A stretch of 64,000 nucleotides of DNA, taken from Agreia sp. VKM Ac-1783. Its GTDB lineage: Bacteria > Actinomycetota > Actinomycetes > Actinomycetales > Microbacteriaceae. The stretch covers positions 558,001 through 622,000 of the forward strand of contig NZ_FXWI01000001.1 of NCBI RefSeq assembly GCF_900177765.1, read 5' to 3'. The notes under the pieces are model-generated. The model was not told the origin of the DNA, ran no database searches, and saw only the letters and a list, made by a program, of their open reading frames with translations. A program made the translations under genes and the position numbers. Numbering within the stretch: the stretch's first letter is position 1; each line of letters opens with the position of its first letter. Positions 1-64,000 of the stretch are shown piece by piece.

Positions 1-1
1 C

Positions 2-2677
<2,676 letters not shown>

Positions 2678-2684
2678 CACCCAT

Positions 2685-2707
2685 CGTTCCCTGAGCGTGT
2701 CGAAGGG
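2685..2707. repeat. Short dispersed repeat TTCCCTGAGCNNGTCGAAGGG
   Basis: The sequence TTCCCTGAGC-GT-GTCGAAGGG sits 8 nt after the secA stop. A second copy with CT at the variable position lies at 63622-63644, also just after a stop codon. It is an imperfect palindrome and could help end transcription; that role is inference. Confidence 0.6.
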
Positions 2708-2727
2708 GCATGACGAAGGGTGTTTGC

Positions 2728-2794
2728 TCGACCAGTGCCACGTCGGCGCTGGTCGAGTAGTTGCTCCGACTGCGGAGCCGACGTATCGAGACCA
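2728..2794. repeat. Palindromic CTGGTCGAG element after secA
   Basis: CTCGACCAG at 2728-2736 is the inverted copy of CTGGTCGAG at 2748-2756, and the element continues as GTAG...CGTATCGAGACC to 2794. It belongs to the same family as the elements at 43349, 49062 and 59708. It lies between the converging ends of secA and the Rv3235-like gene. Confidence 0.65.
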
Positions 2795-2797
2795 GGC

Positions 2798-3295
2798 TCA
2801 GAGCACGTTGATGGCGCTTGCGCGCCAGCGCTTGTCGAGGCCCTCGAGACGTATTGCCACGGCCCTCGTGCGCGCTTTGCCATGCACGATGACCACGCCT
2901 TCGACGACGCCGTCGGCGGGTTCGCACGTGATCGTGTTGCCGATGCGAAACGACGGCCGACCGACGGGCGCCCTTCGCGCCTGACGCGCTCGAGCCGAGA
3001 GGACAACTCGCTTGAGCAGATGGCGGTAGACGTCGTCGGCCACCCACCTCGAGAGTTGATCGAGATCGCGCGCTCCGGCGAGGACCTCGAGGACGCATCG
3101 AGCGAGGTTCTCCATCAGTGGGATGGGGTTCGGGAGAGAAGACGTCGACGTGGGCTGGGCTTCGAAGTACTCGAGATGCTCCGACTCTGTCGGCTTTGCT
3201 GCCTCGGACGGCATCTGCGGCACGGCGTGCAGCGTGGCTCGGGTCGGGGATGCGCTGCGTTCGGTGGTCGCGTGTGCGGTGAGGTGACTGTGCAT
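2798..3295 (-). CDS. Rv3235-like (DUF6459-type) protein
   Basis: A 165-residue protein of unknown function. The C-terminal half carries the pattern typical of the actinobacterial Rv3235 family: a basic stretch, FRIGNTITCEPADGVVEG, then VRA-type and RLEGLDKRW segments near the end. Such genes occur next to secA in actinobacteria, as here. The N-terminal 60 residues are low in complexity and probably disordered. The reading frame is open further upstream, but the ATG at 3295 follows AGAGAAG and starts the conserved length, so I prefer it. No catalytic motif is visible. Family assignment is from memory of the pattern. Confidence 0.75.
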   Translation of the reverse strand: MHSHLTAHATTERSASPTRATLHAVPQMPSEAAKPTESEHLEYFEAQPTSTSSLPNPIPLMENLARCVLEVLAGARDLDQLSRWVADDVYRHLLKRVVLSARARQARRAPVGRPSFRIGNTITCEPADGVVEGVVIVHGKARTRAVAIRLEGLDKRWRASAINVL

Positions 3296-3409
3296 AATGT
3301 CTTCTCTGGCGATACAGGCGGACGAGAGAAAAAGAGCTGCGTGAGCAGGGTGCTGCGGCAAGCGCAGGGCGCGCCGCAGTGACCTCGGTGAATCGGTCGT
3401 CCCGTTCAT

Positions 3410-3473
3410 CCCCCAGTTGGACTCGCGATGCACTGTCAGTGACAACAGTGGTGTTCGTACCCCCACTTGGGGG
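3410..3473. promoter_or_regulatory. Clustered palindromes in divergent intergenic region
   Basis: The gap between the divergent genes starting at 3295 (minus) and 3578 (plus) holds CCCCCAGTTGG at 3410-3420, CACTGT-N8-ACAGTG at 3431-3450 and CCCCCA-CT-TGGGGG at 3460-3473. These are good candidates for protein-binding sites. The rest of this 282-nt gap shows nothing else recognisable apart from the -10 box at 3565. Confidence 0.4.
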
Positions 3474-3564
3474 ATATTTGGATACTAAACCAGCTTTCAA
3501 CTCATGGTGTCTACAAGCGTTTCTGCCCTGTGGATAGATCTCGCGGGGGGCCGCCAAGACCGGT

Positions 3565-3570
3565 TACCGT
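3565..3570 (+). promoter_or_regulatory. -10 box for a probably leaderless mRNA
   Basis: TACCGT ends 7 nt before the ATG at 3578 and no Shine-Dalgarno sequence is present, so transcription probably starts at or next to the start codon. Confidence 0.45.
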
Positions 3571-3577
3571 GCCTTCT

Positions 3578-4192
3578 ATGCGCTGGGACAACCTGTTCTC
3601 TGATCTCGAGAGCCAACTCGAGTACGGCCTGAACGCCGAGGAGAACGATCTTCACGAAGAGGAAGAGCGGCTTCGGCTGGGCCGACTGTCGCTGCGTGAC
3701 AGGCTCTGTCAGCTCGCGGCCGTCTCCGATCGGGGAGCGAACTACTCGATCGCATTCGTTCTGGTGGGCGGGGTGACTCTCTCGGCGCGGGTGAAGACCA
3801 TCGGCAAAGACTGGTTCGCGGCCGACATCGCCGTCGTGGCAGGGGCAGAGCGCGCACGGAGGCAGACGCAGTGCATCGTGCCTCTCGCAGCTGTCCACGG
3901 GCTCTCCCTGACAAGACGACAGATCCGTCACTCGCTCGAGCCAGCGGCCGAGGAGGAGCGCCGTGCCCTCACCGACAGGCTGGGGCTCGCGTTCCTTTTG
4001 CGCGATCTCTGCCGCCGGCGTGCGACGGTCGACGTGATGTTGCCGACAGAGTCTCTTTTCGGAACGATCGACCGGGTGGGGCGCGACCACTTCGACCTCG
4101 CGATACACGAGGCGGCATCGCCGCGGAGGGATGCCGAGGTCGTGGGCTACCGCGTGATCTCTTTCGACTGCCTCGTGATGCTCAGAGTGTGA
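3578..4192 (+). CDS. Conserved hypothetical protein, 204 aa
   Basis: I do not recognise this family. It is a soluble, charged protein with an acidic N-terminal segment (LEYGLNAEENDLHEEEERL), followed by two similar beta-rich stretches around 'SIAFVLVGGVTLSARVKTIGKDW' (quoted in parts: VGGVTLSARV, KTIGKDWF) and 'TVDVMLPTESLFGTIDRVGRDH' (VMLPTESLFG, TIDRVGRDHF), which look like a repeated small beta-domain. The in-frame extension upstream to 3467 has no ribosome site and poor composition; ATG 3578 with the TACCGT box fits better. It converges on the HTH gene and precedes the SAF and CpaE-like genes, so a shared role with them is possible but unproven. Confidence 0.6.
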   Translation: MRWDNLFSDLESQLEYGLNAEENDLHEEEERLRLGRLSLRDRLCQLAAVSDRGANYSIAFVLVGGVTLSARVKTIGKDWFAADIAVVAGAERARRQTQCIVPLAAVHGLSLTRRQIRHSLEPAAEEERRALTDRLGLAFLLRDLCRRRATVDVMLPTESLFGTIDRVGRDHFDLAIHEAASPRRDAEVVGYRVISFDCLVMLRV

Positions 4193-4222
4193 TTCGCACA
4201 CCTCTCGCATCGGCCATGGGCC

Positions 4223-4504
4223 TCACCGCCTGATGATGCGCCCGTCGGACAGCTCGGGCAGGGGAGCCGCGTCGGATTGATTCCAGAGCGAGAGGCGTCG
4301 GCTTTCTTCGTACATCGCCTCGATATAGGACTCGAGAACGTCTCGCTCGATGCGCCAATGCCCGCTTGCCCCCACCTTGATCGCCGGCAGTTCGCCCGAC
4401 CGAACGAGGGAGTACACCTGCCGCGCCGACACGTTCAACACGTCGGCCGTATCGGCGAGAGTGAGGAAGCGACCGAGTCGATCAGGAGAATCGGGTTCGT
4501 TCAT
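4223..4504 (-). CDS. Small helix-turn-helix DNA-binding protein (excisionase/MerR-like HTH_17)
   Basis: A 93-residue protein whose core LTLADTADVLNVSARQVYSL is a typical winged-helix motif of the HTH_17/excisionase class, followed by the wing IKVGASGHWRIERDVLESYI. Such proteins act as DNA-binding adaptors or small repressors. The ATG at 4504 follows CATAAT by 6 nt and has no Shine-Dalgarno site, suggesting a leaderless message. It is divergent from the SAF-domain gene at 4591, so it could regulate that gene or the neighbouring 3578 gene; this is inference. No integrase is nearby, so a role as a phage excisionase is unlikely. Confidence 0.75.
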   Translation of the reverse strand: MNEPDSPDRLGRFLTLADTADVLNVSARQVYSLVRSGELPAIKVGASGHWRIERDVLESYIEAMYEESRRLSLWNQSDAAPLPELSDGRIIRR

Positions 4505-4510
4505 TCCACA

Positions 4511-4516
4511 ATTATG
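4511..4516 (-). promoter_or_regulatory. -10 box of the HTH gene
   Basis: On the minus strand CATAAT (one mismatch to TATAAT) ends 6 nt before the ATG at 4504, with no ribosome-binding site between. Confidence 0.45.
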
Positions 4517-4590
4517 AAACCGCCTCGAGGCCCCCGACGGGGCTGTGGATAACTTTCCCGCCATCCGTCGAACATTGGCACGATGTGCGT

Positions 4591-5235
4591 ATGGACCGAT
4601 CAGCTCCCCGTGTCAGGGCTCACCGCTCGTTCGTTTTCGATCCCCGGTTCATCATCGGGTTGGTTCTCGTCGTCGTCTCTGCGCTCGGCGTCACCTGGCT
4701 GGTGGCGACGGTCGATCAGACCGCCGACGTCTACGTGGCGTCATCCACCCTCAATACCGGAGAGCGTTTCACCACGGACGATCTCGCCGTCGCGCATGTA
4801 CGACTCGGGACGGCGGTCGATCGCTATCTCGAGCCGGCCGATATTCCCGCCGACGGCGTCGTCGCCGTGAGACCGATCGAAAAGGGTGAACTCGTGCCGA
4901 GGAGTTCTGTGGGCGAGGTTCGTGCGGGCGACGAGGCTCAGGTTGTCGTCACAGTGTCCGGTCCTATACCCTCGGTCGTCGATCGATCCTCCCGGGTCAC
5001 GCTCTGGTCCTCGGCGGCCTCCGACTCGGGCACGACGTTCGAGGCTCCGGTCGTCTTGGTTGCCGATGCCGAGGTGATCTCGGTCATCGAGCCGACCGGC
5101 ATCGTCGCATCCGGCAGCGAGATGCGAGTCGAACTCAGGGTTCCGCGAGGGTCCGTGGCATCCGTGCTCGAGGCCATGGCGAACGGGGCGGCCCTCGCGA
5201 TCGTTCCCGACGACGAACCGTTGGCAGCACGGTGA
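4591..5235 (+). CDS. SAF-domain protein, CpaB/RcpC-like, membrane-anchored
   Basis: A 214-residue protein with a single N-terminal membrane segment (about residues 19-41, FIIGLVLVVVSALGVTWLV) and an extracytoplasmic SAF domain at about 45-115 (VASSTLNTGERFTTDDLAV, then GVVAVRPIEKGELV). This architecture is that of CpaB/RcpC of Flp (Tad) pili and of flagellar FlgA-like proteins. A GTG at 4585 in frame is an alternative start. The stop overlaps the GTG of the CpaE-like gene (GTGA), so the two are translationally coupled. No TadA ATPase, TadBC or pilin gene lies in the window, which makes the pair an orphan remnant or a different machine. Confidence 0.75.
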   Translation: MDRSAPRVRAHRSFVFDPRFIIGLVLVVVSALGVTWLVATVDQTADVYVASSTLNTGERFTTDDLAVAHVRLGTAVDRYLEPADIPADGVVAVRPIEKGELVPRSSVGEVRAGDEAQVVVTVSGPIPSVVDRSSRVTLWSSAASDSGTTFEAPVVLVADAEVISVIEPTGIVASGSEMRVELRVPRGSVASVLEAMANGAALAIVPDDEPLAAR

Positions 5236-6512
5236 CCGGGATGCTGTCGGTCGTGACCTGCCTCGCCGACACCGCAGGCGACCGGCTCGTGCGAGAGATT
5301 CGTTCTGCCGACCACGACATCGTCGCCCGCGTCGACTCGGCCCATGAAGTGATCGACGCGATCCGGGGCCATTCGGTCGACGGCGTCATCGTCTCGGCGA
5401 CTCGGCGGCACCTGACGCTCGACGTTCTTGCAGAGGCCGATGAGGCGGGCGTGCGCATCGTTGCCGTCGCCGACGACGATGCAGCACGGCGGTATGCGCT
5501 CTCGCTCGGACTGTTCGAGGTCGTCGACGTGCACAGCCCCTGGAATGACATCGAGGTGCTGCTGAGAGGAGGAGTCGCCGTCCCCCTCGGCGCGGCTCCG
5601 CACTCCCGCCGCGGCACCGTGATCGCCGTCTGGGGGCCGGCCGGTGCGCCGGGGCGCACGACGGTCGCTATCCAGCTCGCCTCCGAGCTCGCGTTTCGCG
5701 GCAGAACCGTCGCATTGGTCGACGCCGACACCTATGGGGGAGCGGTGGCGCCGAGCCTCGGCATGCTCGACGAGTCTCCGTCGTTCGCCGCAGCGTGCCG
5801 TCTTGCGTCACGCGACAGCCTCACACTCGCAGAGTTGGAGCGGGTCGCTTCGCGCTACACCTCTCCACGGTCGGAGTTCTGGATCCTGAGCGGCATAGGC
5901 CGTGCGTCGCGCTGGCCCGAACTCGGGGCAGATCGGGTGACCAGCGTGCTCAGCACGTGTCGGCAGTGGGTCGACTACGTCGTCGTCGATACCGGGTTCA
6001 ATCTCGAAACAGACGAGGAGATCGCGAGCGACATGTTCGCGCCGCGCCGAAATGCGGCGACGCTGGCGGCGCTGCGGCAGGCCGATCACGTCGTTGCTGT
6101 CGGAGCTGCCGATCCGATCGGCCTCTCACGCTTTCTGCGCGCTCACGTCGACCTGCTCGAACAGGTCGAGACGGCTCAGATCTCGGTGGTCATCAACCGT
6201 CTGCGCGCGAGCTCGGTCGGCAGCAATGCCCAGCACCAGGTGCAGCAGACTCTGAGGCGATTCGGCGGTCTCGACAATGCCGTCTTCGTACCCCTCGATG
6301 TGCCGGGTGTCGACTCGGCAGTTCTCGCGGGCAAGACCATCCACGACGCCGCGCCCCGTTCTCCGGTTCGGTCGGCCATCGCCCACCTGGTCGATGTCAA
6401 CATCCTCCCTCCGGCGGCACAGGGCACGTCGAGAAAACAGGCCAGACGAGCTGCTCGACAGGAGTCGAAGACCGGGCCGCTGCAGACGCTGCGCGCACGT
6501 CGCCTAGGCTAG
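5232..6512 (+). CDS. CpaE/TadZ-like MinD/ParA-family ATPase
   Basis: A 426-residue protein with an N-terminal receiver-like domain (about 1-115) and a C-terminal deviant-Walker P-loop domain. Walker A is WGPAGAPGRTT (about 134-144), with Arg in the place of the usual invoked Lys, and the switch region is LVDADTYGG (161-170). The order pseudo-receiver plus MinD-like ATPase is that of CpaE/TadZ, which positions Tad pili at the pole. GTG 5232 overlaps the stop of the SAF gene; an ATG nine bases on is an alternative. The Arg-for-Lys change in the P-loop (GAPGRTT) is typical of several TadZ proteins and may weaken ATP hydrolysis; that is inference. Confidence 0.75.
   Translation: MTGMLSVVTCLADTAGDRLVREIRSADHDIVARVDSAHEVIDAIRGHSVDGVIVSATRRHLTLDVLAEADEAGVRIVAVADDDAARRYALSLGLFEVVDVHSPWNDIEVLLRGGVAVPLGAAPHSRRGTVIAVWGPAGAPGRTTVAIQLASELAFRGRTVALVDADTYGGAVAPSLGMLDESPSFAAACRLASRDSLTLAELERVASRYTSPRSEFWILSGIGRASRWPELGADRVTSVLSTCRQWVDYVVVDTGFNLETDEEIASDMFAPRRNAATLAALRQADHVVAVGAADPIGLSRFLRAHVDLLEQVETAQISVVINRLRASSVGSNAQHQVQQTLRRFGGLDNAVFVPLDVPGVDSAVLAGKTIHDAAPRSPVRSAIAHLVDVNILPPAAQGTSRKQARRAARQESKTGPLQTLRARRLG
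6505..6510 (+). promoter_or_regulatory. -10 box of pdtaS-like gene
   Basis: TAGGCT ends 6 nt before the GTG at 6517. It overlaps the last codons of the preceding gene. A leaderless transcript is likely. Confidence 0.45.
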
Positions 6513-6516
6513 GCAG

Positions 6517-8010
6517 GTGTCGACGCTCAGTGATCTCGTACTTGCCCAGGGCCGCTCCTCCGAAGCCGATGTCGAATGGCTGCATCTGCTGGTCAGCGAC
6601 TGGCAGCTACTGGCCGACCTCGCCTTCGCAGACATCGTGCTCTGGGTTCCGACCGCAGATGATTCGTTCCTCGCCGTCGCCCACGCGCGCCCGTCGAGCT
6701 CGGCGACTCTCTTCTATCGCGACTTCGTCGGTCAGAAGATCAAGCCCGAGTGGAACACCCAGGTCACCGAGGCATTCCGCAACTCGGTCATCGTCGACAC
6801 GGCCGCGCCCGACTGGTACGAGGAGACTCCCACGCGAGTGCGCGCCGTTCCCGTGCTGCGACGTCTCGTGCCGAATGATCGGCAGACCACCGAGAACCCC
6901 ATCGCGGTCATCACCCGCCACACGAATCTCAGCGAGACGCGCACTCCCAGCCGGCAGGAACTGACGTTCAACGAGTGCGCCAACGACCTCTTCGCCATGA
7001 TCGGCACGGGCGACTTTCCCGACCTGGGCGCACCGACCGGGCCGCGCCGAGGCGCGCCCCGCGCATCCGACGGTTTGATCAGGCTCGACGCCGACGGAAT
7101 CGTCACCTTCGCCAGCCCCAATGGCCTGTCGGCGTTCAACCGCATGGGCTTTCCCGAGGAGCTCGAGGGGCAGTCGCTGGCCGAGGTCACGACGACACTT
7201 CTCGGTGGCCGGCTCGAGGTCGACGAATCCCTGCCTCTCGTGGTGACGGGACGGGCGCCGTGGCGAACCGACATCGAAGCCAAGGGTGTCACCGTGTCGC
7301 TTCGCGCGATCCCGTTGCGTCTGCAGGGCACTCGCTTCGGCGCGATCGTGCTGTGCCGCGACGTGACAGAACTGAGGCACACCGAGCGCGAGCTCATCAC
7401 AAAAGACGCGACGATCCGCGAGATCCACCATCGGGTCAAGAACAACCTGCAGACGGTCGCGTCGCTCCTGCGCATCCAGGCCCGTCGAACCCACTCTGAA
7501 GACGCGAAAGACGCCCTGACCCAGGCCATGCGCCGGGTCGCGGCGATCGCGGTCGTGCACGACACCCTGAGCGAGGGGCTCAACCAGCGCGTCGACTTCG
7601 ACGAGGTATTCGACCGAGTGCTGCTGCTGGTGGCCGAGGTCGCCTCGGCCCACAACACCACCGTGCATCCGAAGTCGAGCGGCAGCTTCGGCGTTCTTCC
7701 CAGTGAGTACGCCACCCCGCTCGCGCTGGCCCTCACCGAGCTCGTCACGAACGCCGTCGAGCACGGACTCGCCGGTCAGGAGGGTCAGGTCGAGATCGTC
7801 GCGACGCGTTCGGAAGAGAACCTGACCGTCGAGGTGCGCGACAACGGAACCGGCCTGCCGGAGGGCAAGGTCGGCTCAGGGCTCGGCACGCAGATCGTGC
7901 GCACCCTCATTCAGGGCGAGCTCGGCGGCACGATCGACTGGCACACGATGGTGGGCTCGGGCACGGTCGTCACGATCGAGATCCCGTTCCGCTGGCTGAC
8001 GAAGCCGTAG
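6517..8010 (+). CDS. pdtaS: PdtaS-like sensor histidine kinase
   Basis: A 497-residue cytosolic kinase with no membrane segment. Domains are a GAF-like N-terminal region (about 5-165), a PAS domain (about 183-290), a HisKA_2 dimerisation helix with EIHHRVKNNLQTVASL (His304/305), and an HATPase domain with N-box ELVTNAVEH (408-416) and G-box DNGTGLP. This order and the HisKA_2 class match mycobacterial PdtaS (Rv3220c), which signals to the RNA-binding antiterminator PdtaR. The convergent whiB1-like neighbour reproduces the Rv3219-Rv3220c pairing. No pdtaR gene is visible in the window. Confidence 0.88.
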   Translation: MSTLSDLVLAQGRSSEADVEWLHLLVSDWQLLADLAFADIVLWVPTADDSFLAVAHARPSSSATLFYRDFVGQKIKPEWNTQVTEAFRNSVIVDTAAPDWYEETPTRVRAVPVLRRLVPNDRQTTENPIAVITRHTNLSETRTPSRQELTFNECANDLFAMIGTGDFPDLGAPTGPRRGAPRASDGLIRLDADGIVTFASPNGLSAFNRMGFPEELEGQSLAEVTTTLLGGRLEVDESLPLVVTGRAPWRTDIEAKGVTVSLRAIPLRLQGTRFGAIVLCRDVTELRHTERELITKDATIREIHHRVKNNLQTVASLLRIQARRTHSEDAKDALTQAMRRVAAIAVVHDTLSEGLNQRVDFDEVFDRVLLLVAEVASAHNTTVHPKSSGSFGVLPSEYATPLALALTELVTNAVEHGLAGQEGQVEIVATRSEENLTVEVRDNGTGLPEGKVGSGLGTQIVRTLIQGELGGTIDWHTMVGSGTVVTIEIPFRWLTKP

Positions 8011-8033
8011 GCGAACGGGCAAGCCGAAGGCAA

Positions 8034-8107
8034 ACACGAACGAGCCGCGATTTCGTGAACTGTCGCGGGTAAGTACGACAGCCCGCGATCTCGCGGCTCG
8101 TGTGTGC
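8034..8107. terminator. Hairpin between convergent pdtaS and whiB1
   Basis: CGAGCCGCGA (8041-8050) pairs with TCGCGGCTCG (8091-8100), flanked by ACAC/GTGT, and an inner CTGTCG/CGACAG stem can also form. It lies between two converging stops and has no T-tract, so a bidirectional terminator role is inferred from place and shape. Confidence 0.55.
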
Positions 8108-8115
8108 TGTAGCGG

Positions 8116-8364
8116 CTAGGAAGCGCGGCGCGCTCGTGCGGCGCGACGCTTGAGAGCGCGGCGCTCGTCTTCGCTGAGTCCACCCCACACGCCCGAGTCC
8201 TGACCGGTCTCGAGGGCGTACTGCAGGCAGATCTCGGTGACCGTGCAACGTGCGCACACGGTCTTGGCCTTGTCGATCTGGTCGACAGCGGGGCCGGTGT
8301 TGCCGACGGGGAAGAACAGCTCGGGGTCTGCGGTGAGGCAGGCTGCTTTGTCGCGCCAATCCAT
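8116..8364 (-). CDS. whiB1: WhiB1-type iron-sulfur transcription factor
   Basis: An 82-residue WhiB-like protein. Four cysteines at 9, 37, 40 and 46 (C-x27-CxxC-x5-C) can hold a [4Fe-4S] cluster, and GVWGG followed by a basic tail (RRALKRRAARARRAS) forms the turn and DNA-binding segment. Cys spacing is the same as in WhiB1 of M. tuberculosis, an essential NO-responsive regulator that binds the primary sigma factor. The ATG follows AAGGAG, a good ribosome site. The neighbouring PdtaS-like kinase gene supports the WhiB1 identity over other Wbl paralogues. Confidence 0.92.
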   Translation of the reverse strand: MDWRDKAACLTADPELFFPVGNTGPAVDQIDKAKTVCARCTVTEICLQYALETGQDSGVWGGLSEDERRALKRRAARARRAS

Positions 8365-8462
8365 GGGGGTGCTCCTTATAGTGCGGAAGCTTGGGCTGCC
8401 CTACGGTTGTAGAAAAAGGCTCGGCCTAAGATTCGGGTGAAGGTCAATGGCACAGGGACTGC

Positions 8463-8499
8463 TGCAGAGAAAAATCTGCATCCACCCACGTCACTGTGA
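8463..8499. promoter_or_regulatory. Palindromes upstream of whiB1
   Basis: The 204-nt divergent gap between whiB1 and the membrane gene holds TGCAGA-N6-TCTGCA (8463-8480) and TCAC-T-GTGA (8491-8499). Either could be a regulator site; neither matches the CRP consensus orientation TGTGA-N6-TCACA. A TTGACC hexamer follows at 8506-8511. Confidence 0.35.
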
Positions 8500-8568
8500 G
8501 CAACATTGACCTCAAATATGGTCGCATACTGGTAATTGCAAATCAAGACTTTTCTAGGGGTAACGGCT

Positions 8569-9009
8569 GTGAGTGAACCGCTGAATTCGAAGCCAAATCC
8601 GGGTGAACAAGTATCGGATCAGTCGTCGCGACGACCGATTCTGTTGATCGCGCTCTCCGTGGTCATCGCAGCCGAGGCCGCTCTCGCGACGGGCGTCACC
8701 GTCTGGCTCGTCGTCGAACTGCTCACCGCGACCCCCGATTCGTTCGCATCGGCCGTGGTCATCCTGCTTCTCGCCGCGGGGCTCGCGTGCGCCCTGTGGG
8801 CGATGGTCGTCGGCCTGCTGCGCACGCAGAGCTGGGTGCGCGGTGCGGCCCTGACGTGGCAACTCCTGCAGATCGCCGTCGCGATCGGATGCTTTCAGGG
8901 CGTTTTCGCCGTTCCGTCGCTCGGGTGGGCGCTGCTGGCTCCGGCGGTCGTGGCCATCCTCCTGCTCCTGAGTCCTCCCGTGGTGGCGGCGACGCGCAGG
9001 CTCTCCTAG
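8569..9009 (+). CDS. Small integral membrane protein, 146 aa
   Basis: Unknown function. Four hydrophobic segments are visible (beginning near ILLIALSVVIAAEAALATG, FASAVVILLLAAGLACALW, LTWQLLQIAVAIGCFQGVF and LGWALLAPAVVAILLLLS), so it should span the membrane four times with a short polar N-terminus. The GTG at 8569 follows AGGGG by 8 nt, whereas an in-frame TTG at 8536 lacks a ribosome site. Similar four-helix proteins next to whiB1 are common in Microbacteriaceae, to my recollection; no functional residue is evident. Confidence 0.7.
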   Translation: MSEPLNSKPNPGEQVSDQSSRRPILLIALSVVIAAEAALATGVTVWLVVELLTATPDSFASAVVILLLAAGLACALWAMVVGLLRTQSWVRGAALTWQLLQIAVAIGCFQGVFAVPSLGWALLAPAVVAILLLLSPPVVAATRRLS

Positions 9010-9028
9010 CCATCTCCCGCAGCACTCG

Positions 9029-9379
9029 TCAGGAGCGCAGGATGGAGGTCATCTTCTTTCCTCGTCCGACTTCGTCGACCAACTTGTCCATGTAGCGGAT
9101 CTTCTGCATGAGGGGATCGTCGATCTCTTCGACGCGGATTCCGCAGATGACGCCGGTGATGAGCGAGGCGTTGGGGTTGAATGCCGGGGCGTCGTCGAAA
9201 AACTGCTCGAGGGTCACCTCGTCGGCAATGATCTTCTCGAGTTCGACCTGGCTGTAGCCCGTCAGCCAGCGGATCACCAGGTCGACATCAGCCGGGTTCT
9301 GGCCCTTGCGCTCGGCTTTGGCCACGTAGTGCGGGTAGATGCTCGCGAAACTCGTGGTGAAGATGCGATGCCGCTCCAT
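9029..9379 (-). CDS. DUF2200 family protein
   Basis: A 116-residue soluble protein with the DUF2200 pattern: the opening [27 protein letters not shown] in the middle and [20 protein letters not shown] near the end. The biochemical role of the family is not known. Its stop and start lie close to the peroxiredoxin gene on the same strand (18 nt upstream), so the two are probably co-transcribed, with the peroxiredoxin first. Length agrees with the family. Confidence 0.85.
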
Positions 9380-9397
9380 GGCTCGGCTCCCTTCTGC

Positions 9398-9880
9398 TCA
9401 GCTGTCGATGCCCAGCTTCTTGCGAAGCGAGGCGACGTGACCGGTCGCCTTGACGTTGTAGAGGGCGAGGGTGATGACGCCGTTCTCGTCGAGCACGAAG
9501 GTCGAGCGGATGACGCCGGTGACGGTCTTGCCGTAGAGGGACTTCTCGCCCCAGGTGGCGTACGCCTCGTGCACTGTCTTGTCGGGGTCGGAGAGCAGAG
9601 GGAAGGTGAGATTCTGGCTCTCTTTGAACGCCGCGAGCTTGGCGGGCTTGTCTCGTGAGACACCGAGTACCTGGTAGCCGGCGCTCGCGAGCGAGTTGAG
9701 GTTGTCGCGGAAGTCGCACGCCTGCGTGGTGCATCCGGGGGTGTCGGCCTCGGGGTAGAAGTAGACGATCGTCTTCTTGCCGCGGTAGTCGCTGAGTGAC
9801 ACTTCGGCGCCATCCTGGTCGAGGAGGGTGAACTCGGGGGCAGGTGTACCCGCGGTCAGGCGCGAAACGGTGTCGGTCAT
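9398..9880 (-). CDS. bcp: Thioredoxin-dependent thiol peroxidase (BCP/PrxQ)
   Basis: A 160-residue atypical 2-Cys peroxiredoxin that reduces peroxides in the cytoplasm using thioredoxin. The peroxidatic Cys50 lies in PEADTPGCTTQACDF with the resolving Cys55 five residues on, the hallmark of the BCP/PrxQ class. The thioredoxin fold continues through VLGVSRDKPAKLAAF and FPLLSDPDKTVHEAYATWG. The ATG follows GAGGAGA. It heads a two-gene unit with DUF2200 and is divergent from tRNA-Lys. Confidence 0.95.
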   Translation of the reverse strand: MTDTVSRLTAGTPAPEFTLLDQDGAEVSLSDYRGKKTIVYFYPEADTPGCTTQACDFRDNLNSLASAGYQVLGVSRDKPAKLAAFKESQNLTFPLLSDPDKTVHEAYATWGEKSLYGKTVTGVIRSTFVLDENGVITLALYNVKATGHVASLRKKLGIDS

Positions 9881-9962
9881 GGTTCTCCTCAGTATCGAAG
9901 CGTCGCACGACGCTCATATCTCATGGTAGTGTTTTCCCTCGGCGCCGCAGTTTCGCGCCAAG

Positions 9963-10035
<73 letters not shown>

Positions 10036-10040
10036 CCGAG

Positions 10041-10080
10041 GGCCCGGAATCGTGATGATTACCGGGCCATTCTTCTTTTT
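10041..10080 (+). terminator. Terminator after tRNA-Lys
   Basis: GGCCCGG (10041-10047) pairs with CCGGGCC (10062-10068), followed by ATTCTTCTTTTT. It starts six bases after the tRNA. Confidence 0.8.
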
Positions 10081-10131
10081 CCAGACGCTCAGGCGCTCGT
10101 GCGCTCGTGCGCTCAGATCTCCGGCCACGAA

Positions 10132-10162
10132 AAAGCCCGAGGCCGCGGAGGCCTCGGGCTTT
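10132..10162 (-). terminator. Terminator of the proline-rich protein gene
   Basis: Perfect 13-bp arms AAAGCCCGAGGCC (10132-10144) and GGCCTCGGGCTTT (10150-10162) with a 5-nt loop. Read on the minus strand it ends in a T-run, so it mainly serves the gene ending at 10196. Confidence 0.85.
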
Positions 10163-10195
10163 CTCGTCGTGATGCCGGCGCGTGCGCCGTCTAGG

Positions 10196-11653
10196 TCAGT
10201 CCCACTTCACGACCGGGTTGTCAGACGCCATGTCGACGGAGGGCTTTCCGAGTGACGGGGCGAAGTAGATCGAGCAGCGCCCGGTCGCTCCATCTTTCGT
10301 GCAGTCGGCCGTGACAGACGGCGAACCGATGTACTCGCCCTCGACCAGCGTGGGATTGTCGTAGCTAGGCGTGGCCTTCATCGAGTCGATCGTGGCGTTC
10401 GCGTCAGCGCTGAGGCTTCGAGTGATCGTGCCATCGGTCAGCTGCGTGCCATCGCTGATTGTGGAGGGGATGTCGATGCCACAGCCTGCCGTCAAGGTCG
10501 TCGACGCGATGCAGGCGTCGACCGCTGCCCGCACGAGGCTGTGGAACTGCTGCAGCGCCTCGTCGGTCAGAGCGGGCTTGATCTCGGTCGTGTCGGCCGA
10601 CGAGTACGACTCCGTGATGGTCACCGTGGTCGGCCCCGTGAGCGTGAAGTTCTTTAGCGTCGTGGCCAGCTCGTAAGTTCCGGGAAAGACGTCGACCTGT
10701 TCGGCATCGACGGCCACGCCGTTGATCGTCAGACCGAGCCCGTCGAACGAGCGTGTGTAGATCGAGCCCGTGCCGCCGCTGATCTCCCACTTTCCGTCGC
10801 GGTCGTAGTCGGACGCGCTGAACGTCGTTGTGACTGGCTCGCCATTCAAGAGATACGACGCCGTCACGTCGTCCGAGCTGCTCTTGCCGTCTGACTTGGG
10901 AACCTTGATCTTGGTGATCGGGCCGAGCTTGTTCGACGCTTCGAGGGCTTCGTCGGTGAGCAGGGTGGAGTCGCTGGGCGGCGAGCTGAGGTAGCTGAGC
11001 GCGGTCTTGGCATCGCTCTCGGAGATGGCGGTGAGGTACCCCTTCACCGCGTCCGACGCCGAGGAGGCTTCGGCCGCAGGCCCCTTGTCGCCGCCCCCGC
11101 CTCCGGGCGTACCTCCGATGCGGGAGACACCGAAGCCGACAGCGATGACGAGGAGTACGACAAGCACGATCGCACCGCCGACGATGCCGATGATTGCGCC
11201 GGTTCCGAGCTTGCCCTTCGGCTTGTTCGGAGGCGTGTACCCCCCGGCGGGCTGGGGCTGTGAGCCGTACTGCGGCGACCCATAGGGCGCACCTCCAGGC
11301 TGAGGAGCCGCGGCATACTGAGGCGGCTGCGGCGAGGCCGAGGGCTGAGGCGCGTACGGCGCGGCCGGTGCTTGGGGAGCATACGGCGCCTGGGATGCGG
11401 GCGGTGCCGGGGGCGCAGGCGGTGCCGGCGGTGCGGAGGGCGCCTGGGGAACAGACGGCGCCTGTGGCACAGACGGCGCCTGTGGCTCAGAGGGCATCCG
11501 CGGTGCGGGAGGCATCTGCGGTGCGGGAGGCTGCTCCGACGCGGGCGGAGTCTGCGGGGTCACCGGTGCGTCTGGCTCGGCTGCGGCACCGGGGAAGGCG
11601 GGCAACGGCTTCGAGCCGTGCTGGTCTGGTGCCTTGTCGTCGTTGTCGCTCAT
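10196..11653 (-). CDS. Proline-rich membrane-anchored extracytoplasmic protein
   Basis: Unknown function, 485 residues. Residues 15-145 are a Pro/Ala/Gln-rich, low-complexity cytoplasmic tail with repeated APSVPQ, APPAPP and APYAPQ units. One membrane helix follows (about 151-175, TGAIIGIVGGAIVLVVLLVI), a Gly-rich linker, and an outer domain of about 300 residues with paired cysteines. Its first part (about 195-290) resembles the DUF4878-like fold seen in secreted actinobacterial proteins (SASDAVKGYLTAISESDAKT). The layout is like that of DUF4190/Pro-rich 'YIP1-like' surface proteins. The ATG follows GAAGGA. It precedes two hydrolase genes on the same strand but has its own terminator. Confidence 0.65.
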   Translation of the reverse strand: MSDNDDKAPDQHGSKPLPAFPGAAAEPDAPVTPQTPPASEQPPAPQMPPAPRMPSEPQAPSVPQAPSVPQAPSAPPAPPAPPAPPASQAPYAPQAPAAPYAPQPSASPQPPQYAAAPQPGGAPYGSPQYGSQPQPAGGYTPPNKPKGKLGTGAIIGIVGGAIVLVVLLVIAVGFGVSRIGGTPGGGGGDKGPAAEASSASDAVKGYLTAISESDAKTALSYLSSPPSDSTLLTDEALEASNKLGPITKIKVPKSDGKSSSDDVTASYLLNGEPVTTTFSASDYDRDGKWEISGGTGSIYTRSFDGLGLTINGVAVDAEQVDVFPGTYELATTLKNFTLTGPTTVTITESYSSADTTEIKPALTDEALQQFHSLVRAAVDACIASTTLTAGCGIDIPSTISDGTQLTDGTITRSLSADANATIDSMKATPSYDNPTLVEGEYIGSPSVTADCTKDGATGRCSIYFAPSLGKPSVDMASDNPVVKWD

Positions 11654-11683
11654 GGGGTCCTTCTCGTTCGGGGGGTATCGGCT

Positions 11684-12694
11684 CTACCCAGTGTGGCGTG
11701 TCACGAAGTCGATTGCGACGCTCAGCGCGGCAAGTCCTTCGGGTCGGTCGAGGTCGAATTGGTATTCGTGCGGCAGCGCGGGTGTGAGATCGCGGGGCCA
11801 GAACAGCCGCGTCACATCGACGCCGAGAGACTCGAGGCGATCAGCGAACGGTTTCGCTTGGGCATCGGTGAGCGGATCGCCGTTGCCTCCGCTGATGAGG
11901 GTAGGAGGATAGGCCGACGTCGCCCGGTGCATCGTCGACATCTCCGCCAGAACGGGCGACGTGGCGAAGCCCGGACCACCCACGTATGCGCGCAGTGCCG
12001 TGCGGTTGCCCCATCCGATGATGCCCGTCGAGTGCAGAAGGCCAGCCATCTCGTAGATGCCGCAATGAAGAATCACACCGCGCAGTCTGCTGGCCTCCAG
12101 GCCGGGCCGGATGCCGAGCTCTGCCGCGTACGCCGGGTCGGTGATCGCCGCCGCCAGCTGGCTGGAGAGCTGGGCGCCCGCGGAATCACCGGCGAGCACG
12201 ATGCGATCCGCGTCGATGTGCAGCTCAGCGGCGTGAGCGACGATATAGGCGTGCGCATCGTTCAACTGGTGAAGCGCCCCCGGGTACCGGCTGGCAGGCC
12301 CGCGCGTGTAGTCGAGGCTCACGACAGTGAACCCCGCTGCGGCCAGCAACTCGAAATACGGCGCCGCGTTCGCCCGACCGCCGGAGATCCACGCGCCGCC
12401 GTGGGTCCAGATCACGGTCGGACGGGGCGCCGTCGTGCCGGCCTGCCAGTAGGCATCCAGCATCGCGTGCGGGTCATGGGGGCGATACCGGATGCCGGTG
12501 GCCCGGTCGACGCCGCTGGGCGCGTGGGCCTGGAGAGCCTTCAGAACGCGCGCTCCGTCTTTCTCGAACACGTATCGCACGATCAGCGCCGATGGCCAGG
12601 GGCTCCACCTCCACGCGGCGATCGCGGCTGCCGCGACAGCGCCGATCACGACCGCCGCCGTGCCGAGGCGGGCCCCTGTGGGTCGACGAGTCAT
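11684..12694 (-). CDS. Alpha/beta hydrolase of the HSL (esterase/lipase) type
   Basis: A 336-residue protein with an N-terminal membrane anchor or signal (TAAVVIGAVAAAAIAAW, residues 12-28). The catalytic machinery of the hormone-sensitive-lipase family is clear: oxyanion-hole motif THGGAW (about 95-100), nucleophile elbow GDSAG, acid in GNGDPLT and histidine in LPHEYQF. Expected activity is carboxylesterase on small acyl esters, outside or at the membrane. The start overlaps the stop of the upstream hydrolase gene (ATGA), so both are made from one message. Confidence 0.8.
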   Translation of the reverse strand: MTRRPTGARLGTAAVVIGAVAAAAIAAWRWSPWPSALIVRYVFEKDGARVLKALQAHAPSGVDRATGIRYRPHDPHAMLDAYWQAGTTAPRPTVIWTHGGAWISGGRANAAPYFELLAAAGFTVVSLDYTRGPASRYPGALHQLNDAHAYIVAHAAELHIDADRIVLAGDSAGAQLSSQLAAAITDPAYAAELGIRPGLEASRLRGVILHCGIYEMAGLLHSTGIIGWGNRTALRAYVGGPGFATSPVLAEMSTMHRATSAYPPTLISGGNGDPLTDAQAKPFADRLESLGVDVTRLFWPRDLTPALPHEYQFDLDRPEGLAALSVAIDFVTRHTG

Positions 12695-13425
12695 CGCAGG
12701 GCCTTCGTGATCGTGTCGGTGATGATGTCGCGCATGTCGGAGTCGTCGATCGAGGACTCACCGTCGCCCGCCTGCGGCCCGTAGTCGCCGAACGCGGCGT
12801 GATTCGCGCCCTCGATCTCGGCGAAGGTCGTGTCGGCGGGAAGGGACGCCTTGTTCGCGTCGATCTTCTCGGGTGTGCTGAGCCCGTCGTCGCTTCCGGA
12901 TAGAGAGACGACCGTCAGAGCGGAGCCGGACAGGTCGTTCGCGCAGTACGACCCGAAGAGAACGAGCCCCTTCACCTCGGGCGAGTCTGCGTACATGCAC
13001 GCCTTCACGCCGCCGAGGGAGTGCCCTCCCACGAACCAGTCGGAGACGTCGGGCGCGAGTGAGGTGAAGGCCGATAGCGGTCGCGTCTCGAACAGCCCGA
13101 AATTGAGGAACGGGCGCACGATCACGACGGTGTATCCGGCCTCGACGAGGCCCGACAGTTTGTAGGCGTAGGCGACGGGCTCGATCTTTGCGCCCGCGAT
13201 GAACACCAGGCCCTCGCCGTTCGCTTCGGAGACGGGGGTCATGACGACCGAGTCCCGCGAGTAGTCGAGAGAGATCGCCGGGTCGTCGGCGACCTCGGAC
13301 AGAGGTTCGCGCTCGGCGGCGGAGGTGACGTTGGCGTACACGAGAAAGCCGCTCGCGCCCACCACGAGGGTGGTGACGACGAGCGCGGCGACGGTGCGCA
13401 GCACCGCGCGTCGTCGAGAAGTCAT
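12691..13425 (-). CDS. Alpha/beta hydrolase (hydrolase_5 type), membrane-anchored
   Basis: A 244-residue protein with one N-terminal hydrophobic segment (TVAALVVTTLVVGASGFLVY) and an alpha/beta-hydrolase core. The nucleophile motif is GGHSLGG, the acid lies in SLSGSDDGLSTP and the histidine in IEGANHAAFGDYG; the last motif is typical of PF12695 hydrolases. ATG 13425 gives a good signal-anchor; a GTG 27 nt upstream is possible. The substrate is unknown. It is co-translated with the following HSL-type hydrolase, so the pair probably processes related exported or cell-envelope esters, which is inference. Confidence 0.78.
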   Translation of the reverse strand: MTSRRRAVLRTVAALVVTTLVVGASGFLVYANVTSAAEREPLSEVADDPAISLDYSRDSVVMTPVSEANGEGLVFIAGAKIEPVAYAYKLSGLVEAGYTVVIVRPFLNFGLFETRPLSAFTSLAPDVSDWFVGGHSLGGVKACMYADSPEVKGLVLFGSYCANDLSGSALTVVSLSGSDDGLSTPEKIDANKASLPADTTFAEIEGANHAAFGDYGPQAGDGESSIDDSDMRDIITDTITKALR

Positions 13426-13461
13426 GAGGTCAATTGTGGCCGATCGTGACACGCTTGCACC

Positions 13462-13884
13462 ATGGATCTCGAGGTAGCGCCCGGCCTCACCATTCCAGCC
13501 GCCGAGCTCGAGTGGCGATTCTCGCGCTCATCAGGGCCGGGTGGCCAGCACGTCAACACCTCCGACAGCAGAGTGCAGCTGACCTGGAACGTCGGAGATT
13601 CCGCTGTGCTCGACGACTCCCAGCGGGAACGACTCACGAGCAGGCTGGGTCGGCGCCTCGTCGCCGGACGGATCACGATCACCGTCTCTGCGCAGCGTTC
13701 GCAGCTACGCAATCGCGAGACCGCCCTCGAGCATCTCGGCGAACTCCTGCGCGACGCGCTGGCTCCTCTGGCGCCGCTTCGCAGAGCGACCAAGCCCACG
13801 AGAGGCTCGGCGAGACGCCACCTCGCGGGCAAGAAGCGTCGTTCTGAGACCAAGCAGCAGCGTCAGCGGCCCTCAGCAGAGTAG
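13462..13884 (+). CDS. arfB: ArfB/YaeJ-like peptidyl-tRNA hydrolase (GGQ protein)
   Basis: A 140-residue release-factor-like protein that carries the catalytic GGQ in RSSGPGGQHVNTSDSRV and a Lys/Arg-rich C-terminal tail (KPTRGSARRHLAGKKRRSE). There is no codon-recognition domain. This is the layout of ArfB (YaeJ), which rescues stalled ribosomes by hydrolysing peptidyl-tRNA, with the basic tail entering the empty mRNA channel. Length fits the family. It is divergent from the hydrolase pair and convergent with the GH15 gene. Confidence 0.9.
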   Translation: MDLEVAPGLTIPAAELEWRFSRSSGPGGQHVNTSDSRVQLTWNVGDSAVLDDSQRERLTSRLGRRLVAGRITITVSAQRSQLRNRETALEHLGELLRDALAPLAPLRRATKPTRGSARRHLAGKKRRSETKQQRQRPSAE

Positions 13885-13906
13885 GCGAGCCACTCGGGTC
13901 TGGCGC

Positions 13907-15700
13907 TCAGTTCTCCTCGGTGGTCGGCGGTGAGAAGCGGGCGATGGCATCTGCCGCGCGCACCAGAGCGAGGTGCGAGAGGGCCTGGGGCGTGTTGCCC
14001 ATCTGTCGGCCAGCGGCAGGATCGTATTCCTCCGACAACAGCCCGACGTCGTTCGTGAACGAGACCAGCCTGTCCATGAGGGTCACCGCATCGGCCAGTC
14101 GACCCGTTCCGGCCCATTGCTCTGCCAGCCAGAACGAGCAGGCGAGGAACGGATGCTCGCCGGCCGGCAGCCCGTCGACGTCGCTCTCGGTGCGGTAGCG
14201 CATCACCAGCCCGTCGTTCAGGAGGTCGCTCTCGATCGCCTTCACCGTTCCGAGCATGCGCGCATCCGTCGGCGTGCAGAAGCCGGTCTGGGGCAGCAGC
14301 AGCAGCGATGCGTCGACCTCGGTGCTGCCGTAGTACTGCGTGTAGGTGCCGCGTTCCGCATCCCACCCGTTCTCTTCGATCTCGGCACGCACGTCGTCGC
14401 GCAGCTTCTCCCACCGGTCTGCGGGGCCGTCGAGCCCGAACTCGCGCACACCGCGCACCGCTCGATCGAGAGCCACCCAGATCATCACGCGCGAGTGTGT
14501 GAAGTGCTGCAGTTCGCCCCTGATCTCCCAGATGCCGTTGTCGGGCCGAGTCCAGTTCTCTTCGACGAAGCTCATGAGGGCCCTCTGCAGCGGCCAGCTG
14601 AACTCGGTCTCCTCCGCGCCCGCGAGGCGTGCCTCGTGCAGCGCCATCATCACCTCGCCGATCACGTCGGCCTGGTACTGCAGTGCCGCCCCGTTTCCGA
14701 TGCGCACGGGCGATGCACCCTGGTAGCCGGGCAGGCTCGTGATCTCTCGCTCGGGTAGGTCCCGTTCGCCGGCGAGGCCGTACATGATCTGGATGTCTGC
14801 GGGGTCGCCCGCGATGGCCCGCAGCAGCCAGTCACGCCAGTTCACGGCCTCTTCTGCGAAGCCGTGCGAGATGAGCACCTGCAGTGTGAGTGAGGCGTCG
14901 CGCAGCCAGACGTAGCGGTAGTCCCAGTTGCGTACGCCGCCCTGCGCCTCGGGCAGCGAGGTGGTGGCGGCGGCGACGATGCCGCCGGTGTCCTCGTGGC
15001 TGAGGGCTCGCAGAACGAGAAGCGACCGGATGACCTCCGGCCCGTACGGTCCGCCGTGGACGAGCGACTTCGACCAGTCCGCCCACCATGCCTTCGTGGC
15101 GACCAGACGCTCATCGACGTCGAGCCGCTGCGGCGGCTGCCTATGTGACGGGTACCAGGTGAGTGAGATGTCGACGTGGCTTCCCTCCCGAACGGCGAAC
15201 CGGCCCTGATGCCGAGTGTCGACGGCGGTGAGCCGAGGGCCTCGGCGCACCAGGGCATCCGGGCCTGCGATCGCCACGAGCATCGGATGGCCGTTCTCGC
15301 TCGACTGCCGCACCCACGGCACGGCCGTCGCGTAACCGAAACGGATCACCAGCTCCTCGAGCATCTCGACGTGCCCCGAGACGCAGCGGACCCGACGGAG
15401 AACATCGGCCCGTCGGTCGCCGTGCGGCATGAGATCGGTGACCTCGACGACACCGGTCGGGGTCGTCCAGGTCGTGATCAGAACGAAGGAGTCGCCGTCG
15501 TAGACGCGGGTGGCCGTTGCGTCGGGCGAGGTGGGAGCGAGCAGCCAGCGGCCGTGATCCTCATCGCCGAGGAGAGCGCCGAATGTCGAGGGGGAGTCGT
15601 AGCGGGGGAGGCACAGCCAATCGATGCTTCCGTCGCGACCGACGAGGGCTGCCGTGTGGCAATCGCTGATCAGGGCATAATCTTCGATGGCCAGGCTCAT
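13907..15700 (-). CDS. GH15 glycoside hydrolase (glucoamylase/trehalase-like)
   Basis: A 597-residue cytoplasmic protein of the actinobacterial GH15 type. It opens with IEDYALISDCHTAALVGRDG and SIDWLCLPRYDSPSTFG, has the (alpha/alpha)6-barrel motif VRNWDYRYVWLRDASLTL and a late segment FLACSFWLAEQWAGTGR, all hallmarks of this subgroup. Members act as trehalase (e.g. mycobacterial enzymes) or as maltooligosaccharide glucoamylase. The otsAB trehalose synthesis genes 21 kb away make trehalase plausible but do not prove it. It is divergent from the G6PDH gene, so glucose release and entry into the pentose-phosphate path may be linked. Confidence 0.9.
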   Translation of the reverse strand: MSLAIEDYALISDCHTAALVGRDGSIDWLCLPRYDSPSTFGALLGDEDHGRWLLAPTSPDATATRVYDGDSFVLITTWTTPTGVVEVTDLMPHGDRRADVLRRVRCVSGHVEMLEELVIRFGYATAVPWVRQSSENGHPMLVAIAGPDALVRRGPRLTAVDTRHQGRFAVREGSHVDISLTWYPSHRQPPQRLDVDERLVATKAWWADWSKSLVHGGPYGPEVIRSLLVLRALSHEDTGGIVAAATTSLPEAQGGVRNWDYRYVWLRDASLTLQVLISHGFAEEAVNWRDWLLRAIAGDPADIQIMYGLAGERDLPEREITSLPGYQGASPVRIGNGAALQYQADVIGEVMMALHEARLAGAEETEFSWPLQRALMSFVEENWTRPDNGIWEIRGELQHFTHSRVMIWVALDRAVRGVREFGLDGPADRWEKLRDDVRAEIEENGWDAERGTYTQYYGSTEVDASLLLLPQTGFCTPTDARMLGTVKAIESDLLNDGLVMRYRTESDVDGLPAGEHPFLACSFWLAEQWAGTGRLADAVTLMDRLVSFTNDVGLLSEEYDPAAGRQMGNTPQALSHLALVRAADAIARFSPPTTEEN

Positions 15701-15743
15701 GACCCCATCCTGGCACCATCAAGCTGTGAGCAGCGCCGACGAC

Positions 15744-15749
15744 TAGCCT
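15744..15749 (+). promoter_or_regulatory. -10 box of the G6PDH gene
   Basis: TAGCCT ends 7 nt before the ATG at 15757 and there is no ribosome site, so the message is probably leaderless. Confidence 0.5.
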
Positions 15750-15756
15750 GTCTACC

Positions 15757-17133
15757 ATGTCGAAGAAACTGTCATCGTTGATCATTCTCGGGGCGTCGGG
15801 AGACCTCACGTCTCGACTGCTTCTGCCCGGTCTGGGCCAGCTGCTCGGCGAGCAGAACGAGCGTCATCTGCAGCTGATCGGAGTGGGAGGCGCCGACTGG
15901 AGCGACGACGATTTCAGGAAGGTCGTCGACACGGCTTTCTCTGCCGTCGACTGCACCGGGCCGTCGGGTGAGCACACTCGAACGACGGCCACCTACCTCA
16001 AGGCCGACGTCACCGACCCCGCCGTCCTGCAACAGCTCATCGATTTGTGCGAGGTCGCTCCGGCGATCTACTTCGCCCTTCCGCCCGCCGTCGCCGTCGC
16101 GGCGTGTGAGGCTCTCGAGAAGGTGAAGCGTCCGGCGGGTCTGACCCTGGCCCTCGAGAAGCCGTTCGGCACCGACGTCGCGAGTGCCGAGGCGTTGAAT
16201 GCCCAACTCGCCCGCCTGGTGCCCGAGAACCAGATCCACCGCGTCGACCACTTCCTCGGACGCTCGACCGTGTTCAACCTCCTCGGCCTGCGGTTCGCGA
16301 ACCGCATGTTCGAACCGATCTGGAACGCGGAGCACATCGAGAAGATCGACATCGTCTACGACGAGCAGCTCGGGCTCGAGGGCAGGGCCGGCTACTACGA
16401 CACCGCCGGTGCGCTCATCGACATGATCCAGAGCCACCTGCTGCAGGTGATGGCCGTTGTCGCGATGGAGCCGCCGTCGACCCTGGGCGCCGACGATTTA
16501 CGCGACGCGAAAGAGATCGTTCTTCGAGCGACGAGTCTGAACGGCGATGACGCGTCGGCCTCGTCGAGGCGAGCCCGCTATACCGCCGGCGACGTCGACG
16601 GCCGCGAGATGCCCGCCTACTCGAAGGAACCCGGGGTCGTCGCGTCACGCAAGACCGAGACGCTCGCCGAGATCACGGTGCAGATCGACACCTGGCGCTG
16701 GGTGGGCGTGCCGTTCACTCTCCGCAGCGGCAAGGCGCTCGCGGAGCGCCGCCGCGAGATCGCCGTCACCTTCAAGAAGGCCAACCGCGTGCCGACCGGG
16801 CTCACCGGCACCGAGCATCCGAACGTTCTGCGCATCTTTCTCGCGCCCGACAAGATGTCGCTCGAACTCAACGTCAACGGGCCGGGAGACCCGTACGAGC
16901 TGGAGAAGACGCAGCTCGAGGCGATGTTCGGCGACGGCCAGCTGCTGGCCTACCGCGAGGTACTCGCCGGCATCCTCGACGGCGACCCGTCGCTCTCGGT
17001 CCGCGGCGACTCGGCCGTCGAAGGCTGGCGCATCGTGGCTCCCGTGCTCGATGCGTGGCGTGCCGACGAGGTGCCGCTCGACAGCTACAAGGCGGGCTCC
17101 GAGGGCCCGTCGAAGTGGACGCGCATCGGCTAG
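15757..17133 (+). CDS. zwf: Glucose-6-phosphate 1-dehydrogenase
   Basis: A 458-residue enzyme that oxidises glucose-6-phosphate with NADP in the pentose-phosphate pathway. The dinucleotide motif is LGASGDLTSRLLLPGL and the substrate/catalytic motif RVDHFLGRSTVFNLLGLRF corresponds to the classical RIDHYLGKExVQNL, with Phe for Tyr and Arg-Ser for Lys-Glu. Downstream motifs (DMIQSHLLQVMAVVAMEPP, FTLRSGKAL) are conserved. It is shorter and more divergent than the usual actinobacterial Zwf, so the chromosome may hold a second, standard copy elsewhere. It converges on the PaaK-like gene with 10 nt between stops. Confidence 0.88.
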   Translation: MSKKLSSLIILGASGDLTSRLLLPGLGQLLGEQNERHLQLIGVGGADWSDDDFRKVVDTAFSAVDCTGPSGEHTRTTATYLKADVTDPAVLQQLIDLCEVAPAIYFALPPAVAVAACEALEKVKRPAGLTLALEKPFGTDVASAEALNAQLARLVPENQIHRVDHFLGRSTVFNLLGLRFANRMFEPIWNAEHIEKIDIVYDEQLGLEGRAGYYDTAGALIDMIQSHLLQVMAVVAMEPPSTLGADDLRDAKEIVLRATSLNGDDASASSRRARYTAGDVDGREMPAYSKEPGVVASRKTETLAEITVQIDTWRWVGVPFTLRSGKALAERRREIAVTFKKANRVPTGLTGTEHPNVLRIFLAPDKMSLELNVNGPGDPYELEKTQLEAMFGDGQLLAYREVLAGILDGDPSLSVRGDSAVEGWRIVAPVLDAWRADEVPLDSYKAGSEGPSKWTRIG

Positions 17134-17143
17134 CGACGGCTCT

Positions 17144-18511
17144 CTACGCGAGCGACACGTAGCGGCGAGGCTTGCCCTCGCCGAGATCCGCCACCCTCTC
17201 GCGGCGTTCGACAGTGACAGGCCGACCGAGCAGCGCCTCGAGCGCTGCGGAGACTCGGCCCGCGTCGCCGCGCGCGATGACGGCCTCGACCCCACCCGTC
17301 GCATCCTGTTTCACCGACCAGCCATGAGCGCCGGCGGCCTGCAGCTGCTGCGTGAGATCGACGCAGGCGACACGGGAGCCGTCGTTCGCCAGAAACGTCG
17401 TGGCCTCTCGACCCTCGAGCTCGGCGATCGCGAGCCGCCCGTCGACCTCGACGAGCATGCCGAAGTCGCGTGTTCGGTACCGTACGAGCGGCAGCAGGGG
17501 GTTCTCACCCGCCGTCACCACGATCTCGCCTCGTTCGCCTTGGGAAACGGGTCGGCCCCGATCGTCGACGATCTCAACGTGTACCCGGCGGTCGAGAATC
17601 ACGAAGGGTCCGCCGTCGGCGCTGGATGCGATGGGCCGGGTCTCGTGCAGACCGTAGACGTCGATCACGGGGCATCCGTAAGACGCAACGAGGTCGGCCC
17701 TCAGGGCCCCGCTGAGGCCCATCGCGCCGGAGAAGATGACGAGCGGATGCAGCACCGCAACGAGCGAGGGGTCGAGCAGTTCAGCGAGGCTGGTGGGGCT
17801 GCCGCTGATGGCCTGGGGATTCTGCGCCTCGAGGAACCGCGCTCTCGTCAAACGATCGGGCCACTGCGCGTCGATCAGGTTGAGGCGCGCCATGGTTGCC
17901 TGCTCGAACGAACTGATCACCGACGCGTAGGTGAACGCCTGCCTCTGGTGCACCACGTGAGCGAGCGCCATGCGCTCGGGGTCCGGCGTCCACTCGACTC
18001 CCTGCTCTGCGGCGAGAGTAACGAGCAGATGGAAGGTTCGCGCTGTGTCCTCGATGTCGTCGGGAATGAGAAGTGCCCGCCCGGTGCTTCCGGAGCTCGA
18101 CCCGTGCACGGCCTGCTCGAGATCGGCGTCGAGCGGAACGAAGGCCGAGACGTCGTCGACGAGATCGTCGCGGCCGATGAGCGGAAAGTCTTCGAGAGCG
18201 ACGAGCTCGCCGGCGCGTCGTCGGTAGGCGGGAAGGCGCCGGGCTACATCGAGATGCCGATCGAGCCAGCCGTCGAGGGGCAGCGGAGTGCGCACCCGAC
18301 GGGCGGCGTCGGCGCTCAGCCTGTCGCCGGTCGCGTGCACCCAGGGCGGGGCGAACGGATGCGTGCGCAACGCCTCGAGGCGCCTGGCGCCCGGCGGTGT
18401 CAGGCTCGGCCAGCGCTCGCTGTCGTCGAGCGCTGTCTGGCCACCAGGGGTGTATTCGGCGATAGCGAGCGGATCGTCTGGGCCTTGACTGGCCTGCGCT
18501 ACGTCGCTCAT
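17144..18511 (-). CDS. PaaK/LuxE-like adenylate-forming enzyme (coenzyme F390 synthetase-like)
   Basis: A 455-residue member of the ANL superfamily. The phosphate-binding loop is HGSSSGSTGRA (136-146), the aromatic/adenine motif YGLHETRPIA (286-295), the hinge region YRTRDFG (345-351) and the C-terminal catalytic Lys in GEGKPRR (447). These place it near phenylacetate-CoA ligase and F390 synthetases rather than standard acyl-CoA ligases. It should activate a carboxylate as an adenylate, but the acceptor is unknown. It is the last gene of a five-gene coupled operon with an AAA+ ATPase and a VWA/metallopeptidase, an unusual setting for this enzyme. ATG 18511 overlaps the previous stop (ATGA). 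Confidence 0.75.
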   Translation of the reverse strand: MSDVAQASQGPDDPLAIAEYTPGGQTALDDSERWPSLTPPGARRLEALRTHPFAPPWVHATGDRLSADAARRVRTPLPLDGWLDRHLDVARRLPAYRRRAGELVALEDFPLIGRDDLVDDVSAFVPLDADLEQAVHGSSSGSTGRALLIPDDIEDTARTFHLLVTLAAEQGVEWTPDPERMALAHVVHQRQAFTYASVISSFEQATMARLNLIDAQWPDRLTRARFLEAQNPQAISGSPTSLAELLDPSLVAVLHPLVIFSGAMGLSGALRADLVASYGCPVIDVYGLHETRPIASSADGGPFVILDRRVHVEIVDDRGRPVSQGERGEIVVTAGENPLLPLVRYRTRDFGMLVEVDGRLAIAELEGREATTFLANDGSRVACVDLTQQLQAAGAHGWSVKQDATGGVEAVIARGDAGRVSAALEALLGRPVTVERRERVADLGEGKPRRYVSLA

Positions 18512-19212
18512 TCGTGCGTGTACCGCGCGGCGGCCTCCCGAGCGCGCGCCTCCTGTAGTTTGCGCGTGACCTCGAGTCGGTGGGCATGTTCCTCGGCGGC
18601 CGCGGCGAGGGCGCCGTTGCGCTGAAGGGAGTCTCTCATCGTCAACAGCGACGAAGCGGTCTCGCGATCCTCGCCCGCCGGTAGCTGGCCCGACCAGAAC
18701 AAGAACGTGCGCGCGGCCTCGTCGCGTCGCTCTGCGTCGCTGACCCACTCTGCCGGGTCGACCACCGACGCGAGTCGGAAAGCCATCGCGGCCAGCGCTC
18801 GAGCCGCATGCTCGCGCGCCAGAGGGGGAGCCAGCGGACCGAGTTCCTCGTCGCCGGCCCACAGCCACAGTGCGATCGCGGCACCGCGCCGAGCGGCCGA
18901 CGACCCGGTCGCGGCCACCTCGTCGAGCACCGTCACGACGTCTGTCGACTCCTGGCCGCGCCCACGGTCGGATTCGAGAACATCTCCGGCCAGAGCGACG
19001 ACCCGAACGCGATCGTCGAGGAACGTCTTCGGCACGGCGCCGATCCGACTCGCGACGGCATCGGCTGACGGCCCGGGAACCATCCCCGCCCAGACGGCAT
19101 CGATGCTCTCGTTCCTTGCCAACCAGCGCTGCAAGAGCGCCTCGGCAGCGGAAGGCGCCGGTGCGGAGGCCGGCCCAGACGTTCCGTGTTGTGCCTTCGA
19201 TCGATCAGCCAC
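18508..19212 (-). CDS. Unknown alpha-helical protein of the MoxR-VWA operon
   Basis: A 234-residue protein I do not recognise. After a disordered N-terminus (to about 25) it is predicted to be all-helical: AAEALLQRWLARNESIDAVW, then a segment rich in Ala/Leu/Glu, ending in a charged coiled-coil-like tail (HRLEVTRKLQEARAREAAAR). The GTG at 19212 has a strong GGGAGGA site 7 nt upstream and overlaps the end of the VWA gene by 8 nt, so I prefer it to the longer open frame from 19269. It ends overlapping the PaaK-like gene (ATGA). Its conservation in the operon suggests a scaffold or substrate adaptor; that is inference. Confidence 0.6.
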   Translation of the reverse strand: MADRSKAQHGTSGPASAPAPSAAEALLQRWLARNESIDAVWAGMVPGPSADAVASRIGAVPKTFLDDRVRVVALAGDVLESDRGRGQESTDVVTVLDEVAATGSSAARRGAAIALWLWAGDEELGPLAPPLAREHAARALAAMAFRLASVVDPAEWVSDAERRDEAARTFLFWSGQLPAGEDRETASSLLTMRDSLQRNGALAAAAEEHAHRLEVTRKLQEARAREAAARYTHE

Positions 19213-21175
19213 GACGTCCTCCCGGGGTGAGACGCCTGGATGCGCGGGGTTCGGCCAGGCGCCGGGCAAGACGCGCGCAGGCGGCCGGCGCGTCGTCCAT
19301 GGTGTCGATGTATTCCACGTCGTAACCGGCCGCGGCAGCGGGTTCGGCCATCTGGTGTCTGCGGTCCTCGACGATCAGCGTGCCGCTGTCGAGTACCCGG
19401 CGCACCTCGAGGGCTGTTCGGGCGTACTCCTCCTGGCCCGTGCCGAACATCGAGCGCAGCCCGTCGTCGGAGAGCACGACGACGTGCCTCCGGGTGACGG
19501 CGCCGTGGCTGCCCTTGTCGCCCCTCGTGTCGCGATAGCGGACGCCGAAGACATCGAGCGGGAAGGTCGTTCCTCCGCCGAAGTAGAAGGTGAGATCCCG
19601 CAGCGCCTCGGCGCGATCGCGGGTGAAGCGAGCCCCGCCGGCCACCTGCCCCGGTCCGGAGAAAGAGGTCACCCGCACGCGTCCGCCGCCGCGCAGCACA
19701 CTCAGGATCAGGATCGTTCCGGCGAGCACGGCGGGGGAGCCGGCTCGTGGCGCCCGCATGGATCCGGAGGAGTCGATGTAGATGTCGAGCCGCACGCTCT
19801 CGCGTTGTTCTGGCGGCGCATCCGGCAGTACGGCGCGCAGCCGGGTCGTGACGCCGGGAATGACGGTGGGATTCGTCGACAGCGTCGCCGACCAGTCGAG
19901 CGACGCGATCTCGTCATCGATGCTCCACTGCTCGAGGGCTCCGGGAATCGTCTCATCGACAGAGTTCGGGCGTGACGCCGGCTGGGTCAACGGTTTCACC
20001 CAGCGCTTGGCGGCGGTGATGTACCAGGCCGCAATCACCTCGTTCGGGTCGGCTGCCGAGTAGAGCTCGAGCGTCTCGGCCACGCCGTAGCCCTGGCCCA
20101 TGGCGTCAGCGCCCGCGCGAGGAGCGGACGGCTGCATGCCGTTCTCCGCCGGCGGGGCCGCCATGCCGCCCGCCCCGCGGGCCTTGATGACCGCCGGGTG
20201 CTCAGGCACCTCGCGCAACCGCGGATCACCGAGCACCTCCTCGAGCTCGCCCGCCGACGGCGGCGCTCCATCCTCCTGACCGGCGCATCCACCGTCGATC
20301 GCGCGCCCGGCGCCGCCTGACTGACCGGTCGAGCCGGCCGCTGCTGTGAGATAGGGAGCCAGCAGCATGCCGAAACGCAGGGCGCCGCTCACCGGGTCGT
20401 CGCCGAAGGTTCTCACGGTCTCGGCGAGCAGGCCCGCATCGACATCGGGGTTCGTCACCACGAATTCCGCCCACTGCGCCTCGGCGGCTATGCGTGCATC
20501 GACCGCGGCTGCGGCTGCCACAGCCTTGGCTCGCTGCGCGTCGGTGTCCGCCGCCTGAGGGGTGGTGGGTGCGGCGCGCTCGACCCGTTTCACCGGCCTG
20601 GGCGGCGGTGAGACGGGGCAGAGGAATCCCGCCGGCTTGCTCCACAGAATCTCGTAGGAGCGGAGTACGACCCACCACAGCTGCCCGGTCGGCGGCACCG
20701 ACGAGAGCACGCCCCACATGCGGATCATCTCGGGGTCGACCCCCGGCATCCCGTCGCGCTGGCGCTGCATGGCCGCGACGCGGACATTGATCAGCATGTC
20801 GGACCAGAGGTTCGACAGCATCTGAGCCTTCGCGTCCGGCTCGGGAATGAGGTCGCGTCCGGTCGCAGCGATTGCCCGGGCCATCTGCTGGGCGAGGGCG
20901 AACGAGGTGACGCGCGTGCTGGGCGACAGCACGTGATGGCCGATCTCGTGCGCGAAGATCGACTCGTAGAAGGCGCCCACCCCGTTGCGCTCCGCCTCGC
21001 TCGGATCGACGACCACCTGAGGGGGAAAGGAGAACCAGGCGAAAGACGGCATGTGCGCCCCGGGTTTCAACTCGGGATCGTGCAGATGAACGCCCCAGAG
21101 TGCCTGCGCACTCTCCCAGGCCATACGCTGCCGGTCGTCGAGAGGGTGCTCGCGGCTGCCGAAGAGGGGTGTCAT
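19205..21175 (-). CDS. Zinc-metallopeptidase-like plus VWA fusion protein (DUF2201-type)
   Basis: A 656-residue fusion. The N-terminal domain has an HExxH zinc motif, FAHEIGHHVLSP (His76, Glu77, His80), followed by NLWSDMLINVR (Asp126), which matches the putative third ligand region of DUF2201 N-terminal domains. A low-complexity Ala/Gly/Pro linker follows (about 200-360). The C-terminal VWA domain has the MIDAS motif DIYIDSSGSM (Asp468, Ser470, Ser472), Thr in GGGTTFP (536-537) and Asp570 in VVVLSDDG. Proteins of this kind pair with MoxR AAA+ ATPases, as here. The true start is ATG 21175, which overlaps the previous stop; the open frame runs further upstream but only as a shadow of that gene. 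Confidence 0.78.
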   Translation of the reverse strand: MTPLFGSREHPLDDRQRMAWESAQALWGVHLHDPELKPGAHMPSFAWFSFPPQVVVDPSEAERNGVGAFYESIFAHEIGHHVLSPSTRVTSFALAQQMARAIAATGRDLIPEPDAKAQMLSNLWSDMLINVRVAAMQRQRDGMPGVDPEMIRMWGVLSSVPPTGQLWWVVLRSYEILWSKPAGFLCPVSPPPRPVKRVERAAPTTPQAADTDAQRAKAVAAAAAVDARIAAEAQWAEFVVTNPDVDAGLLAETVRTFGDDPVSGALRFGMLLAPYLTAAAGSTGQSGGAGRAIDGGCAGQEDGAPPSAGELEEVLGDPRLREVPEHPAVIKARGAGGMAAPPAENGMQPSAPRAGADAMGQGYGVAETLELYSAADPNEVIAAWYITAAKRWVKPLTQPASRPNSVDETIPGALEQWSIDDEIASLDWSATLSTNPTVIPGVTTRLRAVLPDAPPEQRESVRLDIYIDSSGSMRAPRAGSPAVLAGTILILSVLRGGGRVRVTSFSGPGQVAGGARFTRDRAEALRDLTFYFGGGTTFPLDVFGVRYRDTRGDKGSHGAVTRRHVVVLSDDGLRSMFGTGQEEYARTALEVRRVLDSGTLIVEDRRHQMAEPAAAAGYDVEYIDTMDDAPAACARLARRLAEPRASRRLTPGGRRG

Positions 21176-21888
21176 GCGGCCTGCCCCAGAACGAGCCAGG
21201 CGAGGTAGGACGTGTCGAAGACGGCGAGTCTGGTCGGCCATGCTCCGGATGCCGGGGGCACCACGGGCCGCGCGGTCTCGCGGTCGGTGCTGGTCTCGGC
21301 CCGGCTCAGCCTGGTGCCGAAGATGTCGGCCTCGAGGCGCCAGACTCCTCCGTCGGCGAGGGTGATCAGATAGTCGCCGTCCGACGACATCGGCTCGGCG
21401 CTCGCAGGGGGAGCGGTCCAGGGTCCGCCGAGTCCTCGAAAGCCGCCCACGCGAGCGACGACGACCTCTCCAGAGCCACGCGCGGGCCACCCGAACGGGC
21501 TCTCGGCCTGGCAGCGCACGAAGTCCGCCAGCTCGCCCGCTTGCAGGCCGAGGGCGCTCGCGAGCACGGCGTCGGCGACGGACCCGCTCTCTAGCGACTC
21601 GGTGAGCCGGCCCAGCGCATCCTGTCTCAGATCGAGCACGCCCGAGCGCCACGCGGCCAACGCGGCGAGCGTGAGTACCGTGTGCGGCAGGGGCTGTTCG
21701 GTCGTCGATCGGCTGCGGTCGAGGGCGATCGAGGTCGCGAAGAAACGGCTGTACAAGTCGGGGTCGCCGCCCCACGACACGACGTTGTCTGTCGCGAGTC
21801 GAGTGTCGAATCCGTCGAGGGCGGCGAGCGGGGGCACCACCGCCGGGCCGAGGGTGTCGTTGACCGCGAGACCCGCGCGTCGGATCAT
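21172..21888 (-). CDS. Unknown protein between MoxR ATPase and VWA metallopeptidase
   Basis: A 238-residue soluble protein with no motif that I recognise. The first half is helical (TVLTLAALAAWRSGVLDLRQ, ALGLQAGELADFVRCQ); the second half looks beta-rich (SSDGDYLITLADGGVWRLEA, FDTSYLAWLVLGQ). It is locked into the operon by ATGA overlaps at both ends (21885-21888 and 21172-21175), which implies matched expression with the ATPase and the VWA protein. It could act as an adaptor between them, in the way small partners do in other MoxR-VWA systems; this is inference. Confidence 0.6.
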   Translation of the reverse strand: MIRRAGLAVNDTLGPAVVPPLAALDGFDTRLATDNVVSWGGDPDLYSRFFATSIALDRSRSTTEQPLPHTVLTLAALAAWRSGVLDLRQDALGRLTESLESGSVADAVLASALGLQAGELADFVRCQAESPFGWPARGSGEVVVARVGGFRGLGGPWTAPPASAEPMSSDGDYLITLADGGVWRLEADIFGTRLSRAETSTDRETARPVVPPASGAWPTRLAVFDTSYLAWLVLGQAA

Positions 21889-23459
21889 CGTGGTCGGCTC
21901 TCGAGCCAGCGCAGGTAGTTGGTGTAGCGCTGGTGCAGATATTTCAACGCGACGAGGTCGTCGAAGTGCCGACCGTAGAGCTTCTTCTGGCGCGAGATCA
22001 CCTGAATCTGCGACTCGATCGCAGTCAGCCTGCGCGATCCCTCCACCTGGCTCACCCCGTCGAGGCCCTGCGCGAAGGTGGCGAGGAGATCGCCGACGGG
22101 GTCGGTCTTGGCGAGCCCGAGTGACGCGAATTGACGACAGGACTGCTCGAAGAGGTCGGCGAGCCAGCTGACCTGGTCGGTGGCGAGCTCGCGGTCGGCT
22201 CCGGTCTCGAAACGGGGATGGAGCTCGTTCGGCAACAGTTTGCCGCGAAGCGAGAAAGGCAGCACGGCCGCGACGTCATCGAGGCCGACGGCCGGAACGC
22301 CTCGGAAGTAGGCCATCGCCTTGGCATAGGTGATGAGGGACTGCAGGGCGCGGGCCGACAGACTGTTCGTCGTCTGCGCTCCTATGTCGACCTGCAGATC
22401 GGCGCCCGTGTTGCTGTCGATCACCTCACCGACCTGGCCACCTCCGGTCATCACGGTGTCTTTGGTGCGGTACTCGAAGCGTCGACCGCCGTGCTGGACG
22501 AACTCGAATTGGCTCGCGAAGAACTCGAGCTGTCGACGAACCGTCTGCGGAACGGGGACGGCCCGAATGGCCGCAGCCAGCGCCTGCTGCTCGGCGGGCG
22601 CGAAGACGAGTTCAGAAGGGACGTTCTCTTCGGGCTTCTCGCCCGCCTCGACCCGGGTGACGAGCTCATCGAAGAAGCGGCTGTTGAAGCCGAGAGCCGC
22701 CACGGTCACGTCGACCCGGTCTTTGAGAGCTTGGATGACGGGGAACGTTCCGCCGCCGGCATCGTCGTTGGCCGTGAAGAACCAGCTCTCGACGCCGGAT
22801 TCCGGTGCCGTCGAGAGCATCTGGTCGTAGCTCTCGACGTAGCCTTCCGCCACCATGGTGAGGAGGGCCGACTGGGTCTTGGTCGGAATCCGGTTGTATT
22901 CGTCGATGATCTTGACGGGTCTGGTGAGCCAGCCGCGCCAGGCGATCTCGATCTCGGGAAGGCTGGCGGCGTTCACGAGGTCGCGGGGGAGCGGCATCCC
23001 CACGAGATCGCTGACGGTGAGCTGCGGCTGGCCCTGCTGCACGCTGCGGCGAACGTCTTGCGGCGTGCTGCCCGCGATCACTCCCATCAGCACCGCGAGT
23101 GTCGTCTTGCCGCGCCCCGGGCCGCCTACCAGCAGGCACTTGCCGCCCAGGGCGAACGTGAGCAGAGGCAGCAGAACGTTCGACGAATACGACTGGTCGG
23201 TCGGCAGATGCAGTTCGGCGCCTGCGTCGCCCAGCGGAAAGCTCAACGGAGCGTCGAAGGAGAACTCGATGTCGTAGAACGGCGAGATGACGGCCGTGTT
23301 GACCAGCCAGTAGTAGACCTGGCGCAGCTTCTCGTCGAGCGCGACGCTCGATTGCGGCGCCTGCTGCCTGAACAGGTCTTCTGCGGTGAGCCCCGGGAGA
23401 GAAACCCCTGCGCCGGTTCGCGTGGGAGAGGCCGAGATCTTGTTCCAGCGATTGGGCAT
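21885..23459 (-). CDS. MoxR-type AAA+ ATPase
   Basis: A 524-residue ATPase. Walker A is GGPGRGKTTLA (112-122), Walker B VKIIDEYNRIP (182-192) with DEYN in place of the usual DExx-N, sensor 1 lies in WFFTANDDAGG and the Arg-finger region in QALKDRVDV. MoxR proteins act as chaperones with VWA partners, often for cofactor insertion or complex assembly. The C-terminal 200 residues are longer than in typical MoxR proteins and end in a charged helix. It is the first gene of the five-gene operon; the ATG at 23459 follows a TAGACT box by 6 nt and has no ribosome site, so the operon's mRNA is probably leaderless. Confidence 0.85.
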   Translation of the reverse strand: MPNRWNKISASPTRTGAGVSLPGLTAEDLFRQQAPQSSVALDEKLRQVYYWLVNTAVISPFYDIEFSFDAPLSFPLGDAGAELHLPTDQSYSSNVLLPLLTFALGGKCLLVGGPGRGKTTLAVLMGVIAGSTPQDVRRSVQQGQPQLTVSDLVGMPLPRDLVNAASLPEIEIAWRGWLTRPVKIIDEYNRIPTKTQSALLTMVAEGYVESYDQMLSTAPESGVESWFFTANDDAGGGTFPVIQALKDRVDVTVAALGFNSRFFDELVTRVEAGEKPEENVPSELVFAPAEQQALAAAIRAVPVPQTVRRQLEFFASQFEFVQHGGRRFEYRTKDTVMTGGGQVGEVIDSNTGADLQVDIGAQTTNSLSARALQSLITYAKAMAYFRGVPAVGLDDVAAVLPFSLRGKLLPNELHPRFETGADRELATDQVSWLADLFEQSCRQFASLGLAKTDPVGDLLATFAQGLDGVSQVEGSRRLTAIESQIQVISRQKKLYGRHFDDLVALKYLHQRYTNYLRWLESRPR

Positions 23460-23465
23460 GATCTC

Positions 23466-23471
23466 AGTCTA
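23466..23471 (-). promoter_or_regulatory. -10 box of the MoxR-VWA operon
   Basis: On the minus strand TAGACT ends 6 nt before the ATG at 23459. The rest of the 152-nt gap to the divergent RND gene shows no further clear site. Confidence 0.45.
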
Positions 23472-23611
23472 GGAACGCGTCCGCAGCAGGAGTGGTACCT
23501 GGGGCCCATGTCTGCGTGGCGGAGATGGCTCTTTCTGAGGACGCTCCGGCAGGCGGCGGGCTGCCATGGTGTGGAGGTTCGTACCTCTGACGCGAGAAAG
23601 ACCACCCCCAC

Positions 23612-26600
23612 ATGATGCTGCTTACCCGCCTGAGCCTCGCCAATCGCGCGATCGTCGCTCTCCTCAGCCTGTTGATCGTCGGAGTCGGATTGTGGGCGAC
23701 ATCGACGATGAAGCAGGAGCTGCTGCCGGCGATCGAGCAGCCCACAGCGGTCGTCGTCGTCACCAAGGCCGGGGCCTCGCCGGCGACGCTCGACAAGCAG
23801 GTCGTCGTTCCCCTCGCACAGGCGCTGGAGGCCGTGAGCGGAGTCGACGACGTCACATCGACGACGTCGAATGGATCGGCACAGGTCACGGTGACCTGGG
23901 CGTTCGGAGGCGACGGCAGCAAGATCATCGCCGACGTGGACGCGGTCACCAAGACGGCGCTCGCCTCCGCTCCGAGCGGCGTGACCTCCACCGTCATCGA
24001 CGGCAGCACCGGTGACATCCCCGTGCTCGCGCTCGGTCTCACGAGTGACGACAGCATCGAGACCTTCGCGGAGCGCGTCGATTCGATTCTCGTTCCCGCG
24101 ATCAAGAAGGTGCCCGGCGTGCGCGGCGTCGAGGTGGCTGGCCGCACCCAGGAGCGCGTTCTGGTCACCCTCGATCCCGCGGCACTCGTCGCCTTCAAGA
24201 TCGATCAGGCCACCGTCGGCGCTCTTCTTCGAACGGCGGGCACCGTCGTGCCGGCCGGCACCAGCGTGGAGGGCGAGCAATCGCTCGCGATCGAGGTGGG
24301 TCAGGAGAACGCGACGCTCGCCGATATCGCGTCGATGCCCATCCCTGCGCTCGCGGGCCCCGTGCTGCTGTCGCAAGTGGCCGCGGTCGCGCTGGTTCCG
24401 GTAGATCAGAGCTCGCTCTCGCGCGTGGATGGCCGGCCCTCTATCGGACTGACCATAACGAAGACGCCCGACGCGAATGCCGTGCAGGTCTCCCACGCGG
24501 TGGCCGCCGTCGTTGCGGCTCAGGTCGCCGACCTCGGAACCGCCAGCGCCAGCCACACGATCTTCGATCAGTCGACCATGGTCGAGAAGTCGATCCACGA
24601 TCTCTCTGTCGAGGGCGGTCTCGGACTGCTCTTCGCCATCCTCATCATTCTCGTCTTCCTGCTGTCGCCGCGGGCCACGATCATCACGGCGATCTCCATT
24701 CCCCTGTCTCTGCTCATCGCGATCATCGGTCTGCGCCTCGGAGGCTTGTCTCTCAACATCTTCACCCTTGCCGCTCTCACGGTTGCGGTGGGTCGCGTGG
24801 TCGACGACTCGATCGTCGTGATCGAGAACATCGTTCGGCGACGAGGCGACACCGGCCTCACTCCGGATGGCGTGCGCGCCTCTGTGGCCCAGGTCGCGGG
24901 CGCGGTCACGGCGTCGACGCTCACGACGGTGGCGGTGTTCCTGCCAGTCGCGTTCGTCGGCGGCATAGCCGGCGAACTGTTCCGACCGTTCGCTGTGACC
25001 GTCGCGGTAGCGCTCCTCGCCTCGCTCATCGTGTCGCTCACCATCGTTCCGGTGCTCGCGTACTGGTTCTTGCGTAAACCGAAGGCGTCGGCGCAGCGTG
25101 ACGAGCATGCGGCGCCCGCGCCGGTGGCCGAACACGTCGAAGCGACGACCCGGATGCAGCGCGCCTATCTGCCGGCGCTCGCCTTCGCGCTGCGCCGCCC
25201 CATCTTGATGGTGGTCGTCGCCGTGCTGGTCTTCGGGGGCAGTCTCGTGGGCGCCGGCTCGCTCAAGACCGACCTGCTCGGGGGATTCTCGGATGCTCGG
25301 GCGGTGCAGGTGCAGCAGAAGATGCCTGTGACAGCGACTCTCGCCTCGGGCGACGTCGTTGCGGCCGGCCTCGAGAAGTCGATCTCGTCTGTGTCTGAGG
25401 TGGAGTCGTACCAGACGACCGTGGGCATGCAGGGCGCCCCGGTGCGGCTCGATCTCGTACTCACGGCGGACGCGGACCCCGAGGCGGCGATGCGCGCGAT
25501 CCGCAAGGCCGTCGACGACCTTCCCCGTGCCGAGGACATCACGGTTCAGGCACAGGCGACCCAGACCACGAGTTCCACGATCGACGTGCTCGTGAAGGGA
25601 AACAACGAGGTCGACCTGGCGGCCGCGGCCACGTCTATCTCCGAGCGTCTGGGCACGCTCGACAAAGTGAGTGCGGTGACCACCGATCTGGCGGGCGATC
25701 AGCCGCTGCTCAAGGTGGCCGTCGACCAGAGTGCCGCAGCGGCACAGGGCTTCACCACGGCCGAGGTCGGGGCGGCGATCGCAGCCGCGGTCGAAGGCGA
25801 ACGATTGGGCACGGTCAGCGTCGATGGTGTGACACACGACCTCGTGCTTCGCTCCCAACAGACCGACACGACCCCCGCTGCCATAGGTGCTCTCCCTCTG
25901 CCGGTTTCGGCGGTCCAGCAGCAGCGTGCGCAGAAGACCGCCACAGACGCTGCCACTCAGGAGCAGGAGAACGCCGCGGCCGCCGCGCGGGCGGAAGCAA
26001 ATCGACAGGCAGCCAATCAGGTGTCCGAGCTCGTCGCATCCAGGGCGAAGGCGGTCGCGGACGTGGCGGCCTTGCGCGGGCAACTGGCGAGCCTCATCGC
26101 CAACCCGCCGCCGGCAGACCCGGCGCCGGTGACAGCGGGCGAGCTGGCGGCTGTTCCCTATGAGCAGCTCGTGGTGCAACTCAGTGCGGCCATCGACGGT
26201 GCCGCCTCCGGCATCGACGGTCTCGACGAGCAGATCAAGACCGCGCGAAAGGCCATCGCCGACGGCCAGGTGCAGCAGGCCGAGACGGAACGCCTGGCGC
26301 AGCTGCAGCGCGACATCGAGAATGTGCGCGCGACACCGCTCCTGGTGAGCGACCTCGCGGCGGTCGAGGTCGTCAACGCTCCCTCGACCATCACGCGAAG
26401 CAATGGCGAGCGCGTCGTGACCGTCTCCGTCACGCCGAAGGCGGGAGACCTCGGGGGTGCTACAGAAGCGATCAACGCTGCCGTCGCGACGATCGACCTG
26501 CCCGATGGTGTGAGCCTCGACCAGGGCGGCGCAGCAGAGGATCAATCCGCGTCGTTCATGCAGCTCGGGCTGGCCATGGTGGTCGCCCTCGCTCTGGTCT

Positions 26601-27178
26601 ACATCGTGCTGGTCGCAACATTCCGTTCGCTGCTGCAGCCCCTGCTGCTGCTCGTATCGGTTCCCCTCGCGGCGACGGGCGCCATCGTCGGCCTGCTCGT
26701 CACGGGAACACCCCTCGGTATTCCGGCTCTGATAGGCATGCTGATGCTCATCGGAATCGTGGTCACCAACGCCATCGTGCTCATCGACCTGATCAACGAA
26801 TACCGGCGTGAGGGCGCGAGTATCGACGATTCGGTAACGCACGGATCGCGGCTCCGGCTGCGCCCGATCATCATGACGGCATGCGCCACGGTGTTCGCGT
26901 TGCTGCCGATGGCTCTCGGGCTCACAGGCGGCGGCGCTTTCATCTCGAAATCTCTCGCCATCGTGGTGATCGGCGGACTCCTCTCGTCGACCGTGCTGAC
27001 TCTGCTCGTCGTTCCGGCGATCTACGTTCTGCAGCACCGTGGGGCGGAGCGCCGGAAGGCCAGACGCGACCACACGTCGGAGCGGGTCGCGACCGATCAG
27101 GCCGCCGTTCTCGCCGGGGAGGCGACGGTCGAGAAGGAGCCGGCCGGCGAAGGTGATCGTGGGAGAATGACGACGTGA
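23612..27178 (+). CDS. RND-family efflux transporter (AcrB/SwrC-like) with coiled-coil insertion
   Basis: A 1188-residue inner-membrane exporter of the HAE1/AcrB type. It has an N-terminal helix, porter domains, the helix bundle with GRVVDDSIVVIENIVRRR (TM4 Asp-Asp relay) and a second bundle with VVTNAIVLIDLINEYRREG. Between about residues 768 and 905 it carries an extra segment rich in Ala, Gln and Glu (for example QQQRAQKTATDAATQEQEN and ASGIDGLDEQIKTARKAIAD), which looks like a long coiled-coil hairpin in the second porter half. No membrane-fusion protein is encoded beside it, so this hairpin may take over the periplasmic-adaptor role. The stop overlaps the following kinase gene. The substrate is unknown. 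Confidence 0.85.
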   Translation: MMLLTRLSLANRAIVALLSLLIVGVGLWATSTMKQELLPAIEQPTAVVVVTKAGASPATLDKQVVVPLAQALEAVSGVDDVTSTTSNGSAQVTVTWAFGGDGSKIIADVDAVTKTALASAPSGVTSTVIDGSTGDIPVLALGLTSDDSIETFAERVDSILVPAIKKVPGVRGVEVAGRTQERVLVTLDPAALVAFKIDQATVGALLRTAGTVVPAGTSVEGEQSLAIEVGQENATLADIASMPIPALAGPVLLSQVAAVALVPVDQSSLSRVDGRPSIGLTITKTPDANAVQVSHAVAAVVAAQVADLGTASASHTIFDQSTMVEKSIHDLSVEGGLGLLFAILIILVFLLSPRATIITAISIPLSLLIAIIGLRLGGLSLNIFTLAALTVAVGRVVDDSIVVIENIVRRRGDTGLTPDGVRASVAQVAGAVTASTLTTVAVFLPVAFVGGIAGELFRPFAVTVAVALLASLIVSLTIVPVLAYWFLRKPKASAQRDEHAAPAPVAEHVEATTRMQRAYLPALAFALRRPILMVVVAVLVFGGSLVGAGSLKTDLLGGFSDARAVQVQQKMPVTATLASGDVVAAGLEKSISSVSEVESYQTTVGMQGAPVRLDLVLTADADPEAAMRAIRKAVDDLPRAEDITVQAQATQTTSSTIDVLVKGNNEVDLAAAATSISERLGTLDKVSAVTTDLAGDQPLLKVAVDQSAAAAQGFTTAEVGAAIAAAVEGERLGTVSVDGVTHDLVLRSQQTDTTPAAIGALPLPVSAVQQQRAQKTATDAATQEQENAAAAARAEANRQAANQVSELVASRAKAVADVAALRGQLASLIANPPPADPAPVTAGELAAVPYEQLVVQLSAAIDGAASGIDGLDEQIKTARKAIADGQVQQAETERLAQLQRDIENVRATPLLVSDLAAVEVVNAPSTITRSNGERVVTVSVTPKAGDLGGATEAINAAVATIDLPDGVSLDQGGAAEDQSASFMQLGLAMVVALALVYIVLVATFRSLLQPLLLLVSVPLAATGAIVGLLVTGTPLGIPALIGMLMLIGIVVTNAIVLIDLINEYRREGASIDDSVTHGSRLRLRPIIMTACATVFALLPMALGLTGGGAFISKSLAIVVIGGLLSSTVLTLLVVPAIYVLQHRGAERRKARRDHTSERVATDQAAVLAGEATVEKEPAGEGDRGRMTT

Positions 27179-28389
27179 CCCTGCCCATGAGCGAGGCCGA
27201 TCGCGACGGTTCGGCGGCCCGTCGGCGCCGGGTGCGTACGCGCCCGGTCGACGTGCTCATCGCCCTGAGCTGGGTGCTGCTGGCTTGTTTCAGTGTGGCG
27301 GTGAGCTCGACCATGCAGGTCGTCGCCCCCGCGGTCCTGGTGCTTCTGGTCGCTGCGGGGCTCGTCTTCTTCCGCCGAAGCCGCCCCGTTCTGTCGTTCG
27401 CCATCAGCTTTCTCGCGACCCTCCCGCTCGCCCTCTTCGACCCGACGCTGGGAACCCTCGCCGTCGGGTACTCCGTATACGCCATCTCTGTGTACGACGC
27501 ACCGCGTCGGGCTTGGGCCTGCGCGTCGCTGTCGGCCGGGGTGATTCTGGCCGTGGCGGTTCTCTCGCCGTTCGACATCCTGCCCGGAACCGATCCAGCG
27601 CTCGGCACAGGCCTCGCGGGCGTTGTCGCGTATGTGGTGACGGGCTTCCTCATCCTCCTCGTCGCGCTGCTCTGGGGTCAGAACTCGGGCTCCAGAAAGC
27701 GTTACGTCGATGGCCTCCTCGAGCGCGCGCATCATCTCGAGCGCGAGCACGATCAGCAGGTGCAGCTCGCGGCGCTCGCCGAACGCTCGCGCATCGCCAG
27801 AGACGTTCACGACATCGTTGCTCATTCGCTCTCGGTGATCGTACGTCTGGGCGACGGAGCCAGCGCTGTAGTCGAACAGGAACCGCGGCGCGCCCGAGAG
27901 GCGATCGATCAGGTGGGAGGGGTGGCTCGATCGGCGCTCGGAGAGATGCGGAGGGTGATCAGCGTTCTCGAATCGTCGCCGCAGAGCGCCTCGTTGTCGG
28001 TGGGTGCGAGCCGTGAAGACCTGGAACGCCTCGTCGAGGTGTACCGCGGGGTCGGCGTTCCCGTGAGCCTCACGGTTCGTGGAGAGACTCCCGCACAGTC
28101 GGGAGTGCAGATGACCGTGTTCCGCGTCGTGCAGGAGGCGTTGACAAACGTCTTGCGGCACACGGAGAGCCCGTCGCTGGCCAGCGTCGTCGTGGAGACA
28201 GGCCGCGATGTCGTCGTGACGGTGAGAAACGACGGGCGAATCCACCACGAGCAACGCAGCGACTCGGTGGGCCGAGGTCTGGTCGGGATGCGCGAGCGAG
28301 CCGCACTGTACGGAGGCACCCTGACGGCGGGCCCCGATGGTGACGGCTCGTGGCTGGTGAGGCTCGTTCTGCCCGGTGCCGGCGCATGA
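27175..28389 (+). CDS. NarL-type sensor histidine kinase
   Basis: A 404-residue membrane kinase. The first 170 residues hold about five or six hydrophobic helices; a HisKA_3 helix follows with ERSRIARDVHDIVAHSLSVI (phospho-acceptor His212), then an HATPase domain with NVLRHTES and GRGLVGMRERAALYGG. The GTG at 27175 overlaps the stop of the exporter; an ATG 12 nt on is possible. It is in turn overlapped by the response-regulator gene (ATGA), so exporter, kinase and regulator are one translationally coupled unit. The kinase probably senses the exporter's substrate or the membrane stress linked to it. Confidence 0.88.
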   Translation: MTLPMSEADRDGSAARRRRVRTRPVDVLIALSWVLLACFSVAVSSTMQVVAPAVLVLLVAAGLVFFRRSRPVLSFAISFLATLPLALFDPTLGTLAVGYSVYAISVYDAPRRAWACASLSAGVILAVAVLSPFDILPGTDPALGTGLAGVVAYVVTGFLILLVALLWGQNSGSRKRYVDGLLERAHHLEREHDQQVQLAALAERSRIARDVHDIVAHSLSVIVRLGDGASAVVEQEPRRAREAIDQVGGVARSALGEMRRVISVLESSPQSASLSVGASREDLERLVEVYRGVGVPVSLTVRGETPAQSGVQMTVFRVVQEALTNVLRHTESPSLASVVVETGRDVVVTVRNDGRIHHEQRSDSVGRGLVGMRERAALYGGTLTAGPDGDGSWLVRLVLPGAGA

Positions 28390-29075
28390 GCCGCATCCGG
28401 GTGCTCATCGCCGACGACCAGCCTCTGATCCGCAAGGGGCTCGCAATGGTGCTGGGAGCGACCGACGACATCGAGGTGGTCGGAGAGGCGAGCCACGGTG
28501 GCGAGGCGGTGTCGCTGGCGGCGACGACGGTTCCCGATATCGTGCTGATGGATGTTCAGATGCCCCGCATGGACGGCATCGAGGCGACGCGCCGCATCAC
28601 GTCGGCCGGGCCTGCGACCCGCGTCATCGTGCTCACGACATTCGATGTGGACGCGTACGCCTTCGGCGGGCTGGATGCGGGCGCAAGCGGATTCCTCCTG
28701 AAGGACTCGTCGAGCGAAGACATCCTCGCCGCCGTGCGGGCGGTCGCGATCGGTGACGCCGTGCTCTCGCCGCGAATAACGGCGGAACTCGTGCGGCGTT
28801 ACGAGGCCCTGAGCTCTCGTGCCGGAGACGCCACGACGCTTCTCGCAGAGAACACACGGCAGGCTGCGCTCGATCGACTGAGTGCACTCACCGATCGAGA
28901 ACGTGACATTTTCGACGCCGTCGTGCGCGGCCTTTCTAACGCGGAGATCGCCCAGGAGCTCTGGCTGTCCGAGTCGACCGTGAAGACCCACGTCGGCCGG
29001 GTGCTGCAGAAGCTGGAACTCCGTGATCGTGTGCAGGCGGTCGTGTTCGCGTTTCGAAACGAGGTTGCCTCGTAG
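28386..29075 (+). CDS. NarL/FixJ-family response regulator
   Basis: A 229-residue regulator: receiver domain with acidic pocket ADDQ near the N-terminus, phospho-acceptor Asp56 in IVLMDVQMPRMDG and Lys in FLLKDSSSED, then a LuxR-type HTH with LTDRERDIFDAVVRGLSNAE and STVKTHVGRVLQKLEL. It is the partner of the kinase whose stop it overlaps. Likely targets are the exporter operon itself and unknown genes elsewhere. Confidence 0.92.
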   Translation: MSRIRVLIADDQPLIRKGLAMVLGATDDIEVVGEASHGGEAVSLAATTVPDIVLMDVQMPRMDGIEATRRITSAGPATRVIVLTTFDVDAYAFGGLDAGASGFLLKDSSSEDILAAVRAVAIGDAVLSPRITAELVRRYEALSSRAGDATTLLAENTRQAALDRLSALTDRERDIFDAVVRGLSNAEIAQELWLSESTVKTHVGRVLQKLELRDRVQAVVFAFRNEVAS

Positions 29076-29096
29076 CGCCTCGCGTGAACGGTCGAG

Positions 29097-29459
29097 CTAC
29101 GCCGCGCGCACCGGTCCGACCAGCGTCGTGGTGCGCGGCGCGGCATCCGTGACGGCCTTGGCGAGCTCGGCGGGAACGTCGACGGTGTTGATGGGGGCGA
29201 GAGGCGTGCGCGACGCCGGGGTCTCTGCGACGCGGAAGACTCCATGGCTCGTCAGAGTCGAGACGATGTCGCGGGCTACCGACGCGGCGAGCACGGTGTG
29301 GAAGATGTCGTCGGTGTCGGTCGAACTGCGCCGCGTGATGGCGAACGAACCGTACGGTCCGAAGTTCTCCATGAGGGTCTGGTTCACCAGCTCGGAGAGG
29401 CGCTGCTGGTTCGCCTCGTCTTGCCGTTCTGCCTTTGCGCGTCGTCGCCATCCGAGCAT
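29097..29459 (-). CDS. Conserved hypothetical protein, 120 aa
   Basis: Unknown family. The start is MLGWRRRAKAERQDEANQQR, a basic then helical segment, followed by a mixed region (FGPYGSFAITRRSSTDTDD, VLAASVARDIVSTLTSHG). No membrane segment or metal motif. It converges on the response regulator gene with 21 nt between stops. Codon use resembles that of the neighbours, which supports a real gene. Confidence 0.55.
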   Translation of the reverse strand: MLGWRRRAKAERQDEANQQRLSELVNQTLMENFGPYGSFAITRRSSTDTDDIFHTVLAASVARDIVSTLTSHGVFRVAETPASRTPLAPINTVDVPAELAKAVTDAAPRTTTLVGPVRAA

Positions 29460-29528
29460 TTGTCACACCTTCCACCACGGTCGTAAGAGCAGTGTGCGCC
29501 GTGCCGCTTCAGATGGTCTGCAGACACG

Positions 29529-29559
29529 CCGCGATCCCGCCCAATAGGCGGGATCGCGG
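29529..29559. terminator. Strong hairpin after the amine permease gene
   Basis: Perfect 13-bp arms CCGCGATCCCGCC and GGCGGGATCGCGG with the loop CAATA. It lies 30 nt past the permease stop (minus strand) and before the next minus gene; there is no T-tract. The remainder of the gap 29460-29589 shows nothing else. Confidence 0.7.
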
Positions 29560-29589
29560 GTGATTCTCGGGCGTGTCGAAGTCGCTCGG

Positions 29590-31161
29590 CTACGCCTTCG
29601 GTCGACCTGTCGGGTCGAGGTCGTCCGTTCGGATCTCCTCGGCGACGGCGCCCCCGTAGCCGTCCTTCTCCGGGTCGCCGTGCAGGCCGCCCGAGAGCGC
29701 GTATTCCTCTTCCGGCGACAGCACGAGCTGCTTGCGTCCCCAGACCGCGAATCCGACGAGGATCAACGCATAGACGATCACGATCGCGATGATCGCAGGC
29801 TGGAACGTGACGTTGAGGAGGAACCCGAGGAAGATGAGGGCCGAGATGACCCCCGCGATCACCGCGCCCGGGATGCCCCACGGGCTTACGTAGGGGCGCT
29901 TCGCATTCGGGAACTTCTTGCGCAGGATGACGAACGAGATCATCTGCAGGAGGTAGGCGACGACCGCGCCCCAGACGGCGATGTTCAAGATGATGGCGCC
30001 GGCCACCGCTCCCGCGCCGTCTTCGTCGACCTTCGACAGCACGTCGAGCACGATGAGGGCGATGAATCCGATGACCGCGCCCACGGTGAGGGCGACCCAT
30101 GGCGTCTGCCGCTTGCCCGTGAGCGAGAAGAACTTCGGGTAGTAGCCGGCCCGTGAAAGGGAGTACATGTTGCGTCCGTAGGCGAACATGATGCCCTGCA
30201 GCGAGGCGAGCAGACCGATCAGGGCGAAGAGCGCCAGAGCGGCCGCGGCCTGGTCGCCGACGATGGCGCGGAAGCCGTCGAGCAGAGGCTCCGCCGAGAC
30301 GCCCATCTTCTCTGCGCCGATCACGCCGGTGTTGAGGAAGAGGATGAGCAGTCCCGTGACGATGAGTGTTCCCCGAGCCCAGAATCCGGCCTTGGGGATG
30401 TCGCGTACGGGGTCGTGCGCCTCTTCGGCCGCGAGGGGCAGCTCTTCGATGCCGAGGAAGAACCACATGGCGAACGGCAGAGCGAAGAGGATCGGCACCA
30501 CGCCGTGCGGCAGGAAGGACGACTGGCCGGCATCCGGCTCGATGTTGAAGAGGCTGTCCCAGCTGAACAGGCCGGAGAAGGCGGCCATGGCAGAGAAGAC
30601 GAGCAGGATCGCGATGGAGATGATCGAGACGACGATGGCGAACTTGAACGAGATGGCGGCTCCGGCCGAGTTCAGGGCGATGAAGACCACGTAGAGCACG
30701 AGCCACCAGATCCACATGTTGTCCGAGAGATCGAAGTTCAGCAGCTCCGTGGTGATGCTGTTCGCATACTGCGCCGAGAAGAACACGATCACGCCGGTGG
30801 TCGCGACGTATTCGATGGTCTCTGCCAGGCCCGTCACGAGTCCGCCCCAGGGCCCCATCGCCGAGCGTGCGAACGAGTACGCGCCTCCGGTGTGCGGCAT
30901 GGCGGCCGCCATCTCGCCGATCGAGAAGATCATGCCGTAGTACATGACGATGAGCAGAGCGAAGGCGATGAGCATGCCGCCGAAGCCGGCGAAGTCGATG
31001 CCGAAGTTCCAGCCCGAGAAGTCGCCCGAGATCACGGCCGCGACGGCCAGCCCCCAGAGGCCCCAGATTCCGGCCGACCTCTTGAGGGTGCGTTTCTCGA
31101 AGTAGCCGTCTGCGGCCTTGCTGTAGGTGACGCCCGATCGGCGGGTCTTGCTGTCAGTCAC
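29590..31161 (-). CDS. APC-superfamily permease, ethanolamine permease type
   Basis: A 523-residue transporter with about 12 hydrophobic segments, typical of the amino acid-polyamine-organocation group. Early motifs are LWGLAVAAVISGDFSGWNFG and MAAAMPHTGGAYSFARSAMG, which match ethanolamine-type (TIGR00908-like) permeases in my recollection. The GTG at 31161 has a GGAGGAT site 6 nt upstream; the longer open frame to 31236 lacks one. It is divergent from the glutamine-synthetase-like gene and probably supplies the amine that this locus degrades. The C-terminal 40 residues are acidic and cytoplasmic. Confidence 0.85.
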   Translation of the reverse strand: MTDSKTRRSGVTYSKAADGYFEKRTLKRSAGIWGLWGLAVAAVISGDFSGWNFGIDFAGFGGMLIAFALLIVMYYGMIFSIGEMAAAMPHTGGAYSFARSAMGPWGGLVTGLAETIEYVATTGVIVFFSAQYANSITTELLNFDLSDNMWIWWLVLYVVFIALNSAGAAISFKFAIVVSIISIAILLVFSAMAAFSGLFSWDSLFNIEPDAGQSSFLPHGVVPILFALPFAMWFFLGIEELPLAAEEAHDPVRDIPKAGFWARGTLIVTGLLILFLNTGVIGAEKMGVSAEPLLDGFRAIVGDQAAAALALFALIGLLASLQGIMFAYGRNMYSLSRAGYYPKFFSLTGKRQTPWVALTVGAVIGFIALIVLDVLSKVDEDGAGAVAGAIILNIAVWGAVVAYLLQMISFVILRKKFPNAKRPYVSPWGIPGAVIAGVISALIFLGFLLNVTFQPAIIAIVIVYALILVGFAVWGRKQLVLSPEEEYALSGGLHGDPEKDGYGGAVAEEIRTDDLDPTGRPKA

Positions 31162-31254
31162 GTGGATCCTCCGGTAGCTCGTTGTCTCGGCAGTGCACAG
31201 CGGAACGCCATCGGCTCCCTCGCACGAATTGACCACACACTAGCGTTCTATTGG

Positions 31255-31283
31255 TTGGTTGGCACCACCTTTGTGTGTAAATT
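31255..31283 (+). promoter_or_regulatory. Promoter and GntR-type operator of the amine locus
   Basis: TTGGTT (31255-31260) and TAAATT (31278-31283) are separated by 17 nt, a good -35/-10 pair for the plus-strand genes. TGGT-TGGC-ACCA (31256-31267) overlaps the -35 and resembles FadR/GntR half-sites. The regulator encoded at 35681 is the obvious candidate to bind there. The leader to the GTG at 31408 is about 115 nt. Confidence 0.5.
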
Positions 31284-31407
31284 GCGTGTTACGAATGCTG
31301 CAAAGAAAGTAGCAAGACCCGGCCGGGCCGTGTGGTGTAATGGTCGGGTCGGCGGGGTTCTGCAGCGCAGGAATCGCCCGTGGCGACCATCGATGAAGGA
31401 GCACACC

Positions 31408-32775
31408 GTGGCATCCACCGCAGGAAATCTCACGCTCGACGCGCTGACCGCTCAGGTCTCGGCCGGCGAGATCGACACCGTGATCGTCGCCTTCACCGAC
31501 ATGCAGGGTCGGCTCGTCGGCAAGCGCCTCTCGGCCCGGCTCTTCGTCGAAGACGCGGCGTCGCACGGAGCCGAGTGCTGCAACTACCTGCTCGCCGTCG
31601 ACGTCGAGATGAACACCGTCGACGGCTACGACATGTCGAGCTGGGAGCACGGTTACGGCGACATGGCGATGATGCCCGACATGTCGACGCTCCGCACGAT
31701 CCCGTGGCTTCCGGGCACCGCTATGGTCACCGCCGACCTGCACTGGCTCGACGAGACGCCCGTCGAGCCCTCTCCGCGACAGATTCTGGCCGCCCAGATG
31801 AAGCGCCTGAAAGACCGCGGCCTCGAGGCATTCGTCGCCACCGAACTCGAGTTCATCGTCTTCGAAGACAACTACCGCTCGGCCTGGTCCAAGGGCTACC
31901 GCGATCTGACCCCGGCCAGCGACTACAACATCGACTACGCGCTGCTGGCATCGACGCGCATGGAGCCGCTGCTCCGCGACATTCGCGTGTCCATGGACGG
32001 CGCGGGCATGTACTGCGAGGGCGTCAAGGGCGAGTGCAACCTGGGCCAGCAGGAGATCGGCTTCCGGTACGACGACGCGATGGTCACGTGCGACAACCAT
32101 TCGATCTACAAGAACGGGGCGAAAGAGATCGCCGACCGGCACGGCAAATCGCTCACCTTCATGGCCAAGTTCAATGAGCGCGAGGGCAACTCGTGCCACG
32201 TGCACATCAGCCTCAGGGGCACCGACGGCACGGCCGTCTTCAGCGACCCGGATGCCGAGAACGGCATGTCGACGATGTTCCGTCACTTCATGGCCGGGCA
32301 GCTCAAGACCCTGCGCGAGTTGACGCTCTTCTTCGCGCCGAACATCAACTCCTACAAGCGCTACGTCGACGGGTCGTTCGCTCCCACCGCCGTCGCGTGG
32401 GGCCTCGACAACCGCACCTGCGCCCTCCGCGTGGTGGGCAAAGGCCTCGGAATGCGCGTCGAGAACCGGGTTCCCGGCGGAGACGTGAACCAGTACCTGG
32501 CGACCGCGGCACTCATCGCGGGCGGCCTCTACGGCATCGAGAACGAGCTCGAGCTCGAGGACGCCACGGTGGGCAACGCCTACACCTCCGGCGCACCGCG
32601 GGTTCCCACGAACCTGCGCGACGCGGCGGAGCTCTTCGGATCGAGCGAGATCGCGCGCGCGGCCTTCGGAGACGAGGTCGTCGACCACTACGTCAACAAC
32701 GCCCGCATCGAGCTCAAGGCCTTCGACTCGGCCGTCACCGACTGGGAGAGGGTCCGCGGTTTTGAGCGCCTCTGA
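31408..32775 (+). CDS. Glutamine-synthetase-like gamma-glutamyl-amine ligase (PuuA/GlnA4 type)
   Basis: A 455-residue enzyme of the glutamine synthetase fold. ATP/glutamate-binding motifs include GECNLGQQEIGFRYDDA, GNSCHVHISL, FAPNINSYKRYVDGSFAP and ENRVPGGDVNQY. The NLYDLP-type adenylylation tyrosine region of GlnA is absent, and the N-terminal domain is of the PuuA/GlnA3/GlnA4 group, which join glutamate to putrescine or ethanolamine. GTG 31408 has AAGGAG 6 nt upstream and is preferred to ATG 31393. The next gene overlaps its end. Neighbouring permease, PuuD-like hydrolase and aldehyde dehydrogenase support the amine-catabolic role. Confidence 0.85.
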   Translation: MASTAGNLTLDALTAQVSAGEIDTVIVAFTDMQGRLVGKRLSARLFVEDAASHGAECCNYLLAVDVEMNTVDGYDMSSWEHGYGDMAMMPDMSTLRTIPWLPGTAMVTADLHWLDETPVEPSPRQILAAQMKRLKDRGLEAFVATELEFIVFEDNYRSAWSKGYRDLTPASDYNIDYALLASTRMEPLLRDIRVSMDGAGMYCEGVKGECNLGQQEIGFRYDDAMVTCDNHSIYKNGAKEIADRHGKSLTFMAKFNEREGNSCHVHISLRGTDGTAVFSDPDAENGMSTMFRHFMAGQLKTLRELTLFFAPNINSYKRYVDGSFAPTAVAWGLDNRTCALRVVGKGLGMRVENRVPGGDVNQYLATAALIAGGLYGIENELELEDATVGNAYTSGAPRVPTNLRDAAELFGSSEIARAAFGDEVVDHYVNNARIELKAFDSAVTDWERVRGFERL

Positions 32776-33514
32776 TCGACTGCCCGTCATCGGCCTCACC
32801 ACGTATCTCGAGCGCGCGAAGACAGGAGTCTGGGATGTTCCCGCCTCGTTTCTGCCGAAGGTCTACTTCGACGCGGTCGAGAAGGCTGGCGGCATCGCCG
32901 TGCTGCTTCCTCCGCAGGCCATCAGCGAAGCGATCGCCGACCGCCTGCTCGACTCGCTCGACGGACTGATCCTCACCGGTGGCAAAGACATCGAGCCGTC
33001 GCGCTACGGGCAGGATGCGCATCCCGAGACCGACGAGCCGCGTCCCGATCGCGACGCCTGGGAGGACACGCTCCTGCGCCGGGCGATCGAGCGTGAGATC
33101 CCGTTCCTGGGCATCTGTCGCGGGGCGCAGATGCTGAACGTCGCTCGAGGGGGAACGCTGCACCAGCACCTGCCCGACGTCGTCGGCGATCGTCGATATC
33201 AAGCAGGCCAGGGCATCTTCAACCACGTCGAGGTGAGCGTCGCCGAGGATTCGCGTCTGGCGGGCCTCCTCTCGGACACGATCGACGTTCCCGTCTACCA
33301 CCACCAGGCCATCGACCAGCTGGGCGACGGGCTCGTCGTCACTGCCCGAACATCCGACGGGGTTATCGAGGCGGTCGAGCTCGACTCGGTGCCGTTCGGG
33401 GTGGCCGTGCAGTGGCATCCCGAAGAGTCGCGCGACGACATCCGACTGTTCGCGGGCCTCGTCGAGGCCGCGAGAGAGTACCGAGCACAGGAACAGGACA
33501 GCCCGAGCGCATGA
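32762..33514 (+). CDS. PuuD-like gamma-glutamyl hydrolase (class I GATase)
   Basis: A 250-residue glutamine-amidotransferase-fold hydrolase. The nucleophile lies in FLGICRGAQMLNVARGG and the His-Glu pair in VQWHPEES. Family members release the amino acid from gamma-glutamyl intermediates such as gamma-glutamyl-GABA. The start is a TTG at 32762 that overlaps the ligase stop by 14 nt, and its stop overlaps the aldehyde dehydrogenase start (ATGA). It should act last in the glutamylated-amine route. Confidence 0.87.
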   Translation: MSASDRLPVIGLTTYLERAKTGVWDVPASFLPKVYFDAVEKAGGIAVLLPPQAISEAIADRLLDSLDGLILTGGKDIEPSRYGQDAHPETDEPRPDRDAWEDTLLRRAIEREIPFLGICRGAQMLNVARGGTLHQHLPDVVGDRRYQAGQGIFNHVEVSVAEDSRLAGLLSDTIDVPVYHHQAIDQLGDGLVVTARTSDGVIEAVELDSVPFGVAVQWHPEESRDDIRLFAGLVEAAREYRAQEQDSPSA

Positions 33515-34878
33515 GCAGTTACACCGTGATCAACCCCGCGACCGAGGAGGTCGTCACCGCCGTCGAACTCTTCGACGTCGAGGGCACCGACGACGCCATC
33601 GCGAGAGCATCGGATGCGCAGAGAGCGTGGGCGCGCCGGGCTCCGGCCGAGCGGGCACAGACCCTGCGCGACTTCGCGGCGGCCGTCGACGCGAACGTCG
33701 AGGCCCTCGCCCAGCTGGAGACCCTGAATTCGGGCCATCCGATCGGCCAGGCCCGCTGGGAGGCGGGCCACGTGCGCGACGTGCTCACCTACTACTCGGC
33801 CGCGCCCGAGCGCCTGTTCGGCAAACAGATCCCGGTGGCCGGCGGGCTCGACGTGACCTTCCACGAGCCACTCGGAGTCGTCGGCGTCATCACCCCCTGG
33901 AACTTTCCGATGACCATCGCCGCGTGGGGGTTCGCCCCGGCGCTCGCGGCTGGCAACGCCGTTGTGCTGAAGCCCGCCGAGTGGACGCCGCTGACCTCGA
34001 TGCGCCTCGCGGAGATCGGGCGCGAGGCAGGGCTGCCCGACGGGCTCTTCCAGGTGCTGCCCGGCCACGGCTCTGTGGTCGGCGAACGCTTCGTCACGAA
34101 CCAGACCGTGCGAAAGGTGGTCTTCACCGGATCGACCGCGGTCGGCAAGAAGATCATGGCGGGCAGCGCCGATCAGGTGAAGCGCGTGACTCTCGAGCTC
34201 GGCGGCAAGAGCGCCAACATCGTGTTCGCCGACTCCGACCTCGAGAAGGCGGCCGCGTCTGCGCCGGCGGGAGTCTTCGACAACGCCGGCCAGGACTGCT
34301 GCGCCCGCAGTCGGATTCTCGTCGAGCGAAGTGTCTACGACCGCTTCATGGAACTGCTCGAGCCCGCGGTGAACCAGGTCGTCGTCGGCGACCCGAACGA
34401 CGAGGCCACCGAGATGGGCCCGCTCGTCTCGGCGAAGCACCACGCGTCGGTGAGCTCGTATGTTCCCGACGACAGCCAGGTCGCCTTCCGGGGATCCGCG
34501 CCGCAGGGCCCGGGCTACTGGTTCCCGCCGACCGTGCTTACCCCCGGGCGCAACGACCGCACCGCGACGGAGGAGATCTTCGGACCCGTCGTCACCGTGC
34601 TCCCGTTCGACGACGAAGCCGACGCGGTCTCGCTGGCGAACGCCACCGAGTACGGCCTCTCGGGTTCGATCTGGACCCGAGATGTCGGTCGCGCGCTGCG
34701 CGTCTCCCGCGCCGTCGAAGCGGGCAACCTCTCGGTGAACTCGCACTCCTCCGTTCGCTACACGACGCCCTTCGGCGGCTTCAAGCAGTCGGGCCTCGGC
34801 CGCGAGCTCGGCCCCGACGCACCCCTCAGTTTCACCGACACCAAGAACGTCTTCATCGCCGTAGAGGAGCTCTCATGA
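33511..34878 (+). CDS. NAD(P)-dependent aldehyde dehydrogenase
   Basis: A 455-residue enzyme of the ALDH superfamily. The cofactor region includes ITPWNFPM and FTGSTAVGKKIM; the general base is in TLELGGKSANIV and the catalytic Cys in NAGQDCCARSRI. It should oxidise the gamma-glutamyl-aminoaldehyde to the acid (PuuC-like). ATG 33511 overlaps the hydrolase stop, and its own stop overlaps the next start. The open frame to 33412 is only a shadow of the hydrolase gene. Confidence 0.9.
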   Translation: MSSYTVINPATEEVVTAVELFDVEGTDDAIARASDAQRAWARRAPAERAQTLRDFAAAVDANVEALAQLETLNSGHPIGQARWEAGHVRDVLTYYSAAPERLFGKQIPVAGGLDVTFHEPLGVVGVITPWNFPMTIAAWGFAPALAAGNAVVLKPAEWTPLTSMRLAEIGREAGLPDGLFQVLPGHGSVVGERFVTNQTVRKVVFTGSTAVGKKIMAGSADQVKRVTLELGGKSANIVFADSDLEKAAASAPAGVFDNAGQDCCARSRILVERSVYDRFMELLEPAVNQVVVGDPNDEATEMGPLVSAKHHASVSSYVPDDSQVAFRGSAPQGPGYWFPPTVLTPGRNDRTATEEIFGPVVTVLPFDDEADAVSLANATEYGLSGSIWTRDVGRALRVSRAVEAGNLSVNSHSSVRYTTPFGGFKQSGLGRELGPDAPLSFTDTKNVFIAVEELS

Positions 34879-35666
34879 CCGACCTGCCCACCATCGACCT
34901 CACGAAGCGGCTCGCAGGCAAAGTGGCGGTGATCACCGGGGGAGCCAGTGGAATCGGCTTCGCCACCGCGCGGCGCTTCGCCGCCGAGGGCGCCACCGTC
35001 GTCATCGGCGACATGGATGCCGCATCGGGCGAGCGCGCGGCCGAGGCCGTCGGTGGCCTCTTCGTGCAGGTGAACGTCACCGACGAGGCCCAGGTCGACA
35101 ACCTGTTCAAGGTTGCATTCGACACCTACGGGTCCGTCGACGTGGCCTTCAACAACGCGGGCATCTCGCCCCCCGACGACGACTCCATCGAGACCACCGA
35201 GCTTCCGGCGTGGGAGAAGGTGCAGGACGTGAACCTCAAGTCGGTGTACCTGTGCTCGCGTGCGGCGTTGCGCTACATGGTTCCGCAGAAGCGCGGATCG
35301 ATCATCAACACGGCGTCCTTCGTGGCCGTGATGGGATCGGCCACCTCGCAGATCTCGTACACGGCGTCGAAGGGCGGCGTTCTCGCCATGTCGCGCGAGC
35401 TGGGAGTGCAATTCGCCCGCCAGGGCATCCGGGTCAACGCCCTCTGCCCGGGGCCGGTGAACACCCCTCTGCTGCAGGAGCTCTTCGCCAAAGACCCGGC
35501 GCGGGCTCAGCGCCGTCTGGTGCACATTCCCCTCGGCCGTTTCGCCGAGCCCGAGGAACTGGCCGCCTCCGTCGCCTTCCTCGCGAGCGACGACTCCTCG
35601 TTCATCACCGGCTCGACCTTCCTCGTCGACGGAGGCATCAGCTCTGCCTACGTGACTCCCGAGTAG
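34875..35666 (+). CDS. Short-chain dehydrogenase/reductase
   Basis: A 263-residue SDR: cofactor motif VITGGASGIGFATARRFAAE, NNAG in AFNNAGISPPDDD, catalytic Ser in NTASFVAV and YTASK with Tyr and Lys. In the amine locus it may oxidise the glutamylated alcohol to the aldehyde, which would replace an amine oxidase when the substrate is ethanolamine (an alcohol). This supports ethanolamine over putrescine as substrate; the inference comes from gene content. Its start overlaps the ALDH stop (ATGA). Confidence 0.85.
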   Translation: MTDLPTIDLTKRLAGKVAVITGGASGIGFATARRFAAEGATVVIGDMDAASGERAAEAVGGLFVQVNVTDEAQVDNLFKVAFDTYGSVDVAFNNAGISPPDDDSIETTELPAWEKVQDVNLKSVYLCSRAALRYMVPQKRGSIINTASFVAVMGSATSQISYTASKGGVLAMSRELGVQFARQGIRVNALCPGPVNTPLLQELFAKDPARAQRRLVHIPLGRFAEPEELAASVAFLASDDSSFITGSTFLVDGGISSAYVTPE

Positions 35667-35680
35667 TGGGCGGCTCAGCG

Positions 35681-36448
35681 ATGACCGATTCCGCGGGCGG
35701 GCCGCATCCGGATGCGGCGGGTCTGGCCGGCGACGCTCTGTTGCGCCGGGTGCGCACCGGCAACGCGTTCGAAGACACCGTCTCCAGGCTCCTGCAGACG
35801 ATCCGCCTCGGAGTGGTCTCGCCGGGGGACGCCCTTCCCAGTGAGCGCGATCTCGCGCTGCGTTTCGGGGTGAGCCGAGACACGGTGCGAGACGCCATCA
35901 AGGCGCTCGCGGATGCGGGCTTTCTCGTCTCACGACGCGGGCGCTACGGCGGAACCTTCGTGAGTGATCGGGTTCCCCTCGTCGGGCTGAGCAGCGTGCT
36001 CGACGACACCGCGCCGCAGCCGGAACAGGTCTCGCAGGAGGATCTCGACGACGTGCTCGGCCTGCGTGACATCCTCGAGGTCGGTGCCGCGCGAGCAGCG
36101 GCCGACCGCTCGCTGACCAAGGCGCAGCGCGAGCTCCTGTGGGCGAGCATGCGAGAGACCGCAGAGGCCGAGGTCGACGATTACCGCAGACTGGACTCCC
36201 GCCTGCACCTCGCGATCGGCGAGCTGGTCGGCGTTCCGTCGTTGATGGCTCTGCTGGCCGACAACCGCATGCGTGTCAACGAATTCCTCGACCACATCCC
36301 GCTGCTCGAGCGCAACATCGCGCACTCGAATGAGCAGCACGAACAGATCGTGCTCGCGATCCTCACGGGCGATTCAGAGAAGGCGGCCGTTGCGATGCGC
36401 GAGCACCTCGAGGGCTCGGAGGCGCTGCTGCGCGGCTTCCTCGCCTGA
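35681..36448 (+). CDS. FadR-subfamily GntR transcription regulator
   Basis: A 255-residue regulator. The winged HTH is visible in GDALPSERDLALRFGVSRDT and VRDAIKALADAGFLVSRRG; the C-terminal FCD domain has the metal-binding-type pattern DSRLHLAIGELVG and AHSNEQHEQIVLAI. It ends the amine operon and most likely represses it until a pathway metabolite binds. A GTG at 35666 (overlapping the previous stop) is an alternative start. The TGGT-N4-ACCA site at 31256 is a candidate operator. Confidence 0.88.
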   Translation: MTDSAGGPHPDAAGLAGDALLRRVRTGNAFEDTVSRLLQTIRLGVVSPGDALPSERDLALRFGVSRDTVRDAIKALADAGFLVSRRGRYGGTFVSDRVPLVGLSSVLDDTAPQPEQVSQEDLDDVLGLRDILEVGAARAAADRSLTKAQRELLWASMRETAEAEVDDYRRLDSRLHLAIGELVGVPSLMALLADNRMRVNEFLDHIPLLERNIAHSNEQHEQIVLAILTGDSEKAAVAMREHLEGSEALLRGFLA

Positions 36449-36643
36449 CTACTTCGCGTCGAGTTCGCGCGCGTCGTCGTCTGCCTGCATCACGCTGCCG
36501 ATGGCGAGGGCGACGGTGATGCCCCAGCTCACCCACATCAGCGCTAGGCGCCAATCGCGCGGACCCTGCCTCGTGGTCTGCAGTACAGACCAGGCGCCCA
36601 CGACGGCACCGATCACACTCGAGTTGAAAATGAATTTGCGCAT
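36449..36643 (-). CDS. Small two-helix membrane protein
   Basis: A 64-residue protein with two hydrophobic stretches (FNSSVIGAVVGAWSVL and LMWVSWGITVALAIGSVM) and a charged end. No family recognised. Its stop directly abuts the stop of the GntR gene on the other strand. A similar small membrane gene before otsA has no obvious functional link. Confidence 0.6.
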   Translation of the reverse strand: MRKFIFNSSVIGAVVGAWSVLQTTRQGPRDWRLALMWVSWGITVALAIGSVMQADDDARELDAK

Positions 36644-36770
36644 GCGAGCCTCCGGGGTCAGGTCTTCAGGCTATCCGTTCCGCTCGTCTGACAGCACGGG
36701 GTTTCGGATGCTCGGGGTCGTCTTGTATGGCGCATGCTCGGCTACTCGGCGGGCTAACGCGGGCGGCTGG

Positions 36771-36776
36771 TAGCCT
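36771..36776 (+). promoter_or_regulatory. -10 box of otsA
   Basis: TAGCCT lies 54 nt before the proposed ATT start of otsA; no clear -35 hexamer. The rest of the gap 36644-36830 shows nothing more. Confidence 0.35.
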
Positions 36777-36830
36777 GATCACTGGTCTACACGGTCGACG
36801 CCTTCGTCGGCCGCAAACGAGGAGTTCACC

Positions 36831-38369
36831 ATTTCCACGGACGAGGCCGCACCGCGGCCGAACACCCCTGTCGGTACCTACGATCTCGTGGTCGTGTCTA
36901 ACCGGCTCCCTGTAGACAAGGTGACCCACCCCGACTGCAGTGTCGAGTGGCGCACGTCTCCCGGCGGTCTCGTCACCGCGCTCGAACCCGTCATGAAGCG
37001 GGCAGACGGCGCCTGGGTCGGGTGGGCCGGAGTGGCCGACGACGAGTCGGAACCCTTCGAGCACGACGACATCTCGATCGTTCCCGTCACCCTCAGCGCC
37101 GCCGACATCGAGGAGTACTACGAGGGCTTCTCGAACGACACGCTGTGGCCGCTGTATCACGACGTGATCGCCCCGCCCACCTACCACCGGGAGTGGTGGG
37201 AGTCGTACGTTCGGGTCAACCAGCGCTTCGCCGAGAAGGCAGCCTCGGTCACCGCGACCGACGGCACGGTATGGGTTCAGGACTACCAGCTTCAGCTCGT
37301 GCCCAAGATGTTGCGAGAACTGCGCCCCGACCTCACGATCGGCTTCTTCAACCACATCCCATTTCCCGCATACGGCATCTTCTCGCAGTTGCCATGGCGG
37401 GCCCAGATCATCGAGGGGCTCCTCGGAGCCGACCTCATCGGCTTCCAGCGCGCGGCCGACGCGGGCAACTTCACGCGCGCCGTGCGTCGGCTGCTCAGCT
37501 TCACGACGAAGGGCACGGCGATCGATGTGCCGATCGACGAGGAGATCTCGGAGGCGATCGAGCCGGCCCGGGTCTCGACCTCGAGAAGGGGAAGCCTGGT
37601 GCGCACCGTGCACGCGCGCCATTTCCCAATCTCGATCGACACACAGAGTTTCGAAGACCTGGCCCGCCGCCCCGACATTCAGGCCAGGGCGAAGGAGATC
37701 CGCGCAGGACTCGGAAACCCCAAGGTCGTTATGCTCGGCGTCGACCGGCTCGACTACACCAAGGGAATCGGCCACCGGCTGAAGGCGTTCGGCGAGCTCC
37801 TCGCCGACGGCGCGGTCACGGTCGAAGATGTCACGCTCGTGCAGGTCGCCAGTCCGAGCCGCGAACGCGTCGCCGCGTACCAGCAGTTGCGCGACGAGGT
37901 CGAGCTCACCGTGGGCCGCATCAACGGCGACTATTCGAGCATCAGCCACACCGCGATCAGCTACCTGCACCAGGGGTATCCGCGAGAAGAGATGGTGGCG
38001 CTGTATCTCGCCAGCGACGTGATGCTGGTCACTGCTCTCCGCGACGGCATGAATCTCGTGGCCAAGGAATACGTGGCCAGCCGCTTCGACGACGACGGTG
38101 TTCTGGTTCTCAGTGAGTTCGCCGGCGCTGCAGACGAACTCAAGAGTGCGCTCCTTGTGAACCCGCACGACATCGACGGCCTCAAGGAGTCGATCCTCGA
38201 GGCGATTCAGATGACGAAGAGCGAGCGGAGCAAGCGGATGCGCGCGCTGCGCAAGCGGGTGCGCGACTACGACGTGTCGCGCTGGTCCACCGCGTTCCTG
38301 TCGACCTTGACCGATCCGAGCGGCACGCCATCGTATGTCGCGACCAAATGGGGAGCATCCGACCGATGA
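36831..38369 (+). CDS. otsA: Trehalose-6-phosphate synthase, probable ATT start
   Basis: A GT20 enzyme of 512 residues that makes trehalose-6-phosphate from UDP-glucose (or GDP-glucose) and glucose-6-phosphate. Motifs are [37 protein letters not shown] and [16 protein letters not shown]. No ATG, GTG or TTG lies in frame with a ribosome site: the first GTG (36888) falls inside the conserved beta-strand LVVVSNR. In contrast, ATT 36831 has GAGGAG 6 nt upstream and adds a plausible N-terminus ([17 protein letters not shown]). I therefore propose ATT as start; a sequence error is the alternative. Its stop overlaps otsB (ATGA). Confidence 0.88.
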
Positions 38370-39202
38370 GCACTTCGTCAACCGCGGCTGGTCACATCGC
38401 CGAGGCCGGCATCCAGCCCGACGAGACCGATGAACTGATCGTCCGCCTGCGCGAACTCGCTCGCACCGAGCGACTGCTCGTCGCGCTCGACTTCGATGGC
38501 ACGCTCGCGCCCGAGGTCGATGTTCCGAGTCACGCACGCGCCCTTCCCGAGGCGAGGCGCGCTCTGCTCGACCTGCTCAAGCTCGATTCGACGCGCGTCG
38601 CGCTCATCTCGGGCCGGGCGATGGAGAGCCTGGAACACGTGAGCGACCTTCCCGACGATGTGCTCCTCGTCGGCTCGCACGGCGTGGAGATTCGGCTCGA
38701 CAGCCCCACCCGGCTCACTCTCGACACGCAGGAGCTCGCCCAGGTCGACGTGCTGAGCGAGGTGCTCGAAGAGGTCGCAGACCGCGTCGACGATGTCTGG
38801 ATCGAGTCGAAGCCCGCGGGCTTCGCCCTTCATACCCGTCTCGCGTCAGAAGAGGGCAGCAGGCAGGCCCACCTCATGGCGCTGGCCGAGACGAAGTCGG
38901 AGATCGAGGGTCTCACCGTGCGCGAGGGAAAGAACGTGCTCGAGTTCTCGATCAGGTCGACGACCAAGGGCGAGGCGCTGTTGCACCTCAAGGAGTACAC
39001 GAAGGCCACGGCCGTGTTCTACGCGGGCGACGACGTCACAGACGAAGACGCGTTCGCCGTGTTGCGCAGCGGCGACTTCGGACTGAAGAGCGGTTCGGGA
39101 AAGACGATCGCGGAGTTCCGCGTGAGTGACGAAGCCGAAGTCGCCCAGGTGCTGGCTCTGCTCGGCCAATTCCGAGCAGAGGCGCGCATGTCTGCTGGCT
39201 GA
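38366..39202 (+). CDS. otsB: Trehalose-6-phosphate phosphatase
   Basis: A 278-residue HAD-superfamily phosphatase that turns trehalose-6-phosphate into trehalose. The nucleophile motif is LLVALDFDGTLAPE and the Mg-binding motif FYAGDDVTDEDAF; a cap domain lies between. ATG 38366 overlaps the otsA stop, so the pair is coupled. Trehalose is a common stress sugar in Microbacteriaceae. Confidence 0.94.
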   Translation: MSTSSTAAGHIAEAGIQPDETDELIVRLRELARTERLLVALDFDGTLAPEVDVPSHARALPEARRALLDLLKLDSTRVALISGRAMESLEHVSDLPDDVLLVGSHGVEIRLDSPTRLTLDTQELAQVDVLSEVLEEVADRVDDVWIESKPAGFALHTRLASEEGSRQAHLMALAETKSEIEGLTVREGKNVLEFSIRSTTKGEALLHLKEYTKATAVFYAGDDVTDEDAFAVLRSGDFGLKSGSGKTIAEFRVSDEAEVAQVLALLGQFRAEARMSAG

Positions 39203-39209
39203 GTGGTTC

Positions 39210-39215
39210 TAAACT
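39210..39215 (+). promoter_or_regulatory. -10 box of ilvD
   Basis: TAAACT ends 6 nt before the ATG at 39222, with no ribosome site, indicating a leaderless ilvD message separate from otsAB. Confidence 0.5.
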
Positions 39216-39221
39216 CGTAAC

Positions 39222-40916
<1,695 letters not shown>

Positions 40917-40998
40917 TACCGCGCTCCACCCTCATCACCGTTCGTCTGCTGCAGTGCAAAGGCGACAAGCTGTGCAGGCACCAAGCTAGGAAAACAAC

Positions 40999-42828
40999 AT
41001 GCCCGTGGATCCATCTCCCGTGCCAAGCTCTCCGGCGTTCCCCAAGCCGGCCTCCTCTCCCGCTGGAGCGAACACCCCTGAAATCCTGACGGGCTCTGGC
41101 GCGATCCTGCGCTCACTCGAGCACCTCGGTGTGAAAGACGTCTTCGGGCTTCCCGGCGGGGCCATCATTCCGTTCTACGACGAGCTCATGGCGTCGACCG
41201 CCATCAGGCACATCCTCGTTCGACACGAGCAGGGCGCCGGCCACGCGGCCGAAGGCTACGCCTCGTCGACGAACAAGGTGGGCGTCGCCATCGCGACGTC
41301 TGGCCCCGGCGCGACCAACCTGGTGACGGCCATTGCCGATGCCTACATGGACTCGGTTCCCGTGCTCATCATCACCGGACAGGTCTTCTCGACCCTGATG
41401 GGCACCGACGCGTTCCAGGAGGTCGACATCGTGGGTATCACGATGCCGATCACGAAGCACTCCTTCCTGGTCACCAAGCCGGAGGACGTGCCCGCTACCC
41501 TCGCTGCCGCGTACCACATCGCATCCACCGGCCGGCCGGGCCCCGTGCTCGTCGACATCACCAAGGATGCGCAGCAGAATTCGGCCCCGTTCGTGTGGAA
41601 CCCGAAGGTCGACCTCGCGGGATACCGCCCGGTGACCAAGGCGCACGGCAAGCAGATCCAGGCCGCCGCTCAGCTCATCCTCGAGGCGAAGAAGCCGGTG
41701 TTCTACGTCGGAGGCGGAGTGATCCGGGCCGAGGCGTCGGCCGAGCTCGCCGTGCTGGCCGAGACGACCGGCACACCCGTCGTCACCACGCTGATGGCGC
41801 GCGGCGCGTTCCCCGACTCGCACGAGCAGAACCTGGGTATGCCGGGTATGCACGGAACGGTGCCCGCCGTTCTCGCGCTGCAGGAGAGCGACCTCATCGT
41901 CGCCCTCGGAGCTCGATTCGACGACCGCGTCACAGGCAAGGTCAGCGAGTTCGCCCCCAACGCGAAGATCGTGCATGTCGACGTCGACCCCGCCGAGATC
42001 GGCAAGATCCGCGCGGCCGACGTTCCGATCGTGGGCGACGCGAAAGACGTGATCGCCGATCTGACGAAGGCATTCGTGGCCACGGCTGCCGCCACCGAGA
42101 CACGGCCCGACATCGCCGAATGGTGGGAGTACCTCCGCGGCCTGCAAGACGAGTTCCCGCTCGGCTATGCGGAGCCCACCGACGGCCTGCTCTCGCCTCA
42201 GTACGTGATCAAGCGCATCGGCGAGCTGTCCGGACCCGAGGCGATCTACGCATCCGGCGTCGGCCAGCACCAGATGTGGGCGGCCCAGTTCATCAAGTAC
42301 GAGCGGCCCAACTCGTGGCTCAACTCCGGCGGAGCCGGCACGATGGGCTATTCGGTTCCCGCCGCCATGGGCGCGAAGGTCGCCGAGCCCGATCGACTCG
42401 TGTGGGCGATCGACGGCGACGGATGCTTCCAGATGACCAATCAGGAACTCGCCACCTGCACCATCAACAAGATCCCGATCAAGGTCGCGATCATCAACAA
42501 CTCATCGCTCGGCATGGTGCGTCAGTGGCAGAGCCTGTTCTACGACGGACGGCACTCGTTCACCGACCTCAACACCGGTCACGGCACGGCGATGGTTCCC
42601 GACTTCGTGAAGCTCGCCGACGCGTACGGGGCTCTCGGCATCAGGGTCACCAAGGTCGAGGAGATCGACGCGGCGATCAAGCTCGCGATCGAGACCAACG
42701 ACCGCCCGGTCGTGATCGATTTCATCGTGAGCCGCGACGCCATGGTGTGGCCGATGGTTCCGCAGGGGGTCAGCAACTCGCTGATCGAACACGCACAGCA
42801 GATCGCCCCAGAGTGGGATGAGGAGTAG
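40999..42828 (+). CDS. ilvB: Acetolactate synthase large subunit
   Basis: A 609-residue ThDP enzyme, first common step of branched-chain amino acid synthesis. The ThDP-activating Glu lies in [15 protein letters not shown], the FAD region in [10 protein letters not shown]-like [12 protein letters not shown], and the ThDP/Mg motif in [17 protein letters not shown]. The N-terminal 30 residues are Pro/Ser-rich. The ATG is preceded by AGGAAAA. ilvN follows after 3 nt and ilvC after a further 93 nt, the usual ilvBNC order. Confidence 0.97.
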
Positions 42829-42831
42829 ACC

Positions 42832-43341
42832 ATGAGCCACCACGTTCTCTCCCTGCTCGTCGAAGACAAGCCCGGTCTGCTCACGCGGGTCGCCGGTCTC
42901 TTCGCCCGCCGCGGATTCAACATCGAGAGCCTCGCCGTGGGCGCATCCGAGATCGAAGGACTCTCGCGCATCACGGTCGCCGTCGATGTCGAGGAGTTGC
43001 CCCTCGAGCAGGTCACCAAGCAGCTGAACAAGCTCATCAACGTGATCAAGATCGTCGAACTCGAGCCCGACCAGTCGGTTCAGCGCGAGCACATGCTCGT
43101 GAAGGTACGCGTCGACAACTCGACTCGGTCGCACGTGCTCGAGGCTGTGAATCTGTTCAGAGCTCGCGTCGTCGACGTCTCAACAGATGCTCTGGTCATC
43201 GAGATCACAGGCGACTCCGGTAAAACGAATGCGTTCCTGCGCGTCGTCGAGCCATACGGAATCAAGGAGCTGGCCCAGTCGGGTCTGCTCGCCATCGGCC
43301 GCGGGTCCAAGAGCATCACGGAACGTGTCTTCAAGAACTAA
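42832..43341 (+). CDS. ilvN: Acetolactate synthase small (regulatory) subunit
   Basis: A 169-residue ACT-domain protein that binds valine for feedback control of IlvB. The first ACT domain opens with HVLSLLVEDKPGLLTRVAGL and FARRGFNIESLAVG; the second half has SGKTNAFLRVVEPYGIKELA. The gene starts 3 nt after ilvB, so the two subunits are made together. Confidence 0.96.
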   Translation: MSHHVLSLLVEDKPGLLTRVAGLFARRGFNIESLAVGASEIEGLSRITVAVDVEELPLEQVTKQLNKLINVIKIVELEPDQSVQREHMLVKVRVDNSTRSHVLEAVNLFRARVVDVSTDALVIEITGDSGKTNAFLRVVEPYGIKELAQSGLLAIGRGSKSITERVFKN

Positions 43342-44460
<1,119 letters not shown>

Positions 44461-44478
44461 TCTCCTGACTCACGACAC

Positions 44479-44511
44479 GACGGCCGCTCCGACTCTGTCG
44501 GGGCGGCCGTC
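44479..44511 (+). terminator. ilvC terminator hairpin
   Basis: Arms GACGGCCGCTCCGAC (44479-44493) and GTCGGGGCGGCCGTC (44497-44511) pair over 15 bp with one G-T wobble and a TCT loop; a short T-rich stretch follows. It begins 18 nt after the ilvC stop. Confidence 0.75.
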
Positions 44512-44542
44512 GCCATTTCTCGGCATCGCGGCCACGGCAGGC

Positions 44543-45145
44543 ATGGCGCTCGTCGGCGCTTACGTCGCAATCGACGTGGTGCTGCAGCTGCTGCCACCCC
44601 ACTACAGCCCGGTAGCCGACGCCGAGAGCAATCTCGCGGTCGGACCGTTCGGCTGGGTGATGAACCTGAACTTTCTCGCCAGAGCGGCCATGACGTTCTG
44701 CGTGCTGGTCGTCGTCGCTCACATCGGGCGAAGCACCAAAACGCGGCGGCTGGGTTCCCCGCTTCTTGCGCTGGCCGGTCTGTGCTCTGCCGCGCTGGTC
44801 TTCTTTCCGACCGATGTGAACGCGCCCGGTGAGTTCGGCATCGCGCCGACCACGATGGTCGGCGCCGTGCACGTGGCCTTCGCCACGACCGGCTTCCTCC
44901 TCGCATTGGCCGCCATGACTCTTCTGACGATCTGGATGCGCGGCGCCCCATCATTGGCTCGGGTCCGGCGCGCGGCCGCGGTCATGCTCGGCGTCGCCGT
45001 GGCTGGACTCGTCTCACTCGCGGTGTCGATCGCGTGGGTTCCGTCGGTGCTCGGCCTCACAGAGCGGCTCTGTCTTCTCGGAATCCTCGGTTGGGCGTTC
45101 GTCGTGTGCTTCGGCGGCCGCGAGCGGCCTGAAGCACCGCTCTAA
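44543..45145 (+). CDS. DUF998 family membrane protein
   Basis: A membrane protein of the DUF998 type with about six helices; typical features are LPPHYSPVADAESNLAVGPF after the first helix and WVMNLNFLARAAMTFCVL. The role is unknown. The start is unsure: the frame is open back into ilvC, but the 44479-44511 hairpin lies in that extension. ATG 44543 is the first canonical start and gives 200 residues, at the cost of a short first helix; a non-AUG start such as CTG 44465 would give the full helix. No ribosome site is visible at either. Confidence 0.65.
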   Translation: MALVGAYVAIDVVLQLLPPHYSPVADAESNLAVGPFGWVMNLNFLARAAMTFCVLVVVAHIGRSTKTRRLGSPLLALAGLCSAALVFFPTDVNAPGEFGIAPTTMVGAVHVAFATTGFLLALAAMTLLTIWMRGAPSLARVRRAAAVMLGVAVAGLVSLAVSIAWVPSVLGLTERLCLLGILGWAFVVCFGGRERPEAPL

Positions 45146-45257
45146 CTCAGGAGAAACGACGAGAAGACGCCCTTTTCGCACGTAGCACCTCCGCTTTTCC
45201 TGCGGTGCCGCGCCGCTGTCAGGGAATCGCACGCACGAGCTACGAGTTGAGAGGATC

Positions 45258-46070
45258 ATGGACGCTGTGAACAACACCTCTACCTCAGCCGCCGAAGCCG
45301 ACTTCCTGCGCTTTCGCCAGACTCGCCACCGCTACGTCACCTCGCCGCAGGGGCCTTTGGCTCTGGTGAGCACGACGGAGATCGACTCCGAGCGCAGCAT
45401 CGAGGGCGTGCCCGGTCTCTGGGCTCCTAACCCGGCCGGCGGCGGCGTGCGCGTCACGGCGGCCGCGACCGACGGCATCCGTGTGGATGGCGAACTGGTC
45501 GACGGCACAGTCGACATCGCCGGATCTGACACGGTCGTTCCATCGACCCTCGCCTTCGGCGGGGGAGTGACCGGCACCGTCTACCCCGGCGTCGAGGGGC
45601 ATTACATCGTGCGCGTCTGGGATCCGGCCAACCCCAAGGCCGAGAAGTTCGACCGCATCTCCGCCTACGAGTTCAAGGCCGAGTGGGTTCTCGAGGGAAC
45701 GTTCACGCCGACCGAGAAGCGCGCCATCGGTATCGAGCACATCAAAGACGAGGGGAGGCTGCGCGACGAGGTGCTTCCCGGCGACATCGACGTGGTGATC
45801 GGCGGGCAATCGCGCACACTCGCGGCCTTCGAAGACGAGGGAAAACTGCTGCTCGTCTTCCAAGACCTGACCACCGGTGACGAGACCTACGACGTCGGAC
45901 GCTTCCTCGCCGTGCGTCCTCGCCGCGACGGCACCGTCGAACTCGACTTCAACCGCGCATACATTCCGCCGTGCGGCTTCTCCGACTGGTTCAACTGCCC
46001 GATGCCGCCGCAGCAGAATCGCTTCGTGTTCCCTGTCGATGCGGGGGAGAAGCGCGTTCTGTCGGTTTAG
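45258..46070 (+). CDS. DUF1684 domain protein
   Basis: A 270-residue soluble protein. The C-terminal part carries the DUF1684 signature: LLLVFQDLTTGDETYDVGRF, VELDFNRAYIPPCGFSDWF and CPMPPQQNRFVFPVDAGEK. The family is widespread, and its chemistry is unknown. The N-terminal 15 residues are polar. The ATG follows GAGAGGATC. The 112-nt gap upstream holds only a short imperfect hairpin around 45188-45209. Confidence 0.85.
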   Translation: MDAVNNTSTSAAEADFLRFRQTRHRYVTSPQGPLALVSTTEIDSERSIEGVPGLWAPNPAGGGVRVTAAATDGIRVDGELVDGTVDIAGSDTVVPSTLAFGGGVTGTVYPGVEGHYIVRVWDPANPKAEKFDRISAYEFKAEWVLEGTFTPTEKRAIGIEHIKDEGRLRDEVLPGDIDVVIGGQSRTLAAFEDEGKLLLVFQDLTTGDETYDVGRFLAVRPRRDGTVELDFNRAYIPPCGFSDWFNCPMPPQQNRFVFPVDAGEKRVLSV

Positions 46071-46087
46071 CCTCTCGTACGAGCGGC

Positions 46088-46093
46088 TAACCT
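46088..46093 (+). promoter_or_regulatory. -10 box of the 46101 membrane gene
   Basis: TAACCT ends 7 nt before the ATG at 46101; no ribosome site is present. Confidence 0.5.
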
Positions 46094-46100
46094 TGCCTAC

Positions 46101-46607
46101 ATGACGAGCCGCAACGACGACGCCCTGAGCTGGGCCGGCGACGACGACCCCACGCTGACTCCGCCGATGCAGGCGGGCTCGTCCGGTGTTGCCGACCCGA
46201 CCGGCGTCGAGACGCCCGAGCGGGCAGAGGTGCCGACCGTTCTCGAGCAGGCCGAGCTGGTCGAAGACGCCAAGGTCGAGGCCGAACTCGCAGCCGCCGA
46301 GAAGGCATCCGCGCAGATGAGTTCTGCGGCCCTGATCACGCTCGGCATCCTCGGTGGCGTCTACCTGCTCTACACGATCGGCTGGGGCATCGTCGTCGCC
46401 CGAACCACCGTCACCTTCTTTCCGCTCGACAGCCTCTTTCTCGAGATCTGCTTCCGTATCGGCCAGTTCCTGTCGATCGCCGCAGCGCCCCTGTGGTTCG
46501 TATCGACCCTGCTGCTGACACAGAAGAGAACGTGGCGTTCGCGCCTCGGTTGGCTGCTGCTCGGAGTCTTCGTGCTCGTGCCCTGGCCGTTTATTCAGGG
46601 AGCGTAG
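46101..46607 (+). CDS. Membrane protein with acidic N-terminus, 168 aa
   Basis: The first 75 residues are acidic, Ala/Glu-rich and probably disordered (DPTGVETPERAEVPTVLEQA), followed by three hydrophobic helices (LITLGILGGVYLLYTIGWG, IGQFLSIAAAPLWFVSTLLL, LGWLLLGVFVLVPWPFI). Similar proteins are often mislabelled 'DNA polymerase III subunit gamma/tau' because of the Ala/Pro/Glu-rich part; nothing here supports that. The gene is followed after 9 nt by another small membrane gene, probably the same operon. Confidence 0.65.
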   Translation: MTSRNDDALSWAGDDDPTLTPPMQAGSSGVADPTGVETPERAEVPTVLEQAELVEDAKVEAELAAAEKASAQMSSAALITLGILGGVYLLYTIGWGIVVARTTVTFFPLDSLFLEICFRIGQFLSIAAAPLWFVSTLLLTQKRTWRSRLGWLLLGVFVLVPWPFIQGA

Positions 46608-46616
46608 GACCACGCC

Positions 46617-46982
46617 ATGACTAAGAACACTGCCGCAGCATCGAACACCGTCTCCCAGCGATCGACCTTTCGTGAACTCAGTTTCTCGAAGAAAGTCGGC
46701 TGGGCCATCGCGCTGCTCTTCGCACTGATCTCAGCCGTCTGGGTCTGGGTCGGGGTCGCCAACCTGTTCGAGGCGATCGCCACCTTCGGCCTCGACCTCA
46801 CGGGTCTTTCGTGGCTCGTGTTCATAGGCTCGATCGCCGCTCCGATCGTCACCTACGGGTTCGGCTTCCTCGTCGGCTGGCGCATGCCGGCCTGGGCGAA
46901 GGCGGTCGTCTTTCTCGTCGCCCTCGCGGTGGCGATGGTCATCAAGGCCGATCTCGAGTCGCTGCTCCTCGGCGGGCTCTAG
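46617..46982 (+). CDS. Small membrane protein, 121 aa
   Basis: Three hydrophobic segments (VGWAIALLFALISAVWVWVG, WLVFIGSIAAPIVTYGFGF and VVFLVALAVAMVIKA) and a short polar N-terminus with the sequence STFRELSFSKK. Function unknown. It lies 9 nt after the preceding membrane gene and its stop overlaps that of the convergent DoxX gene by 4 nt. Confidence 0.65.
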   Translation: MTKNTAAASNTVSQRSTFRELSFSKKVGWAIALLFALISAVWVWVGVANLFEAIATFGLDLTGLSWLVFIGSIAAPIVTYGFGFLVGWRMPAWAKAVVFLVALAVAMVIKADLESLLLGGL

Positions 46983-47380
46983 GCCGCGACGCCCACCCAC
47001 ACGATCAGCGCGGCCAAGACGATCTGGGCCGCCAGTCGAGGCCAGAACGGGATGGCGACGGCACCGAAACGCTCGCGATTCGCAGCCGCGTACGCGTTCG
47101 CGGGAAAGACGGCGGCAAGGAAGACGACGAGCGCGATGGCCGCCGTTAGCCGTGTCTGCGGCACGAGCAGGCCGATTCCGCCCGCGATCTCACAGGCTCC
47201 TGTGAGGTAGACGAGGTTCATCGGCGCGAAGACGCCCTCTCGGCGGAGCGCCGGTGGGATCATCTTCGCCATCATCCGCGCCGCCTTCGGCACGAAGTGG
47301 TTGATGCCCATGGCGATGAAGACCACCGCGATCGCGATGCGAACGATCGTCACTATTACGGTCAGCGTCGCATCGGTCAT
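46979..47380 (-). CDS. DoxX-like membrane protein
   Basis: A 133-residue protein with four hydrophobic helices and the DoxX-like pattern AVVFIAMGINHFVPKAARMM early, LTGACEIAGGIGLLVPQTRL in the middle and AVFPANAYAAANRE after helix 3. DoxX-family proteins are small quinone- or thiol-linked membrane proteins, but this subgroup has no known reaction. The open frame extends upstream across the serA promoter; ATG 47380 marks the conserved start. It is divergent from serA. Confidence 0.8.
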   Translation of the reverse strand: MTDATLTVIVTIVRIAIAVVFIAMGINHFVPKAARMMAKMIPPALRREGVFAPMNLVYLTGACEIAGGIGLLVPQTRLTAAIALVVFLAAVFPANAYAAANRERFGAVAIPFWPRLAAQIVLAALIVWVGVAA

Positions 47381-47400
47381 GTGCTCATTGTGCCTGCCCC

Positions 47401-47406
47401 TAATAT
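47401..47406 (+). promoter_or_regulatory. -10 box of serA
   Basis: TAATAT lies 62 nt before the GTG at 47469, which has its own AAGGA site; so serA is likely leadered. No clear -35. Confidence 0.4.
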
Positions 47407-47468
47407 GGTTCTGGCCGCGCAATCCCGCGGAAATCCTCTTTACAGAGCCAAACCGAAGGATCCGATCC

Positions 47469-49058
47469 GTGTCGAAACCGGTCGTCTTGATCGCCGAAGA
47501 ACTCTCGCCCGCTACCGTCGAGGCGCTTGGCCCCGACTTCGAGGTGGTGAACGTCGATGGAACGGATCGGCCCGCGCTGCTCTCGGCACTCGCCGACGCA
47601 GACGCGATTCTCGTGCGTTCCGCTACCAAGGTCGACGCTGAGGCGATCGCTGCCGCGCCCAGGCTCAAGGTCGTCGCCCGAGCCGGCGTCGGTCTCGACA
47701 ACGTCGACATCAAGGCGGCCACGGCAGCCGGCGTCATGGTGGTCAACGCGCCCACCTCGAACATCATCTCCGCCGCAGAGCTCACCGTCGGCCACATCCT
47801 GAGCCTCGCCCGCCACATCCCGGCCGCCCACTCGGCTCTAGCCGAAGGCAAGTGGAAGCGCAGTGCGTACACCGGCGTCGAGCTCTACGAGAAGACGATC
47901 GGAATCATCGGACTCGGTCGCATCGGGGCCCTGATCACGGCTCGCATGCAGTCCTTCGGCACGAACGTCGTCGCCTACGACCCCTACGTAACGTCGGCCC
48001 GCGCGCAGCAGCTGGGCGTCACCCTGCTGAGCCTCGACGAGCTGCTCGCACAGAGCGACTTCATCACCATTCACATGCCGAAGACGCCTGAGACCACGGG
48101 GATGATCAGCGACGAGCAGTTGGCGCTGATGAAGCCCACGTCGTTCATCGTCAACGTGGCCCGCGGCGGACTCATCGACGAAGACGCGCTCTACCGGGCA
48201 CTCACCGCCGGCACCATCGCGGGAGCCGGACTCGACGTGTTCGTCAGCGAGCCGCCCACGGATTCGCCGTTGCTCGCCCTGCCCAACGTCGTGGTCACAC
48301 CCCACCTGGGCGCATCCACCGACGAAGCGCAGGAGAAGGCCGGTGTCTCGGTGGCCAAGTCGGTTCGCCTGGCCCTGTCGGGCGAGTTGGTTCCGGATGC
48401 CGTGAACGTCGCCGGCGGAGTCATCGATCCCACGGTGCGTCCCGGTATTCCCCTTGTCGAGAAGCTCGGACAGGTCTTCTCCGGCCTTGCCCACAGCCCG
48501 CTCACCAGCGTCGACGTCATCGTGCGCGGCGAGATCGTCGACTTCGACGTGAGCGTGCTCAAGCTCGCCGCCCTCAAGGGCATCTTCACGAACGTCGTCA
48601 GCGAGACGGTCTCGTACGTCAACGCACCTCTGCTCGCCGAGCAGCGCGGTGTGACGACACGCCTCATTACCGAGGCCGTGTCGGAGGAGTACCGCAACCT
48701 GATCACGCTCGAGGGCGCGCTCAGCGACGGCTCGCAGATCTCGGTGTCGGGCACGCTGACCGGCACGAAGCAGATCGAGAAGATCGTCGAGATCAACGGC
48801 TACGACGTCGAGGTTCCCTTCGCAGAGCACCTCATCGTGATGACCTACGACGACCGCCCCGGCATCGTCGCGATCTACGGCAAGGAGTTCGGCGACGCAA
48901 ACATCAACATCGCCGGCATGCAGATCGCGCGCCACGTGGCCGGCGGCAAGGCGCTCAGCGTGCTGACCGTCGACTCGCCCGCCCCCGAGGAGCTACTCGA
49001 GAAGCTGCGCACCGCCATTGATGCCGACTCGCTGCAGGAGATCGACCTCACGGAGTAG
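47469..49058 (+). CDS. serA: D-3-phosphoglycerate dehydrogenase
   Basis: A 529-residue long-type SerA, first step of serine synthesis. The NAD motif is IGIIGLGRIGALITARM; catalytic Arg, Glu and His are in NVARGGLIDEDAL and VTPHLGASTDEAQ. An intervening ASB domain follows, and the C-terminal ACT domain (HLIVMTYDDRPGIVAIYGK) binds serine for feedback. GTG 47469 with AAGGA 8 nt upstream is preferred over the longer open frame to 47301. Long SerA of this type is usual in actinobacteria. Confidence 0.95.
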   Translation: MSKPVVLIAEELSPATVEALGPDFEVVNVDGTDRPALLSALADADAILVRSATKVDAEAIAAAPRLKVVARAGVGLDNVDIKAATAAGVMVVNAPTSNIISAAELTVGHILSLARHIPAAHSALAEGKWKRSAYTGVELYEKTIGIIGLGRIGALITARMQSFGTNVVAYDPYVTSARAQQLGVTLLSLDELLAQSDFITIHMPKTPETTGMISDEQLALMKPTSFIVNVARGGLIDEDALYRALTAGTIAGAGLDVFVSEPPTDSPLLALPNVVVTPHLGASTDEAQEKAGVSVAKSVRLALSGELVPDAVNVAGGVIDPTVRPGIPLVEKLGQVFSGLAHSPLTSVDVIVRGEIVDFDVSVLKLAALKGIFTNVVSETVSYVNAPLLAEQRGVTTRLITEAVSEEYRNLITLEGALSDGSQISVSGTLTGTKQIEKIVEINGYDVEVPFAEHLIVMTYDDRPGIVAIYGKEFGDANINIAGMQIARHVAGGKALSVLTVDSPAPEELLEKLRTAIDADSLQEIDLTE

Positions 49059-49061
49059 GAC

Positions 49062-49153
49062 TGCGCTGGTCGAGTAGGCCGCGAAGCTGCCGTATCGAGG
49101 CCACCGCCGAAGGTGATCTCGATACGCTCGTTCCTCGCTACTCGATCAGCGCA
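49062..49153. repeat. Large palindromic element after serA
   Basis: The left arm TGCGCTGGTCGAGTAG...CGTATCGAGGCC (from 49062) is inverted in the right arm GGTGATCTCGATACGC...CTACTCGATCAGCGCA (to 49153). Two such arms around a short centre would form a long hairpin at the serA 3' end. Confidence 0.75.
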
Positions 49154-49246
49154 GGGCTCGTTCCTCGCTACTCGATCAGCGCAGGGCTCGTTCCTCGCTA
49201 CTCGATCAGCGCAGGGGTCGTTTCTCGCTACTCGATCAGCGCACTG
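49127..49246. repeat. Tandem array of 30-bp units (four copies)
   Basis: The unit CTCGTTCCTCGCTACTCGAT-CAGCGCAGGG is repeated at 49127, 49157 and 49187 without change and at 49217 with a few changes. Each copy carries the arm CTACTCGATCAGCG of the palindromic family. The array ends 1 nt before the TetR stop. Copies abut, so it is not a CRISPR. Confidence 0.9.
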
Positions 49247-49247
49247 C

Positions 49248-49850
49248 TCAGTGGCCCGCGCGCTGCGCCGTCACCTCGGTGATCAGGTCGACGAGGTCGT
49301 CGATGTCTGACGCCGAGAGCTCGGCCGTCTCCGGAGTCGACGACCCGGGCAGAAAAGCCGAGCCGTAGGCGAGCCCGTCGCTGATGAGCATGATCGCGCG
49401 CGAGAGCACCGGGTCACCCGTGCTCTCGAGCACGATGCCGTACCAGGCGTCGTTCGCGGCCCGGAGGGCGTCGCGGGCCGTCGAGTTCGATGCCTGAGCC
49501 AGGCGCGACGTGGCGACGAGCGCTTTGTCGAGCGCGCTGCCCGTGGCCATGGATGTGCGGATCAGGTGGGCCACCGGCCCCGACGGCGACGACCGGATGG
49601 CCGCGACATCGCGCTCCACGAGCGTGGCCAGGCGCTCCAGGACGCCCTCGACCAGGGCCTCTTTCGAGCCGAAGTGGTAGAGCAGGCCACCCTTGGACAC
49701 GCCCGCAGCAGCGGCCACAGCATCGAGCGTCGCGGCTCGTTCGCCGTTCTCGCCGAGCAATTCGGCGAAAGCGTCGATTATTCGGTCGCGCGTGGATGCC
49801 GAGGCGGGCGCGGCGGCGTCGATCGGCGGGTTCTCTGGGGTGTCGGGCAT
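49248..49850 (-). CDS. TetR-family repressor of the adjacent MFS exporter
   Basis: A 200-residue regulator with the TetR HTH at about 20-66 (DRIIDAFAELLGENGERAAT, then LDAVAAAAGVSKGGLLYHFG). The C-terminal ligand domain is divergent, as usual. It is divergent from the MFS gene at 50019 and the gap holds a clear palindrome, so it should repress that gene and perhaps itself until a drug binds. ATG 49850 is 7 nt after a TACCAT box without a ribosome site. Confidence 0.9.
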   Translation of the reverse strand: MPDTPENPPIDAAAPASASTRDRIIDAFAELLGENGERAATLDAVAAAAGVSKGGLLYHFGSKEALVEGVLERLATLVERDVAAIRSSPSGPVAHLIRTSMATGSALDKALVATSRLAQASNSTARDALRAANDAWYGIVLESTGDPVLSRAIMLISDGLAYGSAFLPGSSTPETAELSASDIDDLVDLITEVTAQRAGH

Positions 49851-49857
49851 CGCTTCG

Positions 49858-49863
49858 ATGGTA
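49858..49863 (-). promoter_or_regulatory. -10 box of the tetR gene
   Basis: On the minus strand TACCAT ends 7 nt before the ATG at 49850, with no ribosome site between. Confidence 0.4.
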
Positions 49864-49952
49864 GCCGCCCCGGCAGCCCGGGGTATCACCCCGCACGATT
49901 TCCTTACGCTTTCGGGAATGACGGTAGGGGTCCATCCGTTGAGAACATAGCT

Positions 49953-49976
49953 ACTGTACCGACTGGACGGTATAGT
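49953..49976. promoter_or_regulatory. TetR operator before the MFS exporter
   Basis: ACTGTACCG-ACTGGA-CGGTATAGT: 9-bp half-sites with one mismatch and a 6-nt spacer. TATAGT at the right end could be the exporter's -10. It lies 42 nt before the MFS start. Confidence 0.65.
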
Positions 49977-50018
49977 GAATATGCACCACTTCTCGAATCG
50001 AAACGAAGAACTCAGATC

Positions 50019-51569
50019 ATGGCCCTTCTCACCACACCCACAGCCGCCCTGCGCACCGATGACGCGCGGCCGCCCCGCGCATCCGTTCGCAATTGGTTCG
50101 CGTTGGCCGTTCTTATGCTGCCCGTGCTCATCTCGAGCGTCGACAACACCGTGCTGAGCTTCGCCCTGCCCGTCATCTCCGAGTCGCTCCGCCCGTCTGC
50201 CGCGGCCCAACTCTGGATCATCGATGCTTACCCGCTGGTGCTCGCCGGTCTTCTCGTCGCGATGGGAAATCTCGGCGACCGCTGGGGTCGCCGTCGGCTG
50301 CTGCTGATCGGTGCCACGGGCTTCGCTCTCGTGTCGATCGTGGCCGCCTTTGCGCCCACGGCCGAACTCCTGATCCTTGCCCGGGTAGGCCTGGGCTTCT
50401 TCGGCGCCATGCTCATGCCGTCGACGCTCTCTCTGCTGCGCAGCATCTTCCTCGACCGCGAGCAGCGTCGCTTGGCGATCGCCATCTGGGCCGCCGGCTT
50501 CGCCGCAGGATCGGCCCTGGGCCCGATCGTGGGCGGAATCCTGCTCGAGCACTTCTGGTGGGGCTCTGTCTTCCTCATCGCGGTGCCCGTGCTCATCCCG
50601 CTTCTCGTGTTCGCGCCGCTGCTGGTGCCCGAGTCGCGCGATCCGAACCCGGGTCGGATCGACCTCGTCAGCATCGGTCTCACGATGGTCACGCTCGTGC
50701 CGATCGTCTTCGCGATCAAGGAGTTCGCGACGCACGGCTTCGAGTGGTCGCAGATGCTGCTCGTGCTCGTCGGCCTGACGGCGGGAATCCTGTTCGTGCG
50801 GAGGCAGCTCTCCAGAGAGAATCCGATGCTCGACATGAGACTGTTCCGTCGTGGAGCCTTCACCGGCGCCGTGCTGATCAACCTCGTGAGTGTCTTCTCG
50901 CTGGTGGGCTTTCTCTTCTTCGTCTCGCAGCACCTGCAGCTTGTCCTCCGGCTGAGCCCGCTCGACGCCGCCTTCGCCCTGGTGCCCGGACTCATCGTTA
51001 TGATCGTCGCCGGCCTCGTGGTCGTGCCGATCGTGCGCCTGGTCAGGCCGAGCTTCGTGGTCGCCACGGGGCTCGCACTGGCCGGTGCGGCATACGCCAT
51101 CATCATGGTCACCGGTCAAGAGGCGACCGAGACCACGCTGGCGATCGCCTTCGCGGTGCTCGGCCTCGGAATCGGCGCGGCAGAGACGATCTCGAACGAT
51201 CTGATCATCTCGTCGGTGCCCGCCGACAAGGCCGGCGCGGCGTCGGGAGTGTCTGAGACCTCGTACGAGCTGGGAGCCGTGCTCGGTACGGCCGTGCTCG
51301 GCAGCATCCTGACCGCCGCCTACCGGGCCGGCGTCACCCTGCCCGCCGGACTGACCGACGAGAATGCGGCGACCGCGCGCGAGACACTCGGCGGCGCGGT
51401 CTCGGTGGCGGAGTCGATCGGTGGGCCCGCAGGCTACCGGCTGCTCGAGTCGGCCCGCGAGTCGTTCGACAGCGGCGTGGTGCTCACCTCGGGGATCGGC
51501 GTCGGGCTCATGGCACTGGCCATCGTGCTGGCGCTCGTGTCACTGCGCCGGGTGCGCTCCGAGGGCTGA
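50019..51569 (+). CDS. MFS multidrug transporter, DHA2 (14-TM) type
   Basis: A 516-residue exporter with about 14 helices. Motif A-like GNLGDRWGRRRLLLIG follows helix 2, the DHA2 N-terminal VLISSVDNTVLSFALPVISE is clear, and motif C-like AGSALGPIVGG appears in helix 5. Such pumps (QacA/SmvA group) expel cationic drugs using the proton gradient. ATG 50019 starts the typical N-terminus; upstream the open frame is only a shadow. Its 3' end overlaps the convergent deaminase gene by 30 nt. Confidence 0.9.
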   Translation: MALLTTPTAALRTDDARPPRASVRNWFALAVLMLPVLISSVDNTVLSFALPVISESLRPSAAAQLWIIDAYPLVLAGLLVAMGNLGDRWGRRRLLLIGATGFALVSIVAAFAPTAELLILARVGLGFFGAMLMPSTLSLLRSIFLDREQRRLAIAIWAAGFAAGSALGPIVGGILLEHFWWGSVFLIAVPVLIPLLVFAPLLVPESRDPNPGRIDLVSIGLTMVTLVPIVFAIKEFATHGFEWSQMLLVLVGLTAGILFVRRQLSRENPMLDMRLFRRGAFTGAVLINLVSVFSLVGFLFFVSQHLQLVLRLSPLDAAFALVPGLIVMIVAGLVVVPIVRLVRPSFVVATGLALAGAAYAIIMVTGQEATETTLAIAFAVLGLGIGAAETISNDLIISSVPADKAGAASGVSETSYELGAVLGTAVLGSILTAAYRAGVTLPAGLTDENAATARETLGGAVSVAESIGGPAGYRLLESARESFDSGVVLTSGIGVGLMALAIVLALVSLRRVRSEG

Positions 51570-52592
51570 GAGCCGCGACTCGACGGCCTGATTCAGGGCC
51601 GCTCGATCGCTGTCGTCCAGCCAGGCCGCATTCACCGCGTTCCGGGTGAAACGGGCGAACTCGGGCAGGCCGTAGCCGAGGGCGCGGGCCAGCGCTCGGA
51701 AGTCGTTGACGGCGTCGGTGCCGAACATCGGTGGGTCGTCGGAGTCGATGGTGATGTTCAGGCCAGCGTCGACCATCTGCGCGATTCGTCGGTGCGAGCC
51801 GTCGCCGCTTCCGGAGTACCGACCGATGTCCGAGCTCACGGGAGTGCACGTGAAGGTGATGCCCTCATCGACGCACCGCGCGGTGATCCGGTCGTCGTCG
51901 ACGACGTGGTAACCGTGGTCGATGCGCTCCCCACCGAGCTCGTCGAGGATGACCTCGATATTCGCGGGCGGGCCGCTCTCCGAGTGGGCCGTGCGGTGAA
52001 GCCCCGAGCGGCGGGCCAGCCGGAATGCCTCGACGAAGCGCGCCGGAGGTCCGATCAGCTCCGAATAGTCGAGTCCGATGCCCACGACCTCGTCGATGCG
52101 GTACTCGACCACCTGTTCGACCAGCTCGACGGCCGCCGCCGCGGAGTCGTTGCGGTTGAGGCCGATCACCATTCGGCTGGTGATGCCGGTCTCCGCCTCG
52201 GCTTCGCGCATGCCTTCCAGCACGCCGTCGATGATCGTGCGGTACGCCACGCCCGGATGCCCCGGTGGGCTGAGGAAGATCTCTCGGTGCACAACACCGA
52301 GCGCCGCCCCGCCGTCAGTCAGTGTCTCGAAGGCGACTCGACGGAAGTCGTCGGCGTCGCGCATGACGGAGCCTGCGACGTCGAGGACGCGCAGGAATTC
52401 GTCGAGGTCCTCGTAGGAATCGTGGTCGTACAGTGACTCCGCATCGCGACCGCCGTCGAGGACGACGTCGTGCTTGCGGGCGAGATCGAGCACGGTCCGG
52501 GCCGATACGGCGCCGATGAGGTGGTTGTGCAGAGAGACCTTGGGCAGCGCGAGGAGAAGCGCCTCTGCGGCGCCGTCGAGAGGATCGTCCAT
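51540..52592 (-). CDS. Adenosine-deaminase-like metal hydrolase
   Basis: A 350-residue amidohydrolase-fold enzyme. Metal ligands are in SLHNHLIGA (His22, His24), the catalytic HxxE-like pair in TAHSESGPP, then GGERIDHGYHV and IDSDDPPMFGTD. These are the ADA motifs with HSES for HAGE and RIDHG for RIGHG, so the substrate may differ from adenosine. The gene lies 4 nt after the flavin monooxygenase gene in the same operon as a cytosine-type deaminase and an NCS1 permease, which points to a nucleobase or its breakdown product. Confidence 0.8.
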   Translation of the reverse strand: MDDPLDGAAEALLLALPKVSLHNHLIGAVSARTVLDLARKHDVVLDGGRDAESLYDHDSYEDLDEFLRVLDVAGSVMRDADDFRRVAFETLTDGGAALGVVHREIFLSPPGHPGVAYRTIIDGVLEGMREAEAETGITSRMVIGLNRNDSAAAAVELVEQVVEYRIDEVVGIGLDYSELIGPPARFVEAFRLARRSGLHRTAHSESGPPANIEVILDELGGERIDHGYHVVDDDRITARCVDEGITFTCTPVSSDIGRYSGSGDGSHRRIAQMVDAGLNITIDSDDPPMFGTDAVNDFRALARALGYGLPEFARFTRNAVNAAWLDDSDRAALNQAVESRLSALGAHPAQ

Positions 52593-52596
52593 CGCC

Positions 52597-53973
52597 TCAG
52601 ACGCCGCTCTGGGCGCCGCGGACGGCGCGGGCAGGGTGCCACTCGGGCACGTCGGGCTCTCCGGTCAGCATGCTGCGGAGGGTGCCTGAGCGGGCGACGT
52701 CGGGCAGAAGCCCCCGCTCTCGCAGAACGGGCATCAGCTGTTCGACGAAGTCGCGGTAGCCCTCGTATCCGCCGTACCAGTTCTCGACGAGGAAACCGTC
52801 GATGTCGGTCTCCTCCACGAGAGCCGCTATTTCGATCGCGATCGACTCGGGAGTTCCGGTGAAGCGCATCCCGCCGAAAGTCGATGCGAGCGAGTCGAGG
52901 ATCTCGCCGACGGTCGGACTCGTGCCGTTCGGATTGCGCCACATCTCGATCATCGTGTGGCCCACCTCGGTCGAGACGGAGTCGAGTGTGGCCTCGGGGT
53001 CGAGGGCGCCGAGGTCGACTCCTGACCAGCCGAGGAACAGCGCCGCGGTCGCCTCCCTGGTGGGGGTGGCGTTGAGTTCCGCCCGCAGACGCTGCGCCTC
53101 CTCTACTGTCTCGGCGATGACGAAGCTCGCCCCATTGATGATCTTGACGGAGTCGGCCGGACGGCCTGCCGCGACGGCCTGGGCTCGCAGGCGGGCGACG
53201 GTCGCCGCGAGTCGCGCGGCTTCCCTGTCCTGAGTGAACACGCATTCGGCGTAGCGCGCGGCGAAGGCGGTGCCGGCCGCTGAGGTGCCGGCCTGGAAGA
53301 GGGTGGGGGTGCGCTGCGGCGACGGAGTGGCAGGGAAGTAGCCGTCGAACCGGAAGTACGTGCCCTCGTGCTCGATGCGGTGGACCTTGGCGGGATCGGA
53401 GAACGTGCGTGTCGCCTTGTCTGCGAGGACCGCCCCCTCGTCCCAGGCCTCCTCCCAGAGCCTCAGCGAGAGGTCGACGAATTCGGTCGCGCGAGCGTAG
53501 CGCTCATCGTGCGGCGTCACATCCGTCTGGCCCAGGAGGCGCACCAGCGCCTGCTGGTTGTCGCTCGTGACGATGTTCCAGCCCATCCGTCCACCGGTGA
53601 GGTGGTCGAGGGTGGTGAAGGTGCGGGCGTTGAGCAGCGGGTGCTGGGCCGTCGTCGATGCTGTTGCGACGAAGCCGATGCGCGGGGCGGCGGTCGCGAG
53701 TCCGGAGATCAGCGCGAGCGGATCGTGAACGGGAAACTGGACGGCATCGCGGATGACGGCCTCGGGCACCTGCCCCGCGTCGTTCATCGGATAGCCGATG
53801 GCCTCTGCCAGAAAGAAGAAGTCGAATCCGGCCGTGTCCAAGCGGGCCGCCAGGTCCTGCCAGAACTCCAGCGTGGCGAATGCACTGGTGTCTCCTCGCT
53901 CGTGGTGCCACGCGTTGGCGATGAAGTTCGGGGTGAACTCCTCGAACGCCCCGAGGACGAGTTGTTTCGTCAT
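52597..53973 (-). CDS. LLM-class flavin-dependent monooxygenase (NtaA/SnaA/DszA type)
   Basis: A 458-residue luciferase-like monooxygenase. Typical segments are FDFFFLAEAIGYPMND, STTAQHPLLNARTFTTLDHL, SGGRMGWNIVTS-type GGRMGWNIVTSDNQQA, and QAGTSAAGTAFAARYAECVF. These enzymes use FMNH2 from a separate reductase, none of which is visible here. ATG 53973 has GAGGAGG upstream and overlaps the deaminase stop (ATGA). RutA, which opens the uracil ring, is of the same superfamily; a ring-opening or N-oxygenation role on a nucleobase is inferred from the neighbours. Confidence 0.85.
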   Translation of the reverse strand: MTKQLVLGAFEEFTPNFIANAWHHERGDTSAFATLEFWQDLAARLDTAGFDFFFLAEAIGYPMNDAGQVPEAVIRDAVQFPVHDPLALISGLATAAPRIGFVATASTTAQHPLLNARTFTTLDHLTGGRMGWNIVTSDNQQALVRLLGQTDVTPHDERYARATEFVDLSLRLWEEAWDEGAVLADKATRTFSDPAKVHRIEHEGTYFRFDGYFPATPSPQRTPTLFQAGTSAAGTAFAARYAECVFTQDREAARLAATVARLRAQAVAAGRPADSVKIINGASFVIAETVEEAQRLRAELNATPTREATAALFLGWSGVDLGALDPEATLDSVSTEVGHTMIEMWRNPNGTSPTVGEILDSLASTFGGMRFTGTPESIAIEIAALVEETDIDGFLVENWYGGYEGYRDFVEQLMPVLRERGLLPDVARSGTLRSMLTGEPDVPEWHPARAVRGAQSGV

Positions 53974-54425
53974 GCCTCCTCGCCGATGTCCTCGTTCCAC
54001 AGTGCCGGATTCGCCTCGATGAACGCAGCCATCATCGTGATGAGCTCAGGATCGTTGACCACGGTGACCTCGCAGCCGTGTTCCGCGGCCCAGTCCTGGC
54101 CGCCCAAGAAGTTCTGGTCGTCTCCGACCACGACGCGGCCGATTCCGAACTGGCGCACGAGGCCCGAGCAGTACCAGCAGGGCGAGAGCGTGGTGACCAT
54201 CACGGTCTCGCGATAGCTGCGCTGCCGCCCGGCGTTGTGGAATGCGTTCGTCTCGGCGTGCATCGCCGCGTCGCCGTCTTGTACACGGCGGTTGTGGCCG
54301 CTGCCGAGCAACACCCCCGCGCTGGTGAATAGGGCGGCGCCGATCGGGATGCCGCCTTCCGCGGCTCCCTTTCTCGCCTCGTCGCGAGCGACGGACAACT
54401 TGTCTGCGTCGGTCTCGTAGATCAC
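53970..54425 (-). CDS. Cytosine deaminase of the yeast Fcy1 type (CDA fold)
   Basis: A 151-residue zinc deaminase. The ligands are in MHAETNAF (His56, with Glu58 as proton shuttle) and LSPCWYC (Cys83, Cys86). Beyond these motifs, EGGIPIGAAL, GSGHNRRVQDGDAAMH, VVVGDDQNF and the end WNEDIGEEA closely follow the pattern of fungal cytosine deaminase. This class differs from the amidohydrolase CodA usual in bacteria. GTG 54425 overlaps the permease stop (GTGA), so uptake and deamination are coupled. Confidence 0.85.
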   Translation of the reverse strand: MIYETDADKLSVARDEARKGAAEGGIPIGAALFTSAGVLLGSGHNRRVQDGDAAMHAETNAFHNAGRQRSYRETVMVTTLSPCWYCSGLVRQFGIGRVVVGDDQNFLGGQDWAAEHGCEVTVVNDPELITMMAAFIEANPALWNEDIGEEA

Positions 54426-55867
54426 GCGGAGGCCTCCACTCGCTCGGCTGGCATCGTGGTCGTCTCGGCCGACAGGGGAGGTCCGAGCACCGGCCGGATC
54501 ATGCGGAAGACGACGACGTACAGCAGCCCGGCGACGACGAAGCCGACCAGCGCTGTGAGATCGCCGATCTCAGGCGAGACCCGCACGAGCAGGCCTACGT
54601 AGACGGCCTGGTTGGAGAACAGCCCGATCGAGACCACCGCGGCGACGACGAACGCGACGATGCCTGCGGGGTTGCGGTACTTGTTCTTCTCGTCGACGAC
54701 GAGTGCCAGCACGGCTGTCCCGCGCCGCAACCAGCGATCGGCGAGAACGATACCGAGCCAGGGTGCGATCCAGTAGGCGATCACGAGCAGGAAGTTCTCG
54801 TAGCTCGCGCCGGCGTCAGGCAGGGCGAGCAGGGCGATGACGAAGCCCAGCACGCCGAAACCGAGCGCCACGATGGCCCGGCGCCGTTCGAAGGGAATCT
54901 TGATGCCGATCGCGAGGAACGACATCGACCCGGAGTAGATGTTCAGCGCGTTCGCCGAGATGGCGCCTACGGCGATGGCCAGCAGCGTGATCGCCGAGAT
55001 CCAGCCGGGCATGCCCGCGGTGAACGAGTCGGTGGGGCTGGCGTCCTCGGCCAGACCGGTGTGCACGATCGTGGCGGATGCCGCACCCACGATCATGAGA
55101 AAGCTGGTCGACACGAAATTGCCCAGACCGGATGCGACGGCGATGGTTCTGCGGTTCGTGCCGGCGGGTAGGTAGCGGGTGTAGTCCGAGGCGTACGGGT
55201 TCCAGCCGGCCGTGTATCCGAACGCGGCGCCGGCCGCGAGCATGAAGCCCGCGAAGCCGCCGAATCCGCCGGAGCCGTCTCCGCCCGCGGGGGCCGATGT
55301 GTCGGCGTTCGCCAGGATGAAGATGCCGGCGACCAGGAAGATCGCGCCCAGCACGAACATGGCGTACCGCTCGAAGAGCTGCACGATGTCGTGGCCGACG
55401 AACGCGACCGTCACCTCGACGACAACCACGATGGCGAGCGTGAGCACCGGACTCCAGCCCGTAAGGGTGGCCAACGCGAAGGCACCGCTGATGGAATTGA
55501 CGGCGAACCAGCCGAGCCCGGCCATGGCCGTGTTGAGGCCGGCGGGAATGATGTTGCCCCAGAACCCGAATGCCGTGCGACCGAGCAGCATCTGGGCGAG
55601 ACCTTCGCGCGGCCCCCAGGTCGACAGGAACCCCTGGCTCAGGCTTCCCAGGAAGTTGCCCAGCAATACCGCGGCCACCGCCTGCCAGAAGCTCAGGCCG
55701 AAGTAGAGAACGGCGATGACTCCCACGAAGATCGTGGCGAACTCGAGGTTGGGTGAGGTCCAGGTCGCGAACAACTGCCACGGTGACCCGTGGCGCCTGT
55801 TCGACGAGATCGGCTCGATGCCTCCGGGTTCGACGAGTTGCGTTTTCGGGGGTGCGGTCACTGTCAT
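54422..55867 (-). CDS. NCS1-family cytosine/purine permease (CodB-like)
   Basis: A 481-residue transporter with 12 predicted helices. The N-terminal part has SPNLEFATIFVGVIAVLYFG, QGFLSTWGPREGLAQMLLGR and FGFWGNIIPAGLNTAMAG, typical of NCS1 nucleobase:cation symporters. It is the first gene of the operon and should import cytosine, a related base or allantoin. ATG 55867 comes 6 nt after a TAGGCT box, so the mRNA is probably leaderless. Confidence 0.9.
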   Translation of the reverse strand: MTVTAPPKTQLVEPGGIEPISSNRRHGSPWQLFATWTSPNLEFATIFVGVIAVLYFGLSFWQAVAAVLLGNFLGSLSQGFLSTWGPREGLAQMLLGRTAFGFWGNIIPAGLNTAMAGLGWFAVNSISGAFALATLTGWSPVLTLAIVVVVEVTVAFVGHDIVQLFERYAMFVLGAIFLVAGIFILANADTSAPAGGDGSGGFGGFAGFMLAAGAAFGYTAGWNPYASDYTRYLPAGTNRRTIAVASGLGNFVSTSFLMIVGAASATIVHTGLAEDASPTDSFTAGMPGWISAITLLAIAVGAISANALNIYSGSMSFLAIGIKIPFERRRAIVALGFGVLGFVIALLALPDAGASYENFLLVIAYWIAPWLGIVLADRWLRRGTAVLALVVDEKNKYRNPAGIVAFVVAAVVSIGLFSNQAVYVGLLVRVSPEIGDLTALVGFVVAGLLYVVVFRMIRPVLGPPLSAETTTMPAERVEASA

Positions 55868-55873
55868 GATCGG

Positions 55874-55879
55874 AGCCTA
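55874..55879 (-). promoter_or_regulatory. -10 box of the permease-deaminase operon
   Basis: On the minus strand TAGGCT ends 6 nt before the ATG at 55867; no ribosome site. The remaining gap up to 55973 shows no further clear site. Confidence 0.5.
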
Positions 55880-55973
55880 GAACCGCTGAACTCGCAGGGG
55901 TCTGCGTTGCGACAACGCGTTACAGGCCATTTACACGATCGAAACGAAAGCGCTCTGTCGAACCCGGGCCATC

Positions 55974-56771
55974 TCAGCCGAGTCGAGTGTTGACGATTCC
56001 ACCATCGATGTCCATGACGGTGCCGTGCATGAACAACGCCTCGTCCGACGCGAGGTAGCGAACGGCGAAGGCGATGTCGACCGGCCGAACCGGGCCACCG
56101 GCGGCGGTCGCTGCGGTCATGATTGCGAGGATCTCCGCGCTGTCGGCGTTGCCCGGGGTGCTCGTCGCTCCCGGCGCGACAGTGTTCACGTTGACTCCCT
56201 GCGGCCCGAACTCGGCGGCCCAGGTGCGCGTCATCTGTTCGAGGGCGGCCTTCGAGGCCGTGTAGATTGCGCCGAACGGAACACCCACACGGGACATCCA
56301 CGAGCCGATATTGATGATCGACCCTGTGCCGCGCTCGGCCATCGCGGGGGCGAATTCGGCAACGAGCACGTGGGGTGCACGCACGTTGATGGCCAGCACC
56401 GCGTCGAGGTCCGCGTCGGAGAGGTCCGCTGTCGGCGGCGCCGGATAGATTCCGGCGTTGTTGACGAGGATGTCAACGCGTCCGCCGAGCGCTTCCGTGG
56501 CCAGTCTGGCGAAGGTGCGTAGATCGTCGTAGCTGCCGGCCAGGTCCGCTGTCACGACGTGGGCCGAACCCCCCGCATCGATGATCGAGTTCGCAACCTC
56601 CTGGGAGCGGGCTTCGTCGCGGCCGTTGACGACGACGGTGGCACCGGATGCGGCGAGCACTCGGGCGATGGCCTCGCCGATTCCGCTGCTGGAGCCGGTG
56701 ACGACGGCGGTGCGCCCTGCCAGGCGGGTATCTGTGGGAAATGACTGGAGAATTTCGTGATTGGACTTCAT
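55974..56771 (-). CDS. Short-chain dehydrogenase controlled by adjacent TetR
   Basis: A 265-residue SDR. The cofactor motif is VVTGSSSGIGEAIARVLAAS, then NNAGIYPAPPTADL, catalytic Ser in IINIGSWMS and YTASK. It resembles 3-oxoacyl-reductase-type SDRs; substrate unknown. It is divergent from the TetR gene at 56826 and carries an operator-like site over its own start codon, so it is likely the regulated target. A link with the nucleobase operon 106 nt downstream on the same strand is possible. Confidence 0.88.
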   Translation of the reverse strand: MKSNHEILQSFPTDTRLAGRTAVVTGSSSGIGEAIARVLAASGATVVVNGRDEARSQEVANSIIDAGGSAHVVTADLAGSYDDLRTFARLATEALGGRVDILVNNAGIYPAPPTADLSDADLDAVLAINVRAPHVLVAEFAPAMAERGTGSIINIGSWMSRVGVPFGAIYTASKAALEQMTRTWAAEFGPQGVNVNTVAPGATSTPGNADSAEILAIMTAATAAGGPVRPVDIAFAVRYLASDEALFMHGTVMDIDGGIVNTRLG

Positions 56772-56777
56772 GGTCCA
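56762..56777. promoter_or_regulatory. TetR operator O2 over the SDR start codon
   Basis: TGGACT-TCAT-GGTCCA: same half-site and spacing as O1, one mismatch. It covers the SDR ATG (56769-56771). Centre-to-centre distance to O1 is 30 bp, close to three helical turns. Confidence 0.55.
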
Positions 56778-56791
56778 TTCTTAGCATTAAC

Positions 56792-56807
56792 TGGACCTTG
56801 CGGTCCA
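56792..56807. promoter_or_regulatory. TetR operator O1 between SDR and tetR
   Basis: TGGACC-TTGC-GGTCCA, a perfect palindrome of 6-bp half-sites with a 4-nt spacer, 18 nt before the tetR ATG. Confidence 0.7.
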
Positions 56808-56813
56808 ATGCGT

Positions 56814-56819
56814 TAAGCT
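56814..56819 (+). promoter_or_regulatory. -10 box of the second tetR gene
   Basis: TAAGCT ends 6 nt before the ATG at 56826; no ribosome site. O1 lies directly upstream, in a place to block it. Confidence 0.5.
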
Positions 56820-56825
56820 GAACAG

Positions 56826-57437
56826 ATGGATTCGTCGAAGATCACCGAGCGAGGGCGCCTGACGCGCCAGCGGATCATCGAGGCCACGGGGGAGCAGATC
56901 CTCGCGTCGGGAATCGGCGGCACCACACTCGACACAGTGCGAGCGGCCACCCTCACCAGTAAGAGCCAGCTGTTCCACTACTTTCCTGGCGGTAAAGCGG
57001 AGCTGGTTCGTGAGGTCGCCGCGTGGGAAGGACGACAGCTTCTCGAAGCGCAGGAGCCCGAGATTCATGATCTCGGGTCGTGGGAGTCCTGGGAGCGCTG
57101 GCGGCGAATGCTCGTCGAGTACTACATCGCCCGGGGCCGGTGGGCATGTCCGATCGGCTCGCTCGCGACGCAGGCCGCGACGACCGATTCCGAGCTGGCG
57201 AGTGCCATCGCGACGACGATGCGCGACTGGCGTGAGCAGCTTGCCGACGGGGTTCGGCGTATGAAGGCGGCGGGATCGGTCGACAGCTCGGCCGATTCGC
57301 AAAGGATCGCCACCGTCATTCTCGCGGCGATCCAGGGCGGTCTAGTGCTCAGTCAACCCGAGCGGTCCGCGTGGCCGCTAGAAGCCGCGCTCGACAACGC
57401 TCTGGCGCCGCTTCACCACGTCGCAACCACCCGGTAG
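56826..57437 (+). CDS. TetR-family regulator
   Basis: A 203-residue regulator. The HTH is in RQRIIEATGEQILASGIGGT, followed by TLDTVRAATLTSKSQLFHYF; the C-terminal domain has the pattern of TetR_C_6-like regulators (WERWRRMLVEYYIARGRWAC, PIGSLATQAA). It is divergent from the SDR gene, and two palindromes lie between. It probably represses the SDR gene and itself. Confidence 0.9.
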   Translation: MDSSKITERGRLTRQRIIEATGEQILASGIGGTTLDTVRAATLTSKSQLFHYFPGGKAELVREVAAWEGRQLLEAQEPEIHDLGSWESWERWRRMLVEYYIARGRWACPIGSLATQAATTDSELASAIATTMRDWREQLADGVRRMKAAGSVDSSADSQRIATVILAAIQGGLVLSQPERSAWPLEAALDNALAPLHHVATTR

Positions 57438-57448
57438 GTGTGGACAAG

Positions 57449-57454
57449 TAACCT
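57449..57454 (+). promoter_or_regulatory. -10 box of leuB
   Basis: TAACCT lies 40 nt before the leuB ATG at 57495, which has its own GGAG site, so a short leader of about 34 nt is expected. Confidence 0.45.
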
Positions 57455-57494
57455 TGCACGTATCGATTCCGCACCGATCCAACGCAGGAGCACT

Positions 57495-58565
57495 ATGTCG
57501 CGCACCATCAGACTCGCCGTTATTCCCGGAGACGGTATCGGCCCCGAGGTCGTCGCCGAGGCAGTGAAGGTGCTCGACGCCGTGGCGCCGTCCGCCGGCC
57601 TCACCGTCGAGAAGACCGAGTTCTCGCTGGGGGCCGCCCGTTTTCTCGACACCGGCGACGTGCTGACCGACGACGATCTCGCATCCATCTCGTCGCACGA
57701 CGCCATTCTGCTCGGCGCCGTCGGGGGAGTGCCGGGAGACCCGCGCCTCGCGAATGCCAACATCGAGCGGGGCCTGCTGCTGAAGCTGCGCTTCACACTC
57801 GATCACTACGTGAATCTGCGACCCACCACGATCTACCCCGGCGTCGACAGTCCGCTGTCGAACCCGGGCGAGGTCGACTTCGTCGTCGTGCGCGAGGGCA
57901 CCGAGGGGCCCTATGTGGGCAACGGCGGAGCGATCCGCGTCGGCACACCCCACGAGATCGCGAACGAGGTGTCGATCAACACGGCGTACGGGGTCGAGCG
58001 AGTGGTGCGCTTTGCCTTCGAGCTGGCTCAGTCGCGCCTCGCCAAGAAGCTGACCCTGGTGCACAAGACCAACGTGCTGACCTTCGCCGGGGGCATCTGG
58101 CGTCGACTCGTCGACACGGTCGGCGCCGAGTACCCCGAGGTCGCGGTCGACTACCTGCACGTCGACGCCGCAACGATCTTCCTCGTCACCGATCCTGCTA
58201 GATTTGACGTCATCGTCACAGACAACCTCTTCGGCGATATCCTCACCGATCTGGCCGGCGCAATCAGCGGCGGAATCGGCCTGGCAGCCTCGGGCAACAT
58301 CAACCCCGACGGAGCCTTCCCCAGCATGTTCGAGCCGGTCCACGGATCCGCGCCCGACATCGCCGGCAAGCAGATCGCCGACCCCACGGCCGCGATCCTG
58401 TCGGTGGCACTGCTCCTCGATCACCTCGGGGTTCCGGATGCCGCGGGCACGGTCCGCGACGCCGTGACGGCCGACATCGCGACCAGGCAGGCAGACCGCC
58501 CGCGCACGACGAGTGCCGTGGGCGACGCCATCCGCGACGCGGTCGCCGTATCGCTCGCCCGCTGA
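57495..58565 (+). CDS. leuB: 3-isopropylmalate dehydrogenase
   Basis: A 356-residue NAD-dependent decarboxylating dehydrogenase of leucine synthesis. It opens with [14 protein letters not shown]; substrate-binding arginines lie in the [16 protein letters not shown] region and the Mg-binding aspartates in [36 protein letters not shown] follows. Length fits the family. ilvE follows after 30 nt, so the two are likely in one operon. Confidence 0.95.
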
Positions 58566-58595
58566 CACCGAACCTTTTCGACTAAGGAACCCGCA

Positions 58596-59702
58596 ATGAC
58601 CGATCTCGACAGCACCTTCCCGCTCACGTTCACCCTCACGCCCTCCGAGGCGGTGCGCGCCGAGGGTGAGCGCGAAGCGATCCTCGCGGATCCCGGCTTC
58701 GGCAAGCACTTCACCGACCACATGGTGAAGATCGACTGGACCCTGGCCGACGGCTGGCACGACGCGGCCGTCGTTCCGTACGGTCCGCTGCTGCTCGACC
58801 CCGCGGCAAGCGTTCTGCACTACGCCCAGGAGATCTTCGAGGGGCTCAAGGCCTACCGTCACGCTGACGGGTCGATCTGGACATTCCGTCCGGAGAAGAA
58901 CGCCGAGCGCCTGCAGCGCTCCGCGCGCCGACTGGCCCTGCCCGAACTCTCGACCGACGACTTCGTCGAGTCGCTCAAGCAGCTGATCGCGGCCGACGGC
59001 GCGTGGGTGCCCGAGGGCGGCGAGACGAGCCTCTACATCCGGCCGTTCATGTTCGCCAACGAGAGCTTCCTCGGTGTGCGCAGCGCCCAGAAGGTCGGGT
59101 ACTACGTGATCGCGAGTCCCGCTGGCGCGTACTTCCCCGGCGGAGTCACGCCGGTATCGATCTGGCTGTCGACCGACTACGCGCGTGCCGGTCGCGGCGG
59201 CACGGGCGCTGCGAAGACGGGCGGCAACTATGCCTCGTCACTGCTTCCTCAAGAGGAGGCCTACGCCAACGGCTGTGCGCAGGTGCTGTTCCTCGACTCG
59301 TCAGAAGGAAAGTACCTCGAGGAGCTCGGCGGCATGAACGTCTTCCTCGTGAAGAAGGACGGCACGCTGGTGACTCCCGAGTCGTCGAGCATCCTCGACG
59401 GCGTCACGCGTGACAGCATCATCGAACTGGCGAAGGCCCGCGGCCACAAGGTGGAGCACCGCAAGGTGACCCTCGACGAGTGGCGCGACGGAGTCGCATC
59501 CGGCGATGTGGTCGAGGTCTTCGCCTGCGGTACCGCCGCCGTCGTCACTCCGATCGCCGCGCTGAAGGGCGACGGCTTCGTGGTCGGCGACCCGGATGCC
59601 CCGGCCGGCGAACTCACGATGTCGCTGCGTCAGGAGCTCACCGACATCCAGTACGGTCGCATCCCCGATGTCAACGGCTGGCTGACCCGCCTCGACGCGT
59701 AG
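58596..59702 (+). CDS. ilvE: Branched-chain amino acid aminotransferase
   Basis: A 368-residue fold-type IV PLP enzyme that makes Leu, Ile and Val from their keto acids. The PLP lysine is Lys207 in TGAAKTGGNYASSLLPQ, and IFEGLKAYRHADG and YIRPFMFANESFLGV are typical of the actinobacterial type II BCAT. The gene follows leuB closely. It is followed by a palindromic element and tandem repeats. Confidence 0.96.
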   Translation: MTDLDSTFPLTFTLTPSEAVRAEGEREAILADPGFGKHFTDHMVKIDWTLADGWHDAAVVPYGPLLLDPAASVLHYAQEIFEGLKAYRHADGSIWTFRPEKNAERLQRSARRLALPELSTDDFVESLKQLIAADGAWVPEGGETSLYIRPFMFANESFLGVRSAQKVGYYVIASPAGAYFPGGVTPVSIWLSTDYARAGRGGTGAAKTGGNYASSLLPQEEAYANGCAQVLFLDSSEGKYLEELGGMNVFLVKKDGTLVTPESSSILDGVTRDSIIELAKARGHKVEHRKVTLDEWRDGVASGDVVEVFACGTAAVVTPIAALKGDGFVVGDPDAPAGELTMSLRQELTDIQYGRIPDVNGWLTRLDA

Positions 59703-59707
59703 GGCCA

Positions 59708-59797
59708 CCGCGCTGGTCGAGTAGCGAGGAACGAGCGTATCGAGACCACCGTCGGGTGATCTCGATACGGCCGCAAGCGGCCTACTCGATCAGCGCA
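59708..59797. repeat. Large palindromic element after ilvE
   Basis: The left arm CGCGCTGGTCGAGTAG...CGTATCGAGACCACC and the right arm GGTGATCTCGATACGG...CTACTCGATCAGCGCA form a long inverted repeat. It has the same core sequence as the elements at 2728, 43349 and 49062. Confidence 0.75.
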
Positions 59798-59873
59798 CAG
59801 TCTTACGGCCGCGGGCGGCCTACTCGATCAGCGCACAGTCTTACGGCCGCGGGCGGCCTACTCGATCAGCGCA
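59767..59873. repeat. Tandem array of 38-bp units (three copies)
   Basis: Units start at 59767, 59805 and 59843. Each reads ACGGCCGC-NN-GCGGCCTACT followed by CGATCAGCGCACAGTCTT; the last copy is shorter. Each unit has its own hairpin GGCCGC/GCGGCC and the CTACTCGATCAGCG arm. The array ends 5 nt before the stop of the small minus-strand gene. Confidence 0.9.
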
Positions 59874-59878
59874 AGGGG

Positions 59879-60115
59879 CTACTCGCGCTCGCGGTCGTCG
59901 GCCATCTCGAGGTAGCCGCTGAGCGCCGCGATGAATTCGTGGCTCGGAACGTGGCTCGGGTCTGCCTGGACCTTGACGTATTCGGCCTGCAACTCGTCGA
60001 TGGCCTGGTCGATCTCGAGCACGGCGAGGGCGTTGCGCTGCTCGTTGTCGAGGCTCACGAGGAATCCGATCGCGCGGTCGATGTCGGCCGCTCCGCCGAA
60101 GGAATAGTCGGACAT
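59879..60115 (-). CDS. Small acidic hypothetical protein, 78 aa
   Basis: A short soluble protein beginning MSDYSFGGAADIDRAIG, then LVSLDNEQRNALAVLEIDQA and a helical acidic end. No family recognised. GAGGAG lies 8 nt before the ATG at 60115, which supports this start over the longer open frame. It is divergent from the FAH gene. Its helical, acidic character would suit a small binding partner, but nothing specific can be said. Confidence 0.6.
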   Translation of the reverse strand: MSDYSFGGAADIDRAIGFLVSLDNEQRNALAVLEIDQAIDELQAEYVKVQADPSHVPSHEFIAALSGYLEMADDRERE

Positions 60116-60187
60116 GGTTGTGCTCCTCGAGGCTTGCTCCGTGATGGGCGAGGAGTTGCTCGCCCCTCGATAGCGTAGCGTTCGGAC

Positions 60188-60193
60188 TAGGCT
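60188..60193 (+). promoter_or_regulatory. -10 box of the FAH gene
   Basis: TAGGCT ends 7 nt before the GTG at 60201. No ribosome site lies between, so the mRNA is probably leaderless. Confidence 0.5.
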
Positions 60194-60200
60194 CGGAAGC

Positions 60201-60974
60201 GTGAAAATTGCGCGCTTTACGGTCAGCGGGGGAGAGCCCCGGTTCGGAATCGTCGATGAGACGGAGATCGTCGTTCTCGTCGGCGATCCCATGTTCGTGG
60301 GCTACGAGACCACCGAGGAGCGTGTACCGCTCGATGCGAACGTCAAGCTGCTCGCGCCGGTCATCCCGCGCTCGAAGGTCGTCGCCGTGGGCAAGAACTA
60401 CGCCGAGCACGCGGCCGAGATGGGCGGCGAGGCGCCGACCACACCCCTCATCTTCCTGAAACCGAACACCTCCGTGATCGGCCCGGGCGACGCCATCCAG
60501 TTGCCGCGCGAGAGTTCGCAGGTCGAACACGAGGGCGAGCTCGCCATCGTGATCGGCAGCATCGCCCGCGATGTGAAGAAAGAGGACTACGCCGACGTGG
60601 TCTTCGGGTACACGATCGCGAACGACGTGACGGCGCGCGACATCCAGAAGGCCGATGGCCAGTGGGCCCGCGCCAAGGGCTACGACACGTTCTGCCCGCT
60701 CGGCCCGGTCATTGAGACCGAGTTCGACTTCTCGGATGCCGCGATCGAGGTGCGCGTCGACGGCGAGCTGCGTCAGAGCGGCAACACGAACCAGATGATC
60801 CACTCGATTCCCGAGATCATCGCCTTCGCGTCGAGCGTCTGGACCCTGCTGCCGGGCGACGTAATTCTCACGGGAACGCCAGCGGGAGTCGGTCCGTTCG
60901 TCGACGGTCAGAAGGTCGAGGTCTCGATCGCGGGTCTGGGTCTCTTGAGCAACCCGGCGAAGAACCGAGCCTGA
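60201..60974 (+). CDS. Fumarylacetoacetate hydrolase family protein
   Basis: A 257-residue protein of the FAH/2-keto-pentenoate hydratase fold. Metal ligands are in VEHEGELAIVIG (the two Glu) and YTIANDVTARDIQ (Asp); GKNYAEHAAEMG and GTPAGVGPFVDGQ are typical. Such enzymes cleave or decarboxylate beta-diketo acids or isomerise homoprotocatechuate products. No catabolic partner is beside it; placed before gltX, as in several Microbacteriaceae, it looks like a housekeeping gene of the FAHD1 (oxaloacetate decarboxylase) kind, which is inference. Confidence 0.88.
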   Translation: MKIARFTVSGGEPRFGIVDETEIVVLVGDPMFVGYETTEERVPLDANVKLLAPVIPRSKVVAVGKNYAEHAAEMGGEAPTTPLIFLKPNTSVIGPGDAIQLPRESSQVEHEGELAIVIGSIARDVKKEDYADVVFGYTIANDVTARDIQKADGQWARAKGYDTFCPLGPVIETEFDFSDAAIEVRVDGELRQSGNTNQMIHSIPEIIAFASSVWTLLPGDVILTGTPAGVGPFVDGQKVEVSIAGLGLLSNPAKNRA

Positions 60975-60987
60975 TCGTCGCATCCCT

Positions 60988-61072
60988 CTTCGCGGATGAG
61001 GAAACTCTCGCAACACGCCGGTTACGTGACCGAGCCATACGGGGTGTCGCAGGTTTTTCCTCATCCGCGAAG
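60988..61072. repeat. 85-nt hairpin with perfect 17-bp arms
   Basis: CTTCGCGGATGAGGAAA (60988-61004) is exactly inverted at 61056-61072. The inner parts CTCTCGCAACACGCC and GGGGTGTCGCAGG also pair with a few mismatches, so nearly the whole element can fold. It begins 14 nt after the FAH stop and ends 16 nt before the gltX -10 box. Confidence 0.8.
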
Positions 61073-61088
61073 GAGCGGGCATGATCGG

Positions 61089-61094
61089 TAGGAT
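61089..61094 (+). promoter_or_regulatory. -10 box of gltX
   Basis: TAGGAT ends 9 nt before the ATG at 61104. GAGGAGG also precedes that ATG but by only one base, too near to act as a ribosome site. Confidence 0.4.
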
Positions 61095-61103
61095 TGAGGA
61101 GGT

Positions 61104-62621
61104 ATGTCGAATCCCTCCTTGCACCCTGTGTCCACCGCCTCTGGCGCCGACGTTCGCGTTCGGTTCTGCCCGTCGCCCACCGGTACGCCGCACGTCGGCC
61201 TGATCCGCACCGCCCTGTTCAACTGGGCGTACGCCAGGCACACCGGCGGCAAGCTCGTCTTCCGCATCGAAGACACCGACGCGGCGCGCGACTCGGAGGA
61301 GAGCTACGGCCAGCTGCTCGACGCGCTGCGCTGGCTTCGCCTCGACTGGGACGAGGGCATCGACGTCGGCGGCCCCGACGCGCCCTACCGTCAGTCGGAG
61401 CGCACGGACATCTACCTCGAGGTCATCGAGAAGCTCAAGGCCTCTGGCCACCTCTACGAGAGCTTCTCGACCGCCGAAGAGATCGACGCGCGCAACGAGG
61501 CCGCAGGCCGCGCCAAGCAGCTCGGATACGACAACTTCGACCGCACGCTCACCGACGAGCAGCGCGCCGCGTTCAAGGCCGAGGGGCGCCAGCCCGCACT
61601 GCGCCTGCGCGTTCCCGACACCGAGCTGAGCTTCACCGACCTGGTTCGTGGAGACATCACGTTCCCCGAGGGCTCGTTCACCGACTTCGTGGTCGTGCGG
61701 CCCAACGGCGCACCCCTCTACACGCTGGTGAACCCGGTCGACGACGCGCTGATGCACATCACGCACGTTCTTCGCGGAGAAGACCTGCTCTCGTCGACAC
61801 CCCGGCAGATCGCGCTCTATCACGCGCTCATCGACATCGGCGTGGCCGAGTGGGTGCCGCAGTTCGGCCATCTGCCCTACGTCATGGGCGACGGAAACAA
61901 GAAGCTGTCTAAGCGCGACCCCGAGTCCAATCTGTTCCACCACCGTGATCGCGGCTTCATTCCCGAGGGCCTGGTCAACTACCTCGCGCTGCTCGGCTGG
62001 TCGCTCACCCACGACCGCGATGTCTTCTCGATCGACGAGATGGTCGCGGCGTTCGACGTGAAAGACGTCAATCCGAACCCCGCGCGCTTCGACCTGAAGA
62101 AGGCGGAGTCGATCAACGGCGACCACATCCGCATGCTCGCCAGCGTCGATTTCGCGGCCCGCACGATTCCTTATCTCGTGCGCGACGGCATCCTGACCGA
62201 GCCTCTCGACGATGACCAGGAGCAGCTGCTGCTGAAGGCCGCGCCGCTGGTTCAGGAGCGCATGGCGCTGCTCGGTGAAGCGCCGGCCATGCTCGGCTTC
62301 CTGTTCCGTCCGGGCACCGAGCTCGAATACCAGCCGGATGCCCTGGCCAGCCTTCCCGAGAACACCGGGCTCGTGCTGAGTGCGGCGCTGAACGCTCTCG
62401 AACTGGTCGAGGAGAGCAACTGGAACGCCGCCGAGATCCAGGCTGCACTGCAGGCGGCGCTGATCGACGGCCTCTCGCTCAAGCCGCGCGTGGCCTACGG
62501 GCCCCTTCGTGTCGCCGCCTCGGGACGCAAGATCTCGCCGCCCCTTTTCGAATCGTTCGAGCTGCTCGGCAAGGCCGAGTCGATCGCGCGCATAGACCGC
62601 CTCTCGAGTCGGCTGGCCTAG
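61104..62621 (+). CDS. gltX: Glutamyl-tRNA synthetase
   Basis: A 505-residue class I synthetase. The HIGH motif is in [19 protein letters not shown] and the KMSKS motif in [10 protein letters not shown]. Actinobacteria lack GlnRS, so this enzyme most likely charges both tRNA-Glu and tRNA-Gln, with GatCAB correcting the latter; a tRNA-Gln gene lies 1.1 kb downstream. The start is uncertain: ATG 61104 is best matched by a leaderless message, while GTG 61128 would give a more usual N-terminus but has no ribosome site. Confidence 0.95.
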
Positions 62622-62624
62622 CCC

Positions 62625-63614
62625 ATGATCGAGATCTCGCGGCCTAAAGCTGTAGCGCCTGTCGAAGGGCACATCGACTGCGTGATCATCGGAGCGGGAC
62701 CGGCGGGTATGTCAGCCGGGCTCAACCTCGTGCGCGCACGCCGCACGGTTCTGCTCATCGACAGCAATCGACCCCGTCACTCGGCGACCCTCAAGAGCCA
62801 CGGTTTTCTCACGCGCGACGGCGTCTCGCCGCTCGAGCTGCGCAAGACGGGCCGGGCCGAGTTCGAGTCCTACCCCATGGCGTCGTTCCAGCAGGCGCTG
62901 GTCACGAGCGTCGCGGTGTCGGATGCGGCGGGCACGCCCGCGGAAGAGTTGAGAGGCCGACCCGAGTACCGGGTGCAGGCGTCTGCGATCCGAGGGGGCG
63001 GATCGGTCGACGTCACCGCGTCGGCCGTGCTGATCGCCTCCGGTCTCAGCGAGACGCTTCCTGCGCTGCCCAGCGTTCGCGCCTATTACGGATCGAGCCT
63101 GCACAGCTGCGTGGAGTGCGACGGCTTCGAGAAGAGCGACGAGCCGCTCGCTCTGATCGGCGAGAGCGACGATCTGGCCGAGCGTGCGCTGCTGATCTCG
63201 CAGTGGTCGAGCGATCTCATCGTGTTCACCAACGGAGTCGGAACCGTCTCTGAAGCCGACGAGGCGGCCCTGGCCGCGCGCGGCATCCGGGTGGAGCGGC
63301 GCGTCATCGCCGACGTCGTGGGCGACCGTAACGGGCTCACGGGGGTGCAGCTGGCCGACGGCGAGGTGATTCCGCGCACGGGCGGCTTCATCCGGCCTCT
63401 GTGGGAGACGAAGCTGGAGTACGCGTCGACGCTGCAGATTCCTGAGACGGCCGACGGGTGGATCGAGGCCGACGCCGACGGACGCACTGCTGTGGCCGGG
63501 ATCTACGCGGCGGGCGACGTGGTTCCTCCGGGGCCGCACCAGCTGATCGTGGCGGCCGGCGAGGGCGCGCGCGCCGCGGCCGTGATCAACCGCTACCTGA
63601 TCGGATCGCTGTAG
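62625..63614 (+). CDS. Thioredoxin-reductase-like flavoprotein with degenerate NADPH site
   Basis: A 329-residue FAD protein. The FAD motif CVIIGAGPAGMSAGLNLVRA and the late AVAGIYAAGDVVPP are those of the TrxR family, and a CxxC pair is kept in HSCVECDGFE. The second nucleotide site, however, reads LALIGESDDLAERALLISQW instead of the GGGDSAxEEA pattern and lacks the basic HRR region after it. It may thus use another electron partner, as GliT-type dithiol oxidases and ferredoxin-dependent relatives do. It starts 3 nt after gltX. Confidence 0.8.
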   Translation: MIEISRPKAVAPVEGHIDCVIIGAGPAGMSAGLNLVRARRTVLLIDSNRPRHSATLKSHGFLTRDGVSPLELRKTGRAEFESYPMASFQQALVTSVAVSDAAGTPAEELRGRPEYRVQASAIRGGGSVDVTASAVLIASGLSETLPALPSVRAYYGSSLHSCVECDGFEKSDEPLALIGESDDLAERALLISQWSSDLIVFTNGVGTVSEADEAALAARGIRVERRVIADVVGDRNGLTGVQLADGEVIPRTGGFIRPLWETKLEYASTLQIPETADGWIEADADGRTAVAGIYAAGDVVPPGPHQLIVAAGEGARAAAVINRYLIGSL

Positions 63615-63621
63615 GGCGGCT

Positions 63622-63644
63622 CGTTCCCTGAGCTCGTCGAAGGG
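63622..63644. repeat. Second copy of TTCCCTGAGCNNGTCGAAGGG
   Basis: TTCCCTGAGC-TC-GTCGAAGGG lies 7 nt after the flavoprotein stop, followed by an inverted part (GTCGACAAGCTCGACGAACG). It matches the copy at 2685 after secA in sequence and position. Confidence 0.6.
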
Positions 63645-63745
63645 TATCCGTGTCGACAAGCTCGACGAACGAATCGGCTCGGTTTGAGTGCTGCCCCTGC
63701 GTAGGCTAGTGTTGACTCTCGGTCAGGGCTTCGGTTCTGATGCGG

Positions 63746-63817
63746 TGGGGTATGGTGTAATTGGCAACACGGAAGATTCTGATTCTTTTGTTCTTGGTTC
63801 GAGTCCAGGTACCCCAG
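63746..63817 (+). tRNA. tRNA-Gln (anticodon CTG)
   Basis: A 72-nt cloverleaf: acceptor TGGGGTA/TACCCCA, D arm TGGTGTAATTGGCAACA, anticodon stem GAAGA/TCTTT with loop TTCTGAT (anticodon CTG), T arm around GGTTCGAGTCC. The discriminator is G. Its nearness to gltX fits indirect Gln-tRNA synthesis. Confidence 0.95.
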
Positions 63818-63823
63818 CAGTAG

Positions 63824-63863
63824 AGGCCCGCAGTTCACACGAACTGGTCGGGCCTTTTTTGTT
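63824..63863 (+). terminator. Terminator after tRNA-Gln
   Basis: AGGCCCG with an inner CAGTTC/GAACTG stem pairs with CGGGCCT, followed by TTTTTTGTT; a textbook intrinsic terminator. Confidence 0.85.
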
Positions 63864-63902
63864 GGACTCGTTGCCTCGACGTGCGAGAGACGGATACACG
63901 AC

Positions 63903-64000
63903 GTGGACGGGTACGCGAGGCCGAAGCTCCTGACATCAGCTCCTTCTGACGTCGTCGACTACGTTTGCGAGACCGTGGGCGGTCGCATCCTTCGCGAAGA
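63903..64000 (+). CDS. Possible start of a regulator gene, cut by window edge
   Basis: From GTG 63903 the frame stays open to the end and encodes about 32 residues, including SAPSDVVDYVCETVGGRILR. This recalls the first helix of GntR-family winged-helix domains, but the sample is too short to be sure. No ribosome site or good -10 is evident. Confidence 0.3.
   Translation, partial: MDGYARPKLLTSAPSDVVDYVCETVGGRILRE

Follow-up and report, generated by a model that had tools for sequence, protein, structure and literature searches.

A five-gene MoxR-VWA cassette with a PaaK-like enzyme that co-occurs with NadR-like genes and may act in pyridine-nucleotide metabolism

Organisation and conservation of the cassette

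The window, that is, the whole stretch of 64,000 nucleotides from Agreia sp. VKM Ac-1783 analysed here, carries at positions 17144-23459 five minus-strand genes, which follow one another in the order MoxR AAA+ (g1), orphan 1 (g2), HExxHH-zincin/VWA fusion (g3), orphan 2 (g4) and PaaK-like AMP-forming enzyme (g5). Consecutive genes overlap by 4, 4, 8 and 4 nt, just as a sequence-only reading of this DNA had described. The genes and their principal features are:

21885..23459, minus: g1, the leading cassette gene, a MoxR-type AAA+ ATPase of 524 aa (Pfam domains, alignment)
23103..23123, minus: g1 Walker A GPGRGKT, residues 113-119, invariant in six aligned proteins
21172..21888, minus: g2, orphan 1 of 238 aa, its N-terminal half helical and its C-terminal half mainly beta (AF2)
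21424..21444, minus: g2 motif GFRGLGG, residues 149-155 (conservation, 56 sequences)
19205..21175, minus: g3, zincin-like HExxHH domain plus C-terminal VWA, 656 aa (alignments of 6 and 40 homologues, AF2, structure and profile matches)
20933..20950, minus: g3 zinc-site motif HEIGHH, residues 76-81 (conservation, 40 sequences)
19760..19774, minus: g3 MIDAS DxSxS, residues 468-472; T536 and D570 complete the site
18508..19212, minus: g4, orphan 2, GTG start, 234 aa (homologues in cassette loci)
18511..18540, minus: g4 tail, roughly the ten C-terminal residues, conserved across loci
17144..18511, minus: g5, PaaK-like AMP-forming enzyme, 455 aa (AMP-binding PF00501 above the Pfam cut-off)
17171..17173, minus: g5 Lys447, a lysine of catalytic type in the C-terminal part (conservation, 33 sequences)

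All five genes are found in the same order in 79 of the 81 homologous loci with enough contig room, these loci being close relatives of the window cassette; the exceptions are a broken copy (L053) and a locus without g5 (L100). The overlaps recur as well: 4 nt for g1/g2 (73/84 loci), 4 nt for g2/g3 (78/82), 4, 8, 11 or 20 nt for g3/g4 (78/82) and 4 or 8 nt for g4/g5 (64/80), in counts that take the in-frame start closest to a 4-nt overlap, and so lean toward small values, and that include two loci of identical DNA (L016 and L077). By contrast, 10 of 10 more distant loci of the phylum consist of the MoxR/VWA pair only, with neither the orphans nor an adjacent AMP enzyme. The expectation that the five genes would be kept together across genomes therefore holds for close relatives and fails for distant pairs, and the lasting tie to a PaaK-like enzyme, proposed from the letters, is supported among the former. 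These data support the conclusion that the five genes are one system into which the AMP-forming enzyme is lastingly tied. In one of the distant pairs (L133), AMP-binding is matched weakly, at 23.6 bits, by a sequence some 4 kb from the pair. No client enzyme constantly adjoins the cassette, and nitric oxide reductase was not found in the windows studied.

The five proteins

g1 carries the AAA_3 core (PF07726, 29 bits against a cut-off of 27) and AAA_lid_2 (PF17863, 23.8 against 22.7) in addition to its Walker A, and is 54-58% identical to its counterparts in five genomes of the same order. With a VWA partner that has a complete MIDAS encoded alongside it in g3, the assignment to the MoxR-VWA class made earlier is supported. 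MoxR-VWA machines are widespread, and many are without a known client. The arrangement differs from the MIDAS-UBL system of midasin/Rea1: in midasin the ATPase ring lies inside one giant chain, whereas g1 is a separate 524-aa ATPase.

In g3, H76 and E77, rightly named in the sequence-only reading, are invariant in 40 aligned proteins, as are H80, H81 and D126; S470, S472 and D570 of the MIDAS are also invariant, and D468 and T536 are conserved in at least 90%. In the AF2 model (pLDDT 86) the chain is helical up to and through its middle and ends in an alpha/beta VWA domain, with no propeller. NorD was the best Foldseek match; by Z (13.2) it does no better than many unrelated VWA domains. The DUF2201-type label given earlier survives in profile-to-profile comparison but not in Pfam, where g3 stays under the PF13203 cut-off and the DUF2201_N model has no match in the window genome: hhalign put the N-terminal domain at 94% and the VWA at 72%, against 1.6% for the best of 50 column-shuffled N-domain controls, with a profile built from 15 of 25 DUF2201 loci picked by the HExxH...W...D pattern and thus tilted toward the motif. 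g3 and the DUF2201 zincin-VWA proteins also have in common HExxH, then a W/N...D..IN motif, then VWA, in like order. A DUF2201-like zincin-VWA architecture is supported for g3.

g5 has the AMP-binding domain, the core motifs and the C-terminal lysine of ANL (adenylate-forming) enzymes. Its profile has the phenylacetate-CoA ligase PaaK (2y4o, E 1.6e-21) as closest solved relative, and g5 also matches DVU1553_fam_AMP of the DVU_1553 family (E 5.6e-17); its scores fall far short of what NCBIfam demands of an equivalog (61.8 bits where 300 are needed, and 34.6 where 646 are needed for TIGR02155, the PaaK equivalog). Lys447, also correctly picked out beforehand, is present in at least 90% of 33 sequences; in L018, L020 and L089 it is substituted or displaced.

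For the window's g2, g3 and g4, Pfam gave no match that passes its cut-off, and neither the 56 g2 homologues nor the 52 g4 members gave a convincing one, be it to VMAP, iSTAND or another third component. The g2 model (pLDDT 92) retrieved nothing from the PDB at E<=0.001 with Foldseek; within its glycine-rich motif F150 and G152 are invariant and G154 and G155 reach at least 90% (56 sequences). A g4 homologue is present in 82 of 85 loci, the remaining three being cut by contig ends. Its tail follows the consensus [RK]EAAA[RQ]Yxx plus a final residue, mostly Glu and otherwise Val or Tyr; the Glu at -9 is present in 81/81 (the contig-cut L067 left out), while third codon positions are free, which indicates that the tail is fixed at the protein level.

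NadR-like and PnuC partners

Two partners escaped the sequence-only reading. Within the fetched flanks, a NadR-like gene accompanies 60 of 85 loci and a PnuC gene (NMN transporter family) 58 of 85, the PnuC tally covering the fetched loci rather than whole genomes; both lie upstream of the cassette in Actinomycetota and downstream in Pseudomonadota. The window's own genome has its NadR-like gene elsewhere, away from the cassette, and the same is true of all 24 tested loci with no copy in the flanks; L067 starts at a contig edge, so linkage is not visible there. In all, each of the 35 distinct genomes tested that hold the cassette has a NadR-like gene, whereas 3 of 241 genomes without it do. 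The latter base rate describes the window's family and order, not Mycobacteriaceae, Pseudonocardiaceae or Pseudomonadota. Besides these three, four more of 191 genomes show half-length matches (E<=1e-10). In the NadR tree, the linked actinobacterial copies sampled form one supported clade (28 rows plus one cassette-less genome), and all 16 unlinked copies fall outside it (L230, L067 genome, left out); cassette genomes use different NadR lineages. We regard the link of the cassette to NAD as well supported.

These proteins are called NadR-like because all matches lie under the curated TIGR01526 cut-off of 341 bits, which none of 199 and none of 80 genomes reaches (top score 273 bits). The window genome's copy has NMNAT-type PF01467 and RNK-type AAA_28 (PF13521) domains above cut-off; in L017, PF01467 is slightly under it, and in L101 Pfam finds AAA_28 only. 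At the position of the kinase Walker A lysine, the actinobacterial copies read have Thr or Ser, L231 excepted; the lysine is present in L088, L101, L224 and L231. The kinase step may consequently differ in most Actinomycetota proteins. The NMN_transporter domain of PnuC is above cut-off in the window genome (184.8 bits), L088 (173.8) and L017 (173.8).

Alternative explanations and a proposed role

Our preferred reading, which we hold tentatively, is that the five genes make one MoxR-VWA remodelling machine working with the NadR-like enzyme and PnuC in a nicotinamide-nucleotide-dependent activation or maturation. The alternative that fares best, though we consider it unlikely, is a regulated anti-invader conflict system of the MoxR-vWA ternary type, in which NadR-like and PnuC would replenish NAD once an attack or an effector has depleted it. 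Such systems have been described (PMC7159879; also PMC8195603) and share MoxR, vWA and constant further components with the cassette. The spread of the cassette would also suit such a role: it is patchy (8 of 199 genomes of the window's family), members of a single genus either have it or lack it next to one and the same G6PD gene, in a tree mycobacterial and Nocardioides cassettes nest inside a mostly Microbacteriaceae clade, and a myxococcal locus includes an additional protein kinase. Several points speak against it: (i) the component set described there is unlike the cassette's, and the words AMP-dependent, LuxE, CoA ligase and DUF2201 do not occur in PMC7159879; (ii) the known type has FtsH or a propeller-fused vWA, while Pfam finds neither an FtsH-type protein in the cassette nor a convincing VMAP or propeller domain; (iii) PADLOC matched g1 alone, three times and weakly (E 0.0045-0.045); (iv) searches of plasmids with g1 (E<=1e-50) and of phages with g3 (E<=1e-5) found no copy; (v) the genes flanking the cassette in the window look chromosomal; and (vi) there is no recognisable effector. 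The conflict or quality-control role and the protein ligation or cleavage suggested from the letters remain conjectural.

The model favoured in that reading, a general machine for protein or peptide activation, ligation or quality control to which NadR and PnuC are irrelevant, seems improbable to us: one operon does hold an AAA+ protein, a zincin and an adenylating enzyme, and the fixed g4 tail would suit a recognised or processed peptide, but the co-occurrence with NadR-like genes, unlinked copies included, is left unexplained. Least probable is that NadR and PnuC merely co-travel with the cassette as a block with no common function: the single clade of linked copies is what such a block would give, yet the copies elsewhere in flank-negative genomes, their place outside that clade and the unlike gene order between phyla all speak against it.

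For the remodelling machine coupled to NadR-like and PnuC, gene order, overlaps, conserved catalytic motifs and NadR-like co-occurrence are the observed basis, and from them we infer every chemical step, the client and the protein contacts. PnuC would import a pyridine riboside, which the NadR-like protein would convert to nucleotide forms (NMN/NAD type); g5 would adenylate a carboxylate, borne either by a protein partner or by an intermediate derived from a nicotinamide nucleotide; with the VWA MIDAS of g3 and the g4 tail as its coupling, the g1 ring would spend ATP to open and load or release a client, which the zincin domain of g3 may trim or hold. The most likely purpose would be enzyme maturation or the installation of a pyridine-nucleotide-derived group. 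Several points weigh against this reading: no client gene is a constant neighbour of the cassette, L100 does without g5, the NadR-like matches stay under their curated cut-off and in Actinomycetota mostly show an altered Walker A, three cassette-less genomes also have NadR-like genes, and by Z the NorD match does not stand out from many other VWA domains. A bolder version, which we think rather doubtful, is an unrecognised assembly line, in which NadR-like supply and PaaK-like activation would feed a MoxR/VWA-zincin device installing a nicotinamide-nucleotide-derived cofactor or protein group in a client; in some Pseudomonadota the PaaK-like enzyme might then be assisted in activation and modification by a radical SAM enzyme, and the tail of orphan 2 could be a carrier.

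Known systems offer partial parallels. NorQ-NorD (PMC13036017) is a MoxR-VWA pair for metal insertion in which the C-terminus of the VWA protein touches the ring; the cassette shares the MoxR AAA+ with VWA partner and adds a zincin domain, two orphans, an AMP-forming enzyme and the NadR/PnuC partners. The nickel-pincer nucleotide pathway (LarB/C/E) is alike in outline only, a pyridine nucleotide being modified and installed in an enzyme, and its activating enzyme differs.

As a NadR-like gene, which belongs to the route from nicotinamide riboside to NAD, is present in every cassette genome checked, vitamin B3 (NAD) metabolism may have a hidden branch in which the machine acts, and because the partner gene of the cassette predicts a pathway, its role is open to experimental test. 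If a dedicated AAA+ machine does serve nicotinamide-riboside metabolism, this would mean a new NAD branch or a new pyridine-nucleotide cofactor.

Conservation of the five-gene cassette

The sequence-only reading described five coupled genes, overlapping by 4 or 8 nt, that form one system. The overlaps were found as claimed:

17144-23459, minus strand: five-gene cassette, overlaps of 4, 4, 8 and 4 nt

The genes encode, in order, a MoxR AAA+ ATPase (g1; AAA_3 and AAA_lid_2 above the Pfam cut-off), an orphan with no Pfam family (g2), a 656-aa zincin-VWA protein with HEIGHH at residues 76-81 (g3), a second orphan (g4) and a PaaK-like AMP-forming enzyme (g5; AMP-binding above the Pfam cut-off), whose nearest NCBIfam family, DVU1553_fam_AMP (E 5.6e-17), is nevertheless matched far below its cut-off. 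The cassette lies among a convergent G6PD gene and genes for a GH15 protein and an AcrB-type transporter. The closest named relative is Agreia pratensis (93% with the MoxR and AMP-enzyme sequences concatenated). Within the window's genome MoxR matches itself and gives three further, partial matches (E 6.8e-6 or weaker).

Scanning one genome from each of 84,980 species of Bacteria and Archaea gave 471 stretches encoding MoxR relatives. The best 80 of these (from Agreia, Microbacterium, Cryobacterium, Nocardioides, Mycolicibacterium, Cellulomonas, Kibdelosporangium, Massilia and others) and five from the window's order make up 85 loci, two of them (L016 and L077) identical DNA. Curated profiles found g1 in 85, g2 in 82 (83 with L079, dropped by a position filter), g3 in 82, g4 in 82 and g5 in 80. 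Four contigs (L044, L067, L084, L098) are too short to judge; 79 of the remaining 81 loci hold all five genes in order, a figure describing the close family only, because the 85 loci are the nearest relatives. The gene overlaps are conserved across homologous loci. L100, a proteobacterial MAG, lacks g5, and in L053 (Mycolicibacterium houstonense) g3 is displaced or broken: a g3 stretch lies upstream of MoxR (6728-8791), and the g3, g4 and g5 frames are damaged, with Ns, at 12063-14065, probably through assembly trouble.

Some loci carry additional genes:

L088, 17975-19165: radical SAM gene (Pfam Radical_SAM, E 3.5e-12)
L245, about 11140-12105: radical SAM gene homologous to that of L088
L097, 9157-13003: two genes separating g3 from g4, for a 736-aa protein of no Pfam family and a Ser/Thr protein kinase (Myxococcales MAG)

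These radical SAM genes lie within the operon or next to it and occur in two of the five pseudomonadotal loci examined, being missing from L100, L101 and L244; no homologue was found in the other loci of more than 6 kb.

The phylum search added 18 genomes with a g3 match, and regions from 12 were examined. All five genes are present in L137 and none in L143; the other ten all come from outside the window's class and encode just MoxR and the zincin-VWA protein:

L132-L136 and L138-L142: two-gene pair, with neither the orphans nor NadR nor a neighbouring AMP enzyme

NadR-like and PnuC genes are both missing from these ten regions, and L133 has a weak AMP-binding match about 4 kb from the pair. 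The one-system claim thus holds among close relatives but does not extend to the distant pairs: of the two forms the pair is the simpler, and what sets the window's clade apart is the AMP enzyme together with the orphans.

NadR-like and PnuC partners

Clustering of flanking genes gave a single conserved neighbourhood, consisting of PnuC, of the NMN transporter family, and a NadR-like protein, partners that the sequence-only reading had overlooked. PnuC is present in the flanking DNA of 58 of the 85 loci and the NadR-like gene in 60, including L096, where only one end of it is visible. In L017 the two were identified as NMN_transporter (Pfam, E 4.3e-51) and as AAA_28 with CTP_transf_like slightly under the cut-off. 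In 54 loci no more than 150 nt separate the end of the NadR-like gene from a MoxR start, with a 4-nt overlap in 19 of them, and in four more the gene lies 0.2-3 kb upstream; in the pseudomonadotal L088, L101, L244 and L245 it follows g5, with PnuC in between in L244 and L245. Linkage cannot be judged in L067, because its contig begins at MoxR.

The association persists when the genes are unlinked: (i) among 199 genomes of the window's family, ten have a full-length NadR-like match (E<1e-20), and eight of these are exactly all eight cassette genomes (Fisher p 8.5e-13, kinship ignored). (ii) In five of these eight, as in the window's own genome, the NadR-like gene lies elsewhere in the genome, adjoining a PnuC gene:

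L214, 9932-11146 (C6): NadR-like gene of the window genome, Walker A lysine replaced, as in most NadR-like loci

(iii) Five genera hold genomes with and without the cassette, and in each the cassette and NadR-like gene coincide. (iv) A second sample comprised 24 out of 25 loci lacking a flanking copy, a further six cassette genomes and, from the order, 50 genomes that have no cassette; NadR-like matches (E<=1e-10) were found in 30/30 cassette genomes (G1212 by a partial match) versus 1/50 cassette-less ones. These base rates cover the window's family and order only.

The NadR-like gene might simply hitch-hike with the cassette. However, in a NadR tree linked and unlinked actinobacterial copies form separate supported clades, and those of G355, Pseudomonadota and the myxococcal locus are set apart on long branches; the cassette is thus paired with different NadR lineages, which argues against hitch-hiking.

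NadR-like genes were also seen in cassette-less genomes: L220 11185-12943 (G139), L219 (G604) and L238 (G024), and PnuC adjoins the gene in L219 and L220. The copy from G139 clusters with those linked to a cassette and may be left over from a cassette since lost.

The identity of the NadR-like partner carries a caveat, because all matches fall below the TIGR01526 cut-off and the kinase-domain Walker A lysine, called essentially conserved in PMC7221760, is mostly replaced by Thr or Ser in the actinobacterial proteins.

Distribution and likely role

The cassette is found in 6 of 198 genomes of the window's order and 8 of 199 of its family. Matches to g3 occur in 19 of 396 genomes of its phylum, mostly distant, and the figure for the phylum of Massilia is 6 of 299, three strong, the centre genome among these. 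In a midpoint-rooted tree with 38 rows, each joining a MoxR and an AMP-enzyme sequence, Mycobacteriaceae and Nocardioidaceae fall among Microbacteriaceae-type cassettes, and the two Pseudomonadota rows adjoin, with full support, a group made up mostly of Pseudonocardiaceae, placements consistent with horizontal movement of the cassette.

Comparison of window 13907-27178 with eight genomes of one genus showed cassette presence and absence varying beside one G6PD gene: the cassette follows it in five, and in three (G772, G1078, G1079) the G6PD side matches and the cassette is missing. In G1076 both flanks match.

Assignment of the cassette to the MoxR-VWA remodeller class of machine is well supported; the strongest of the new findings is its link with nicotinamide-nucleotide metabolism. 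A conflict system is our second choice for its role; as first choice, we favour the view that the cassette serves in cofactor or enzyme maturation.
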